Part shown: positions 1-64,000 of the stretch, piece after piece
How the letters are laid out: each line of letters starts with the position of its first letter
Numbering within the stretch: position 1 is the stretch's first letter
Assembly: GCA_947561715.1 (NCBI GenBank)
Contig: OX387200.1
Location: forward strand, 10,046,501 to 10,110,500
DNA length: 64,000 nt
Source: Ascidia mentula
Taxonomy: Eukaryota > Chordata > Ascidiacea > Phlebobranchia > Ascidiidae
Direction: 5' to 3'
Made by a program: the position numbers and the translations under genes
The notes under the pieces: generated by a model
What the model saw: the letters and a program-made list of their open reading frames with translations, nothing else
What the model was told of the DNA's origin: nothing
The model's database searches: none

Positions 1-3000
1 ATATTGCTGAATAAATTGATTGTCTCCAAACTTGGATTTTTGGTCAAATTTTCGCAACGCTGTTGACAGGCAAGTGCTGTGAGTTTCCATAAAGTCTCTT
101 TCACTGATAAACTTGTTCTTGCATCTCTAAAATAAATGCAACATGGATCTTGTTGTACAGTAACATGAATACATTAACATCACAGCAATGTGTAGCCTAA
201 CAACATTATGTATAGTCTATAGACTATGGCCTTCACTACAGGCAACCTTTAGTTATACAAAATGTAACCAGCCATGCTACCTTGTTCATTTCATCCTTAT
301 ATGTAGCTTTGCTCTCCTGTAGAGTTGTCATGATGGCGATTTTTGCCGTTGCCTTTGCAATAACAATTACGGTGGTATTGAATTTAACATTAAAATACAG
401 TTATTATTCAGCTATGTAAATGTTTTAGGAACTAACCTGCATAATGGTGCCAACTTCAGGCATATCTCCACTGGCAAACACTTCAAAATATGTAAGAGTG
501 TAATCAACAAGTTCTCTTCCGGTGACAATTTTGTTGTTGATTCGTTTCAACACAATTTGATCGGGAGAGAAGAGTGTACGCACCAAAATGTCGACAGATA
601 CTAAAAACTTTTCTCCGATGTCTTGAAGCGTATAATGAGTGATATATTAATGTTCATAATTTTTGCATAAAAATCGCACGCATACCCTTTAGACGAAGAA
701 AGTTTTTTTGTTCTTCACTTCTAACAGCAACTTTCTCGCCAGGATAAGGCATCAGACAACACGAAACTCGTTCAAAAGATTCAAGCAGGTGTTTTCTAAC
801 TGACTCGGTGTCTTGGTGTTTAAGTTGTGTGTGCAGTACTTCTTTCAATACTTTTTCACCGCCATTGAAGTCATATGTGTAAAAAGGATCAGCCCAATCC
901 CGAATAAGGAACATCAAATCCTTAACGTAGATCAATTTATACACGAAAAGGGCACCGTAAGAGTTTGTTGGTTGCCGAAGAGAGCTCAATGTTTATGGAT
1001 ACTTGATGATTGTTTCTATGTCTATACAAATCACATTGTTTGAGCAAATAGGGTTTCTCTAATTGGAAAAGCTTCTGCGCGTTTTAAATTGAATTAGACT
1101 TTTGTCAATGAAGGTACAATGCAACCAATCCGGATTGTTGTACAGGGACATAGACTAATTCGAATATAATGCCATAGTGAAATCGATTGGTTGTTGGCTG
1201 CCACTTAACTCGGCCATCAACAGCAAATTAATTGCATAACTAATGTAGATTCCTAAACCAAAATTGATTATTTCTTTTCGTCATTGTTGTGATTTCTATG
1301 TTTGACGCAACATTCATAACAAAGGCTGCGCAGTAGCTCTGCGCGTGCAGACCGCGTGGGTGGTTAGGTTTGCTTGTACTTGTGTTGCCAGTTTTTTTTT
1401 GTCATGTGCTTTAACCTGATTCTATTTCAATAAGGATCATATTTGAACAAGGCGTGGGTAGTGTTTACGTCTGATAGCTGTGTTTATCTCTGAAAACTGT
1501 GTGACATTTTGAAGTTTTGCCGGCATCTGATAGATCGGTCGCAAACGGTTTGGTGAGAGTACTAGAATGTTTGCAAACCGTATGTACAATTGTGTTTCTT
1601 TTTGTTTATAGAAACCGTTCCTGTTCCGTTGGTGTTGTGTTGGTCATTTTCGTTGTATTGAATACAAGTGTCTGTTGTGTTCTGCTGGCTTCGCCACTAC
1701 CTAGGAGAACTGGGACGCGTTTTTAACACATTTGGGTTAAAGGCCAAAACTGCTGTGTAGCGTGTAACGCCGCCGATCCGTTGAAAAAGCACGTTACAGC
1801 TAATATTTTGGAAAATGGTAATAGTTGAATATCAAGATGTACCAACCTGAAACGGCTTTTCGTCACGTTTTTGCATTCTTTTGGCTGCTTTTCCATATTC
1901 AGTGAAAAGCTGCAAAATAAATGACATGTTGCGTCATCGATGGAAAAAATGAAAATAAACTAGAGACTGACCTGGAGATGCTGCAGTTTGTCTTCTTGCA
2001 ACTGTTTAGACACGTTGTAAATTTGGACAGAGCTTATTAAAGTACTGAGTCCAAATATAACAGAGCAGTCTTTTACGTTACACGTTGGATCAAATGACCC
2101 TTGTGTGTCCATTAGAAACAGTGCCACCTTTAAATTATTAACAAACGGTAAATATTGAAAAAAATAGAAAACAACAGTAATTTTTGTTGCAAAATATTTT
2201 ACAATCCTATATTAACAATCTAGTTACTTTTCCTTGTGGCGTTTCAATAAAAAACGGTTCGTCCCAAATCCATATTCCCTGAGTGTGTTTATTTGCTCCT
2301 CCCCGCCAAACGAATCCTTTGTTGAGTTCGTCCTGTTTCGCATCTATCCATTTATCAGTCTGTGATTAAGTGGAGTTGTGTAAGGTTTTATACGATCTGT
2401 GATACAATACATACCTTTCCTTTATTGCTCGCCCACAGAAATCGCAAGAAAAAATTTAACACGAAAGATTTTCCTTGTCGAAAAGCCCCGGCAACGGAAT
2501 AAATTGCAACAGGTGTATTGACTACATCTCGATGTTCGAAGATTGTTTGGATTTCATGTTGGTTAATGCAATACCCTCTCCCCCCAATTTGTGGTGAAAC
2601 AATTTGTACAGCTTTGTGGCGCTTGGGTTGTTGTGAAATGCCATCGAATCTATGCGAACCTTAATAAATGATTTAAAACGGACCAATTTAAAAGCAAGGC
2701 TCACAAACTTATTTGAAAGTACAAACCCAGCTTTCATTTAAACTGTGTGCTACCTGTAATATATCCGGTGTCAACATTTTTGAGGATGTCAATAATCAAA
2801 CCCAAATTTGAGTTGCTAATGCCGATACCTGGTGTAGAAGAAAATGTTACAAACCATTCTGTTTCAATGCTTAAGTAGCCGAGACTAAATAGTTTATATT
2901 GCCTTCATAACACTTACTGGGGCATAATTAAGTCCTTTTATTTATGTGCTATAACACTTTTAATTATGTGTTAATGTGATTAAATTTTTACGTTGTACAA

Positions 3001-3368
3001 ACAATAGTCAAAATGCTGTTTTTGAATGTTTGCTTAACAAATAAACAAAGAGATAAAATGCTCTACTTTTTCATTCAGTGCTGCTGGTGTGGGCTACTCG
3101 GTATAATGTGTGGACACAAATAAAAACAACACTGGCCAAGTATCGATAAACAAAACCCGCAAATGATATTTGTGATGCTCACAGGCACAGTTTTGAGAAA
3201 TTATTTGTCAGCATCACTAATACAGTAAGTCACCATACCAACACTCTCGGCAGCCCGTCTTATATTCGGTTCTTTGAAGCCCATGTCCTTTAATGTGGTC
3301 AACGCTTCATGGCTTTCGCTGTAGGAATTGTTACTATCTTCGTCGGTGTCCCAGCGGTTGTTAGCCAT
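1..3368 (-). CDS. Atlastin-like GTPase gene A, 5' part, cut by window edge
   Basis: A dynamin-superfamily GTPase of the atlastin/GBP group, a family that remodels or tethers membranes using GTP. Predicted exons (minus strand): 3239-3368, 2754-2828, 2415-2659, 2228-2359, 1972-2127, 1847-1909, 686-920, 437-621, 281-352, and the start of the next at 1-126. Phases agree throughout. Visible motifs are the P-loop GAFRQGKS, the switch I context WRGG..KHTQG, the G3 box DTQG and the G4 box RDW, as in atlastins. Exon 1 begins MANN and contains a UBA-like MGF motif. Exon 9 is the first 24-residue half of a three-helix-bundle unit and exon 10 begins the 65-residue half. No in-frame stop was seen. The C-terminus lies beyond base 1. 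The 926-bp intron at 921-1846 is unusually long for this gene. Confidence 0.85.
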
Positions 3369-4512
3369 CATTGACTTTCGATAGCAGGTTAACCACCACT
3401 GCCAAGAAAACTTGTTATAAATTTAAGTGGATCCGTAAACAACGTAAAGCTTGTTTCATAATCCTACTTAAACTCAAAGGCCGAGCTGCGAGCAATTTAC
3501 AGTTTATCAAGTGTCCTTCCCTGTGCTGCAATGTAGTGCTACTTTGTAGACAACTGCGTCCGCCACTAAGATACCATGTCACCAACCAAAATGCTATTTA
3601 TAATGTGATCGTTCTTTTTTTGAGAAATGAAAACCTTATTCCTGAGTCCACAGACAATAAAACTTTCCTGTGACGCTGTAAGTTTACTCACAACGTTATC
3701 GCGTGAAATATATATTGGTGTTGGTGCAATATTGTGCCCGACACCAAGGAAAAGGCAAGCAGAGGGGACACTTTGTTTGCTTTAAAGTTAAGTGGTATGT
3801 TTGACATCAAACATCCAATTATGTTTCGTTATGTTATTGTGTATGAATTGGACTATGTCCCTGTGCGACATACCACATTGGTCGCATTGTACCTCCATCG
3901 AAATGATTTCATACTTTATTTCTCATATGGCTTATTTAACGTTATATAACGCTCAGAGGTTACTCAAACATGAAAAATTATTTTTGCTAAAACAAATAGA
4001 TCATTGCTGTTAAGAACACATCACTAAATTTTAGGCTTTTGTTATTGTAAGACTACCTTGTTTAAGTACAATACTTTATTAGCACTGAAATCTGCATTTA
4101 AATGTAGCCCTGTGTGTTCATTTTGTATTGACTATGTTTTGTAATAAATATACGTCCAGTGCATGTCCATCCTCATATTTGACGATCTGTGAAAAGACAT
4201 GACCCACGCAATTGGCGACCTCATAAGTTTTATTTGCGAACACAAACTGCATGAGTAAGAATGAATAGCATAAAATATGGCACATTGAAACTTTCAGGAG
4301 CAAGTTTGCTGCAATGACGGCATAGATAAAAAAGGCAGGACTTTGACAAAGCAACACAATTATAGTTTCAAGGCTACAGTAATCATAAACAAGTATATTT
4401 CTATTGTGAAACTAAAGCAGAAACCACAGATATCAGTGCAAATTTGCAAGTACAGAAATAAACATTGAGAAAACAGGCAGTGAATGAAAACAATATGCAC
4501 TGTAACAACCTT
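3369..4512. other. Intergenic region: 5' flank of A and 3' flank of B
   Basis: No coding exon with convincing splice signals was seen. Nearly the same sequence lies at 30,094-31,900. The part around 4,230-4,490 is also more distantly similar to 14,400-14,575 and 42,360-42,620, so a related 3' flank follows gene B, gene B' and gene X. Short open frames here do not keep their frame between the copies. Confidence 0.6.
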
Positions 4513-4518
4513 TTTATT
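4513..4518 (-). promoter_or_regulatory. Polyadenylation signal AATAAA for gene B distal end
   Basis: The plus strand reads TTTATT, giving AATAAA on the coding strand about 190 nt beyond the stop of the membrane-type last exon (4705). It is also present in the B' copy (near 31,912). The position fits a 3' UTR signal. Confidence 0.45.
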
Positions 4519-4704
4519 TTTGACTTAAGTGCAGCAAACCATTGCATGTTTGGTAATAATAATGTCTAAAATCTATTTTTCACGTGATATAGGCTACGTC
4601 AAATTATTGCCTGATAAGGTTACGCTTGCTTATTCTAAATGAAAATTGTGTAAGTATAAATTTTTCAGATGAGTCATCTCAATCGAAAAGCGATTTAAAA
4701 CTTG

Positions 4705-5046
4705 TCATTCACTTAATTTTGTTTGTAGGCCACGAAACATCCCGGCCAGAAATCCAATTCCCGCCCCTATAAAACCCCCCGAAAAAAATCCAGCCGCAGC
4801 ACCAAGCGCAGCTTTTACCACTACACCACCTATACGACGTACCCATATCCACCTATTTTTACCGTTGTTTTTTTGTATGTTTTTGTAGAGATTGTCCAGT
4901 TCCTGCATGCAAATTTCTTGAAATTCTCTCCAAAACGGATATTCATTTGCATCTGCTTGCTGAGCAAAATTATTCTTGAGTTGTGTCTTCAACTGCTCGT
5001 GCGCCTTGTCAAGGTCATTGGGGTCAATGTACTTGGAATCACACAA
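4705..5046 (-). CDS. Gene B last exon c: helical unit plus glycine-rich membrane tail
   Basis: The exon follows acceptor TTTGGCAG and starts LCDSKYIDP, the standard start of a helical-bundle unit. It encodes 113 residues. After the bundle (ending KNNGKN) comes a basic stretch and then a hydrophobic, glycine- and alanine-rich segment ([19 protein letters not shown]) with GxxxG spacing, ending KLSE. This sits where atlastins carry their membrane anchor, so it is the likely membrane-bound isoform (inference). It lies third in genomic order. An AATAAA lies downstream at 4513-4518. Confidence 0.75.
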   Translation of the reverse strand: MCDSKYIDPNDLDKAHEQLKTQLKNNFAQQADANEYPFWREFQEICMQELDNLYKNIQKNNGKNRWIWVRRIGGVVVKAALGAAAGFFSGGFIGAGIGFLAGMFRGLQTKLSE

Positions 5047-5516
5047 CTGCCAAATGTAAATGTGACGCAATAAATTCAGGTTACCCTTTTAGATGTAATT
5101 CGAGGTTATGTAAACAATTCCTGTCCTGGGAATCCTGTTTTCTAATACTGACACCAATTTATAACACAAAGGGTTTTGTCATGCTGCTATGCGGGTTTAT
5201 TTACAAATGCTACGAATAATATAGTAATAATACACAGTACATTCCTAAATACAATAATCAACGTAATGTTTTCAAAATTATTAAGTTTGGTGATAAAAAA
5301 GAGAAAATGCTATAGCGAAGTGTCAGTTTTGTTCACATGAGTCAAAGTACGCCAGATTTCGAATATACACATTTAAGGGACAAGTTAGTAAAAGTTCTGA
5401 TTCAACTATTTGCAAATCCAATATAATCAAACCTAGTTGTAGGATTGTCAATGATTTTACATTTTTGCAGAAGCACGAAGCGTGGAATGCAGTAGGAAAA
5501 GGGTTTAAAGATTCAG

Positions 5517-5759
5517 TTAAAAAAGACTTCGCACAATCTTCCACCCTTGTTTAACATAATCCCAAACTCCTTTCTTTGCCTCGTTGTTTTTCTTTATTGT
5601 TTCAAACATTTCTTCCATTTCCTTTGCATACGTTTGTGTTCGTTGGAATGAAATGTCTTCACCAAACGATTGGAAACGGATGTTTCGTAGTAATTCCAAT
5701 TTACATTGCTCGTGCGCACGATCCAAATCTTCTGGGTTTACATAACCACGGTCGCACAA
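5517..5759 (-). CDS. Gene B last exon b: helical unit plus short basic tail
   Basis: Acceptor TTGCTTTAG precedes LCDRGYVNP, so the exon enters in the same phase as exons a and c. It encodes 80 residues and stops straight after [15 protein letters not shown], a short basic, aromatic, possibly amphipathic tail with no membrane segment. A possible AATAAA on the coding strand lies at 5196-5201. The B' counterpart (32918-33160) keeps length, frame and stop. Confidence 0.72.
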   Translation of the reverse strand: MCDRGYVNPEDLDRAHEQCKLELLRNIRFQSFGEDISFQRTQTYAKEMEEMFETIKKNNEAKKGVWDYVKQGWKIVRSLF

Positions 5760-5960
5760 CTAAAGCAATATTTGGTAAACAATATAAGTGTCATAGGTAG
5801 CAAAGTAGTTAAACGACAACAGTATTTTTGTCCTAAGGACGCAAATAACATACACCTATTCAATGTACACAAAGCTTTCCATGTAACATGTAAAAAAAAT
5901 AACAAAGCAAATAAGAAGGCTTGCAAACGTTATTTCTACAGGGTGTGCGCTTATATTTTT

Positions 5961-6458
5961 TCATTCTTTAGGGGTTGATTTGGTGTAAGGTGGTGGAGGG
6001 CTTGGGGGAGGGGAAGGATTTGGACGAGGATCAACAGAACCTGAAGGTTGCATGCTAAGAAATGGAAATTTTTTGTCCCGAAAAGTTTCACAATCTTGCT
6101 TAAGTGAAGAACCATCTTTGTCGTCCTGAAAGCTGGTAAGTAATCTAGAAAGTCCTGAAATTCCGGCCACAATCCAACGTTTTGGGTGGCTTAGGTTGGT
6201 AAAAAATGTTGTTGCACCATAGAGAAGAGCCTCGCCTATTTTAGGCAGAACTTGTTTGTACCAAAGATTTTTGTTCTTTTCGTTCAAGAGGGAAATGGAT
6301 TGAAATCTTTCATTTGCGTATTGCCGAAATTGGTCTGACATTCGATCGGCAACTTCTGGGGCAGGAATGTGTTCCCTAATCTTGCTCTGAATATCCCGAC
6401 ACAAGGAATCATTTTCTTTTTCCAGTGCCACTGGGTCAACGTACTGCCCATCACATAA
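5961..6458 (-). CDS. Gene B last exon a: helical unit plus proline-rich PPxY tail
   Basis: Acceptor TTTTCTTTAG precedes LCDGQYVDP. The exon encodes 165 residues: the final bundle half (to LLNEKNKN), a moderately hydrophobic middle, and a proline-rich end [23 protein letters not shown] contains a PPxY motif, a known ligand for WW domains such as those of Nedd4-type ubiquitin ligases; binding here is inference. It is nearest to the last shared exon (6873-6944), so it would be spliced first by position. No canonical polyadenylation signal was seen between its stop and exon b. Confidence 0.72.
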   Translation of the reverse strand, partial: LCDGQYVDPVALEKENDSLCRDIQSKIREHIPAPEVADRMSDQFRQYANERFQSISLLNEKNKNLWYKQVLPKIGEALLYGATTFFTNLSHPKRWIVAGISGLSRLLTSFQDDKDGSSLKQDCETFRDKKFPFLSMQPSGSVDPRPNPSPPPSPPPPYTKSTPKE

Positions 6459-9400
6459 CTAAAGAAAACCACAAATCGACATTCACCGCACAGCGCTTGA
6501 AAATATCACTTGTTTGTTTTAAGCAACACGACTGTGTAGCATTTAAGAAAAAGGGTTTTGGAAGTAATGATCCTCATGTTAGATAAAATCGACATTGTAA
6601 AGGTTTTGGGCAACATGCCAAATCTGGCTATACTTGTGTTTGTGTATTATTGAACTAGGCTCCGTATTAGGTAATAAATTCAACCTGCAGTATTGCATTT
6701 CCCTAAATAATGCACATCGAACAAACAAAATCACAGATAAAAAAAACGCTACTATGTTGTTATTCACTAATTTAGAGCATAAAAAGTTGTGCATAGGAAT
6801 CCGAAATCATATTAAAAAATACCTAGTGAAACAAACCTAACATTTGCACAAACAAAAACAAATCGGTCTCACGTTGGTCATGTGCTTCATGTAGCCCTCT
6901 TTAATTTCCTGCAGAACTTTTTCCGCTGTTTGTTGCATTTGCATCTGTGAAATAGCAACACGCTATGGTTCAATATGATTGCAAAAACTTCTTTTTTCAC
7001 AAACTTTGAATTAAATGTCATTGTAGATTGTAAATACCAAGAAGGGGGCAGGTGTTTGTACTTCTAAAAATATTAATCATTCGTTTGACTTTTCATTGCT
7101 GCCAACCTTAAGCTCTTCATTTTTTTCGCAGATCAACTTGTAATGATCAATGATGTCACATTTTAGCTCTTTCAGTACATTGTCACGATCTTGTTTCGGA
7201 ATATTTGTGTCAGTTTCACTGAAGTCGTTTATTGCTTTTTCCATTTCATTGCTATGCAACCTGTCTAGACGACTTTCATCCACGTATCTCGCTGTTGCCT
7301 GCAACAATTTAAAGTTTTTCGAAGCATTCGTTAACGAAAAAACAATAGTAATGGCACAAAAATTTCAAAATTAAGGAAAATGCTATTTAAGAACTTTCCA
7401 CATGAAAAGTGTATTTAACATCAATGTTAAATAATTTTTAAATTAGAATTACTATCATTTCAACTCACTTTGTCAACTTCTTTGGTGTAATTTTTGTATA
7501 CTTCAATCTTTCTTTGATGTAACATATTCAAACAATCTATCTGCAAAACGAATCACATCACGAAACCACACCAAAAACCAGACATAACCAGATCACATTA
7601 TCAACCGAGACTTCACTTAATTTTATGGTCATAATTTATGTCTGTACGCATGGATGAAATCGATTCAAACAAAAAACAAACTAACTTTACGGTTTTCGTT
7701 TTTCCTTTTTATCTTTTCGTACTCATTTTCCATAAATTCATCAAATTGAGATAGGCACTTTTGCACGAAGCCAATTTCTTTGTGATGTTTGAGCGATGAA
7801 ATGATAACCATTGCACTTTGCTTGCTGTCAGCATGTGCTTCTCTCAGATTTTTGTCATCCACAAAGCCATGACCACACACCTGAAGAATTGTAAAATACT
7901 GTTTCTATCCACTTCAAGTAAAACATTAAAGCCTTATAACAACATAACGCAGAAATACGCAGCAGCTACATCGTCTAGTTGTAAAGTTTCCGTCATTTCA
8001 AAAAAAACGTTTCCGCAGGATTGCGCAAAGGTAAATATCCTACACCTGAAAGTAGCGACATCACACCACATAACATAACAAATAATTACATACCTCTTCC
8101 ATAGCGGACTTATATATGCTTTTCGCTTCTTTCATTGCTTCTAGAGTTTGTGTCTGTGCAAATTTCTGAAATTTTGACGAAGTTATAAACACTCCACCAA
8201 ACACAAAATTTTAGATATATCGGATAAAGATTACTTCGTTCATGTCGTTGGCTCTTCTGTAACTTGTTTTCTCTATTTCAATTCTCGAATCCAGGAGATC
8301 TCGTTCTTCTTTGCTCAGGCGTGATGACTTAACACTGTTGGAGTCAAAACCGTTCAAAGCATCAGTCTTGGCAATTTCATGGACTTCATCAAACTGGTCT
8401 TTCCTCATCACCACATCGTTACATTTCTAGGAGAATCAATACTTTTTTATTTAACTTTTTACTGTGCTGTTAACTTCGTATTCAATGAAAGATAATACGA
8501 GAAAAAGTGTTATTACCGCAACAGAGTAACAGTAATGAAGATCATTGTGATATTTATCACCAAATGAAGAGAAATAGACAGTTTGGTTTGGTTTAGTATT
8601 ATGCGTACAGCATACGTATATCGCAAATTCAACACATGTCATTTGTTTAAAACAGCAGTATCAAAACCTCGTGATACAAACTTCAAGAAAAAACAGTGTA
8701 ATATCACTCACAACATCCATTAATTGAATATATTTTCGAATTGCCACAAGGGATTCTTTTTCCAGATGACGCCTCAAATCTTCCTGCGCATAATACAAAA
8801 CATCGCATTACAAAATAATTTCCACAAAAACAACATATATTGACAACAAAATACTTTGTATATTGTACCTGACCTTTTTGTGATTATTGGTTTCCTGGAA
8901 CCTCCTCAGTGCTTGGGCGATCAAATCATGAAGTTTTACACGATATTTTTCCATTATTTCTAGTGGAAGTTTGGCTGTTTTTTCTTTGTATAATTGTAAA
9001 GCTTCTTGGCGGCAAGTTTGAGAAATCTCCTTCAATGTTTGTTCGTCCATGTGTTGACCACCGCTGCACTAAAAAGCGATTCACAATTGGACATTTTGTA
9101 TCCAGACATATAAATATAATCTGTAACTTACATCATCAAGACCCTTCACTTAAATTTCCTCAGCTTCCGATGCAGCTTCTCGAGCCGTAAATTTACTTCG
9201 TTCCTAAAATGATAGTTGTTTTCTTGCTTTGTACAGAATAGACATTAAAAATTGTTAAATTTATACAAAAATGTATTTCTAAAGTTAAAATCTGTTGACT
9301 TTCGTGTCAATCAATCGTCAGTGTGATATTGAAATGGAATCAATCAATAATCATTTGATAGGCATTAGAAGATGTTACCTCGTAATAATGCAACGCAAAT

Positions 9401-12400
9401 ATTCATAAATTGTTACAACTTATTTCAAACCTTTTGAGTTTTATTGATTTGTTCAAATACAGCCAATTCCTGTTCAATGAGCTCTTTCAAATTACTTCGA
9501 TATTGCTTAATAAAGTCATCGCCCCCAAATTTGGGTTTTTTGTCAAATATTTTTAACGCTTTTGTCCGGCAAGCAATATGAGTTTCCTTAAAGTCTCTTT
9601 CACCGATAAACTTGTCCTTACATCTCTAAAAGAAACACATGAAGAACTTTGTTGCACAGTAACATAAATCCATTAAAAATGACACCACATAGAACTACCT
9701 TGTTCATTTCATCCTTGTATGTAGCTTTGCACTCCTGAAGAGTAGTCAAGATGGCAGCTTTGGCCGTTGCCTTTGCAACACCACAAAAGTTAGTTTACTT
9801 ATCAAAGAAATATAAATATTAAGGCTTATTTTTTAGCCTAATTCAAAGTTTTGAGAACTAACCTGCAAAATGGTGCCAACTTCAGGCATATCTCCACTGG
9901 CAAACACTTCAAAATATGCAAGAGTGTAATCAACAAGCTCTTTTCCGGTGACAGTTTTGTTGTTGATTCATTTCAACACAATTTTATTGGGAGAGAAGAG
10001 TGTACGAACCAAAATGTCAACTGCTCCCAAAAACTTTTCTCCGATGTCTTGAAGCGTATAATAAGTGACATATTAATGTTTATATATTTTGCATAAAAAA
10101 GCACACGCATACCCTTTAAGCGAAGAAAGTTTTTTTGTTCTTCACTTCTAACAGCAACTTTCTCGCCAGGATAAGGCATCAGACAACACGAAACTCGTTC
10201 AAAGGATTCGAGCAGATGTTTTCGAACAGATTCTGTATCTTTGTGTTCGAGTTGTGTGTGCAGTACATCTTGTAAGACTTTATTACCGCCATTAAAGTCA
10301 TATGTATAAGAAGGATCTGCCCAATCTCGAATAAGGAACATCAAATCCTTAAATGCATTTCAATGTAGGCTACTTTGATATTAGAACAAAAAGCAGGATG
10401 TACCTACACGAAAATTCTAGTTGGTCAGATTGGTCTGAGTTAGCAATAGAAAAGACTCAAAAGGCAAATTCAATAAGTTATAAGTTGTTTAAAGTGTCTA
10501 TAAATGACTATATAGACGAGTAACTATATTTCATTGGTGCCTGCGGACTTTTTATTGCCTGGTGGTCCGATGAAAACGCAGTGTCACCATTAGTTGTAAA
10601 ATTTTACAATGTCCAAATAAAAGGCTACGTGGTGGCCGAAAAATCGAAAACTAATTGTTTCCAAATGGTATAAACTTGTTGAATGTAACAAGGTGTACCA
10701 ACCTGAAACGGCTTTTCACTACGATTTGGATTTCTTTTGGCGATTTTTCCATATTCAGTAAAAAGCTGCAAAATAAATGACATGTTGCTTCTCCGATGAA
10801 GAAACAAAACTAGGGACTGACCTGGAGATGCTGCAAAATGTCTTCTTGCAACTGCTTGGACACGTTGTAAATTTGGACAGAACTTATCAGAGTACTGAGT
10901 CCAAATATAACAGAGCAGTCTTTTACGTTACACGTTGGGTCAAATGACCCTTGGGTGTCCATTAGAAACAGTGCCACCTTTAAATTAATAATAACAAAAA
11001 TATTGAAACAGTTGTGCTTTAAAGAACATTTACTGATACATATATTCACACACTCGCTTGAAACACGATCAACCCGTTACTATGAAGAAAAATAAGTTTT
11101 TGGTCTATGTAGTGCGTGTATATAATTCTATTACTAAAAGAGGCATTGATCGCTAGGAAATCATCTACACATGTGGTTGTGATCCCCATACTCGAAACTA
11201 GAAGTCATCTGTTACATATAAATGCTATAGATAGACGAACCTGTAAGACAAAGCTAGACATCCTAGAAATATTATGTTTAATGCTTCAGGCGACTAATTA
11301 GACACAGTATAGATTTTTACTTTTCCATTCGGTGTTTCGATGAAAAACGGTTCGTCCCAAATCCATATTCCCTGAGTATGTTTATTTGCTCCTCCCCGCC
11401 AAACGAATCCTTTGTTGAGTTCATCCTGTTTCGCATCCAGCCATTTATTAGTCTGTGATTAAATGGTAAAAGTTGTATGAACTCTTCTATAATCGTTGTA
11501 ACAAAAAAAAACAATACGTACCGCTCCTTTTTTGTTGGCCCACATAAATCGTAAAAAAAAGTTTAAAATGAAAGATTTTCCTTGTCGAAAAGCCCCGGCA
11601 ACGGAATAAATTGCAACAGGTGTATTGACTACATCTCGATGTTCGAAGATGGTTTGGATTACATGTTGGTTAATGCAATACCCTCTCCCCCCAATTTGTG
11701 GTGAAACAATTTGTACAGCTTTGTGGGGCATGGATTGTTGTGGACCGCCATCGAATCTTGGCGAACCTGAACCTATGATAAAAAAAATGTCCAATTGAAA
11801 AAACGAGCCACAAAGTTTTGAAATATAGGGCAACAGAAAAGATAAACAAATACAAATTTACCAAACACATCTTACGACTCAACATTGCGATGTGGAATGA
11901 AATATGCATGGTGATACATACTGCTTGTTGCAGTGTCCTTTGCAATATTAATGTACGTTGTGTTTATCCCCAAAAGACAAACCTTTTATTTGTATGTAAA
12001 CATAGAAGCATTGCGTAAGTCTTCACCAATACCTTAAATGTTTTTACTTGCGGAATTACCAAAATGGGGTTTTGTCATAAATGCTGACCCCAGAACCAAC
12101 TTGATCCAAAGTGTCACGACTTCCTTAAACTTACGGGTAATGTTTCTGACGCAAACTCAATTCATTGTATTGTCTTCAACACCAACCTGGAATGTATCCG
12201 ATGTCACTATTACTCAGCACTTCAATGAGTTTATGTAAAGTTGAGTTGTTGATATCAACACCTGGTATGAAATCTAATATTAAAAACGGAAATATTGAAT
12301 AATAACGATACTGCAACCATATTACTATTGCCTTTACAACACATTATTGCTGTACACGCAGTAGCATATTCAATTGTTGTCGTAAACAAACAACGAAGTA

Positions 12401-13411
12401 TAGCAGTAAAACCATCAGCATGGCGCATTCGCAGTAATGTTTTTTAGACTATATAATATTTAATTTATCTGAGCAAAGTTTGTTTGCTGGTACATGATGT
12501 GTGTTATGACATCCCACAACAAACATTTGTGTCATCAACTATCATGCGAATCATCAGTTGTTTCGCTTATCTGCAGACATCCTCAATATCGCTAAAGTCA
12601 TACAACAATGCAATATAAAATAAACATGCATAAAAACTCTGACAATCAGGTTTCACATTGTGAAATGTCCTGTGGACTTTGACAAGCGTTTACATTGGGT
12701 CTGAGGTCACAATGCTATCTTATTTTTGGTGCTTTATTCTTCGACAGTTTCTGCTTTGCCTAGACGATTAGAGTTACGCTACACAAGTTTTAGCAAATAA
12801 TTCCTTGCTAAACCGTTTTCAGCCAGCCTTTACTCGCAGCATTGTAACGTCAGACCCAAGATAAAAAGAAACAAAGGGATGAAAAGCGGTTGCTTTTCTG
12901 TTTGATTAGGAGGTGTTTATACCAGGCTTGATGCGTGGCACAAATAAAACGATTTGTGACGTACTGCTGTTAAATAAAAGTTGTTATCAAATGACAATGC
13001 CTTTTGTATTTTGGCGCAATTTGCGCGAGTGCACAAGGATGCAATTTTTCAGCAGGAGCAAAGAGTTATCTTAATCAATAGCATATCGCAAAACGTTAAC
13101 TATTATACCAAGGTTCTTAGCAACTTGTCTTATCTTCGGTTCTTTGAAGCCCATCTCCTCTAATTTGGTCATAGCTTCATTGCGGTCGCTGTAGGAATTG
13201 TCACTATCGTCGTCGGCGTCCCATTGATTGTTGGCCATTATTGACTTTCAGCAGGAGAATAAGCGCACTTTCTTAATATATCTTATTTGAAGACAAAACT
13301 AAAACAAACGCTGTTGACATGCCCAATGACAGCATAAAACAAAAGTTTAAGTGAAATCAGTAGCCTCAAATATATGTAACAGTTGTGTTGTGACTTTTCT
13401 CTGCCCAAAGC

Positions 13412-13657
13412 CTATTCTGCGTTTATGAATGTTCTTTCAAACACGAAAGTTACTGCCTCATAAATATCCTCCACTGTGATGCGATTGTCTTCAACTGTGG
13501 TTAACTGTACCATTAAAATGTCAATTTCCGCAGCACTAGAACCAATGCCACCTATGCTGTGTTTGGCAACTATAGTTCCTCTTTCTGGAGAACATTTAGA
13601 AACCACTTGACTGTGTATATTTTCCCCGCGCATATTAGACCATAAAGTCCCCCACAA
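13412..13657 (-). pseudogene. Decayed unrecognised repeat fragment (QKEELVAKHS family), copy 1
   Basis: The minus strand reads IVAKHSIGGIGSSAAEIDIL followed by a stretch ending EDIYEAV, in frame with the copy at 41,110-41,373. Just upstream, the QKEEL part seen in other copies is out of frame (SPERGTIV), so this copy appears frameshifted. At least four relatives lie upstream of B and B'. Function is not recognised. It could be a relic of a tandemly repeated exon. Confidence 0.4.
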
Positions 13658-13691
13658 AACTGGAAACGTATTTGCTCAACGTCGACAATTA

Positions 13692-14015
13692 CTAAAAACT
13701 AAACCCACACCATTTTTTGGTGTCCCTGGTAAACTGCGGCGCCCTTTCTAAATGTGCTTGACAAGATAAACACATTGCACACAAGTGTTTTATCGAATAA
13801 AATGTTATACGCCAGTATTTTCGTTTTCTTAAATCCCCAAAATAGAATCTTGCAACTTTTCTTGCGATGTAAGCACAAATAAAAAGGCTTGTAACATACT
13901 GATATACAAACACAAGTGTCTTTGGAAGCAGTTTAAAGTAATCTTTATTTAATAGCTTATCGCCAAAGAAACATTTGTGGCGCGTCTCTTTCTTTGTTTG
14001 AGTTCTATTAGTCAC
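13692..14015 (-). other. Open frame with CxxCxxC-like segment, unrecognised
   Basis: The minus-strand frame contains HLCAMCLSCQAHLERAPQF. The right copy at 41,404-41,500 keeps HLCAMCLCCQAHLERAPQF, so this short cysteine-containing stretch is conserved while its surroundings are not. It may be an exon belonging with the adjacent QKEELVAKHS fragments. Exon borders could not be fixed. Confidence 0.25.
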
Positions 14016-14039
14016 CAGATTTATTACTATCTTTGGCGT

Positions 14040-14230
14040 CGTCCGCGTAAATAGCCTCCACTAAACTGCGATGAACTTTGACTGTAGTCAACTGCGCAAT
14101 TAGAAGGCAAATGTCCTTGAGCACCAAAACGTCTGCTACCTAAGCTGTGTCTGGGAACTAATTCCTCTTTCTGGAGAACATAAAAGAAATCCGCTTCACT
14201 GAGTTTGTTTGCCCCGCCTAATTACACGAT
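14040..14230 (-). pseudogene. Decayed repeat fragment (QKEELVAKHS family), copy 2
   Basis: The minus strand encodes NKLSEADFFYVLQKEELVPR followed by HSLGSRRFGAQGHL, close to the frame at 41,980-42,170. After GHL the two copies differ in frame. It is unrecognised and probably decayed. Confidence 0.35.
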
Positions 14231-14575
14231 AACGGCGTCGACATGAAGAAAAGCTTTGAAATCAGATATTTGACAAAGCTACAAAAAACAATGACAGATT
14301 CAAACACAACGTTTTTGCATTGATTCGTTTGTAATCCAGGTTGTTTCTCTGTCCTTATCAGACGTTTGAAAAAAAAATTACCCATACAATATATTTAATC
14401 ACTTTAATCTATTGTAGTATACATCATAAAGCCATATAACTCGTAAAAACACAAACTTGATAAGCGTATGACATTAAAAATGAAACACAATAAAAGGTAC
14501 AAATTTGACGCAATGTCGACATGACATTAAAATATAAATTAGTAAAAAAAGAAATTTGACAGAGCAACACGACTG

Positions 14576-15366
14576 CCAAAATTTCATTGAAAATCCTGAA
14601 GTGCTGAGAGCTCGAAAAGAAGCTGCCAGACAACGGAAGCAAGAGGAATTGAAAAGAAGAAATACGAGGAAAAAATCATCACCAAGAAAGGCAGAATCAA
14701 CGTCCACAGACCGAAGGAGAAACCAAGGAAACGGCAAAAGGTGGTCAAGAGGATAGCAGAAAAAAGGAAGTTAACAAATCACAACAGGAAAAATATGGCT
14801 ACGCGTAAAGCAACGCAGGGATTTGAAGAATTTATTTGTTTTAGATGTTTATGCGTGTATCTGCCTGATCGTAAAAAAATGCTGCAAAAATAAGGATTGG
14901 GGAAGTTGTTATTTTTTCCTAATTTAACTTTTTACCGCTCCGGGATTCGAATCTCAGTTTCCTGCGCACGAATTACGATTGGGTGTCCAATATTTTGGAA
15001 AAAACGCCGCCTGTCATAATTGTGGTTTGTGGCAATGTTGTTGGCATATTTTTAGTTTGTGTCAACTGTATGTCATTGAATTGTAACAATCAGCTTTAAC
15101 TTTTTTGATCCAATCTTTTCATTTTTAAGCACTCTGTACAACAAGATGCTAATAATGAGAAGTCCTGTAAACTGAAAAGTACATTTATTATTATTGCGAA
15201 ACAGAACAAGGCGAGTAAAATTGCACAAAGATAAGCAACGCTACACAGCACATGTTTTTGTCCTCATCACACGGAGTGATTTTATGCTTATCAGGTAAAT
15301 GTAGTTTCACGCAAGTTGTTGTCTGCGCCGAAACTTCAACGAGTGTTTTTTGTGAGGAAAGTTTTG
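14576..15366. other. Unique spacer right of duplication edge
   Basis: From about 14,576 the sequence no longer matches the right copy. A 66-codon plus-strand frame at 14,556-14,756, rich in Lys and Arg, starts inside the duplicated flank and crosses the junction, so it is probably a chance frame. Nothing else was identified. Confidence 0.5.
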
Positions 15367-16086
15367 ACTGTGCAAGGATTTGATAATTATCATCATAAAC
15401 GTGTGGAGAATAGCCATAATGTTACGTCGCTGGCGACGACTGTGCTAATACTAAGGCAGTCACAGTTTGGTGTTTCATAAGCTGTTCACACGCTCCGCTG
15501 GCTATGTCATTTCGTTTCTATCGTTCGCTTCGCAAGGCTTGTGCCTGGCCCTCTATTCTATTGGTTATCACGTCAACTACTATTAGATTCTGTTCGTTGC
15601 AATGTTTAATTCTATTCCATTCGCTTGATAAGTTCACTGCTGACTGGAAGAGACTGAAGTTTAAACGTTGCCTGCCTCAGTCCAGATTAAGGACCGGGGT
15701 AAGGCATAATTTAAAATAAGTCAATAATTTGTTCATCAAATTATGCCTCACTCCGATCGTAAATGTGGACTAAGGCAGGAAACGTTTAAACTTCAGTCTC
15801 TTCCAGTCAGCAGTGAACGTGTTAAGCGAATGGAATAGAATTAGACGCGGCAAGGAATACAATCGAAATATAGTTGACGTGATAACCAGTAGAATAAAAT
15901 GCCAATCACAAGCCCTGCAAAGCGAACGATAGAAAGAAAATGGTATAGCCAGCGGAGCGTGTAAACAGCTTATGAAACACTAAACTGCGTTTGCCTTAGC
16001 ATTAGCACAGACGTCGTCAGCGACGTAACATTATCGCTATTTTGCACACGTTTTCGATGACAATCATCAAATCCTTGCAACAGCAA
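15367..16086. repeat. Long inverted repeat (foldback), arms about 347 bp, 24-bp spacer
   Basis: Left arm 15,367-15,713 and right arm 15,738-16,086 are reverse complements at roughly 80-85 percent by eye. They pair from TGCAAGGATTTGAT at the outside to AAGGCATAATTT at the inside. The right end lies 8 bases from the stop codon of the TQT-module gene (16,094), so the hairpin would fall in that gene's 3' UTR. No transposase frame or clear target-site duplication was found. It could be a foldback MITE or a hairpin-RNA source. Confidence 0.85.
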
Positions 16087-16093
16087 ACTCTTC

Positions 16094-19000
16094 CTATTTC
16101 TCAACGTAACCAGCCTTCCGCGATTTATTTGGGTTTAACTTCAGCTGGGAGTCATGTGAGGAATTGGTTTTGCAAGGGGCCACGACTTGACCAGAAGGGA
16201 GTGTGAAGCGCACACTTCTTTTCTTCTTTTGTCGTGTTTTATCTCTGACAATCTTCGCGCAGTGTTTTTCTTTTCGCTGCGAAGATTTACAAACAGTCGC
16301 GTCGTCCCACAATTTTGATGGACCTGCTTCTGTGTTTAAAGATTGTCGAGCTCTTTCCGCTTTAAAATATTCCAACCAATCTTCGTCGGTTGGACCTCCA
16401 CATCGTTCTTCCTTCTCCTCAGTCTTTGATCCAACTCTTTTGATCATTGCCATCAACCTCCGAGGACTGAGGGGTTTAAAAATCTTGTTGCTTTTCACGC
16501 AAGGTTCGTAACTGACAATTTTAGTTGGAGATCGACTGAGTTTCAGCTTTGGGAACGACTTTGTTGCGGAAAGGTGGTTTGACGTGCTTGCGCCACTAGA
16601 TGACAGTAGAGTGAGTTTGGCTTGTGGCCCTTCCACTTGTTTCCCAGGGAAGCTATGAGGAACTTCACACGTTTGAGTGTATTTGTTTTCACTGGGCTTG
16701 TCAAATTCACTTTCCAGAAGTTTAGAGTTTTCTAAAAACTCCATTCCTTGTGTGTACAATGCATCAATAAGGCGCCTGGAAACTCGAACCTCGCCCACTG
16801 GGATATGACAACTGTCAGTCGTTGCGATTGTTCGGTGTTCAAATGCTTCACAAAATCCTTGCCCTTGTGAACTGATGATCGCAGAAATCATCCCAAATGT
16901 TTCCGCCCCAAAAAACTCGGGTATAATAAACATGGCGGGTTGTCGGGTTGGATTTCCCGTCTGAAAGTAAATCACCATCGAGACTGGCAGCAGTAAACGT
17001 TTATTCCAGGGCCTCGGAAGCTGCAACATGTTTCGGCCCATTTTCTGGGACACAGCATGTTCTGCGAAATACAAAATGATTGTAATGTGTTTGTGGTTTG
17101 AATTTATTTGTACGCAAATGTGACGCGAAACACTTGAATTCCCTAATCAGGTTTGTAAATTACTTAGCGGTATTGTCATTAATTTATATCGGAATATTGT
17201 ACTTTGGCTGCTTACCGGGAGTGTTGTAAACAGAAAGAAAAGTTTCTGATACAAATTGAATGCCGATATTTTCTTCACGTTGTGCACATTCCCGAGTTTC
17301 CTTTACCAATAAAATGTGTTTGTTTTTCTGAAAAAGACCACATCAAAATGATCATTATTGCTGAAAAAAAAATTAAGTAAACAGTATAATGTAAAACTGT
17401 TCTGGTGTAGATCAAAATTTTAGTGCAATAAGTTTAACAGAATAGAAAAGTTGTTGGTTGTAACCAAAAACATCTCAAAATGCACTTAACATTTACGTTT
17501 CGGGAAATATTTTATCAATTTTCTGGAAAAAAATGGGACGCGATTGTTTCTTTACCGTGGAGCTTCTACATCCTGCGGACGAAGTATCCGAAGTTTGTTG
17601 AACTTCGTTGGCCTTGTAACTTTTATCGTTGGAAGCTGTATTGATATTCACCGGGTGTGGGTAGCTGGTAATTGTAATCGGAGAATGGCCCAGTCGTAAC
17701 TTGTGTTTACAATTAACGAGGTTTGTCGTCGTCATATTATCAGTTGTCTGTGTATGTTGATGAAAACTGGGTTTGTCGCGAAGACTTAACAGAATCCCCA
17801 CGTTTTCAATAAATTCTGCAACTTGCGTGCAAACTTGATCTATCAAGTACGTGGGCACCAGAACCTCATCATCTGAGGGATTCAGACCACTAGATTCAGC
17901 TGAATGACAATCAGGTTTCAGAACTCCACTTAATGTCAATGGTTTTGAAAATTCTTCTTGCGATCTTATGATCAGCGATATTATCCCGAAGGTTTGCTCG
18001 CCAAAAAACTCCTTGGAAATAAAAATGACCGGTTGTTGGGGTGGACGTCCTGTCTGATAAAACACAACCAAAGAAACAGGCAGCAATGAACGTTGGTTCC
18101 AAAGCAGTCGAAACAGAAACTTGTTTTTCTTCTTTTGTTGATTCCCAACTTGCCCTGACAAACATATAATGGTTGCAAGCATCGTGATTTTTATTTTGCT
18201 TACTTTAACAACCTTCTCTATAATGTAACCTTATTTTACTTACCAAAATTGTTAAAGTCAGAAGGCAGGGTGTCATTTGCCAAAGCACCGAAATTATTTT
18301 CAAATCCTTCCTGTTTTTGAACGTGAGTTTCCTTTACATGTGCATAAATGGGTTTAATTTGAAACAAGTTACAAGATAAAACAAAAAATATATATTTATA
18401 ATTTTAATCCTCTCTGTTTCTTATAATTTTTTTAGAGTTTGTTGCGAAAAAGATTTTAACACCTCACAATCTTTGTGCAAATAATATTTTCACTCAAACA
18501 TTTCGATAAATACTTTACCTTATTTTTGGACGAGGCAAGACAAGATAATTCTTTTGGTCGTGGCCAGAACCATACTGCTGTTGATGGGTAAGAAAGCTGC
18601 AGAACTATCTTCTCTTTTCGATATCCTGGCCAACATTTGTCCGCTTTACTATAGCCTCGTTCCCAATCACTGCCTCCATCATCATGTAACATTTTTGGCA
18701 GTGTATTGAAACTAGAGGTATTGAAGTGCTTAACTTCAGAAATGACATTGACAATATTCTCTTTGACTGTAGGTTGGTTTGACTTGCTTGCTTCTGCAAG
18801 TGGCACTGCTTTGAGATTAGTTTTAGAAACATTCTGTGCAGAAGGCGACTTTCTGTATGATAAACCCTTAGTATCAACAGAAACAGATCGTGGCGATTTA
18901 AGTTGAACACGTGGGCCACTTGAAGTAACATCGTCTTCATGCAGATTGATTTCAGTTCTGTCAGCGATTGCAATGTCGAGTGGATCTATCAACATTTCGA

Positions 19001-22000
19001 TTAAGGAGTTGCCAAGTTGGTGTTTTTGCTCAGCAATAGACTCTTGTGCAGTAACTTGGTTTGTTGTGCTTGCTTCGACCTGTAACACTTTTGTGAAGTT
19101 GTTTGGAAAACCCTTTTGTTCAGTATCTTGCTCACATGAAGTACAAACCTCATCGTCAACAGAAACACTCGATAGTTTCGCACTAACATCTTGGAATTCT
19201 TGTAACGCGTCACCCATCAAGGTCTGCGTACAAATGTTGTGAAACTGCACATTGTTGTCTATCGTTGTCACACCATCATCTGTCTGTGTAGATTGGTGCT
19301 CACAGGGTTTATCGCAATCAATCAGTAAAACCTGGGCGTGGCCAATAAGCTCTGTAACTTCTTTGCACACTTTTCCAACCAAGTACCTGGGAACAAGAAC
19401 CTCCTCTAGCCAACTATTTCGATTCGGTTCAACAGAAAATTCGTCGGTAAATCCATGCTGTTGCTTCCTAATGATCGAAGATAATATCCCAAACATTTGG
19501 TCGCCGAAATATTCTGGTCTAATAAATATAGTCGGCTGTCGGGTTGGTCGTCCCGTTTGATAGAAAACAACCAATGAAACTGGCAACAATAATGGTTGGT
19601 CCCAATTCAGTGGGATATGGACTGAGCATAACGGATGAGTCACAACTCCTCCTTCATGTTTGTTCTCAGCGAAATCATCAGCTGCCGTTATGTGGTTTGA
19701 TTCAGTACGGAATTTACAGTGTAGGAGACATTTCTTGTGGTGAACAGAACCAGTCATCAACGGTTGGTGCGCAATTAAGACCTGTAAATTGTCACACGTC
19801 TGTGTGCTATTGGTGCGTGAATGTAGTTGAACTTCGTTTGTCTGCGTGGATCGATGCACGCAGAGTTTGTCGCGATTCCTCAGCAGAATTTGGACATTTT
19901 TCATGAGGTCTGCACCTTCTACGCACACTTTTTCAATCAAGTACCTGGGGACGGGAATCTCATCCAGCAGTCTCTGGCCATCGGGTTCAAGTTCATCAAA
20001 ATCAGCTTTTGGAACTTTAAATATTAATCGATGTGGGAATCGTTGTTTCCACCTAATTATCGGAGATATTATCCGAAACATTTGCTCGCCGAAAAACTCG
20101 GGTGTGAGGAACATGGCCGGGTGTCGGGGTGGGCGCCCAGTCTGCCAGAATATAACCAACGACATCGGCAACAATATAGGTTGGTTCCAAACCGATTGGA
20201 TCTGGAACATGTTTATTAATGGTGGATACACAACTTGTCCTGAAAAAACGTATGACGGTTGTAAGTATTTTGTTATTTTTTGGTTCATGATAACAGCTAT
20301 ATATATACCATTCCTGCATTGAACATTACTCGTAAACCAGCTATCTTGACATAGAAAATCTGCCACTGTAGGGATTTTTATGTCAGCCGCATTCTTCCAG
20401 TGAAAACCTTGCAAGGAAATTACTATTAGGGCTTTTTCACAAATAATTTATTACATAACCTTGTATTTTAGATGCTCACCGAAGGTATTATAGATGGATA
20501 TAAGTGTGTCGGTTTCCAGTGGTGCGCTGATATTTTCTTCAGGTTTCATATGCCGTTGAACGGGATTTTCCTTCGCAAAATAAGTTTGCTAAATCATAGT
20601 CAAAGCAAAACCCAACAAAACGTAATGAACATTTGCACATCAATTCAAACATGACATTTTGCGTAGATCCTATTATTTAATTTCAAATATTCCTAAAATA
20701 CTCACCATATTTCTGGATGGAACGGAAGAAGGAAATTCCTTTCTGTCCAAAGAAAAACATCCTTCTGTTGATGAGTCAAAAAGCGTTTTTTCTGCATTGC
20801 GAGATTCCAGGCATTTATTCTCGCTTTGATTATCGCCTGTTGCAGGATGTTCCTTGTCTTCATGTAAATTGCTTTCAATTCTATCGGCGATTTCTATGGC
20901 GGGGCTCGGATTAAGCTCTGAGATTTTTTGGGCCTCATCCGATTTCATGCCTGCCTGGGTAGGTTGATGTACACAGGGTTTGTTGTGATTATTCAGTAAA
21001 ACTAGCGAACGCCCCACGAGCTCAGTAACTTTGCTCAATTTCTCAATCACCAACAGCGAGTCTGACAGCAAGGGTTGGAATTTCGATATTTGAGTCATTG
21101 AAAGTGGGTTTTTGTTCATTTGTCCTGAAGAAGAGTTTAAAGTTTATGCACGTTTATTTGTCTCCGAGATTTGTCTCTCACCAAATGAATTCAACTTGCA
21201 TTCCATATCCAGTATTGTCATATCTGTTGAATTTACAACATCATGGTCGGTTTGACAATCTTCACAGTGCGCTTTTAGCGATTTCCATCCGTTTGTGGAT
21301 TGACAACTTTTGTGACTAGCGGGAGTGTTGGAAGGAAAATCAAGGTTTTGACGTGGCAGGATGGAAGTTTCCTTTAAAATTAAAAGTGGATATTGCATAA
21401 GTTGACATATCGAATGAGCCTAGCAAACACAAAGATAAGTAAAGCTTAAATGTGGCAAAAGTTGGCAGTATTTGTACATACATATTCATTTTTACTTTAC
21501 CATGTTTGTGACTGAAACGGAGTGAGGTAAATCCTTGCTGTTCACCGAAAAACATCCTTCTGTTGACAAGTCAAAGGTCTCGTGGGATTTCTCTGCATTG
21601 CGAGATCCCACGCAATTTTCCTTGCTTTGATTATCGCCTGCTGCATGTTCTTCCTTCTCTTCATGCAAGTTGTTATCAATTCTATCGGCGATTTCAATGG
21701 CGGGGCCCGGATTAGACTCTGTTTGTGTAGATTGGTGTACACAGTGTTGGTTGCGATTATTCAGTAAAATCTGCACACGCCCCAGGAGTTCTGTGACTTC
21801 ACAAAATTTCTCCATCACCGCCAACGAGTCTAACAGCAAGGGTTGGAACTTCGAAGTTTGTAAATACGGAAATGGATTGTTGTGAATTTCCTGGGACATT
21901 GCTTGTCCTAAAAAAAGAGTCAAAAGTTTATACACTTTTTTTTGTCTCCGATTGCTGCCATATTCTCTCACCAAATATGGTTGATGAATTCCACATGCAT

Positions 22001-22084
22001 TCCATATCTCGTATTGGAATATCTGATGAATTTACTGGAGCTGCATTTTCAAGTTGAGTTGCCAACGAGAATTTCCAGATATTT
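16094..22084 (-). CDS. Unrecognised modular gene with repeated linker/module exons and TQT motifs
   Basis: Alternating exons: linker 21972-22084 (5' border doubtful), module 21501-21907, linker 21182-21371, module 20706-21124, linker 20480-20570, double module 18519-20239, linker 18244-18331, module 17556-18154, linker 17216-17300, final module 16094-17061 (stop at 16,094). Linkers enter in phase 0 and leave in phase 1 after FG; modules do the reverse. Four modules share a block of about 50 residues: W..xLLPVSLV.F.QTG.P..QP..FI..EFFG.Q.F.IIS.II. After it come conserved V..L.xEV.EL and then CVHQSTQTE-type motifs. Six or seven TQT cores are visible (STQTES, STQTNE, STQTCD, STQTDD, CTQTLM, HTQTTD, YTQTCE). 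TQT is the core of the known LC8 dynein light chain ligand. The 50-residue block matches no family I recognise. The true 5' end is not identified. Confidence 0.65.
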
Positions 22085-22318
22085 CTGTAAAGGCAATTAT
22101 TCTACTAGCCGTTTAACATCATATGCGAATGTACAGTTTAAAACTATTCAAGATCAACACTCATCTAAAATGAATGTAATTGTTGGTGCAAGAAAGCACT
22201 CTAGGTTTTTGTTGTTTTAAAATTTAAAGATTTGCTATGGTTTTGCACAGGTCGCTTAACTTATAAGGTTATACTAAGAAACACAGAAGTATCACCATGT
22301 CTTTGCATAGCAAGGAAG

Positions 22319-22425
22319 GATCGCCCCACTGCGCGGGCCGTTTCTATTTGGCGATCTCATCTCTCGTACTTTGATCATAGAGTTCACAGGGTTTGCAAAT
22401 GAAGGGACTGCGCAGTGGGGCGATC
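22319..22425. repeat. 16-bp perfect inverted repeat, SINE-associated
   Basis: GATCGCCCCACTGCGC at 22,319-22,334 is the reverse complement of 22,410-22,425. A related GTCGCCCCACTGCAC lies near 25,050, upstream of the plus-strand SINE there. This suggests a shared interspersed-repeat flank. Confidence 0.6.
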
Positions 22426-22548
22426 ATGTCTTGTTATGCGAATGCATGAAGATCCCCTATATATGTGAAGGTCGCCTGGCAAGTTGTGCGTTTGCGCACC
22501 GGTGTACCTTGGCCACAATATACCTAACGCGTAAAACCACTGAGCACC

Positions 22549-22690
22549 TGTGGCTCAGTTGGTAGAGTGTTGGGCCTGGTTAGCCCATGGTCGTGAGTTC
22601 AAACCTCACCGAGAGCTTGATTTTACAGATCTCGCTCCAAATTGTCGGGAAAAATCCAGCTTGGCTGGTATGCCTTAACTGCGAAGTCTG
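22549..22690 (+). mobile_element. tRNA-derived SINE, copy 1
   Basis: It contains a D-arm/A-box-like GGCTCAGTTGGTAGAGTG, an anticodon-arm stem TGGGC/GCCCA, and a T-arm GTGAGTTCAAACCTCAC. The acceptor ends pair poorly. After the tRNA-like head comes a tail (GAGCTTGATTTTACAGAT, then GGGAAAAATCCAGC) shared with the copies at 24,775-24,935 and 25,118-25,225. The shared non-tRNA tail marks it as a SINE, not a working tRNA gene. Confidence 0.7.
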
Positions 22691-22745
22691 TGAACCTTAT
22701 ACTAGAAAAGTAATCATTTTTCGTACCGGTGCTTATTTATGGGTG

Positions 22746-23530
22746 CTATAGGTTCTGTACATCTTTGCCCGTGGGAAAAACACGCAACGAAATATGTAAG
22801 TTGGCTGTAGCAAGGTTTGTCAAACGTATAACGGGCTCAGTTGTGCGTGAAATGATCACCAATTTATGAATTCTTTGTGTGAAATTGTAAATATGAGAAC
22901 ATAAAATGGCTCTTGTATGCAACCATGGCAAGGGTTGGATAATAAACTGAAGGTGTGCTTATCAAAAGTTCAACACAGATATGTAATACGTGAATTGACC
23001 CATACTTCGCAATAAAGACGATTGCGTCTTCTACATGTATCCAAGTGACGCTGAAACTGAACTATCGGTATGGAAAAGTGAATAATTAAACCCTCACTAC
23101 TAAGCTTATAATAGTTACCAGCTCACCTTTTCACAAAGAAGAAGATCTGTTTGCCCAAGATCAATATGATCATTCCCAACATCAAAATAACTAGATAGAT
23201 AGCCAAATTACTTCTCATGCGGTCAAGAACGAGGTGAAGAGTCGCTCCAAAGCCGTGTTCGTCGGGTTGGACAAAAACGCCAGTGTACTGAGCGACACAC
23301 TGCCACAAGTTGGAAAATTGACGGCAGTCAAGGACTTTTTCTTCAGGTTTTGTGAAGCCGAACACTTCCTTGAGGTATTTGATACCTTCAAATGGAACAA
23401 GGTTCCCAATTGCAGAAACTAACTTCTTATAAGCGAACATCATTTTTATTTCATGATAAATTATTACCACTATCTTGCTAACATGTAGCCAACATATATG
23501 TGGCTGCTGCCAAGAGATATTTTCGGCCAA
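22746..23530 (-). CDS. Small predicted membrane protein, two exons, unrecognised
   Basis: Exon 1 is 23127-23530 (start MAENISW at 23,530; an inner start MMFAYKK lies at 23,443). Its donor is AAAAG|GTGAGC. Exon 2 is 22746-22872, with acceptor CACACAAAG|A joining in frame to give KR|IHKL and ending KDVQNL. The protein is about 176 residues. It has one clear membrane segment near the end of exon 1 (LAIYLVILMLGMIILILGK) followed by a basic stretch, and a soluble N-terminal part with two cysteines (LDCRQF, WQCVAQ). No family was recognised. It is head-to-head with ENDOV, 453 bp apart. Confidence 0.5.
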
Positions 23531-23983
23531 TGTGACGTCATAGAGTTCATTTCATGACACAACTTCTACGTGTGTACTGTGTAGTTCAGTACGATTTTGC
23601 CACCATGCTTTGTTTACCGTATTCAATTTGTTTACGCACTGAAATAAGTATATTTGTTAGCAATAGAAGTTTTTGTCGAAAGTCGCGTGATCCCGTTAGC
23701 GCACTTTTGTAAAATATTTTTGGTGTTTTTTTTTCAGGCTGACTGGTGTGGGATTTATTTTTCAATTATAAAAACCTAAACCAGTTAGCTACATCTTATG
23801 CGAGCAAAACACGCACTTTCCAAATGGCCTTGTATCATTGGGGAAGCCCCATCCCAAAGTTCCAAAAACCAAAAGCACCTATGTTTGTGAATAGTCTAGA
23901 ATAAATAGATACGAAAACGGCACTTAAAAATAGAAATTCAAAGATTTTATTCATCTGCTACTAGTTTGGTAGCCATAACTGAA
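23531..23983. promoter_or_regulatory. Shared upstream region between membrane-protein gene and ENDOV
   Basis: These 453 bases separate two divergent start codons. A CRE-like TGACGTCA occurs at 23,533-23,540. No clear TATA box was assigned. A bidirectional promoter is inferred from the layout only. Confidence 0.4.
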
Positions 23984-25912
23984 ATGACGAAAGTATTGTC
24001 AGAAACCATGCTTCTAGATTGGGCCAAGTAAGTGTGTTTATCTTTTGTATGCTTAATTAATTACCAAGCATTCTTAGTTGAATGCTAATACAATGGTGCA
24101 CCAAATATGATTTTGTGCAAAAATTGTCAGAAATTATGTTTCCTGTATGTGAACATTTTGATAATAATGTAATGTACACATTATCCGTGCATTCATTCGA
24201 AAGAAATCATCCTTACAAATTACAAACTTTCCAATCCACCCTGCAGACAATGAAGAGTATCCATAATGAAAAGCAAGAACTTGTTTTCATTGGGCTAAAA
24301 CAGAACATAAAGACTTCCATATTTACAGGGAGCAGAACAATCTTCGCCAACAACTTAGCAATACTGATGATGAATTATTATGTAACATTACTCGCGTGGG
24401 TGGACTTGACATATCAGTACCAAAGAATGGGGATTCAAACATTGCATGTGTTACACTCGTTGTACTTGATTTTGCGTCACTTAAGGTGAAATTAAGCGAC
24501 ACTTTTATGAATCATAGTTTATAGATAAATTCATATTGATGAACTTTTGTGATGTTTGGAAGTACATCTTTTGTGTTTGAGCTTAATTAACATTTAAAAA
24601 ATCAAATAACAGGTTTTGTATGAAGACAGTCAACTAGAAGAGTTAACTATCCCATACAAACCTGGGTTTCTTGGTTTCCGAGAAGTGCCACTGTTCAAAA
24701 AAAGAGTGGAACAACTTAAAATGAAACCCAGTATTATGCCACAGGTAATAATTCTTCAAGGGAAAATATGTTTGTGTTTTGCAGTCTAGCTGGATCAACC
24801 GCTTTTTCCTGACATATTTTCAAAATCAAGCTTACAGGGAGGTTTGAACTTGCAAATGTGTGCCATCCAGGCCCATCACTCTACTGATTGAGCAATAGAA
24901 GCTCAGCGATTTCACTGGGCATATTGTGGTCGAGATACACTGTGTGCAACGCACAACTTATCAGGCAAACCTTCACATGTACGTAGGGGATCTCTACCAC
25001 GATAATCAAACAATGTAGTAACGTTTCATGCAATTGCATGATTGACAGGGTCGCCCCACTGCACAGGTTCTTACTTGGCGATCATGGCCATTGTATTAAG
25101 ATCATTAGGTTACCAGGATTCGCAGTAGCTCTGTTGGTAGAGCAATGGGCCTGGTTAGCCCAGGGTGTTGAGTTTAAATCTACCGGGAGCTTTTTTCAGA
25201 TTTGTCAGGAAAAAGTGGCTGATCAAGCTAGGCTGCAATGCATGGGTGTTGCTGGGACTGGGCTGTCATTTATTTTAAATTTGGGCACTTTTCGCTTTTG
25301 TTTTCTGAAGGTATTCCTTGTTGATGGAAATGGTCAGTTTCATGTTAGACGTTGTGGTTCTGCTTCTCATCTTGGTGTTGAATGTGACATTCCAACGATT
25401 GGAGTTGCAAAAAATTTGCAGTGCCTTCATGACGAGGGAGTGAATCGTGATGAAGAACACAAAAGTAAGGTGTGATCTGTTTGTTGCTGCAGTAAACTTT
25501 TACTTTATAAGCTACATCATGCTGTAAATGATAACATCGTAACATGTGGCCACTTTACTAATGATTCAGAGAAATTTTTCATTACAGTTGTGGTACTTTT
25601 TTAGATTGAAGGACTGCTTGATAAAGGTCACCAATTTCCTATAACCACCAATGGTGGTGAAACAATTGCTGTGGCTTTGAGAACATCCATAAATGGTAAA
25701 AACCCAGTGTATGTTTCAGCAGGCAACAAATGCTCACTTGAAACTGCAGTTAAAATTGTGCTCATGTGCTCTATGTTTCGAATACCTGAACCTATCCGAC
25801 AGGTACAATGATTTTGATATGAGTCAAAACTGATTATTTTATTTTCTTGTTGTATTTTTTGCAGGCAGACATGAGGTCACGGGAGATACTTCGAAAAAAC
25901 TCTTATGAATGA
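23984..25912 (+). CDS. ENDOV: Endonuclease V
   Basis: Six exons: 23984-24027, 24329-24485, 24613-24744, 25311-25469, 25605-25802, 25865-25912, all in phase, giving 245 residues (human is about 282). Endonuclease V cuts one base 3' of inosine; in animals it acts mainly on inosine in RNA. Catalytic signatures are present: GGLDIS (Asp42), PYKPGFLGFREVP (Tyr82 and Glu91), VDGNG (Asp116), then HLGVECDIPTIGVAKN and a C-terminal FRIPEPIRQAD. The protein is short at both ends, starting MTKVLSE and stopping soon after SREILRKNSYE. Intron 3 (24,745-25,310) holds two tRNA-derived SINEs in opposite orientation. Confidence 0.93.
24775..24935 (-). mobile_element. tRNA-derived SINE, copy 2, in ENDOV intron 3
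   Basis: On the minus strand it shows TCAGTAGAGTGATGGGCCTGG and CAAGTTCAAACCTCC, then the tail AGCTTGATTTT...GTCAGGAAAAAGC. This matches copies 1 and 3 and lies in the opposite orientation to the adjacent copy 3. Confidence 0.65.
25118..25225 (+). mobile_element. tRNA-derived SINE, copy 3, in ENDOV intron 3
   Basis: It shows GCTCTGTTGGTAGAGCAATG, GGCCTGGTTAGCCCA and GAGTTTAAATCTACCGG, followed by GAGCTTTTTTCAGATTTGTC and AGGAAAAAG. The same head and tail order occurs at 22,549. It ends about 85 bases before exon 4 of ENDOV. Confidence 0.65.
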
Positions 25913-26483
25913 AAAAAGTGAAAAAAGGTTTAAGCTTTTTTACTACCAAGCTTTTCTTTTACAATAACAACCTTTTCAAACTGTATCTTTGTGGGTTGTT
26001 TTCTTTGGCAATTCTCTGACCTTTTTTGTGAGTTTTTCAGATTTTCGATATGCTTTATAAGTTTTTTTGGAATATGTTTTGTTTTATTGGTCTTTAAAAG
26101 TTCACTACTCTGTTCTGTGTACCAGTTTGTTTCAATGTAAACATGTCTTTTACTCACTACCAGGTAAGGAGAATGTTAACATCTAAATCATTGTTATGTG
26201 CAATATGGATAGACTGAAGTTGTGCCTTGTTTTTGTTTTGAAAAACGTTTTTAAACTTTGCAACATGTCAGGTATTCATATGAACTGTTATTTGATCGAA
26301 ACGTTATTTTTATTTTTTACAATATTTTTCAATGTATTTTTGCTTATCTGATAAAGTTGTTGCAATGTGATGCAAGAATTTTTTTTCTGAAAGTGTAGTT
26401 TCTCCCATTCCAACTAGGTTACATTTTTAGAGAAAAAAAACTCGAGCGGGCACAAATACTTTTATGTCAGAGTACAATTAACA

Positions 26484-26522
26484 ATTGTACTTCAGCCTTG
26501 AAAGAAAAGGCTGAAGTACAAT
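26484..26522. repeat. Perfect 16-bp hairpin
   Basis: ATTGTACTTCAGCCTT at 26,484-26,499 is exactly reverse-complementary to 26,507-26,522, with a 7-base A-rich loop. There is no poly-T run typical of a Pol III terminator immediately after it. It is probably a small MITE remnant. Confidence 0.6.
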
Positions 26523-26683
26523 TCAGCCAGAAAAGTTAAGTTCAGATTTTATGTTATACGGCAGCGAGCAACAAATTCGTTTATTGGGTCTTCTAATAGT
26601 CCGCTAGGTGGGCTGGGTGCGCTAGGTACCTTTTAATACTGCACGTGCTCTAGATCCAACCTACTAATACTACAGGTCTGAAG

Positions 26684-26811
26684 GGTACCTTCCAAAACTG
26701 TAGGTCCCACTTTATAATGCTATAACTGGTACACTTAACGCGCGTGCTCTGTTTTGAGTACTCCAGTATTATAAGAATTGACATGGCGGACCTGCAGTAT
26801 TGGAAGGTACC
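26684..26811. mobile_element. Short MITE-like inverted repeat near duplication edge
   Basis: GGTACCTTCCAAAACTGTAG at 26,684 pairs with the reverse complement ending GGTACC at 26,811 over about 24 bp with two mismatches. It lies about 155 bp from the duplication edge. Confidence 0.55.
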
Positions 26812-27011
26812 GGTATATGGGGGCATAGAGCCGCTGTGGTGACTATAGAAGGTCAACATATTTTTGTGTGCAAATATATGAAGACATGCGAAGTCATTCA
26901 AATTTTGATACAATCTGAAAACTGACACGCGACGTTTAAAAGTTTTCTGATCCTTATACTCGGTGATCACAGGCAACCTTTAGTTATACAAAATGTAACC
27001 AGCCATGCTAC

Positions 27012-30000
27012 CTTGTTCATTTCGTCCTTATATGTAGCTTTGCTCTCCTGTAGAGTTGTCATGATGGCGACTTTTGCCGTTGCCTTTGCAATAACAATTA
27101 CGGTGGTATTGAATTTAACATTAAAATACAGTTATTATTCAGCTATGTAAATGTTTTAGGAACTAACCTGCATAATGGTGCCAACTTCAGGCATATCTCC
27201 ACTGGCAAACACTTCAAAATATGCAAGAGTGTAATCAACAAGTTCTCTTCCGGTGACAACTTTGTTGTTGATTCGTTTCAACACAATTTGATCGGGAGAG
27301 AAGAGTGTACGCACCAAAATGTCGACAGATACTAAAAACTTTTCTCCGATGTCTTGAAGCGTATAATGAGTGATATATTAATGTTCATAATTTTTGCATA
27401 AAAATCGCACGCATACCCTTTAGACGAAGAAAGTTTTTTTGTTCTTCACTTCTAACAGCAACTTTCTCGCCAGGATAAGGCATCAGACAACACGAAACTC
27501 GTTCAAAAGATTTAAGCAGGTGTTTTCTAACTGACTCGGTGTCTTGGTGTTTAAGTTGTGTGTGCAGTACTTCTTTCAATACTTTTTCACCTCCATTGAA
27601 GTCATATGTGTAAGAAGGATCAGCCCAATCCCGAATAAGGAACATCAAATCCTTAAACGTAGATCAATTTATTTTCGAAAAGGGCACCGTAAGAGTTTGT
27701 TGGTTGCCGAAGAGAGCTCAATGTTTATAGATACTTGATGATTGTTTCTATGTCTATACAAATCACATTGTATAGGATTTCTCTAATTGGAAAAGCTTCT
27801 GCGCGTTTTAAATTGAATTGGACTTTTGTCAATGAAGGTACAATGCAACCAATCCGGATTGTTGTACAGGGACATAGACTAATTCGAATACAATGCCATA
27901 GTGAAATCGATTGGTCGTTGGATGCCACTTAACTCGGCCATCAACAGCAAATTAATTGCATAACTAATGTAGATTCCTAAACCAAAATTGATTATTTCTT
28001 TTCGTTATTGTTGTGATTTCTATTTTTGACGCAACATTCATAACAAAGGCTGCGCAGTAGCTCTGCGCGTGCAGACCGCGTGGGTGGTTAGGTTTGCTTG
28101 TACTTGTGTTGCCAGTTTTTTTTTGTCATGTGCTTTAACCTGATTCTATTTCAATAAGGATCATATTTGAACAAGGCGTGGGTAGTGTTTACGTCTGATA
28201 GCTGTGTTTATCTCTGAAAACTGTGTGACATTTTGAAGTTTTGCCGGCATCTGATAGATCGGTCGCAAACGGTTTGGTGAGAGTACTAGAATGTTTGCAA
28301 ACCGTATGTACAATTGTGTTTCTTTTTGTTTATAGAAACCGTTCCTGTTCCGTTGGTGTTGTGTTGGTCATTTTCGTTGTATTGAATACAAGTGTCTGAT
28401 GTGTTCTGCGGGCTTCGCCACTACCTAGGAGAACTGGGACGCGTTTTTAACACATTTGGGTTAAAGGCCAAAACTGCTGTGTAGCGTGTAACGACTCCGA
28501 TCCGTTGAAAAAGCACGTTACAGCTAATATTTTGGAAAATGGTAATAGTTGAATATCAAGATGTACCAACCTGAAACGGCTTTTCGTCACGTTTTTGCAT
28601 TCTTTTGGCTGCTTTTCCATATTCAGTGAAAAGCTGCAAAATAAATGACATGTTGCGTCATCGATGGAAGAAATGAAAATAAACTAGGAACTGACCTGGA
28701 GATGCTGCAGTTTGTCTTCTTGCAACTGTTTAGACACGTTGTAAATTTGGACAGAGCTTATTAAAGTACTGAGTCCAAATATAACAGAGCAGTCTTTTAC
28801 GTTACACGTTGGATCAAATGACCCTTGTGTGTCCATTAAAAACAGTGCCACCTTTAAATTATTAACAAACGGTAAATATTGAAAAAATAATAGAAAATAA
28901 CAGTAATTTTTGTTGCAAAATATTTTACAATCGTATATTAAGAATCTAGTTACTTTTCCTTGTGGCGTTTTAATAAAAAACGGTTCGTCCCAAATCCATA
29001 TTCCTTGAGTATGTTTATTTGCTCCTCCCCGCCAAACGAATCCTTTGTTGAGTTCGTCCTGTTTCGCATCTATCCATTTATCAGTCTGTGATTAAGTGGA
29101 GTTGTGTAAGGTTTTATATGATCTGTGATACAATACGTACCTTTCCTTTATTGCTCGCCCACAGAAATCGTAAGAAAAAATTTAACACGAAAGATTTTCC
29201 TTGTCGAAAAGCCCCGGCAACGGAATAAATTGCAACAGGTGTATTGACTACATCTCGATGTTCGAAGATTGTTTGGATTTCACGTTGTTTAATGCAATAC
29301 CCTCTCCCCCCAATTTGTGGTGAAACAATTTGTACAGCTTTGTGGCGCTTGGGTTGTTGTGAACCGCCATCGAATCTATGCGAACCTTAATAAATGATTT
29401 AAAACGGACCAATTTAAAAGCAAGGCTCACAAACTTATTTGAAAGTACAAACCCAGCTTTCATTTAAACTGTGTGCTACCTGTAATATATCCGGTGTCAA
29501 CATTTTTGAGGATGTCAATAATCAAACCCAAATTTGAGTTGCTAATGGCGATACCTGGTGTAGAAGAAAATGTTACAAACTATTCTGTTTCAAGGCTTAA
29601 GTAGCCGAGACAAAATAGTTTATATTGCCTTCATAACACTTCCTGGGGCATAATTAAGTCCTTTTATTTATGTGATATAATACTTTTAATTATGTGTTAA
29701 TGTGATTAAATTTTTACGTTGTACAAACAATAGTCAAAATGCTGTTTTTGAATGTTTGCTTAACAAATAAACAAAGAGATAAAAGGCTCTACTTTTTCAT
29801 TCAGTGCTGCTGGTGTAGCCTACTCGGTATAATGTGTGGACACAAATAAAAAAACACTGGTCAAGTATCGTTAAACAAAACCCGCAAATGATATTTGTGA
29901 TGCTCACATACACAGTTTTAAGAAATTATTTGTCAACATCACTGATACAGTAAGTCACCATACCAACACTCTCGGCAGCACGTCTTATATTCGGTTCTTT

Positions 30001-30093
30001 GAAGCCCATGTCCTTTAATGTGGTCAACGCTTTATGGCTTTCGCTGTAGGAATTGTCACTATCTTCGTCGGTGTCCCAGGTGTTGTTAGCCAT
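27012..30093 (-). pseudogene. Atlastin-like gene A', 3'-truncated duplicate of A
   Basis: Exons 29964-30093, 29480-29554, 29141-29385, 28954-29085, 28696-28851, 28571-28633, 27417-27651, 27168-27352, 27012-27083 match gene A in length and phase. The G-domain motifs are intact and no stop was seen. Homology ends at 26,966, so the rest of the helical units and the C-terminus are missing, and no replacement exon is evident. If transcribed it would encode a GTPase head plus 24 residues and run into intron. It may be a pseudogene or a source of a head-only protein. Confidence 0.75.
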
Positions 30094-31911
30094 CATTGAC
30101 TTTCGGTAGCAGGAAAACTTATTATAAATTTAAGTGGATCCGTAAACAACGTAACGCTTGTTTCATAACCCTACTTTAAATCAAAGGCCGAGCTGCGAGC
30201 AATTTACAGTTTATCAAGTGTCCTTCTCTGTGCTGCAATGTAGTGCTACTTTGCAGACAACTGCGTCTGCCACTAAAATACTATGTCACAAACCAAAAAA
30301 TGCTATTTATAATGTGATCGTTCTATTTTTTGAGAAATGAAAACCTTATTCCTGAGTCACAGACAATAAAACTTTCCTGTGACGCTGTAAGTTTACTCAC
30401 AACGTTATCGCGTGAAATATATATTGATGTTGGTGCAATATTGTGCCCGACACCAAGAAAATAGCCAACAGAGGGGACACTTTGTTTGCTTTAAAGTTAA
30501 GTGGTATGTTTGACATCAAACAACCAATTAGTTTCGTTATGTTATTGTGTATGAATTGGACTATGTCCCTGTACGACATACCTCATTGGTCGCATTGTAC
30601 CTTGTTACATACGTCACAGAAACCAGTGCTTGAATTGCGTAATGTTTTGCGTGCAGCTTTGCACATGCACTGCGTAATCCCATAATGTGACCCAAATGAT
30701 TTAGCCATCGAATATTCTCGAGTAAAGTGATTCATTCAACACCCTGTTTGCCACATAAAATGTTCTCCTATGCTCAGGTCACATCACACCTATGTTCTTG
30801 TATTATATTACTTCGACTGGCTCATGATATCACGTGACATTATTGACCAATCAGCTCTCAGTATGGGGAGCTTTAAAAAGCCCAGGTTGGACCGGTAAAT
30901 TCATTCTATTTGATTCTATTTGATTCCATTCGATTCTACTTGTTCTATCGTATAACTGTTACACTGCTATTATTACTGAGACTCTACAAGCTATTCGCCG
31001 GCTTGGGATTTATTCCCACAGCCTAATAATAAACTGTTTAATCGGGGTGAGGTGAGGTTCAAACCTTCATCGAAATGATTTCATACTTTATTTCTCATAT
31101 GACTTATTTAACGTTAAATAACGCTCAGAGGTTACTCAAACATGAAAAATTTTTTTTTGCTAAAAGAAATATATGATTGTAATGAGATGAAAACAACATA
31201 TACACTTGGGTCTTGTCGTTTTTGCAACGTTCATTAAATCAGCTGCACAATATAATGAAATATCTGTGATTATACAACTGTTTCATTCAATTACCATGCA
31301 TTGCTGTTGAGATGCTTAATCTTGTGAGGAATTATTATAGATATATATAATCGATTTTCCTATTACACCATTGTTTCTTTCGATTAAGTTATCACATCTC
31401 ATCTCAGTTAGTCACACCAAACGAAACATTGCGATGACCAAGCTCACTGTTTTGTTGAATTAAACCACTTTATTAGCACTGAAATCTGGATTTAAATGTA
31501 GGCCTGTGTGTTTCATATTGTATTAACTTTGTTTTGTAATAAATATCCGTCCATGTCCGTCCTCATATTTGACGATCTGTGAAAAGACATGACCCACGTA
31601 ATTGGCGACATCATAAGTTTTATTTGCGAACACAAACTGCATAAGTAATGGTGAATAGCATAAAATATGGCACATTGAAACTTTCAGGAGCAAGTTTGCT
31701 ACAATGACGGCATAGATAACAAAAAGGCAGGACTTTGACAAAGCAACACAACACAATTATAGTTTCAAGGCTACAGTAATCATAAACAAGTACATTTCTA
31801 TTGTGAAACTAAAGCAGAAACCACAGATATCAGTGCAAATTTGCAGGTACAGAAATAAACATTGAGAAAACAGGCAGTGAATGAAAACAATATGCACTGT
31901 AACAACATTTT
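30094..31911. other. Intergenic region: 5' flank of A' and 3' flank of B'
   Basis: It is colinear with 3,369-4,512 apart from the insertion at 30,603-31,065 and a diverged stretch at 31,170-31,460. No coding exon was supported. Confidence 0.6.
30603..31065. mobile_element. About 460-bp insertion, possibly a solo LTR
   Basis: The paralogous site at 3,891-3,900 is an empty site (GTACCTCCATCG). The insert starts TGTTACATACG and ends near GAGGTTCA, with ACCT on both sides as a possible short target duplication. Inside are a TTTAAAAAG TATA-like box (about 30,873), imperfect repeats of TTCTATTTGA, and AATAAA near 31,026. These features resemble an LTR, but the ends are not a clean TG...CA pair. 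Confidence 0.55.
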
Positions 31912-32105
31912 TATTTTTGACTTAAGTGCAGCAAACCATTGCATGTTTGGTAATAATATTTTCTGTCTAAAATCTATTTTTCACGTGATATAGGCTACGT
32001 CAAATTATTGCCTGATAAGGTTACGCTTGCTTATTCTAAATGAAAATTGTGTAAGTATAAATTTTTCGGATGAGTCATCTCAATCGAAAAGCGATTTAAA
32101 ACTTG

Positions 32106-32447
32106 TCATTCACTTAATTTTGTTTGTAGGCCACGAAACATCCCGGCCAGAAGTCCAATTCCCGCCCCTATAAAACCCCCCGAAAAAAATCCAGCCGCAG
32201 CACCAAGCGCAGCATTTACCACTACACCACCTATACGACGTACCCATATCAACCTATTTTTACCGTTGTTTTTTTGTATGTTTTTGTAGAGATTGTCCAG
32301 TTCCTGCATGCAAATTTCTTGAAATTCTCTCCAAAACGGATATTCATTTGCATCTGCTTGCTGAGCAAAATTATTCTTGAGTTGTGTCTTCAACTGCTCG
32401 TGCGCCTTGTCAAGGTCATTGGGGTCAATGTACTTGGAATCACACAA
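32106..32447 (-). CDS. Gene B' last exon c: glycine-rich membrane tail
   Basis: It differs from the B copy (4705-5046) by only a few codons, for example K to N in [10 protein letters not shown]. Acceptor, frame, length (113 residues) and stop are preserved. It encodes a terminal helical half followed by a glycine-rich hydrophobic segment, likely a membrane anchor. Confidence 0.77.
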   Translation of the reverse strand: MCDSKYIDPNDLDKAHEQLKTQLKNNFAQQADANEYPFWREFQEICMQELDNLYKNIQKNNGKNRLIWVRRIGGVVVNAALGAAAGFFSGGFIGAGIGLLAGMFRGLQTKLSE

Positions 32448-35400
32448 CTGCCAAATGTAAATGTGACGCAATAAATTCAGGTTACCCTTTTAGATGTAAT
32501 TCGAGGTTATGTAAACAATTCCTGTCCTGGGAATCCTGTTTTCTAATACTGACACCAATTTATAACACAAAGGGTTTTGTCATGCTGCTATGCGGGTTTA
32601 TTTACAAATGCTACGAATAATATAGTAATAATACACAGTACATTCCTAAACACAATAATCAACGTAATGTTTTCAAAATTATTAAGTTTGGTGATAAAAA
32701 AGAGAAAATGCTATAGCGAAGTGTCAGTTTTGTTCACATGAGTCAAAGTACGCCAGATTTCGAATATACACATTTAAGGGACAAGTTAGTAAAAGTTCTG
32801 ATTCAACTATATGCAAATCCAATATAATCAAACCTAGTTGTAGGATTGTCAATGATTTTACATTTTTGCAGAAGCACGAAGCGTGGAATGCAATAGGAAA
32901 AGGGTTTAAAGATTCAGTTAAAAAAGACTTCGCACAATCTTCCACCCTTGTTTAACATAATCCCAAACTCCTTTCTTTGCCTCGTTGTTTTTCTTTATTG
33001 TTTTAAACATTTCTTCCATTTCCCTTTCATATGTTTGTGTTCGTTGGAATGAAATATCTTCACCAAACGACCGAAAACGGATGTTTTGTAGTAATTCCGA
33101 TTTACATTGCTCGTGCGCACGATCCAGATCTTCTGGGTTTACATAACCACGGTCGCACAACTAAAGCAATATTTGGTAAACAATATAAGTGTCATAGGTA
33201 GCAAAGTAGTTAAAGGACAACAGTATTTTTGTCCTAAGGACGCAAATAACATACACCTATTCAATGTAGACAAAGCTTTCCATGTAACATGTAAAAAAAA
33301 TAAGCAAATAAGAAGGCTTGCAAACGTTATTTCTACAGGGTGTTCGCTTATATTCTTTCATTCTTTAGGGGTTGTTTTGGTGTAAGGTGGTGGAGGGCTT
33401 GGGGGAGGGGAAGGATTTGGACGAGGATCAACAGAACTTGAAGGTTGCATGCTAAGAAATGGAAATTTTTTGTCCCGAAAAGTTTCACAATCTTGCTTGA
33501 GTGAAGAACCTTCTTTGTCGTCATGAAAGCTGGTAAGTAATCTAGAAAGTCCTGAAATTCCGGCCATAATCCAACGCCTTGGGTGGCTTAGGTTGGTAAA
33601 AAATGCTGTTGCACCATAGAGAAGAGCCTCGCCTATTTTAGGCAGAACTTGTTTGTACCAAAGATTTTTATTCTTTTCGTTCAAGAGGGAAATGGATTGA
33701 AATCTTTCATTTGCGTATTGCCGAAATTGGTCTGACATTCGATCGGCAACTTCTGGGGCAGGAATGTTTTCCCTAATCTTGCTCTGAATATCCCGACACA
33801 AGGAATCATTTTCTTTTTCCAGCGCCACTGGGTCAACGTACTGCCCATCACATAACTAAAGAAAACCACAAATCGACATTCACCGCACAGCGCTTGCAAA
33901 TATCACTTGTTTGTTTAAGCAACAGGAGTGAGTAGCATTTAAGAAAAAGGGTTTCGGAAGTAATGATCCTCATGTTAGATAAAATCGACATTGCAAAGGT
34001 TATGGGCAACATGCCAAATCTTGCTATACTTGTGTTTGTGTATTATTGAACTATAGTTCATAGGCTCCGATTTAGGTAATAAATTCAACCTGCAGTATTG
34101 CATTTCCCTAAATAATGCACATGAGTCGAACAAACAAAATCACAGTTAAAAAAACGCTACTATGTTGTTATTCACTAATTTAGAGCATAAAAAGTTGTGC
34201 ATAGGAATCCGAAATCATATTAAAAAAATACCTAGTGAAACAAACTTAACATTTGGACAAACAAAAACAAATCGGTCTCACGTTGGTCATGTGCTTCATG
34301 TAGCCCTCTTTAATTTCCTGCAGAACTTTTTCCGCTGTTTGTTGCATTTGCATCTGTGGAATAGCAAAACGCTTTGGTTTAGTAGGATTGCAAAAATTTT
34401 GAAGTAAATCTTATTGTAGACTGTAAATACCTCGAGGGGGACACGTATTTGTACTTCTAGAAACAATAATTATTCGTTTGATTTTTCATTGCTGCCAACC
34501 TTAAGCTCTTCATTCTTTTCGCAGATCAACTTGTAATGATCAATGATATCACTTTTCAGCTTGTTCAGTACATTGTCACGATCTTGTTTCGGAATATTTG
34601 TGTCAGTTTTACTGAAGTCGTTTATTGCTTTTTCCTTTTCATTGCTATGCAACCTGTCTAGACGACTTTCATCCACGTATCTCACTGTTGCCTGCAACAA
34701 TTTAAAGATTTTCGAACCGTTCGTCAACGAAAAAACAATAGCAATGTCATGAAAATTTCAAAATTAAGGAAAATGCTGTTAAAGAACTTTCCACATGAAA
34801 AGTGTATTTACCATTAATGTTAAATAATTTTTAAATTGGAATTACTATCATTTCAACTCACTTGGTCAACTTCCTTAGTATAATTTGTGTATACTTCAAT
34901 TTTTCTTTGATGTAACATATTCAAACAATCTATCTGCAAAACGAATCACATCACGAAACCACAACAAAATACAACCAGACATAACCAGATATAACCAGTC
35001 ACATTATCAACCGAGACTTCACTAATTAATTTTTAGTCATAATATATGTCTGTCTGCATGGATGACAATTCCAACAAAAAACAAACTAACTTTACGATTT
35101 GCGTTTTTCCTTTTTATCTTTTCGTACTCATTTTCCATAAATTCATCAAATTGAGATAGGCACTTTTGCACGAAGCCAATTTCTTTGTGATGTTCAAGCG
35201 ATGAAATGACAACCATGGCACTTTGTTTGCTGTCAGCATGTGCTTCTCTCAGATTTTTGTCATCCACAAAGCCATGACCACACACCTGAAGAATTGTAAA
35301 GTACTGTTTCTATCCACTTCAAGCAAAACAATAAAGCCTTAGAACAACATAATGCATAACTACGCCACAGCTACATCGTCAAGTTGTAAAGTCTCCGTCA

Positions 35401-38400
35401 TTAAAAAAAACTGTTTTCGCAGGATTATGAAGTTGAGTAAAAAGGAAAACATTAAACGGAGCACAAAGGTAAATATCCTACACCTATGAGTAGCGACACC
35501 ACATAACTATTCCACTGATAATTACCTACCTCTTCCATAGCGGACTTATACATACTTTTCGCTTCTTTCATGGCTTCTAGAGTTTGTGTCTGTGCAAATT
35601 TCTGAAATTTCGACGAAGTTATGAACACTCTACCAAACACAAAATTCTTAGATATATCGAAGAAAGATTACTTCGTTCATGTCGTTGGCTCTTTTGTAAT
35701 TTGTTTTCTCTATTTCAATTCTCGAATCCAGGAGATCTCGTTCTTCTTTGCTTTGCCGTGATGAGTTATCACATTTGGAGTCAAAGTTGTTCAAAGCATC
35801 AGTCTTGGCAATTTCATGGACTTCATCAAACTGGTCTTTCCTCATCACCACATCGTTGCATTTCTTGGAGAATCAATACTTTTTTACTTAAGTTTTTACT
35901 GTGCTGTTAACTTTGTTTCCAATGAAAGATGATACGAAAAAAAGTTTTATTACCGCAACAGAGTAACAGCAATGAAGATCATTTCAATATTTATCACCAA
36001 GAGAAGAGAAATAGACAGTTTGGTTTGGTTTAGTATTACGCGTACAGCATATGTATATCGCAAATTCAACACATGTCATTTGTTTAAAACAGAAGTATCA
36101 AAACCTCGGGATGCAAACTTCAAGAAATTTAGTTAAACAGTGTAATATCACTCACCACATCCATTAATTGAATATATTTTCGAATTGCAACAAGGGATTC
36201 TTTTTCCAGATGACGCCTCAAGTCTTCCTGTGCATAATACAAAACATCGCATTACAAAATAATTTCCACAAAAAACAACATATATATTTACACACAACAA
36301 AGCACTTAGTATATTGTATACCCGACCTTTTTGTGATTATTGGTTTCCTGGAACCTCCTCAGGGCTTGGGCGATCAAGTCATGCAGTTTTACACGATATT
36401 TTTCCACAATTTCTAGTGGAAGATCGTTTGTTTTTTCTTTGTATAGTTGTAAAGCTTCTTGGCGGCAAGTTTGAGAAATCTCCTTCAATGTTTGTTCGTC
36501 CATGTGTTGACCACCACTGCACTAAAAAGCGATTCACAATTGGCCATTTTGTATCCAGAAACATAAATATAATCTGTAACTTACGTCATCAAGAGCCTTC
36601 ACATAAATTTCCTCAGCTTCCGATGCAGCTTCTCGAGCTGTAAATTTACTTCGTTCCTAAAATGATAATTGTTTTCATTACATTTCTGCAAACGTGTATT
36701 TCCAAGGTTAATATCTGTTAACTTTCGTTTAAGTCAATAATCAGTGTGATATTAAAATAGAATCAATCAATCATCATTTGATAGGCATTAGAAAATGTTA
36801 CCTCGTAATAATGAAACATAAATATTCATACTTTGTTACAACTAATTTCAAACCTTTTGAGTTTTATTGATTTGTTCAAATACAGCAAACTCCTGTTCAA
36901 TGAGCTCTTTCAAATTACTTCGATATTGCTGAATAAACTTTTCGTCCCCAAATTTGGGTTTTTGGTCGAATATTTCTAACGCTTTTGTCAGGCAAGCGTT
37001 GTGAGTTTTCCTCAAGTCTCCTTCACTGATGAACTTGTCCTTGCATCTCTAAAAGAAACACATAAATTTATGATGTACAGTAACATAAATCCAATAAATA
37101 TCAGAACAACGTTAACAGTTTGGTTAGAAAAATAATACCACATAGATCTACCTTGTTCATTTCATCCTTATATGCAGCTTTGCACTCCTGGAGAGTTGTC
37201 AAGATGGCAGCTTTGGCCGTTGCCTTTGCAACACCACAAACGTTACTTTACTTATCAAAGAAATATGAATGTGTAGGGATATCTTTTTGACCTTATGCAA
37301 GGTTTTGAGAACTAACCTGCAAAATGGTGCCAACTTCAGGCATATCTCCACTGGCAAACACTTTAAAATATGCAAGGGTATAATCAACAAGTTCTCTACC
37401 AGTGACAATTTTGTTGTTGATTTTTTTCAACACAATTTGTTTGGGAGAGAAGAGTGTATGCACCAAAATGTCAACTGCTCCCAAAAACTCTTCTTCGATA
37501 TCTAAAGATTGCAGTAAATGTACTCAAAATTAATCAATGATTGAATTGTTTGCATAACGAGCATACGCGTACCCTTTAAGTGAAGAAAGTTTTTTTGTTC
37601 TTCACTTCTAACTGCAACTTCCTTGCCAGGATAAGGCATCAGACAACACGAAACTCGTTCAAAAGATTGAAGAAGATTTTTTCGAACAGATTCTGTATCT
37701 TTGTGTTCGAGTTGTGTGTGCAGTACATCTTTCAATACTTTTTCACCGCCATTGAAGTCATATGTGTAAGAAGGATCAGGCCAATCTCGAATAAGGAACA
37801 TCAAATCCTTAAATGCATTTCAATGTAGGCTACTTTGAAATTAGAACAAAAACAGCATGTACCTACACGGAAATTCGTTTTGGTCAGAGTGGTCCTACTT
37901 TATAAGGCAAATTCAATATGTTATAAGTTGTTTAAAGTGTCGATAAACGACTATATAGACGAGTAATTCCAATTCATTGGTGCCTGCGGACCTTTTATTG
38001 CCTTGTGGTCCGGTGAAAACACAATGTCAGCATGGTTGTGCAATTTTATAATGTTCGAATAAAAGGTTACTTGGTGGCAAAAAAATCGGAAACTAATGGC
38101 TTTCAAATGGTATAAACTTGTTGAATGTAACAAGGTGTACCAACCTGAAATGGCTTTTCACTACGATTTGGATTTCTTTTGGCTGCTTTTCCATATTCAG
38201 TAAAAAGCTGCAAAACAAATGCTTGCTGCTTCACCGATGAAAATATCAAAATAAACTAGGAACTGACCTGGAGATGCTGCAGTTTGTCTTCTTGCAACTG
38301 TTTAGACACGTTGTAAATTTGGACAGAGCTTATTAAAGTACTGAGTCCAAATATAACAGAGCAGTCATTTACGTTAGACGTTGGGTCAAATGACCCTTGT

Positions 38401-40577
38401 GTGTCCATTAGAAACAGTGCCACCTTTAAAAAAATATTAACAAAAGTATTGAAACAGTTGTGCTTTAAAAAACATTTAGTGATACATATATTCACACACA
38501 CATCGCTTGAAACAGAATCACCCGCTACTATGTAGATAAATATGTTATAGGCCTATGTAGTGTGTGTGCATTATTCTATTACTAAAGAGGCATTGATCGC
38601 TGGGAAATCATCTGTACATGTGGTTTTGGTCCCCATACTCGAAATTAGAAGTCATCTGTTACATATACATGCTACAGACGGACGAACATGTACGATAAAG
38701 CTAGACATCCAGAAATATTTTGTTTAATGCTTCATGCGACTAATTAGACACAGTCTAGATTTTTTTACTTTTCCATCCGGCGTTTCAATGAAAAACGGTT
38801 CGTCCCAAATCCATATTCCCTGAGTATGTTTATTTGCTCCTCCCCGCCAAACGAATCCTTTGTTGAGTTCATCCTGTTTCGCATCCAGCCATTTATCAGT
38901 CTATGATTAAATGGTAAAAGTTGTATGAGTTCTACTAACAACAAAAAAAACAAAACAATACGTACCGCTTTTTTTTTGTTGGCCCACAGAAATCGTAAGA
39001 AAAAGTTTAAAATAAAAGATTTTCCTTGTCGAAAAGCTCCGGCAACGGAATAAATTGCAACAGGTGTATTGACTACATCTCGATGTTCGAAGATGTTTTG
39101 GATTTCATGTTGGTTAATGCAATACCCTCTCCCCCCAATTTGTGGTGAAACAATTTGTACAGCTTTGTGGCGCATGGGTTGTTGTGAACCGCCATCGAAT
39201 CTTGGCAAACCTAAACATATGATCCAAAAATGACCAATTGAAAAACGAGCAACAAATTTTCTGGAAAGATAGGGCAACAGAAAAAATATACAAATACAAA
39301 TTTACCAAACACATCTTGCGACTCAACATTGCGATGTGGAAACAAATTTGCATGGTGACATATACTGCTGGTTGCTGGGAGCCCTGTAATATTAATGTAC
39401 GTTGTGTTTACTTCCTCAGGCTTACGGGAAACTTACAGGTAGTTTCTCACTCTAACTCAATTCATTGTATTGTCTTTAAAATCTACCTGGAATGTATCCG
39501 ATGTCACTATTACTCAGCACTTCAATGAGTAAATTCAAAGTTGAGTTGTTGATATCAGCACCTGGTATAAAATCTAATATTAAAAACGGAAATATTAAAT
39601 ATTAACGATACTGCAACCATATTACTATATTGCCTTTACAACGCATCATTGCTGTACACGCAGCAGCATATTCAATTGTTGTAAAGAAGCAACAAAGCAT
39701 GGCAGTAAATAAGACTATCAATAAGGGACAATCGCAGTTTTGGACTATATAATATTTCATTTAAGGAGCAAAGTTTGTTTGCTCGTACATGATGTGTTAT
39801 GACATCCCACAACAAACATTAGTGTCAACAACTATTATGCAAATCATCAGTCGTTCGTCACACATAGTATTGTTTGCTACATTTCACTTACTTGCAGACA
39901 TCTTTAATATCGCTAAAGTCATACAACAATACAATATAAAACAAACATTCATAAAAACTCACAAACTGACAATCAGGTTTTTACGTTTTTTGTCAAGCGT
40001 TAACATTTGGTCTGACGCCACAATGTTATCTTATTTTTGGTGCCTGGTACTTACATTCTTCGACAGTTTCTGTTTTGCCTAAATGCAATTTTTTTCCCGC
40101 AAAAGGATTTAGGGCTGCGCTACACGAGTTTTGGTGAATAACTCCTATCTAAACCGATGCATTTTCAGCCAATCTTTACCCGCGACATTGTAACGTCAGA
40201 CCCAAGATAAAAAACAAACAAAGGGATGAAAAGCGGTTGCTCTACTGTTTGATTCGGAGGTATGCCAGGCTTGGTGCGTGGGCAAAAATAGTTTGTGACG
40301 TACTTTTATTAAAAAAAAGTTGTTATCAAATGACAATGCCTTTTGTATTTTGGAGTAATTTATGCGAATGCGCAAGGACGCATTTTTTCAACAGGAGCAA
40401 AGAGTTATCTTAATCAATAGCATATCGCTAAACGTTAACTTTCATACCAAGGTTTTTAGCAACTTGTCTTATATTCGGTTCTTTAAATCCCATCTCCTGT
40501 AATGTGGTCAAAGTTTCATTACGGTCGCTGTTGGAATTGTCACTATCTTCGTCGGTGTCCCAGGGATTGTTGGCCAT
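32106..40577 (-). CDS. Atlastin-like GTPase B' with UBA-like N-terminus and six helical-bundle units
   Basis: Intact gene. Exons: 40448-40577, 39487-39561, 38966-39210, 38769-38900, 38268-38423, 38145-38207, 37573-37807, 37317-37501, then pairs 37152-37223/36854-37048, 36585-36656/36327-36521, 36156-36227/35672-35863, 35530-35601/35091-35285, 34862-34933/34500-34691, 34282-34353, and one of three last exons. The shared part is 874 residues; full proteins would be 1039, 954 or 987. Residues 1-68 contain a UBA-like [17 protein letters not shown]. The G domain has [25 protein letters not shown] and RDW, closer to atlastin than to GBP. Each helical unit is a 24-residue exon (A...A...Y...M) plus a 65-residue exon (C..YVDP..L...H, ending N..K), matching the single three-helix bundle of animal atlastins. 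Membrane remodelling is the family role; the function of six units is unknown. Confidence 0.87.
32918..33160 (-). CDS. Gene B' last exon b: short basic tail
   Basis: 80 residues starting LCDRGYVNP and ending WKIVRSLF. It keeps the frame and stop of the B copy with conservative amino-acid changes, which supports it as real coding sequence. Confidence 0.75.
   Translation of the reverse strand: MCDRGYVNPEDLDRAHEQCKSELLQNIRFRSFGEDISFQRTQTYEREMEEMFKTIKKNNEAKKGVWDYVKQGWKIVRSLF
33358..33855 (-). CDS. Gene B' last exon a: PPxY tail
   Basis: 165 residues starting LCDGQYVDP and ending [18 protein letters not shown]. The PPPPY motif is identical to that of copy B. The nearby acceptor and the length are unchanged. 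Confidence 0.75.
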   Translation of the reverse strand, partial: LCDGQYVDPVALEKENDSLCRDIQSKIRENIPAPEVADRMSDQFRQYANERFQSISLLNEKNKNLWYKQVLPKIGEALLYGATAFFTNLSHPRRWIMAGISGLSRLLTSFHDDKEGSSLKQDCETFRDKKFPFLSMQPSSSVDPRPNPSPPPSPPPPYTKTTPKE

Positions 40578-40739
40578 CATTGACTTTCAGCAGCAGAATA
40601 AGCACAGTTTCTTGATATATCTTTTTTTAAGACAAAACTAAAACAAACGCTGTTGCCATGCCATGCCTAGTAACAACGTAAAACACAGGTTTAAGTGAAA
40701 TCAGTATGGGTCCAAAATATATGTAACAGTTGTGTAATG

Positions 40740-40850
40740 CCCAGCACCAAAACGTCTGCTACCTATGCTGTGTCTGGCAACTAGTTCCTCTTTTTGGAGA
40801 ACATAACAAACCGCTTGACTGAGTATGTTTCCCCCCCGCATATTAGACCA
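40740..40850 (-). pseudogene. Decayed repeat fragment (QKEELVAKHS family), copy 3
   Basis: The minus strand reads VLQKEELVARHSIGSRRFGA and then diverges. It lies about 160 bp upstream of the B' start codon. It is too short to be a gene alone. Confidence 0.35.
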
Positions 40851-41109
40851 TAAAGTCCCCAACAAACCCGGAAACGTATTTGCTACGTCGACAATTACTC
40901 AAAACTAAACCCACACCATTTTTTGGTCTCCCTGGTAAACCGCGGCTTCCTTTCTAAATGCGCTTGACAAGAGAAACACATCGCACACGAGTGTTTTATC
41001 GTATAAAATTTTATTATATTTTATTTTTTAGACAAAACTAAAACAAACGCTGTTGCCATGCCATGCCTAGTGACAACGTGAAACACAAGTTTAAGTGATA
41101 TCAGAAGCC

Positions 41110-41373
41110 CTAATATATGTCACAGTTGTGTCGTGACTTTTCTTCACCTAAAGCTTTCACCGCGTTTGTGAATATTCGTTTAAGCACGAAAGTTACTGCT
41201 TCATAAATATCCTCCACTGTGCTGCGATTGTCTTCAACTATGGTTAACTGCGCCATTAAAATGTCAATTTCCGCAGCACCAGAACCCCTGCTACCTATGC
41301 TGTGTTTGGCAACTAGTTCCTCTTTCTGGAGGACATAAGAAACCGCTTGACAGAGTATGTTTTCCCCGCGCAA
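41110..41373 (-). pseudogene. Repeat fragment (QKEELVAKHS family), copy 4, most complete
   Basis: An 87-codon frame: RGENILCQAVSYVLQKEELV, then AKHSIGSRGSGAAEIDILMA, then EDIYEAV and a stop after HNCDIY. It is the longest uninterrupted member. It resembles no family I know. Five copies flank the 5' sides of B and B', so this is a local repeat or an exon of a decayed tandem gene. Confidence 0.4.
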
Positions 41374-41979
41374 TTATCCATAAAAATACTTGAAACGTAT
41401 TTGCTACCCACACCATTTTTTTGTGTCGCTGGTAAACTGCGGCGCCCTTTCTAAATGTGCTTGACAACATAAACACATCGCACACAAGTGTATTATCGTA
41501 GGAAATGTTATACGCAGAAGGGTGTTGAAGTTTATATTATGGCAAACAAAAAGTTGTTCAACAGAGCTGTCAATGAAGTTTAATTGTAGTAATGTCACAT
41601 AAAATAGTTCACTTACAATTGTGTTTTCTGGTACCGGGATTGTGTGTTGACAATTCGTTACAAACACTTCTATATACTAATGCAAGCCACGGCAAGCCTG
41701 GAGTAACCATAAAGGAAGTTTTTTTCGTTTTCTTAAATCCTCAAAATAGAATCTTGCAACTTTTCTTGCTATATAGGCACAAATAAAAAGGCTTGTGACA
41801 TATTGATATACAAACGCGAATGCCTATGAAAGCAGTTTTTGAGCAGAGTAGAAAGTAATCTTTAATTAATAGCTTATTGCCAAAGAAACATTTGTGGCGC
41901 GTCTCTTTCTTTGTTTAAGTACTATTAGTCATCAGATTTATTACTATCGTTGACGTCGTCAACATAAATAGCCTCCACT

Positions 41980-42170
41980 AAACTACTAAACTGCGATGAA
42001 CTTTAACTGTAGTCAACTGCGCAATTAAAAACAAATGTCCTTGAGCACCAAGACGTCTGCTACCTAGGCTGTGTCTGGCAACTAGTTCCTCTTTCTGGAA
42101 AACATAAAAGAAATCCGCTTCACTGAGTTTGTTTGCCCTACCTAAATACGCGATAACGGCGTCGACATGA
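41980..42170 (-). pseudogene. Decayed repeat fragment (QKEELVAKHS family), copy 5
   Basis: The minus strand encodes YLGRANKLSEADFFYVFQKE, then ELVARHSLGSRRLGAQGHL. It is the partner of 14,040-14,230. Confidence 0.35.
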
Positions 42171-42865
42171 GGAAATATAAGCTTTGAAATCAGATATTTC
42201 ACAAAGCTACAAAAAACAATGAAAGATTCAAAACATACTGTTTTTACATTGATTTGTTTGTAATATAGGGTGATGCCCGTCCATGGTTCTCTGTCCTCAT
42301 ATATCAGACAGTTGAAAAAAATATTGACCGACAGGCTACAATATATTTAATCACATTAATCTGTTGCAGTACATCATAAAGCCATAGAACTCGTAAGCAC
42401 AAGCTTGATAAGCGCATGACATTAAAAAATAAAACCCGATGAAGCTTTCAGGTATAAATTTGATGCAGTGATGACATGGCAATGAAATATAAAGCTGTAA
42501 TATAAGAAATTTGACAAAGCAACAAGACAGCACAAGTAACGTTAAAGGTTCCCTTGTAAGTAAAAGATTCTGTGTTGTGAAAACAGAACAGAAACCGCAG
42601 ACTTCGGGAACAGATAAGAACGCATTGAAAATGTATAGTATGGACATGAGCATTAAAAGTTTACATGCTCTAAAATATTTTACGTAAATGCTAACCAATA
42701 TCATACAGGCGTTTGTTTGAACATACCCTTTAACACAAATTTAGCCATCGTACATCTGCTTTTGATGCAGGCGAAGACTCGTCTAGTTGGTTACGCATAT
42801 TACAAAATCTTTTAATCTTCCAGCACAAGCTCGTACCGTGGACAATAAACAAACTGGAAGGATGC

Positions 42866-45800
42866 TCATCTCAGCAACAAGCGGACAAAATCCCGAGCAA
42901 GATCTTCCCGCATGTTTTCCTGAATTAAAACCGAAGAAAAAAATCCATTAAATTGAAGATTGTAATATGAACGCACAAGTAATTTAAATTATTGTTGTCC
43001 AGTAGAACTGACGAGTCTCATTGTCATTAACGATATCCTATATGAAGGAAATATGTTTACTGCGTTTACCCTGGCCAGTGGCCGCCATACTTTTTTGCTG
43101 GTGTTATTTTTGGCGTGTAAATACAAATACATTAATACTTATTTCATAAAACTTGTGTTATGTTAAATACTATGAACAAACAAAGTTGTGTTTCCCAATT
43201 AATCGTTGCTTTACCAGGAGTAATTGACGAGCGAATTCGTTGATTTGGTCAAGCAGTTCCTGGCCGATTTCATTAAACTTAGAGACCGGATCATGGGGAC
43301 CACTTTCCTCAAATGCCTTGACTGCAGCTGCTTTACAAAGAGCGTGGGCCAACTTGAATCCTTCACTGTTCAAATCGCGAATTTGTCGCTGTGACATAAA
43401 CAGATTAAAGTCCTATGCATTCCTAACGTTTTTTCTGTTTGTCTCCTCATCCGTTGAGTAACATTACATTATTTAGGACTTTTGTACACGGATCTATGCT
43501 GTCGTAGAATAAAACGAATATCGTACAATAAAAACAGAATCTCATTATTAATACAGGTTATCAATCCGAAACATTTAAATATGAGATTTGGTAAAAGAGT
43601 TTGCTGTACTGTTCGTTTCATAATGAGACATAATTCGGCATATTTTCTTGTCAAACTAGTATGGAAAGACTGATTCGAAATGAGAAATTTACAAAATCGC
43701 AAAAATAATCACATACTTTCATATATAACAACCTACGTTTTAAAAGCTGTGGTTAGAGTGCTTACAATAAATTTCCATATTGGACACCGCACATTGAACA
43801 GGCTATGTTAAGGTCCAATACTTTCAGACAATTTTTGTCGGTATCTCGGCCTTGTTTGTGATTGTAGAATCACTGATAACTTTTTAAAGTGTCTCGAGCG
43901 TCGCAACTGAGTACTATTATGTTAATTCACAGGCTCCTGTAGGTGCCACCTTCAAAATTCCGCCAACCTTAAGGTTATAAACTGTACCTTGTCGGGGTTA
44001 AAATTCAAAAAAAGTTAACGATTAACTTTCTTCATAAACGATTTACGAAAAGAGAGGACGCTGTATGCCGGGGTTTGGTTGTGTTCGTTCCTTGGGTGAA
44101 AATTGCTTTCGACAAGTGTTTTGGTTTCCATGTTGTGGCAATTTTTAATTCGTATTGAATGCGTTTAAATGACCGTGGTATTCTTAACAATTAAGATATT
44201 GGGGACTGGCGACCTTGACGGATTACAAAGTACATAACACATAATACCTGGCACATGCTCTGCTTGTAGGCGGCTAAGGACAATTTTTTTCGTTCTCGAA
44301 ATGATGCCACAGCTTTATCCTGAAACAAAACAGTGATAAAAGCCTGGTTTGACAAAAAAAATTTGTTTTTGGTTTTAATGTGTTAATTTGTAGCAGTATT
44401 TCTGTTTCTCACAATAAATGCTCGATGGTAAGTTTACATACTTTATTTGTTGTTTAGTGGCAGGTTATTTCGTTAATCTTACTAAGCTCAGTTGCTGAAA
44501 AGCTGGTTTTAATCTGGCAGCCTCCCGTTTCACTTCCTCCACCTCTCTGTCTGTTCGCGAACCCATTTTCAAAGCAGTCAGAACAGACAACGCCCCTTGC
44601 AGGGAAGCAGAATGCGCCACTTCCAATCTCAGCAACCCAAGAAAAGATGCCTCTGCCTTCTTTTGTAAGGAAATACTTTTGTTTTATTTAACATCTTAAA
44701 ACATTCCAAATTACTAACAAAAATCAAACATTTTGTGATTTACCTGCTTCATAGATGCTTTGTATTTCTCCAAAGCTGCAATTTTGGCTTTTCTAACAGC
44801 ATCTTGCATAGCATTCTAATAAGTTTTATACGCGTAAGTTATAAACCAGATTAAACTTGAGACGTGGGTACTTTTGTTTGTTTGCTTAATGTTTCCTTTT
44901 CATGACGAATGGCAGTGTACAAATCGGAAAGTGCTTCTTGCTTAACATCACCGCCAAGTCCGAATTCCACAGCATTAAATTGTTTCATTGCCGCAGCAAA
45001 GGCGGCATCATGAACTGCATCAATGTTACAAACCGCATTGCTGGTCAAAGCCTAAAAAGTCAATAGTCAATAGACATTACTTTTATTGGTGTAAATATTG
45101 GATTTAAATGTAAGTCACCCAGACTAACCACCTTATTCATCGTTGCTGTGTACACAGTTTTTGCTTGGACGCTTGCTTGAGTAAACTCTGACTGTAAATC
45201 TTGCTGTAAAATCATAATGCAAATTATATATTTGCTCAAAAACGTGGTCGTCACGAGCACATCATAGTAACAAACCTTTTTATTATTATTTTCATCAAGA
45301 AACTGGTGAAACTTTCGACGCAAGTTTCCGTTCAATACCGTCTCGAACTCATCTATTTCATCCTCTCCAAAATACGAGCATAGACGGTGAAAATGATCGA
45401 CAGCTTCTTGTGCACAAAGTTCGTCTAAGGCGTTTAATTTGGTTGGGTCGGCGTACTTGCATTTTGTATGCTGGAGGTAACAAATACATTGGAAGCTTGA
45501 TTCGCTCAAAGCAGAACAAACATTGTCGCGATGATGTTTGCTTTTAGAGATGGTACTTACCAGAAATGTGTTGGTTTGTTCGACACCAAAACCCCGGTTT
45601 ACAATATTAAAGTAACATAATAAAGTGAAAATTCAACACAAGACTAGTTCGTGAGCTACATACACACATTTTACAATTTATGTCTAGTTTAATCTCAACC
45701 TGTCGATTAGCCTACATAAAGCAGCATTTCAGGTCGAGCTGCAGCAGGTTTTGTTGGGCAACTGTAATGAACTTTGGTGTAAGTTGCACGTTCAAATAAA

Positions 45801-45914
45801 AACCCTGACATGTTTGAGATATGTAGGTAAAACATTTTACAATACCTCATTCATTTTCTTGACATAGTGCTTTTCGGCTGCCGCCACATTGGCCATTAAG
45901 CGTTTTCGAACATC
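42866..45914 (-). CDS. Gene X: helical-bundle repeat protein without GTPase head (5' end unknown)
   Basis: Exons: 45846-45914 (23 residues), 45276-45470 (65), 45132-45203 (24), 44872-45051 (60), 44744-44815 (24), 44483-44659 (59), 44248-44319 (24), 43215-43388 (58), 42866-42919 (17 plus stop). This is the same alternation of 24- and about 60-65-residue phase-0 exons as in B and B', and the 45,276-45,470 exon keeps CKYADP..L....C...A and ends NNNKK. Later pairs are more diverged. No P-loop or other G-domain exon was found between 45,915 and the DDX54 3' end, so the gene appears headless, unless an exon was missed. It ends in a short tail RDFVRLLLR with no membrane segment. The start codon is not identified; Met within the first listed exon is possible. 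Confidence 0.6.
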
Positions 45915-46906
45915 CTGTGAATGAAACATTAATGCAGTTGTACCCTAATCGCATTATTACAATGTATCTTACTGCGTTGGTCATGACCCTTGTAAGCTGG
46001 ATGCCTAGAGGTTCGTTTACCTTGACAATGAACTAACTGTAGGGCAGATGTCTGCAAAACCACCTTTGCCTCAACAAATCTGTGAAAGAGGAACCAATGT
46101 GTTTTGTTACGCTTCGCAAGTTGTGACGTTTTCCACGTGATATGACGCAAGCCCAGTCAACAAAAGAAAGGCAATTAATCTCTAACTCTTTACACGCACC
46201 GGTACCATTGCTATACCTGTACTTAGTAGTTTTAATCGTAACACAGGTGAAATTTTTTTATCTAACTGTGACATATGGAGATATACTACTGTGGCTTTGC
46301 TAAACCAACATTTTACGCTTGTGTTGGTAAAATGGGCAGTGTGAAAAGATTTGTATTATGTCATAGTAAAGTTTAATTTAAAATCCAAATGCCCACGCTA
46401 CCAGTAATCTGAGCAATCACGGTTCACGCGAATAGTTTTATTGTTACATTAAATTTCTCAGTACTCATTCAAAAACCTATTTCACCTTCAACTGGGTTGC
46501 AAACGTTTGTAGGTCTGTGCTAATGCCGAAAGTCCGAAGCTACTCTATATTGCACTGTCATACCTTAGTTAATAAATACCCAATCAAAGCAGCTTCTGCT
46601 AAACTAAAAAAAGTCTTGCCTCCGTTCGTAGTGCAAGAAAGTGTGCGAACAACTGGACTAGTAGATATCACTTCTGTGCGTATGACGTTGAGCAGTGTTT
46701 TGGGAGCAAGAAGCGCGTGAGGTTAAAACACTCCAATCGTTTTTTCGGGATGTGCAAATGTTAAAATTTAAGCGATTTATGTCGACATCCTACTATCTAA
46801 CCAGGCCAAAATCATTTCACAATTAAATCGAAGGCGAACTAGTGCAGCTAAATGCGTTTAAACATTAAAAGTTTTATTTTCTCAATATCGCAACACCAAT
46901 AAGAAC
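45915..46906. other. Spacer between gene X and DDX54
   Basis: No G-domain or helical exon is visible. A plus-strand frame at 46,517-46,720 has no recognisable features. The promoter and first exon of gene X should lie here but could not be fixed. Confidence 0.45.
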
Positions 46907-49900
46907 TCAACGTTTTTTCGCATTCCGAGGTCGACGGTTTCCTTTTTGCTTTTTTTTTAATTGTTTTTGCTTGCGTTCTTTTAATATCTGCTCCGGTCTT
47001 TTCAGCTCTGAACGGACCTTGCTTTCTTTCTGTTTATTGAAGCGTTTTCCAAGTTTTCCTCCAAGGTGCAGACGGTTTCCTTCGCTGTTTTCGGTCTTTC
47101 GTCGAAGGTCAGAACGATTTTTGTTGAACCGCTTCTGGCGTCCACCTAAACATAGTCTGACGTTTACAAAGCGCTCGGCACACAACTGCCGTAAAACACT
47201 TGTTGCACGCAAACGGGGATTGTCGCAAACCTCTCCAATCTTGCTTTTTCTCAACGTCTGCCGCATTTTCTCTTTCTTCAAACTTGGATTTCTTTTTCCA
47301 CTCGGAGTAGAGATTTTTCTTATAGCTAGAGGAGATGATTCCGCCGCTCTCTGTTTTGATTTTCTTCTTCTGCGGGGCAACGTCCTGTGCGTTGACGAAT
47401 CTCTTCCGTTTGCGATCCCAAACCTTCCTTTGCGTTCGCTGCTTCCGCAACTGTGTGTACAAGTTCATCAAACATAAAAATAAATTCTGTGAGCTGCGTA
47501 CAGTTGGCAACTGTTATGAATTACAAGGTCTAATCAGTGCAGCTCGATGTGACTAGAATTCTTTGCCTGGACGTTTAGTCGGCAAGATCGGCCATTGTCA
47601 CACCAAGCTACACTTGTGAGAACTTATAGATCAAAACAGTGGTCACCTGTATGAAGCTCACAAAATTCATAATATACTTATTTATAAAACTAAATATTGT
47701 GCTGTTATTGCTCGTCATACAGTAGGAAAAAAATGGGTTAGTAAACAAAGGTTAATCTTTTGACATAATTTTTACCTGCAGTATATAATATACAAATTGT
47801 ACTATTACACTCCGCTGACATTGATTTGAAGCCAGGGTTGTTGGATGGGAATTATTCGATTGTCTAATTTTTTTGGGGGGGGCCAAAATACTTGCATGAA
47901 CAAGAAGGCGTGCGAATTAAAATAACATTATTTTTTGTACGAACCTGTACATCCTCATCTCCCATCAGGTCGATACTGGCGTTCGTTGCTTCCTTTGAGA
48001 AACTGCTCTGTCCGGACGAAACTGATAACCTGCAACATTAGACGTACACGGATAAAAACGGAGCTTTGTATGCCGTGGTTTCCAACGTTGGGTTTATAAA
48101 CGCCCTCAACAAAAATAAAACTTGATATATACAAAATTTCAGAAATTTTCTTTTTTCGTTATTTTGTTTTGCGCAAGGAACCAAGATTTCAACAATCTGT
48201 CGATATTGTCTGTACTTGCCCAGATTCTGTGTGGTGATCTTTCGGCGCGTAACCAATGTAGAATTGCTCGTCGCGAAAATGTTCACGTTTTTTCTTCGAT
48301 TTTCTCGTGTGAGAAAACTCCTTGGAAGCAGATTTGATCACACGGGTGAAGACTTCCTAAAAATGGAAGGAAAACTTTTGGACTTTGTCAGAATTATGTT
48401 TAATTAATAAACAAAAAATTGCCTGATGCTATCACACTGCTGAATTGACTCCAAAAAATTGAATTACAATGTATAGTATCTACTACGTTTTGTGGAAATA
48501 TTAGGTGTAAGGAAGTATTGTGATAGTTTTTGAAATAAGTTGAAATAACAGTGCCAAACCAGAAAAGTACACTTCAGCGTCACAGGATTGATATGGTTTA
48601 TTATATAATTTGAAATAACAATAATTTCATTATTCCCTCACACAAGCACATTTAGTAAGTTCTGAATGGTCTAATTCAGCGTTTCTCAAAACTTTTTTTC
48701 TGCACCGCCCCCTAAACACCTTAGTCATTTTACAACGCCCAACAGAACAGACAAAAACATAACAAATTTATTTGTTGCTTGTCAATTAAGTTCGTTGTGA
48801 CGTCAGAATCGATAACTTCCAGTTCAGCATGCGAGAAAAACCCTTTTTAAAGTAGCATAAATTATACAAAGATTGGACTGACCTTTTCGTGGTTGCGTAC
48901 TACTTGGAGGTAAAACAATTTCGTCGTGTACCAACTAATTGTATGTTACAAAGTAACCTAGGGGGATTTGAAATCAAGTACGATTTTTTAAATTCGAACT
49001 TTACACGCAAATTACGGAAAGGTGCTCACGTACCACCAGGAATGCGGTCGCGTACTACTAGTTGTACACGTACCACCGGTTGGAAAACACTAACTTACGC
49101 TATAAGAGAAAATTTGCCCGGTCACCAAGCGCCCACCAATCGGTCATTTATTTCCTATAGCGCCTCCCAATTGTTCATTTGGTCTCCAGCGCCCCCCGTA
49201 CGATTGCAAACCATAAGGCTGGCACAAACTTTGGGAACGACTGGTCTAATTGAACCAATTGAATCAGAACAGTACCTTAATTTCTTCTTCCGTGGACTTG
49301 TCAAGACTATCATTTTCAGATGATGGTTGAACACTCTGTGTGCTGTGAAAAGTCAAATTCATTGCTCACATGGACATTAGTTAAATACATAACACATGTT
49401 TTTTCTTTGTTTTCTTTAAAAAAACTATTTCTGTCATGTATGAAAATAAACAAAACACTATTGACATATCTAACACAAGGTTGCCATCAATCCAAAATTA
49501 ACATAAGTACGACTGGGAAAACATTTTTGGGGGATGATGTCTCATGGACAGAGGGTCACAAAAATTAGGACACTTCTTAAAACTAAACTTGCATTATACA
49601 TAGTTGGAACAAAGAAAACATATCCACCCTTTTTATGCACCTCATTTACAAAACACAAAAATTTAATATGTTTTTCCAACCACAAGACTATTTGTCAACA
49701 ATGATACCTTGGTTTACTTGCATGGTTTTCTTGGAGCATTTTGATCTTTTCCTGGTATTTGTCAACAAATTTAATGTTTCGTTTTCTGGTTTTCTTCATA
49801 ACCACAGCTCCTTTTGCCTTCGCTGTGGCTCCAATTTCAAAAATAGTCTTTACAGCATAATAAAAAAGCTTAATTTCACAATCTTGGTGGTTTTACTGTA

Positions 49901-52900
49901 TTTTGTTGTAATTACCGATCTTGGTTTGTATTTCTTCACGTCGGAAAGTAGATTAAGACGAACATTCTCGGATGCGTCAATCACATCACCTTGTCAATAA
50001 AACAACCATATTTTGGGGAAACTATTTATGGTATTGTACAAAAAACAAATGCATTACTCTACCATAAATAGGATGAATTCCGATTTTGCTTGAAATTAGC
50101 ATTTCCTTTGCCCGTTTGACCGACTCTGAAGCTGGTGCTGGTCGGGATTTTAAATATTGTCTACAAAAGAGATATTTTTTCAAATAGATCCATATTTTAT
50201 CTCCAACAATACACAAACCTATATGCATTTTCCGAAACTTTTTTAAGAGCTTGCAGTTCTGCATTATATGCAATTGTGTGCAAAGTTGATCTCTCCTCAT
50301 CAATGACAAGTTGTGCCACGGAGCCATAAAGAGAATCCCATGCTGTAACACAGTGTAAGAAATGTAATTAAAATTGCAAACACAACCACATGGTGCTACA
50401 GTGTAAAAAATGTCATGTATGTGCCGTAACTGTCCACACCAATGTTGTCTGCAAATGGCGGGGTTCTCAAACACATGTGTATAATGTCGGAAGGCCTCAG
50501 TGACAAATGCACACATCTTTGCACAGTCGCGTACCTACACCTTCCTAATAAATCAAGTTAGGTCATCATTGTCATGTTCACCTTGGTAATTACCGAATAA
50601 AACTGTAAAATCAATTAGGCAGACAGCTCTAAAGATGTTTATTAGAAATATATAAGTATCACATACCAGTGCCTACTAGACAATGACGACACAGCACTAG
50701 GAAACTATTTAAAAAAGGACACAGTCAAATTTTTTATCAAAAACCGTCACTACCATGCTGTTACAGTGTAACTTATGTGCAGAAACCTTTTGCAGAAAAC
50801 TTGGATTTGTATAAGGACCTGTGGCTGCAGAGGACAAGGGCACAAATTAACGTGCATAGCATGATTACACCTGCATGCAAACAGACTTTGCAATGTTGCC
50901 CACTGATACATTTGTAATGTGCCCTCTATTTGTTTAGGTTGCTTTCTTTGTGGTGGTTTATTTCATCATAGTTGGGTGGCAATATCAAGTACAAGATTGT
51001 GTGCCTAAATGCTCAAAAGCTAAAGTCTTGTGACCCCTTCCTTGTGTTTTTTTCTCTTCGTTTTGTTGCATTTCTTTGGTGTTGTATATATACATACATT
51101 TTTTTTTTATTTGGCTGTCTCAATTTTGTTTTTATAAATCTAGTTTTTAATGCGATTAATAAATAAAAACTGGATCAAAAACCAAAGGCCCCTGGCAGGC
51201 TGTCGATCGCACACCGTATTAATAATATAGATTGAATAAGTTTAGATGAAATTCAAATAGATTTAGATTGAAATTCAAATAGATTGAATAAGTTTTGGTT
51301 AATGGAGAAACTAATGATGCCGTTTTAGGCGAAATATATTTTTCTCTTAATAAATCCATCTGAGCTGTCTAAAGATCGCTTACTTAGGGGATTTTAATAT
51401 ATTTGTTTTTAATGCATGTTTAAAATCAGGTAACATTTCCATATCCACCACCAACTTTTTATGCTGTTTCTGTTTTTAAACTCTGCAGAAACTGATGATT
51501 TTTCTGCCATTAAACATATTTTGAGATGTCTGTCTTATTGATTTTTACAGTTTTACACAGTAATTATAGATATATTGGTCGATAGCCTACCAGGATGCTT
51601 CGTTCACCGATCCAACAAAGTTTATGCTACTATTTTCACCTTGGTACTTTTCGTTATCTTTGACAAATGTAAGTGGTCGCCCAAGAAACAGGTGAAGATC
51701 AATGACGAAAGGTAGCTCATCGGGACTCACTATGGAGTATGCAGATCCAGTACGTCCAGCTCGAGCAACTCTACCTGGAAACACATATTCGGTTTGTAAA
51801 TCACAAATTACTAAGAAAAAAATTAGGAAAGAAACCCACCAAAATTACCTTGTAAGGCCATAAATAGGTAAAAACTTTGAATTACAACACTGTTTGCTCC
51901 AAACAGTTTATGAGTAACACAATTACCTAAAGCTACTTAACTTAGTTAATGACATATACTCATTCAAATATTTATGTTTTTGATAAAAATAGCACAGTTA
52001 ACACATTTGTACTTTAAATATAAGAATGTGTACAAAGACCACATTTACAGATCTACAATATTCACTCACCAACTCTGTGTACAAACAATTTGCACTTAGA
52101 TGGAAAGCAGTAATTGACAACATTATCAAGCATAGGTATGTCAATACCACGAGCAGCAACATCTGTGACAATAAGTGTCATTGTTTTCTTATTTCTAAAC
52201 TTCGATATGTTGATGTTTCGAGCTACTTGATCCAAACTGCTATAAACATAGGAACATTCCATTCCAAACAATGACAATACCTGAAAAATCACACAATACA
52301 TACTGAGGAGTAATCAGCAGGTTCCATTGCAAGCATTATATATAAGCAGAGTTGTTTCACCAAATGTTTTATGTAATTTTTACCTCTTTTATGTACTCAA
52401 CATGGTGTTTGGTAGGAACAAAAACTACAGTCTGCTCAGTTTCATTGAAGACATTTCTTAATAGATGAAGAAGAACTGGAAGTTTGTCTTCAAAGCGACA
52501 ATGCAGAAATGCCACCTTTAAAAAGTGCACACCGGTATGCGGTTTGTCAACCAATTTGTATAATATATATATTGGTTTTATCTTCAGAAAAATTTAACAC
52601 TTTGGTAAATATATTACAATACACTGTTAAATAATATGTAAAAAGATATATGTTGTAAGACACAGTAGTTTAAACCAGTGATTTTTAAATATCAACAATT
52701 GCAGAATTTACACCAGCATATATTTGTTGAAGTGCTTTTGTGTAAATTAATGGTGAAAGTACCTACTAACCTTGAGTTGTTCACTGAGCTTTGAATCAAC
52801 ATCAAGTCGGACAAGTGTTGGGTCATTCAAACCAGCTTTTGCAAACTCTATTAATTGTTTTGGAAGAGTTGCAGAAAACAGCAAAGTTTGGCGATCTTCT

Positions 52901-55476
52901 GGCAATCGTTTCAGTATTTCAAGTAATTGTTCTTGGAAACCAAGTTCAAATAACCTTTATTGATTACAGCAAGTTAGATACTTGAGATGTAAAAAAGGAT
53001 TTATGTAAAAACAATTCTCCCACAATTTTTTTTCTTTTCTATCTACATTTTATCTATGTTATTGGCTTTATTACAAACTCACCCACAATTTTATAACAAT
53101 AATTTTGCATTATTCCTTCGCATCATAAATGAAAGGAAAATTGTAACACACAATTTTACAGATTTATTTTGCATACCTGTCAGCTTCATCAAACACTACA
53201 TATTGCACACATGAAAGTCTTAATTCCATCTCAACCAAAACATGCACCAATCTACCAGGAGTGGCAATTATAACATCAGGGTTTTCATGCAGAGCAGCAA
53301 ACTGATCATCCATCTTGTCACCACCAAGTATGCATGCAGTTTTTAAGGACGTGAAACGACCCAACTAAATGACATCAGATAAATATAATGTGAACACAAA
53401 CTTTGTAAACTTATCAAACAACATGGACAAACCTCCCGAAAAAATTTCATTGTCTGAAGTGCAAGTTCTCTTGTTGGAGAAAGAAGAAGTGCTCTAGCAC
53501 CCATCGTACTCTGTCGGGTTTGTAGCTTTTCAAACAACGGAATGAGGAAAGCGGCAGTTTTACCACTGCCAGTCCTGGCCATGGCAACAACATCCTTGTC
53601 ATCCATAATGAGGGGAATACACTTTAAAAATAAGTTCATAAAATTGCCAGTAAGTATAAAATAAATAAAAGGACCTATGGAGGTCAAGGCTAGTTGTCAA
53701 AATTATGAAAAAAGCACCCTGGTTTGGAGCATGCGACTCTTACACTTTAAGCAAATTTCAATGCTTCGATGGTTTATGCTTGGTTGCTGGTCGGGGTTTT
53801 CAAACGGGCATAGGCTAACCCCCTTTCCACTGCTGTGTCTTTAACATTCCAAACAAGCAACACATTTGCTATTATGACAAGATCTGTCCAGTTAACAAAA
53901 CACAGAAACCATCCAATTGTTAGAAAACGTGGTGACTTCAGTGTATTCTGACATTGATAATTGTTTTAATGTATTTTGAATAAAGTTGGCATGTTCAGAT
54001 ATAATTTGTGTGGAGGACGAGAAAAACATTAATGTCTACAATAAGAATACTACATTAAATCACTCCTTAAAAACACACTTTCAATTTAACCAAATTTACA
54101 AAAAAATGGTTTGGACAAACCAGGGTTTCAAAACAATAATATATTAACCTAAGTCTTCTCTGGTATTTGTTCTACAAATGGATGACATGAAAAATACAAG
54201 AATAACTTAAAAGTCAGGCTAAACATGTAACTGCCATTATATTGAATTGGGCCTATTCATTATTGGAAAGTAGACAAATAAATTTGCGCAGATAATTTTT
54301 AGACCATTCATTGCAATGACATGTGCATGTTCAATACACATTAACGCCAGGTTGAAATTCGTAATTTGAATGAAAAAGGGGTGCAGAATCGTATATAACT
54401 ATGTTCTGGACGTAGAAGATCCCTCAAATTACATCACTACAAAGGTTAGCGCAAGCTGTGACATCACACAAAAAAAGTATATATGTCATTGTGGCGACAA
54501 GGACCAAAGTTAAATGCACTGGCATGTTTGTCTCTGATTATCAGCAGAAGGTACAGCAATAAAATTGGTTTGTACTTTTTAAACTTAAGCAGAGTTAGGG
54601 GCAGTGTTTTTCATACTTTTCTTCTGCAGTCATCTAACCACGCCCAACAGAACAGACAAAAAACACAATGAATTTATTTGTTGGTTGTCATTAATGCGAT
54701 GGGGGAGGTTGGTGGAATGACACCAATTTCTCAATATCAGGTTTCATGTGGGACAAAAACAATCGTAAGTCTCCTCAATTGCCAATATCAAGACGATTTC
54801 TTTTTCCATCTAAAGGAGTGGTGAATGCGCAGAACGCATTGGGAAACACTGGCTTACACTACAAGAGAAAATTGGCCCTGTCACCAAGCGCCCCCAATCG
54901 CCCATTCAGTCTCCAGCGTCCCCCATACAATTGCAAACGCCCCTAGGGGAGCGCTGGCGCCCACATTGGGAACCACTGTATTAAACCATGCTGCATATGT
55001 GTAAAACTATAGGGTTGTTATTTCGTTGCTGTTGTGCCACACAACATCAAATGCCCTAATGCGAAATGCATTTTTGACAAATCTTACTTTTCGTTGAATT
55101 GGAGTTGGCACCTTGTAACCCTTCTTCATTATGCCTTTGTAAATCAGATGTGAAAGTCCTGATGATAAAAAATATTTACAGGTGAAACTTCATTTATTAT
55201 GAATAATTATGATTTGTAACATCATTTTTTTAAATTAGCATTCACTTTAGACCTATAAACCAAGACTATACCCATGGATTGAAACCCTCCAGATTTCTTT
55301 TTTTTTCTGTTCATTTCAGACACTAGTTTTCTGGTGTTCAACTCCGGTTCGGATGTGTATCCTACATCATCGACCAACGAAACTAATTCATTTATGTTGT
55401 TAGAATCAAATTTGCTGAGACTCGCGTCTTCCTCAGTTTCGTTGTTGTCTTCCATCTTTCCTTTATATGCTGACAT
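46907..55476 (-). CDS. DDX54: ATP-dependent RNA helicase DDX54 (Dbp10 family)
   Basis: DEAD-box helicase; yeast Dbp10 acts in 60S ribosome assembly and human DDX54 is nucleolar. Predicted exons: 55272-55476, 55088-55158, 53433-53621, 53177-53364, 52771-52954, 52384-52515, 52070-52280, about 51591-51775, 50219-50342, 50063-50160, 49916-49989, 49718-49847, 49276-49335, 47945-48029, 47231-47450, 46907-47145. Motifs in order: Q motif [18 protein letters not shown], Ia PTRELALQ, Ib [51 protein letters not shown] (split by an intron). Dbp10-type C-terminal marks are [39 protein letters not shown] and a basic end. Start is uncertain (MSAYKGK or, 21 bases later, MEDNNE). The joins around 51.6-50.3 and 49.7-48.0 kb are not fully resolved, and one exon may be missing near 48.1-49.2 kb. 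Confidence 0.92.
47481..47670. mobile_element. Foldback MITE in DDX54 intron
   Basis: The left half reads AAATTCTGTGAGCTGCGTACAG...CAGTGCAGCTCGATGTGAC. The right half is its imperfect reverse complement, ending near AAAATTCAT. The same family occurs at 59,532 and 59,798 in EIF2B3 intron 1. Confidence 0.6.
48677..49243. mobile_element. hAT-type MITE with 8-bp target duplication
   Basis: The 567-bp element begins CAGCGTTTCTCAAAAC and ends TTTGGGAACGACTG, which are hAT-like terminal repeats. It is flanked on both sides by GTCTAATT (48,669-48,676 and 49,244-49,251), a perfect 8-bp target-site duplication as expected for hAT. There is no transposase. It lies in a DDX54 intron between exons 13 and 14. 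Confidence 0.88.
50520..51590. other. Long DDX54 intron, no feature seen
   Basis: This is part of the intron between the motif VI exon and the RPAPASE region. It is AT-rich, with short repeats near 51,240-51,290 (AAATTCAAATAGATT). No gene was supported. Confidence 0.5.
54602..54978. mobile_element. hAT-type MITE, second copy, in DDX54 intron 2
   Basis: It begins CAGTGTTTTTCATAC and ends ATTGGGAACCACTG. The interior matches the 48,677 element (CGCCCAACAGAACAGACAAA, CACCAAGCGCCC). No 8-bp duplication could be matched, so it is older or rearranged. Confidence 0.75.
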
Positions 55477-56080
55477 AGGCGGATATATTGTGACGTAAAG
55501 ACAAATAACATCCAAACTCTTCAATAACAATTCACTGTCTTTCCTAAAAATGCGATAGTTATCGAATGGTGGCGTGTTTATATACGTACCAACGTGGTTT
55601 ACTTAATTTAATCATCCGTACCACGACGGTGCAATTTCGGATATTTATGTGTCTGTTCCTTTCTTTTCATAACTATGCTTGTACATTTAATTAGGTGGAT
55701 TGTGCTTGCGGTATTTAAATCTGCAATAAACTTTTTGCATGTATCCCTTACGCATTAAAGTTTAACCTTCATCAAAATGTCTTTATATTGATTGATGTTC
55801 CATATGTGTCTGATTTCATAATGGTCAATTTTATTAAATGTTGTTTTACAAAGCATAGTCCTGGCTGCAAACATAATTTTGCTAATTAAATGTTCATAAA
55901 AATATATTTTGTGTATAACTTAATTGCACTGGCAACATAAACATTTTTTTTCTATTTGGAACACCAAATATTGTTTGGGATGTCATTACTACTATCATTA
56001 GCCTATTTTATTATGAAGTGTAAATTCCCTTGCACAGGACATGACAGTTTCTCAAATAATGTTACTTTTACTGCAGTACA
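55477..56080. promoter_or_regulatory. Divergent upstream region of DDX54 and TAMM41
   Basis: 604 bases separate the two start codons. It is AT-rich and no TATA or initiator can be assigned with confidence. The shared-promoter role is inferred from the head-to-head layout. Confidence 0.35.
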
Positions 56081-57175
56081 ATGAAACTTACCAAGGTTTT
56101 AGGATTGCTAAAGACTGAAATAAACAAATCAAGTTCAACATTTTACAGTAACTTGCTAAAATGTTTTCCGGGAAGCATGAGTTTAGCCTTTTCATATGGA
56201 TCTGGAATTTTTCCACAAACATCAGGAGAAACTCCTGCAAGTAACATGCTGGATTTCATTTTTGTTGTTAATAATGCGAAAAAATGGCACACTGAAAACC
56301 TAAGGATGAACCGATCACACTATTCAGCAATAATGAGGCTTGGAGGAGTTAAAAGGATAGTCGATTTAATGCAAAATTATGGTGCATCTGTATATTACAA
56401 TACAGATATACAAATGTTCAACAGAAGTATTAAATATGGTGTAATTACAGAGGAAAACTTGGTGAAAGATCTTACTACCTGGAATAAGTTGTATGTTGCT
56501 GGACGGTTACACAAACCTGTGCATATTGCTTACCACAACTTTGAAAACTCACCAGGATTGTTATCAGGCTTGAAAACTAATTTAATCAGTGCAGTTATAA
56601 CATCTTTGATTTTGTTGCCAGAAACCTTTACTGAAAATGAGTTATTTGAAACCATTACTGGACTGTCTTATACCGGGGACTTTCGAATGACCTTTGGTGA
56701 GGACAAGAAGAAAGTTGAAAAAATTGTAAAATCAAACTATGAGAGATTTCAACAACTGTACTATCCAGTTTTAGAAGGCATTTGTGAAACATCATTTGGT
56801 AGATCAGCTTCCTCCCAAAGTTTTATCTACTGGAAAAAGGACAGTCGTATTGTTGACCAGGACAAATCTCCAGCCATACAACATAGTCATTTAAAACGCC
56901 TTCCCATTACAGTACAACTACAAGTGTGTCGCATTTTTGACATACAAGCAAAGCACATTCGAGATGTGGAGGAAATTCTCAAAAGTGTTGCAAGGTATCC
57001 AGACTGTGCCGAAGTAGTTCAACAAGCTGTGTCCAACATTGTTCAAAAACCAAGCAAAACTCAAAGCCTGAAGGGCATTCTGACTGCTGGCCCTTTTACA
57101 ACAGTAAAGTATAGCGGGACCAAATTACGAAAAATGATTAAGAGTATGGGCACTAAAAAAGGTGCTACTATTTAA
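56081..57175 (+). CDS. TAMM41: Mitochondrial CDP-diacylglycerol synthase Tam41
   Basis: A 364-residue intronless frame matching the Tam41 family, which makes CDP-diacylglycerol from phosphatidic acid and CTP at the inner mitochondrial membrane as the first step to cardiolipin. Family marks: FSYGSGIFPQ (residues 37-46), MLDFIFVV with Asp58, KKWHTENLRMNRSHYS, GVITEENLVKDLTTWN and Y.GD.RM. Length fits the family. It is surrounded by genes with many introns, so the lack of introns is notable; a retrocopy is possible but the frame is fully open. It converges on the thioesterase gene, 292 bp away, with AATAAA near 57,211. Confidence 0.93.
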   Translation: MKLTKVLGLLKTEINKSSSTFYSNLLKCFPGSMSLAFSYGSGIFPQTSGETPASNMLDFIFVVNNAKKWHTENLRMNRSHYSAIMRLGGVKRIVDLMQNYGASVYYNTDIQMFNRSIKYGVITEENLVKDLTTWNKLYVAGRLHKPVHIAYHNFENSPGLLSGLKTNLISAVITSLILLPETFTENELFETITGLSYTGDFRMTFGEDKKKVEKIVKSNYERFQQLYYPVLEGICETSFGRSASSQSFIYWKKDSRIVDQDKSPAIQHSHLKRLPITVQLQVCRIFDIQAKHIRDVEEILKSVARYPDCAEVVQQAVSNIVQKPSKTQSLKGILTAGPFTTVKYSGTKLRKMIKSMGTKKGATI

Positions 57176-57467
57176 CATTTTGTAACTGACTATTCAAGGC
57201 ATGAAATTATGCAATAAACATGATTTATTTAAAGTTATTAAAATACTGAACTTATGAATATTGAATTCAGGAAAGATTACAGGAGACATTACATACTGTA
57301 GCACAAGCATCTGATAAAAAGAGTGAAGTGGCAATACAAACCTTTTTAAAATTCTTTTGAAATCTTTAATTTCCCACCAATATTTTTGAATAAAGTAATT
57401 AAAAGTATGTGCTCTATCTAACTTTGATGATACAATAATTACATAAACACATCAAAATCCCTTAGCG

Positions 57468-59075
57468 CTAAAGTTTTGGTTGGTGTTGTGGTTTCATTTT
57501 AATCTTTGACAGACCAGATAGGAGGTGATCTGGTAAGCAGCTTACTGGTCTTTGGTGACTGGGGTCAACAAAAACATGCACTGGTGAGCCAATTGCACTC
57601 GTTTCACAGGAGTAGTAGTTTTCCAACTCATTCCAAATATGTGTATTTTTGTCATTAACCAATAGACCTTGTGATCCAATGCCCAAGATTAACAATGGGT
57701 CGTATTTCCTTGGGTTTTCTTGTTTAACTGCACATAATGAGGTGTTGTAATCCTGCTTTGGCTCAAAGAAAGCTACTTCATAATGCACACTGGATCGGCC
57801 AAGTTTCTTAACACCAAGTCCAGCCAGCACTACTTGCGGAAAAATCAGCGGTTTTCTGTTAAATCAATTTTAGCATAAAACCCAACTGTAAATGTAGACA
57901 CAGCAAATTATGGAATGTTGTCTGCACTCACTTGTATGTGCAGTTGGTCTGAACCATATAAGCCAAAGCACTAGCATTTACTATGTCTGTGTTTAGTCCG
58001 CAGTACCTGCAATATAATATAAATAGTTTTTAAATTCTCAAAAATTACATTAAAGTTTATACCATATTAGGTAGGTGTTAACTATTGTGTCACAGTAAAG
58101 ATGATATTGTGAGTTGTTGACATGTCTGTAGTAGTCATTATCAGCACATCTGGTCTGAATTGGCAAGAAAAACCTTTTTGAATGTATATGGAATAATAAT
58201 TTCCTGGGAGGCATGTTTTACTACAGGGACAAACCTGTATTGTGAAAAGTTGGATTGCATTCTAAATATCGAGGTTAAAACACTTTTACCAACAGAAAGC
58301 ATTTCCTAAGTGTTTGTATAAATGCTGCAAACAAAAATATGTTTTGAAAAATTTTACATATATACTGCACACACAAAAAGGCAAAATATATTTCAATCAT
58401 TGTCAAAAAACAAATAGGCTTTGTTGATTATTAGAGACTTGAATTGTCAGTTGCAATGCAAATTTGAGGCTGGTCCAAGCTCCAAGGGCTCCTTTCAGAA
58501 GTTAAATTTCCTTCATAACTTAATTGGAAACTTCCTGTAATGTTAATTGCGCCTCCCAGTTATTATTTGCTCTGAGAAGTACTCTCTTCGGGTTTTGGTT
58601 TTCTGCAAGCAATAGTTTTTTTGTCATTGCTTGATATAAATGATAATGAATATGGATTGCCTACATAGGCAGCAAATCTGCAATTGGTATTGCAGGATTG
58701 GGCACAATTAGTTGCGGATTTTCTTCAAGATTTTCTATGAACTCATCATATGTTGGCATCATTGGGTGGATTTGGAAAGTTTTACCTCCAATTACAACTT
58801 CAAGTTTTTGCTCTAATTCTGCTAAAAGAGGTCTGTACATCATATCAGTGCTTACATAATTTTTTTTAATGTAAAATAGTATACAAGTATGCAGTCATTT
58901 TGGAAGAATTGAAAAGTGACATATAGTAGACTAAGTAGAGTAGATTGCATTATTTACTTGCGTCCACAGAGGCAGTGTTGTCTGAACTATTAGAGTGATT
59001 TTCCAACAAACTTGAAATAGTGCTTCCTTGCTTTACTTTGTCTTCGAATTCCGACCATGTCATCGCAGAAGTCAT
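57468..59075 (-). CDS. Hotdog-fold (4HBT-like) acyl-CoA thioesterase
   Basis: Predicted exons: 58958-59075, a middle exon about 58665-58850, about 58063-58158, 57932-58006, 57468-57855. The core exon encodes [20 protein letters not shown], the D.D..HVNN signature of the 4-hydroxybenzoyl-CoA thioesterase family, followed by NTYLIW. The last exons continue the hotdog fold ([20 protein letters not shown]) and end in a Lys/Pro-rich tail QHQPKL. The family hydrolyses acyl-CoA thioesters; the substrate here is unknown. The middle exon ([20 protein letters not shown]) is not part of the usual core, and its downstream splice join (AT|GTAGGC) is tentative. Start could be 59,075 or an inner Met at 59,058. 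It is head-to-head with EIF2B3. Confidence 0.75.
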
Positions 59076-59322
59076 GTTTATTAGATCTTTAGATGCACAA
59101 AACTCCCAACAACCTAGCGCTTACGATTTTCAAACTAGGGTATTTCCCCACCGTAAACCTGCGTCATGGTTCAGTAAACTTTGGGTTGGTCAACGTGCTT
59201 CCATCAATTTGTATTTCAAGGAGGCTATCCAAATCTTGTCTGAAAATTCTATAGTTTTAGCGAAACTGTGTTATCCGTCACCAAGGCCAGCAGAAGCGTG
59301 AATATTTGTATCGATAAACACC
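59076..59322. promoter_or_regulatory. Divergent upstream region of thioesterase and EIF2B3
   Basis: 247 bases separate the two start codons, so the genes probably share a compact promoter. A plus-strand open frame through the region is judged a chance frame. Regulatory sites were not identified. Confidence 0.4.
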
Positions 59323-62300
59323 ATGGAGTTGCAAGCTGTGGTAATGGCTGGAGGACGTGGAAGTCACATGCTGGATCTTACTCAGGGACTGAGACCAAAA
59401 CCTTTTGTTTCAGTTGGCAATAAGCCTCTAATTTGGTATACAGTAAACATGCTGGAGAGTGCTGGATTTAGTGGTAAGTGAATTTTAGTTTTTGAATATA
59501 TTATATTTGATTTTAGCATAAAGCCTGTGGTATGAATTCTTTGAGCTGCATACAAATATTGCCACTGTTTCGACCTATAAGGTGTCATCAGTGCAGCTTG
59601 GTGTGACTAGACGATCTTGTCAGCCAAATAGCCAGATAAAGATTTCCATTTTGTGGTGACTATACAATCACTGTCTTCCGTTGGGCAGCAAACTAGGTGC
59701 CACTGTGTCTGTGCTAATGTCCGGAGAAAACAAGGTGGAAACAAAGTGGTCAAGCAAAAGTGTCACAACAAATCCTATATATAAGGAAAGAACTAATAAT
59801 ATGAATTCTTTAAGCTGCATACAGATGGCCACCGTATCGATCTAGAAAGTTCTCATCAGTGCAGCTTGGTGTGGCTAAATGCCAGGCAAAGACTTTCACT
59901 TTGTGGTGACTATGCATCACCAAGATACACTGATAAGACCTTATTGGGCAAAACAGTGGCCCATCTGTACAAATAAGAATTGTTTTAAAGAACTTTGAAT
60001 TTATTCTCTAAATAATTGTAAACACAGCATTTACGTTTGTATTGTAAAACTGTTTGTGTACAAATTAGAGGCAATAATCATCACTTTGAACTGTGTAAAA
60101 ACACACATGGAACTTCTCCTGAAGGATTTCAACATGTCAACAAAAGTTGTTGGGATTAACGAAGAAATGGAGTTGGACACAGTCGACTCACTCTGTCTTG
60201 TGAAGGACCACATCAAAGTCTGTATTTAAAACACAAATCCCTTACAACCTTTTGCTAGCATAGCATTTTTGTACAGTCTGATGTTCTCATACTAAGTTGT
60301 GATTTGATGACTGATATTCCTTTTCATCGATTGGTGGATATTCATCGATTACGGGACTCTTCTCTCACAATGCTTTTATGTCCTACAAGACCTGACATTG
60401 AAAATATTCCTGGTGTTAAGCCGAAGAAGAAAAGTAATTACCTTATCCTGAATACTTTTTCAGTTGCCTAATCTACATATATATAACTGTAATAACATTC
60501 ATTACATTCCCAGGTCAGCAGAAACAGAGAGAATTCATTGGACTTTGCCCTATAGATCAACAAAACCACAGAATTTTGTTTATTTCAAATGAAGCAGACA
60601 TGGAAGTAAGCAATATATTCACACTTAGCCTTAGAATTTTTTTTATGGCCTTTAGTTTCACAAATGAAATACATCTTTATTTTTTTTATAAAGCACTTCA
60701 GTTTAGTTGTAGTCTTTTAAAAGAGATTTTTTTGTGTTTGTAGGATGATCTACTTCCTGTCCACCAATCTTTGCTAAGAGAATTTCCTAAATTTCAAGTG
60801 AGGACTGATCTGCATGATGCCCATGTATATATTATGAAGAAGTGGATAATCAACTATTTAAGTCATAACAGGTGAGTAAAATGCTATTTTTTATCTAATC
60901 TGAGAAAGCCTCCAACCATTCACTGGATAGCTTTGATTAAGCTAGTAACAGATATTGTCATAAGCTGATATTTGGTGTAATGTTAATAGAATTGAAAATG
61001 TTGCTTATGAAAAATATATATTTATATGTTTGCATTTACCCTCTGATCATTATAAACATTCTAAAAAATTAAAATTTTTGTTGAAAAGAATATTGTGCTG
61101 TTGTTACTGCCTGGCAAAGTATAAAAGAACACCCAATAAAAGTTGAAAAATACTATTTGGAGGTGCACTACATGATAGTTAAAAAAAAATGTTTTGATTA
61201 TTGGAAACATTAACACCCACCTCTCTGTAGTTGTGCTGGTAGAAAGGTTTCGCAGGTGAAACAAATTAGTGTAATCACCATGCTGGGGGCAATATCATGT
61301 GCTCTATTTTGATTGCTGTGTTTGTTGTATGCTTATTTAGCTTGAAATAGAAAAACCAAAGCTAATATGCTATTAATCATGTTACCTAGAGTAGACGTTT
61401 CAACACTAACTACGTTCATCATCAGTACTATGTTCAAAACGTCTACTCTAGGTAACATGATTAATAGTAACATGATAATGAAAATTAATAGCTTTGGCTT
61501 TTCTAGGTAATTAACTCTAAGTATTTGGCACCCACTTATTTAGCTATAAGTGTGCCAAGCAATGAATTTGTAGCATGTTTAACAAGAGCTACATGACATT
61601 TATTTATACTAGGTATTGTATTTCATGCTGCATTGTGATTGTTGATGTAGGTGTCCAACCAGCACAGCTTTGTGTATCTAGGCTTGTCCAAGAAATCACA
61701 TTCAACAAATAATATCAAAATAAAGATCAAACAATCCCAAACAGTTATCAGTGCGAGTTCTTCATATTTTGAGCAGACAAAAAATAATCCTTAAAATAAA
61801 ATATACTATCAATAAAAATATACTGCAAAGACTGAAGCAAAAAAATGTGTGCTACGATTGTGTTTATTTAAAAGTGTTGCTTTATTTTCACTTTGCATGC
61901 TTAGTGAATGTTTCTATTCATGTACAAAAGTTATCTTAACACTTTTTTGCAGGCTTCGCACTTCCTTACGCAGTGAGCTAGTTCCCTACATAGTTCAAAA
62001 ACAATTTACGAAAGCCCACAAAGAACACAATGTTACTGTAGAAGCAGAAAATGGAAAAATATCAGACCTAAAAGGTGTGCAAACATATTTTTGCTTCTTG
62101 CATGCCATTTGTGATCTCTGGCTAGAGACTGTGTGTTTAAGTGTTAACTACATTTATTATTCACTGCTTTAAAAATTCTTTTTATTCACTGAGTTTGTGA
62201 TTTTTATGGCGACCTTTCTTATGTTTTGGAAAACAATTTATAAAGATAATGTGGGCTGATCAATACTTAATTGTTAATCAATATTTTTGCACCCATTGCT

Positions 62301-63648
62301 GTCGTATTATTATCTAGGCCACTTTCATGGTCTTGTTTTCTTTTTCAGATATATTTTCATTTATAAGTGAGGATAAAGAACGAGATTTCATTTATGACCT
62401 TACCCTCAGTCCTGAAGAAAACCAGGCTAAATCCAAAAAAATATCCTGTTATGCTTATGCATACGAAGAGGGTGTTTGTATGAATGTCAACACAATATCC
62501 TCATATGTTGAAGCTAACAGACTTGTAAGCCAAGTTTGAATAAGTTAATACCTTTTGTATGTCATCATGTTTGCTTTGTAGGTTTCTAAACCAGATTCTT
62601 TGTTTGTCTCTTCACAAAATCGCATTCATCCTACAAGTAAAGTCGATGAAAAGTCACAGGTTGTAATAATCATTTACTAATTTAAGCTAAATTAAATTTG
62701 TTTGGTATTTGGTACGTTCTGCTGTGTATTGTATTGCAATGTATATTGCTTTTGATCATTACCATACCAGGGCATCTCAATTTTCGGGCTGCCAGATTTG
62801 CCTTTGTTGGGACAATTCACTATTTTACACTTTTAGTTGTCACAAAAAATTATTTTTATTATCTTTTAAAATGAAGTCACATGACAAAAAAATTGCGCTG
62901 ATAAATACAGTGTTTTGTGTGTATTGGACAATTTGCAACGAAAACCTCTATTGGCTGAACTAAAACCTTTTCAGCTAATGTCATGTTTAAGTTAAATTGA
63001 CCATGATCAAAAATTAAGTTCGGGAGAGCACCAAGGTTTGACAAAAACTAATCGTCAGCAACTCGTCAGGTGGGAACGGATTGCTTGGTTGGAGAACGAA
63101 CGGAGATCCTCAGCCGATCATCGGTGAAGCGATCAGTTGTCGGTCGCAACTGCGTCATAGGTACGGGAGTGAGATTATCAAACTGCATTATTATGGACCG
63201 GGTTCACGTTGAGAACGGGTAAAATGATCACTGGGTTTGAAAATCTTGTGCAGAGGTAACATCTTTCAATTTTTCCAGATGTAACGTAAACGGTTGTATT
63301 ATTTGCGACGATGTTTTGATTGGGGAAAAAGGCGAATTAAAAGACTGTTTTGTTGGTACACAGATGAAGTTGCCCGCTGCATGTAAGTTGGCTTTTAAAT
63401 ATTTACAAGTCCTTAAACACTTTTTGTAAACTATTTGAACGTGGTGTCCTGTAACTAGTACGGGAAAAAAAGTGGAATTTCAGTCTTAAATGTGCCTTGC
63501 AATAACATATTCCTTGAAAAACAAAACACTTATCCGCTATTGTAAGGCAAATAGATCCGTAGAACATCTAATAACTTATCTGTATGTTACAGCTCGTCTG
63601 TCAAAAGAATCTATGGTTGAAAATCAAACTATGATGGAATTTGAGTAA
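59323..63648 (+). CDS. EIF2B3: Translation initiation factor eIF2B subunit gamma
   Basis: Eleven exons: 59323-59473, 60069-60217, 60277-60433, 60514-60605, 60744-60871, 61953-62074, 62349-62524, 62582-62659, 63070-63218, 63279-63382, 63593-63648. All phases join, giving 453 residues (human 452). The gamma subunit pairs with epsilon in eIF2B, the nucleotide exchange factor for eIF2. It opens [20 protein letters not shown] and VGNKPLIWY, the nucleotidyltransferase-like domain, continues with [16 protein letters not shown], and ends in a left-handed beta-helix domain with hexapeptide-type repeats ([26 protein letters not shown]). Introns 1 and 5 carry MITEs. The donor of exon 2 (GTCTGT) is non-optimal. 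Confidence 0.95.
59532..59770. mobile_element. MITE family member in EIF2B3 intron 1, copy a
   Basis: It starts GAATTCTTTGAGCTGCATAC and contains CATCAGTGCAGCTTGGTGTG, shared with 59,798 and 47,481. The right border is not clear. Confidence 0.5.
59798..59986. mobile_element. MITE family member in EIF2B3 intron 1, copy b
   Basis: It starts GAATTCTTTAAGCTGCATAC and contains CATCAGTGCAGCTTGGTGTG. It ends near CATCTGTACAAATAAGAATT, which is partly the reverse complement of the start. Confidence 0.55.
61346..61507. mobile_element. Hairpin MITE in EIF2B3 intron 5
   Basis: A perfect 30-bp inverted repeat (61,371-61,400 with 61,437-61,466; core GTTACCTAGAGTAGACGTTT) sits inside longer imperfect arms (AGAAAAACCAAAGCTA outside left, TAGCTTTGGCTTTTCT outside right). 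The loop is about 36 bases. Confidence 0.8.
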
Positions 63649-64000
63649 ATGTCGTATTTTGCTGCTAATGGTATGTTTCGTTGGTTTGTGATCTGACGGA
63701 ACATCAATAGGAATTGCGCTGCTTTGAATTTGCGACGTAATATTTTTTTGAAATGTTGTTTTTAAGGATTGTTGCGGGTTGTCTGTTTTGTTACTGCTGA
63801 AGATACATGCCATTTACGTTTGATTACATCAAAACGGTTTATTTGCGGTATTTCTTGTTCCGAAGCAAGATATTGGTATTACAAAGTTCTCCCATATGGT
63901 TTTGCAATTTCAGTTGTTAGATCCTCTTTTCTACAAACGTTTTCCTTTTGTTTTGTTGTGGTTTGCGGCACAACAGGGACTTAATACGGTGTTGGTAATA
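63649..64000. other. 3' flank of EIF2B3
   Basis: No supported gene. A plus-strand frame at 63,769-63,984 has no recognisable motif, and no canonical AATAAA was found close to the EIF2B3 stop. Confidence 0.45.

Follow-up and report, generated by a model that had tools for sequence, protein, structure and literature searches.

The window, a stretch of 64,000 nucleotides from the ascidian Ascidia mentula (contig OX387200.1), contains on its minus strand a gene, here called B, that at gene level is read as encoding six predicted three-helix bundle units behind an atlastin-type GTPase, versus one in atlastin. A tunicate origin is also indicated by the mitochondrial genetic code, code 13. The exons of gene B and two neighbouring copies are as follows.

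40448..40580, minus: exon E1, N-terminal, with start ATG and a UBA-like LxxMGF motif below the Pfam cut-off
39487..39573, minus: exon E2, N-terminal
38966..39210, minus: exon G1, GTPase domain, P-loop GAFRQGKS
38769..38900, minus: exon G2, GTPase domain
38268..38423, minus: exon G3, GTPase domain, DTQG
38145..38207, minus: exon G4, GTPase domain
37573..37807, minus: exon G5, GTPase domain, RDW (G4 motif)
37317..37501, minus: exon G6, end of GTPase domain and linker
37152..37223, minus: h1, bundle 1 helix 1, 24-residue exon
36854..37048, minus: U1, bundle 1 helices 2-3, type 1
36585..36656, minus: h2, bundle 2 helix 1, 24-residue exon
36327..36521, minus: U2, bundle 2 helices 2-3, type 2
36156..36227, minus: h3, bundle 3 helix 1, 24-residue exon
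35672..35863, minus: U3, bundle 3 helices 2-3, type 3; weak singly against the atlastin profile
35530..35601, minus: h4, bundle 4 helix 1, 24-residue exon
35091..35285, minus: U4, bundle 4 helices 2-3, type 4
34862..34933, minus: h5, bundle 5 helix 1, 24-residue exon
34500..34691, minus: U5, bundle 5 helices 2-3, type 5
34282..34353, minus: h6, bundle 6 helix 1, preceding three candidate last exons
33358..33855, minus: T1, candidate last exon; bundle 6 helices 2-3, helical tail, proline-rich end, 165 aa and stop
32918..33160, minus: T2, candidate last exon; bundle 6 helices 2-3, short amphipathic tail, 80 aa and stop
32106..32447, minus: T3, candidate last exon; bundle 6 helices 2-3, tail first basic, then glycine-rich and hydrophobic, 113 aa plus stop
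4702..13241, minus: B' (copy III), full exon set of B, in-frame stops in G6 and h2
27012..30096, minus: A_IV, A-type copy with N-terminal exons, G-domain exons and h1

All 11 arm exons of gene B are flanked by AG...GT, lie in phase 0 and have lengths that are multiples of three, with U exons of 65 or 64 residues; the six cassettes of a 24-residue and an approximately 65-residue exon described in the initial annotation were recovered exactly within 32106-37223. The spliced model (two N-terminal, six G-domain and 11 arm exons) is stop-free with no phase clash, and its shared part comes to 879 residues (412 + 467; a possible extra 25-residue exon left out) instead of the 874 given before. The sixth unit can be completed by a last exon, as had been proposed, but three candidates take the place of a single one, giving complete models of 879 plus 165, 80 or 113 residues for T1, T2 and T3. 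In each of these exons the frame is open and the stop lies at the identical place in the four B-type copies. Their best 19-residue hydrophobicity means are 0.79 (T1), -0.41 (T2) and 1.71 (T3), and no pair of strongly hydrophobic segments was found in any of them by this measure. None has a CaaX end (the ends being TPKE, RSLF and KLSE), and none of eight poly(A) hexamers tried occurs within 197 bases after T1. Structure prediction of two of the last exons, T3 and T1, gave mean pLDDT values of 57.5 and 64.2, with the T3 tail predicted at low confidence as two helices, and Foldseek returned no useful match to the T1 model (best E 2.2). A glycine-zipper anchor was considered and rejected (Pfam E 0.44 and 0.14 in two of four glycine-rich tails scanned, none in the other two). 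A UBA domain encoded by E1-E2 is no more than a candidate, B reaching Pfam E 0.05-0.09 and the A version giving no UBA match up to E 10.

Kinship with atlastin and repetition of its middle domain, both claimed earlier, were upheld by sequence and profile searches. The G domain and bundle 1 of B are colinear with Drosophila atlastin 3x1d over 410 residues (E 3.7e-86, vs 5.9e-17 for GBP in the same PDB search), and the atlastin-type GTPase features, which we take to be the P-loop arginine, DTQG and RDW, are aligned. By Pfam, B matches PF02263 (G domain, E 2.3e-57) and positions 4-117 of the 297 of PF02841, over bundle 1, while the 467-residue arm, taken in one piece, had no PF02841 match. A profile of bundles 2-6, made without bundle 1, retrieved atlastins alone from the PDB below E 0.01 (11 distinct sequences, 9.5e-10 to 1.9e-7; next match 0.027), so the lack of an HMM relation, which would have refuted the initial reading, did not arise. 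The profile is needed for this match: as one plain sequence, units 2-5 reach just E 0.23 to atlastin. Tested singly against a small atlastin-only profile, seven of eight unit versions scored above all 500 shuffles; unit 3 of B alone is not recognisable as atlastin, 29 of 500 shuffles reaching its score. In the self-comparison of the arm, lags of 266, 177 and 89 are the top three of 280 (z 5.1, 5.0 and 4.1). Moreover, AG/GT is kept at all 11 arm exons of A_I, A_II and A_III, the three A-type copies that are long. Judged by the best single BLAST piece, two of the ten arm introns set side by side from A_III and B could be aligned for the greater part and the other eight for only 7-31 bases. Because these lags stand out and the splice borders are kept while the introns diverged, the repeat is not due to chance.

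The layout had been ascribed to both B' and B, and the same exons are indeed found in both, but in B' the frame is interrupted by stops in the sixth G exon and the second 24-residue exon (9203-9132). With two such stops, and barring an assembly error at these sites, B' is probably a pseudogene. Every exon of B_I, B_II and B_IV is without an in-frame stop; AT, not AG, precedes the E2 exon of B_I, so that just B_II and B_IV look undamaged throughout. A_I, A_II and A_III are free of in-frame stops from G2 to h6, and no U-like exon was found at 22-28 kb after A_IV. Estimated without a significance test, dN/dS is 0.36 (B vs A_III) and 0.21 (B vs B') for repeats 2-6 and 0.29 in both pairs for the G domain.

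Genome-wide there are 154 exon matches to PF02263, many of them clustered, and the genome also encodes an ordinary one-bundle atlastin. Since a genome search with GBP_C gave two weak matches only, an iterated U-exon profile was used genome-wide. Twenty genomic stretches, plus six smaller ones (L040-L045), were picked because earlier searches had matched there, and the presence of bundle exons in 20 of 20 is therefore no sample of the family. Genes in other clusters read as 4, 8 or 12 bundles. A helix-1-like exon of 72 bases with AG..GT borders precedes 82 of 95 U exons (11 loci), as scored with a matrix partly built from these same exons; under the rule used, none was found for the other 13. 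Proline and glycine are scarce at the joints, with 22 in 1968 residues of the helix-1 exons found and 24 in 1776 residues forming the last 24 of 74 U exons.

Arm units can be sorted into six positional types, with B, A and the paralog L024 (order 1-2-3-4-5-6) supplying the definition. Six positional groups are seen in a tree of 90 units, in which many forks are open and L024 unit 1 is not placed. As only A, B and L024 were used to train the type profiles, these three fit the order by construction. In the twelve-bundle genes the order is 1-(2-3-4)x3-5-6, and all 69 units of six related genes agree with the profiles; these genes are close relatives, not independent events, and the pattern was read off that tree, which included four of the six. 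The two outside the tree (23 units) also fit. Margins between type profiles are small for L038, L034 unit 2 and L037 unit 3, which are uncertain; L025, L031 and L036 are cut off by the ends of the analysed stretches, and no type-6 unit was found within the stretches of L035, L041 and L045. L041 (C2:15.38M), whose long open frame had suggested an intronless copy, was found not to be intronless. The gain and loss of whole cassettes, guessed at in the initial annotation, is seen between paralogs in both the unit tree and the type profiles.

Whether the units are joined in series or chosen among by splicing bears directly on the length of the arm. Any cassette could be skipped without breaking the frame, so arm length may vary per transcript, and it is conceivable, if unlikely, that one gene yields one to six bundles through pair skipping, with T1, T2 and T3 adding variety. 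The uniform phase and length of the 11 arm exons and the three open last exons behind one h6 are consistent with such switching; the type order kept across paralogs and the duplication of 2-3-4 as a block fit better with neighbours being used together, and B' would not be rescued by skipping h2, its second stop lying in G6. In L024, U3 and h4 lie in one 84-residue exon, and that joint is therefore serial. This fusion is the only one in frame among seven helix-1 stretches checked that have no AG before them, and at the DNA level serial joining is accordingly visible at a single joint of a single paralog. It also speaks against length switching and, together with the ordered types and block duplication, against mutually exclusive cassettes, in which one pair per transcript would leave a conventional single-bundle atlastin able to choose among bundles. 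Exon geometry permits that arrangement and the low dN/dS of the units as a set is compatible with it, yet it is regarded as highly improbable. A fused U2-h3 exon in A-type genes was also considered and rejected, the match spanning both being an in-frame read-through of the intron.

Altogether, gene B is probably best read as an atlastin-type GTPase in which exon-pair duplication produced a serial six-bundle arm with three candidate C-termini, within a large family. Duplication of the exon pair would have multiplied a single three-helix bundle into six serial bundles of distinct type, one of three candidate C-termini closing the arm of B. Internal cassettes (types 2-3-4 or 3-4) would have been duplicated or lost across the family, with type 1 staying beside the GTPase and, wherever it was seen, type 6 beside the tail. 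For the function, splicing and arm geometry of the B family, we infer that GTP-driven dimerisation of G domains would join two molecules, as in atlastin; that bundle 1 would keep its atlastin role against its own G domain; that bundles 2-5 would serve as spacer and contact surface; and that the chosen last exon would select the membrane or partner. How the three-helix bundle and GTP cycle of atlastin drive tethering and fusion is itself described as disputed in the text available from PMC12312388.

What such a protein might do can be framed in two ways. It may belong to a host-defence family, GBP-like, whose long arm would support coat assembly on pathogens or vacuoles and not fusion; this is considered a possibility approaching even chances. 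The 154 PF02263 exon matches, many in clusters, and a tandem array that includes recent copies, the truncated A_IV and a stop-bearing copy are in line with it, and the silkworm protein BmAtlastin-n is described in the excerpted report as an antiviral atlastin relative that lacks classical membrane segments (PMC4926086). Against it stand a sequence nearer to atlastin than to GBP and last exons without a CaaX end. Alternatively, the arm could act as a spacer, with T3 or T1 as anchor, tethering ER or vesicles beyond the atlastin distance. This more doubtful proposal draws on the atlastin-type G domain and bundle 1, the hydrophobic T3 tail with its two low-confidence helices, and the excerpted account of RHD3, whose stalk is also longer (PMC3866526), but it is weakened by T2, which has no hydrophobic segment, and by the lack of a strongly hydrophobic pair like the one visible by eye in the one-bundle atlastin of this genome. 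Host defence is ranked slightly above ER fusion because the arrays are dense, tandem and partly decayed. The family also bears on a question posed in the excerpted text of PMC9005921, namely whether defence work passed to atlastins where GBPs are absent.

Within this one genome, GTPases of one kind appear to be followed by anything from 1 to 12 bundles, a series that offers a natural test of arm length in tethering, fusion or coat assembly. A tentative, rather unlikely extension is that paralogs act as molecular rulers, one GTPase dimer module being carried on arms with 4, 6, 8 or 12 bundles in series. In-frame duplication of internal blocks would have lengthened these arms while the end bundles stayed fixed, tails could be exchanged, and membranes or coats would be kept at stepped distances. 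If so, which membranes join would depend on whether arms of unlike length pair with one another.

Compared with known systems, gene B is closest to atlastin (ATL1-3, Drosophila atlastin), sharing its G-domain motifs and the colinear G domain and bundle 1; judged by eye, identical phase-0 borders flank the 24-residue helix-1 stretch in this genome's one-bundle atlastin. It differs in having six bundles (4, 8 or 12 in its relatives), candidate alternative C-termini and no pair of classical membrane segments. Such segments are also absent from BmAtlastin-n, for which the excerpted report gives 770 residues and one coiled-coil middle domain and mentions no repeat arm (PMC4926086). With GBPs, B shares the PF02263 G domain, the part of PF02841 over bundle 1 and a clustered, expanded gene family. 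The complete PF02841 is absent from B, as is the C-terminal CaaX box of some GBP members. A chain of helical units with a fixed 89-residue period and little proline or glycine at the joints also recalls spectrin repeats, whereas the sequence kinship of B is to atlastin and no spectrin match was found in its arm by Pfam up to E 1. Among long-stalked enzymes, the stalk of yeast Sey1p is a row of helix bundles. In RHD3, the region from GTPase to membrane is described, in the excerpted text, as much longer than in atlastin (PMC3866526). For B, a long helical region is predicted by homology. Pfam gave no RHD3/Sey1 family match in B up to E 1, and no Sey1 chain is among the 27 PDB sequences matched up to E 0.001. 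The initial claim that this layout is without precedent should be narrowed: long stalks exist in this enzyme class, and no multi-bundle atlastin appears among the literature matches listed, which as titles and abstract starts, with few subscription papers or preprints, are weak evidence of absence. The arm of B is set apart from RHD3 and Sey1p by its recognisable atlastin-type repeats, encoded by exon pairs.

In the 195.8 Mb source assembly, where the window is C67:10046501-10110500, the atlastin-type GTPase gene B is located as follows.

40580 to 32106, minus strand: gene B

A conceptual translation that joins its two N-terminal exons, the six exons of the G domain and the arm cassettes, each made of a 24-residue h exon (helix 1) and a U exon of about 65 residues (helices 2-3), gives 879 residues with no stop or phase clash; any of three candidate last exons (165, 80 or 113 residues) can then follow. 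For the G domain with bundle 1, the alignment to 3x1d, a Drosophila atlastin, spans 410 residues at E 3.7e-86; GBPs align more weakly (best E 5.9e-17). The intron-split N-terminus (40448-40580 and 39487-39573, minus strand) is UBA-like with an LxxMGF motif, Pfam UBA being under the cut-off at E 0.05-0.09. A possible additional 25-residue exon (39308-39383, minus strand) has phases that suit inclusion or omission, and its tested borders are 1 base off clean AG/GT.

Kinship of the arm repeats to the atlastin middle domain, proposed in the initial annotation, was borne out by profile searches. A profile that combines the eight unit versions (units 1 to 5, and h6 joined to T1, T2 or T3, the candidate last exons) matches atlastins at E 1.2e-10. 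With unit 1 omitted, atlastins alone are found below E 0.01: 11 distinct sequences score 9.5e-10 to 1.9e-7, ahead of a next match at 0.027, and the matches cover profile positions 10-88 of 89. Scored one by one with a profile built from three atlastin fragments, units 1, 2, 4, 5, 6T1, 6T2 and 6T3 each exceed 500 of 500 shuffles; unit 3 is not above its shuffles, 29 of 500 reaching its score, and units 2-5 as a single plain sequence reach only E 0.23 against atlastin. Tyr18 and Asn85 are invariant in all eight versions, three of which have h6 in common, and this tyrosine is present in 76 of the 82 helix-1 exons found at 11 loci.

At least 154 exons match PF02263 genome-wide, and an iterated U-exon profile finds three or more U-like exons in every one of 20 stretches picked beforehand from the matches of PF02263 and of a second search. 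A helix-1-like 72-base AG..GT exon precedes 82 of 95 U exons (11 loci, score > 5); an earlier helix-1 matrix gave reported exons 8 to 35 (best background -3.6 in 326 antisense 500-base bins), with such exons absent before some U exons. Read by eye, an ordinary atlastin of the same genome (C67:11.379-11.388M) has one bundle and two hydrophobic segments; its 24-residue helix-1 stretch has the same kind of borders, and its 65-type part is divided between two exons. Diverged bundle-like exons also occur at 42800-46000, minus strand (45458-45285, E 3.3e-7; 43364-43236, E 3.3e-5), with helix-1-like stretches; upstream of them, no GTPase motif or GBP-domain exon was found in the window, and this is perhaps a bundle array without, or distant from, a GTPase.

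In a FastTree phylogeny of 90 units over 61 columns, in which many forks are open, units group mainly by position, into six types. Type profiles trained only on A, B and the paralog L024 read six cluster-2 genes, of which four have 12 units and two are cut short at 10 and 11, as 1-2-3-4-2-3-4-2-3-4-5-6 in 69 of 69 units, 23 of them from two genes outside the tree, a pattern reached by none of 100000 within-gene shuffles. Readings were unclear or incomplete for L035, L038, L041 and L045; those of four other paralog loci are listed here.

Bundle order at four paralog loci, by type profiles
L030: 1-2-3-4-2-4-5-6
L036, C71:16930000-16939990: 1-2-3-4-3-4-3-4; the 3-4 pair is read three times and the stretch ends within the gene
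L034: 1-2-5-6; unit 2 by a margin of 1.5 bits
L037: 1-2-(5?)-6

Because of the tree and these readings, the base layout of this GTPase family looks to be six distinct bundles, and the arm appears to have changed by internal blocks, its ends being kept by type 1 and by type 6 wherever the latter was seen. Serial joining is shown at the DNA level for one joint of one paralog: L024 carries U3 and h4 in a single exon (84 residues, C67:9903480-9903731, with CCAG at its acceptor and GTAAGC at its donor), so that its coding sequence runs from helices 2-3 of bundle 3 into helix 1 of bundle 4 without a break. Among seven helix-1 stretches that lack a preceding AG, only this one is open and in frame.

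The same arm is found in four B-type and three A-type copies at C67:9.966-10.087M; for a fourth A copy (27012-30096, in the window), nothing U-like was found past h1 at window positions 22-28 kb. No exon of B_I, B_II or B_IV has an in-frame stop, and the acceptor of E2, the second N-terminal exon, in B_I is AT, not AG. For B' (B_III), the arm layout described initially was recovered, but with in-frame stops in G6 and h2, and B' is likely a pseudogene. Exons G2 to h6 (those checked) are open in A_I, A_II and A_III, where AG and GT border 11 of 11 arm exons. Ten arm introns were compared between A_III and B: in two, the alignment covers most of the intron, and in eight it covers 7-31 bases. Bundles 2-6 have an estimated dN/dS of 0.36 (B versus A_III, 378 codons) and 0.21 (B versus B', likely a pseudogene); the corresponding values are 0.29 in both comparisons for the G domain (256 and 337 codons), and 0.53 and 0.38 for bundle 1. 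By these estimates, constraint on the arm looks similar to that on the enzyme.

All three candidate last exons follow one h6, each supplying helices 2-3 of bundle 6, and their frames stay open in all four B copies (DNA identity B versus B': T1 97.6%, T2 96.1%, T3 99.1%). T2 and T3 are present whole or in large part in all three A-type copies; T1 persists there as a remnant only (51 of 501 bases, two of three copies). By eye, L024 has a T1-like tail, and the 12-bundle genes, L030 and L034 have T3-like tails, basic and glycine-rich. AATAAA lies downstream of T2 (32602) and of T3 (31915). The 197 bases downstream of T1 contain none of the eight hexamers tried, and T1 may use a later poly(A) site. 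AlphaFold, given window-only alignments of 14 rows and with low overall confidence, models two helices in the U part of T1 (pLDDT about 83) and two in the T3 tail (pLDDT about 50).

Elsewhere in the window, ORFs at 16094-20447 (minus strand) have a common motif like W..(L/I)LLP.SLV.(F/Y).QTG.P.(R/Q)QP, and Pfam up to E 0.01 returned nothing for 16094-17146, 17493-18230 and 18456-20447; 56060-57175 (plus strand) is a single ORF for a TAM41-type mitochondrial phosphatidate cytidylyltransferase (PF09139, E 1.7e-106). In mitochondrial COX1 of the assembly, AGA/AGG is read as glycine, for example in GGFGNW and GTGWTVYPPL, as in ascidian code 13; these positions are glycine in COX1 generally, and a tunicate is therefore the most likely source.

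G domains of atlastin have been described as pairing on GTP binding, with rearrangement of the three-helix bundle (PMC12312388). The same GTP-dependent dimer would form in B, with five additional bundles between the G-domain dimer with bundle 1 and the tail. By arithmetic, a bundle measures about 4 nm (helices of 24-28 residues, 0.15 nm per residue), so six would span about 24 nm and twelve about 48 nm if stacked end to end. Pro and Gly are scarce at bundle joints, which would fit helix 3 continuing into the next helix 1 in spectrin fashion, but a nearly invariant Asn close to the joint may mark a kink. B is atlastin-derived, and we think that it acts in an atlastin- or GBP-like manner on a long arm. 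It departs from atlastins, with their one bundle and two membrane segments, on both counts, and in the features compared it also differs from GBPs, RHD3/Sey1 and spectrin proteins.
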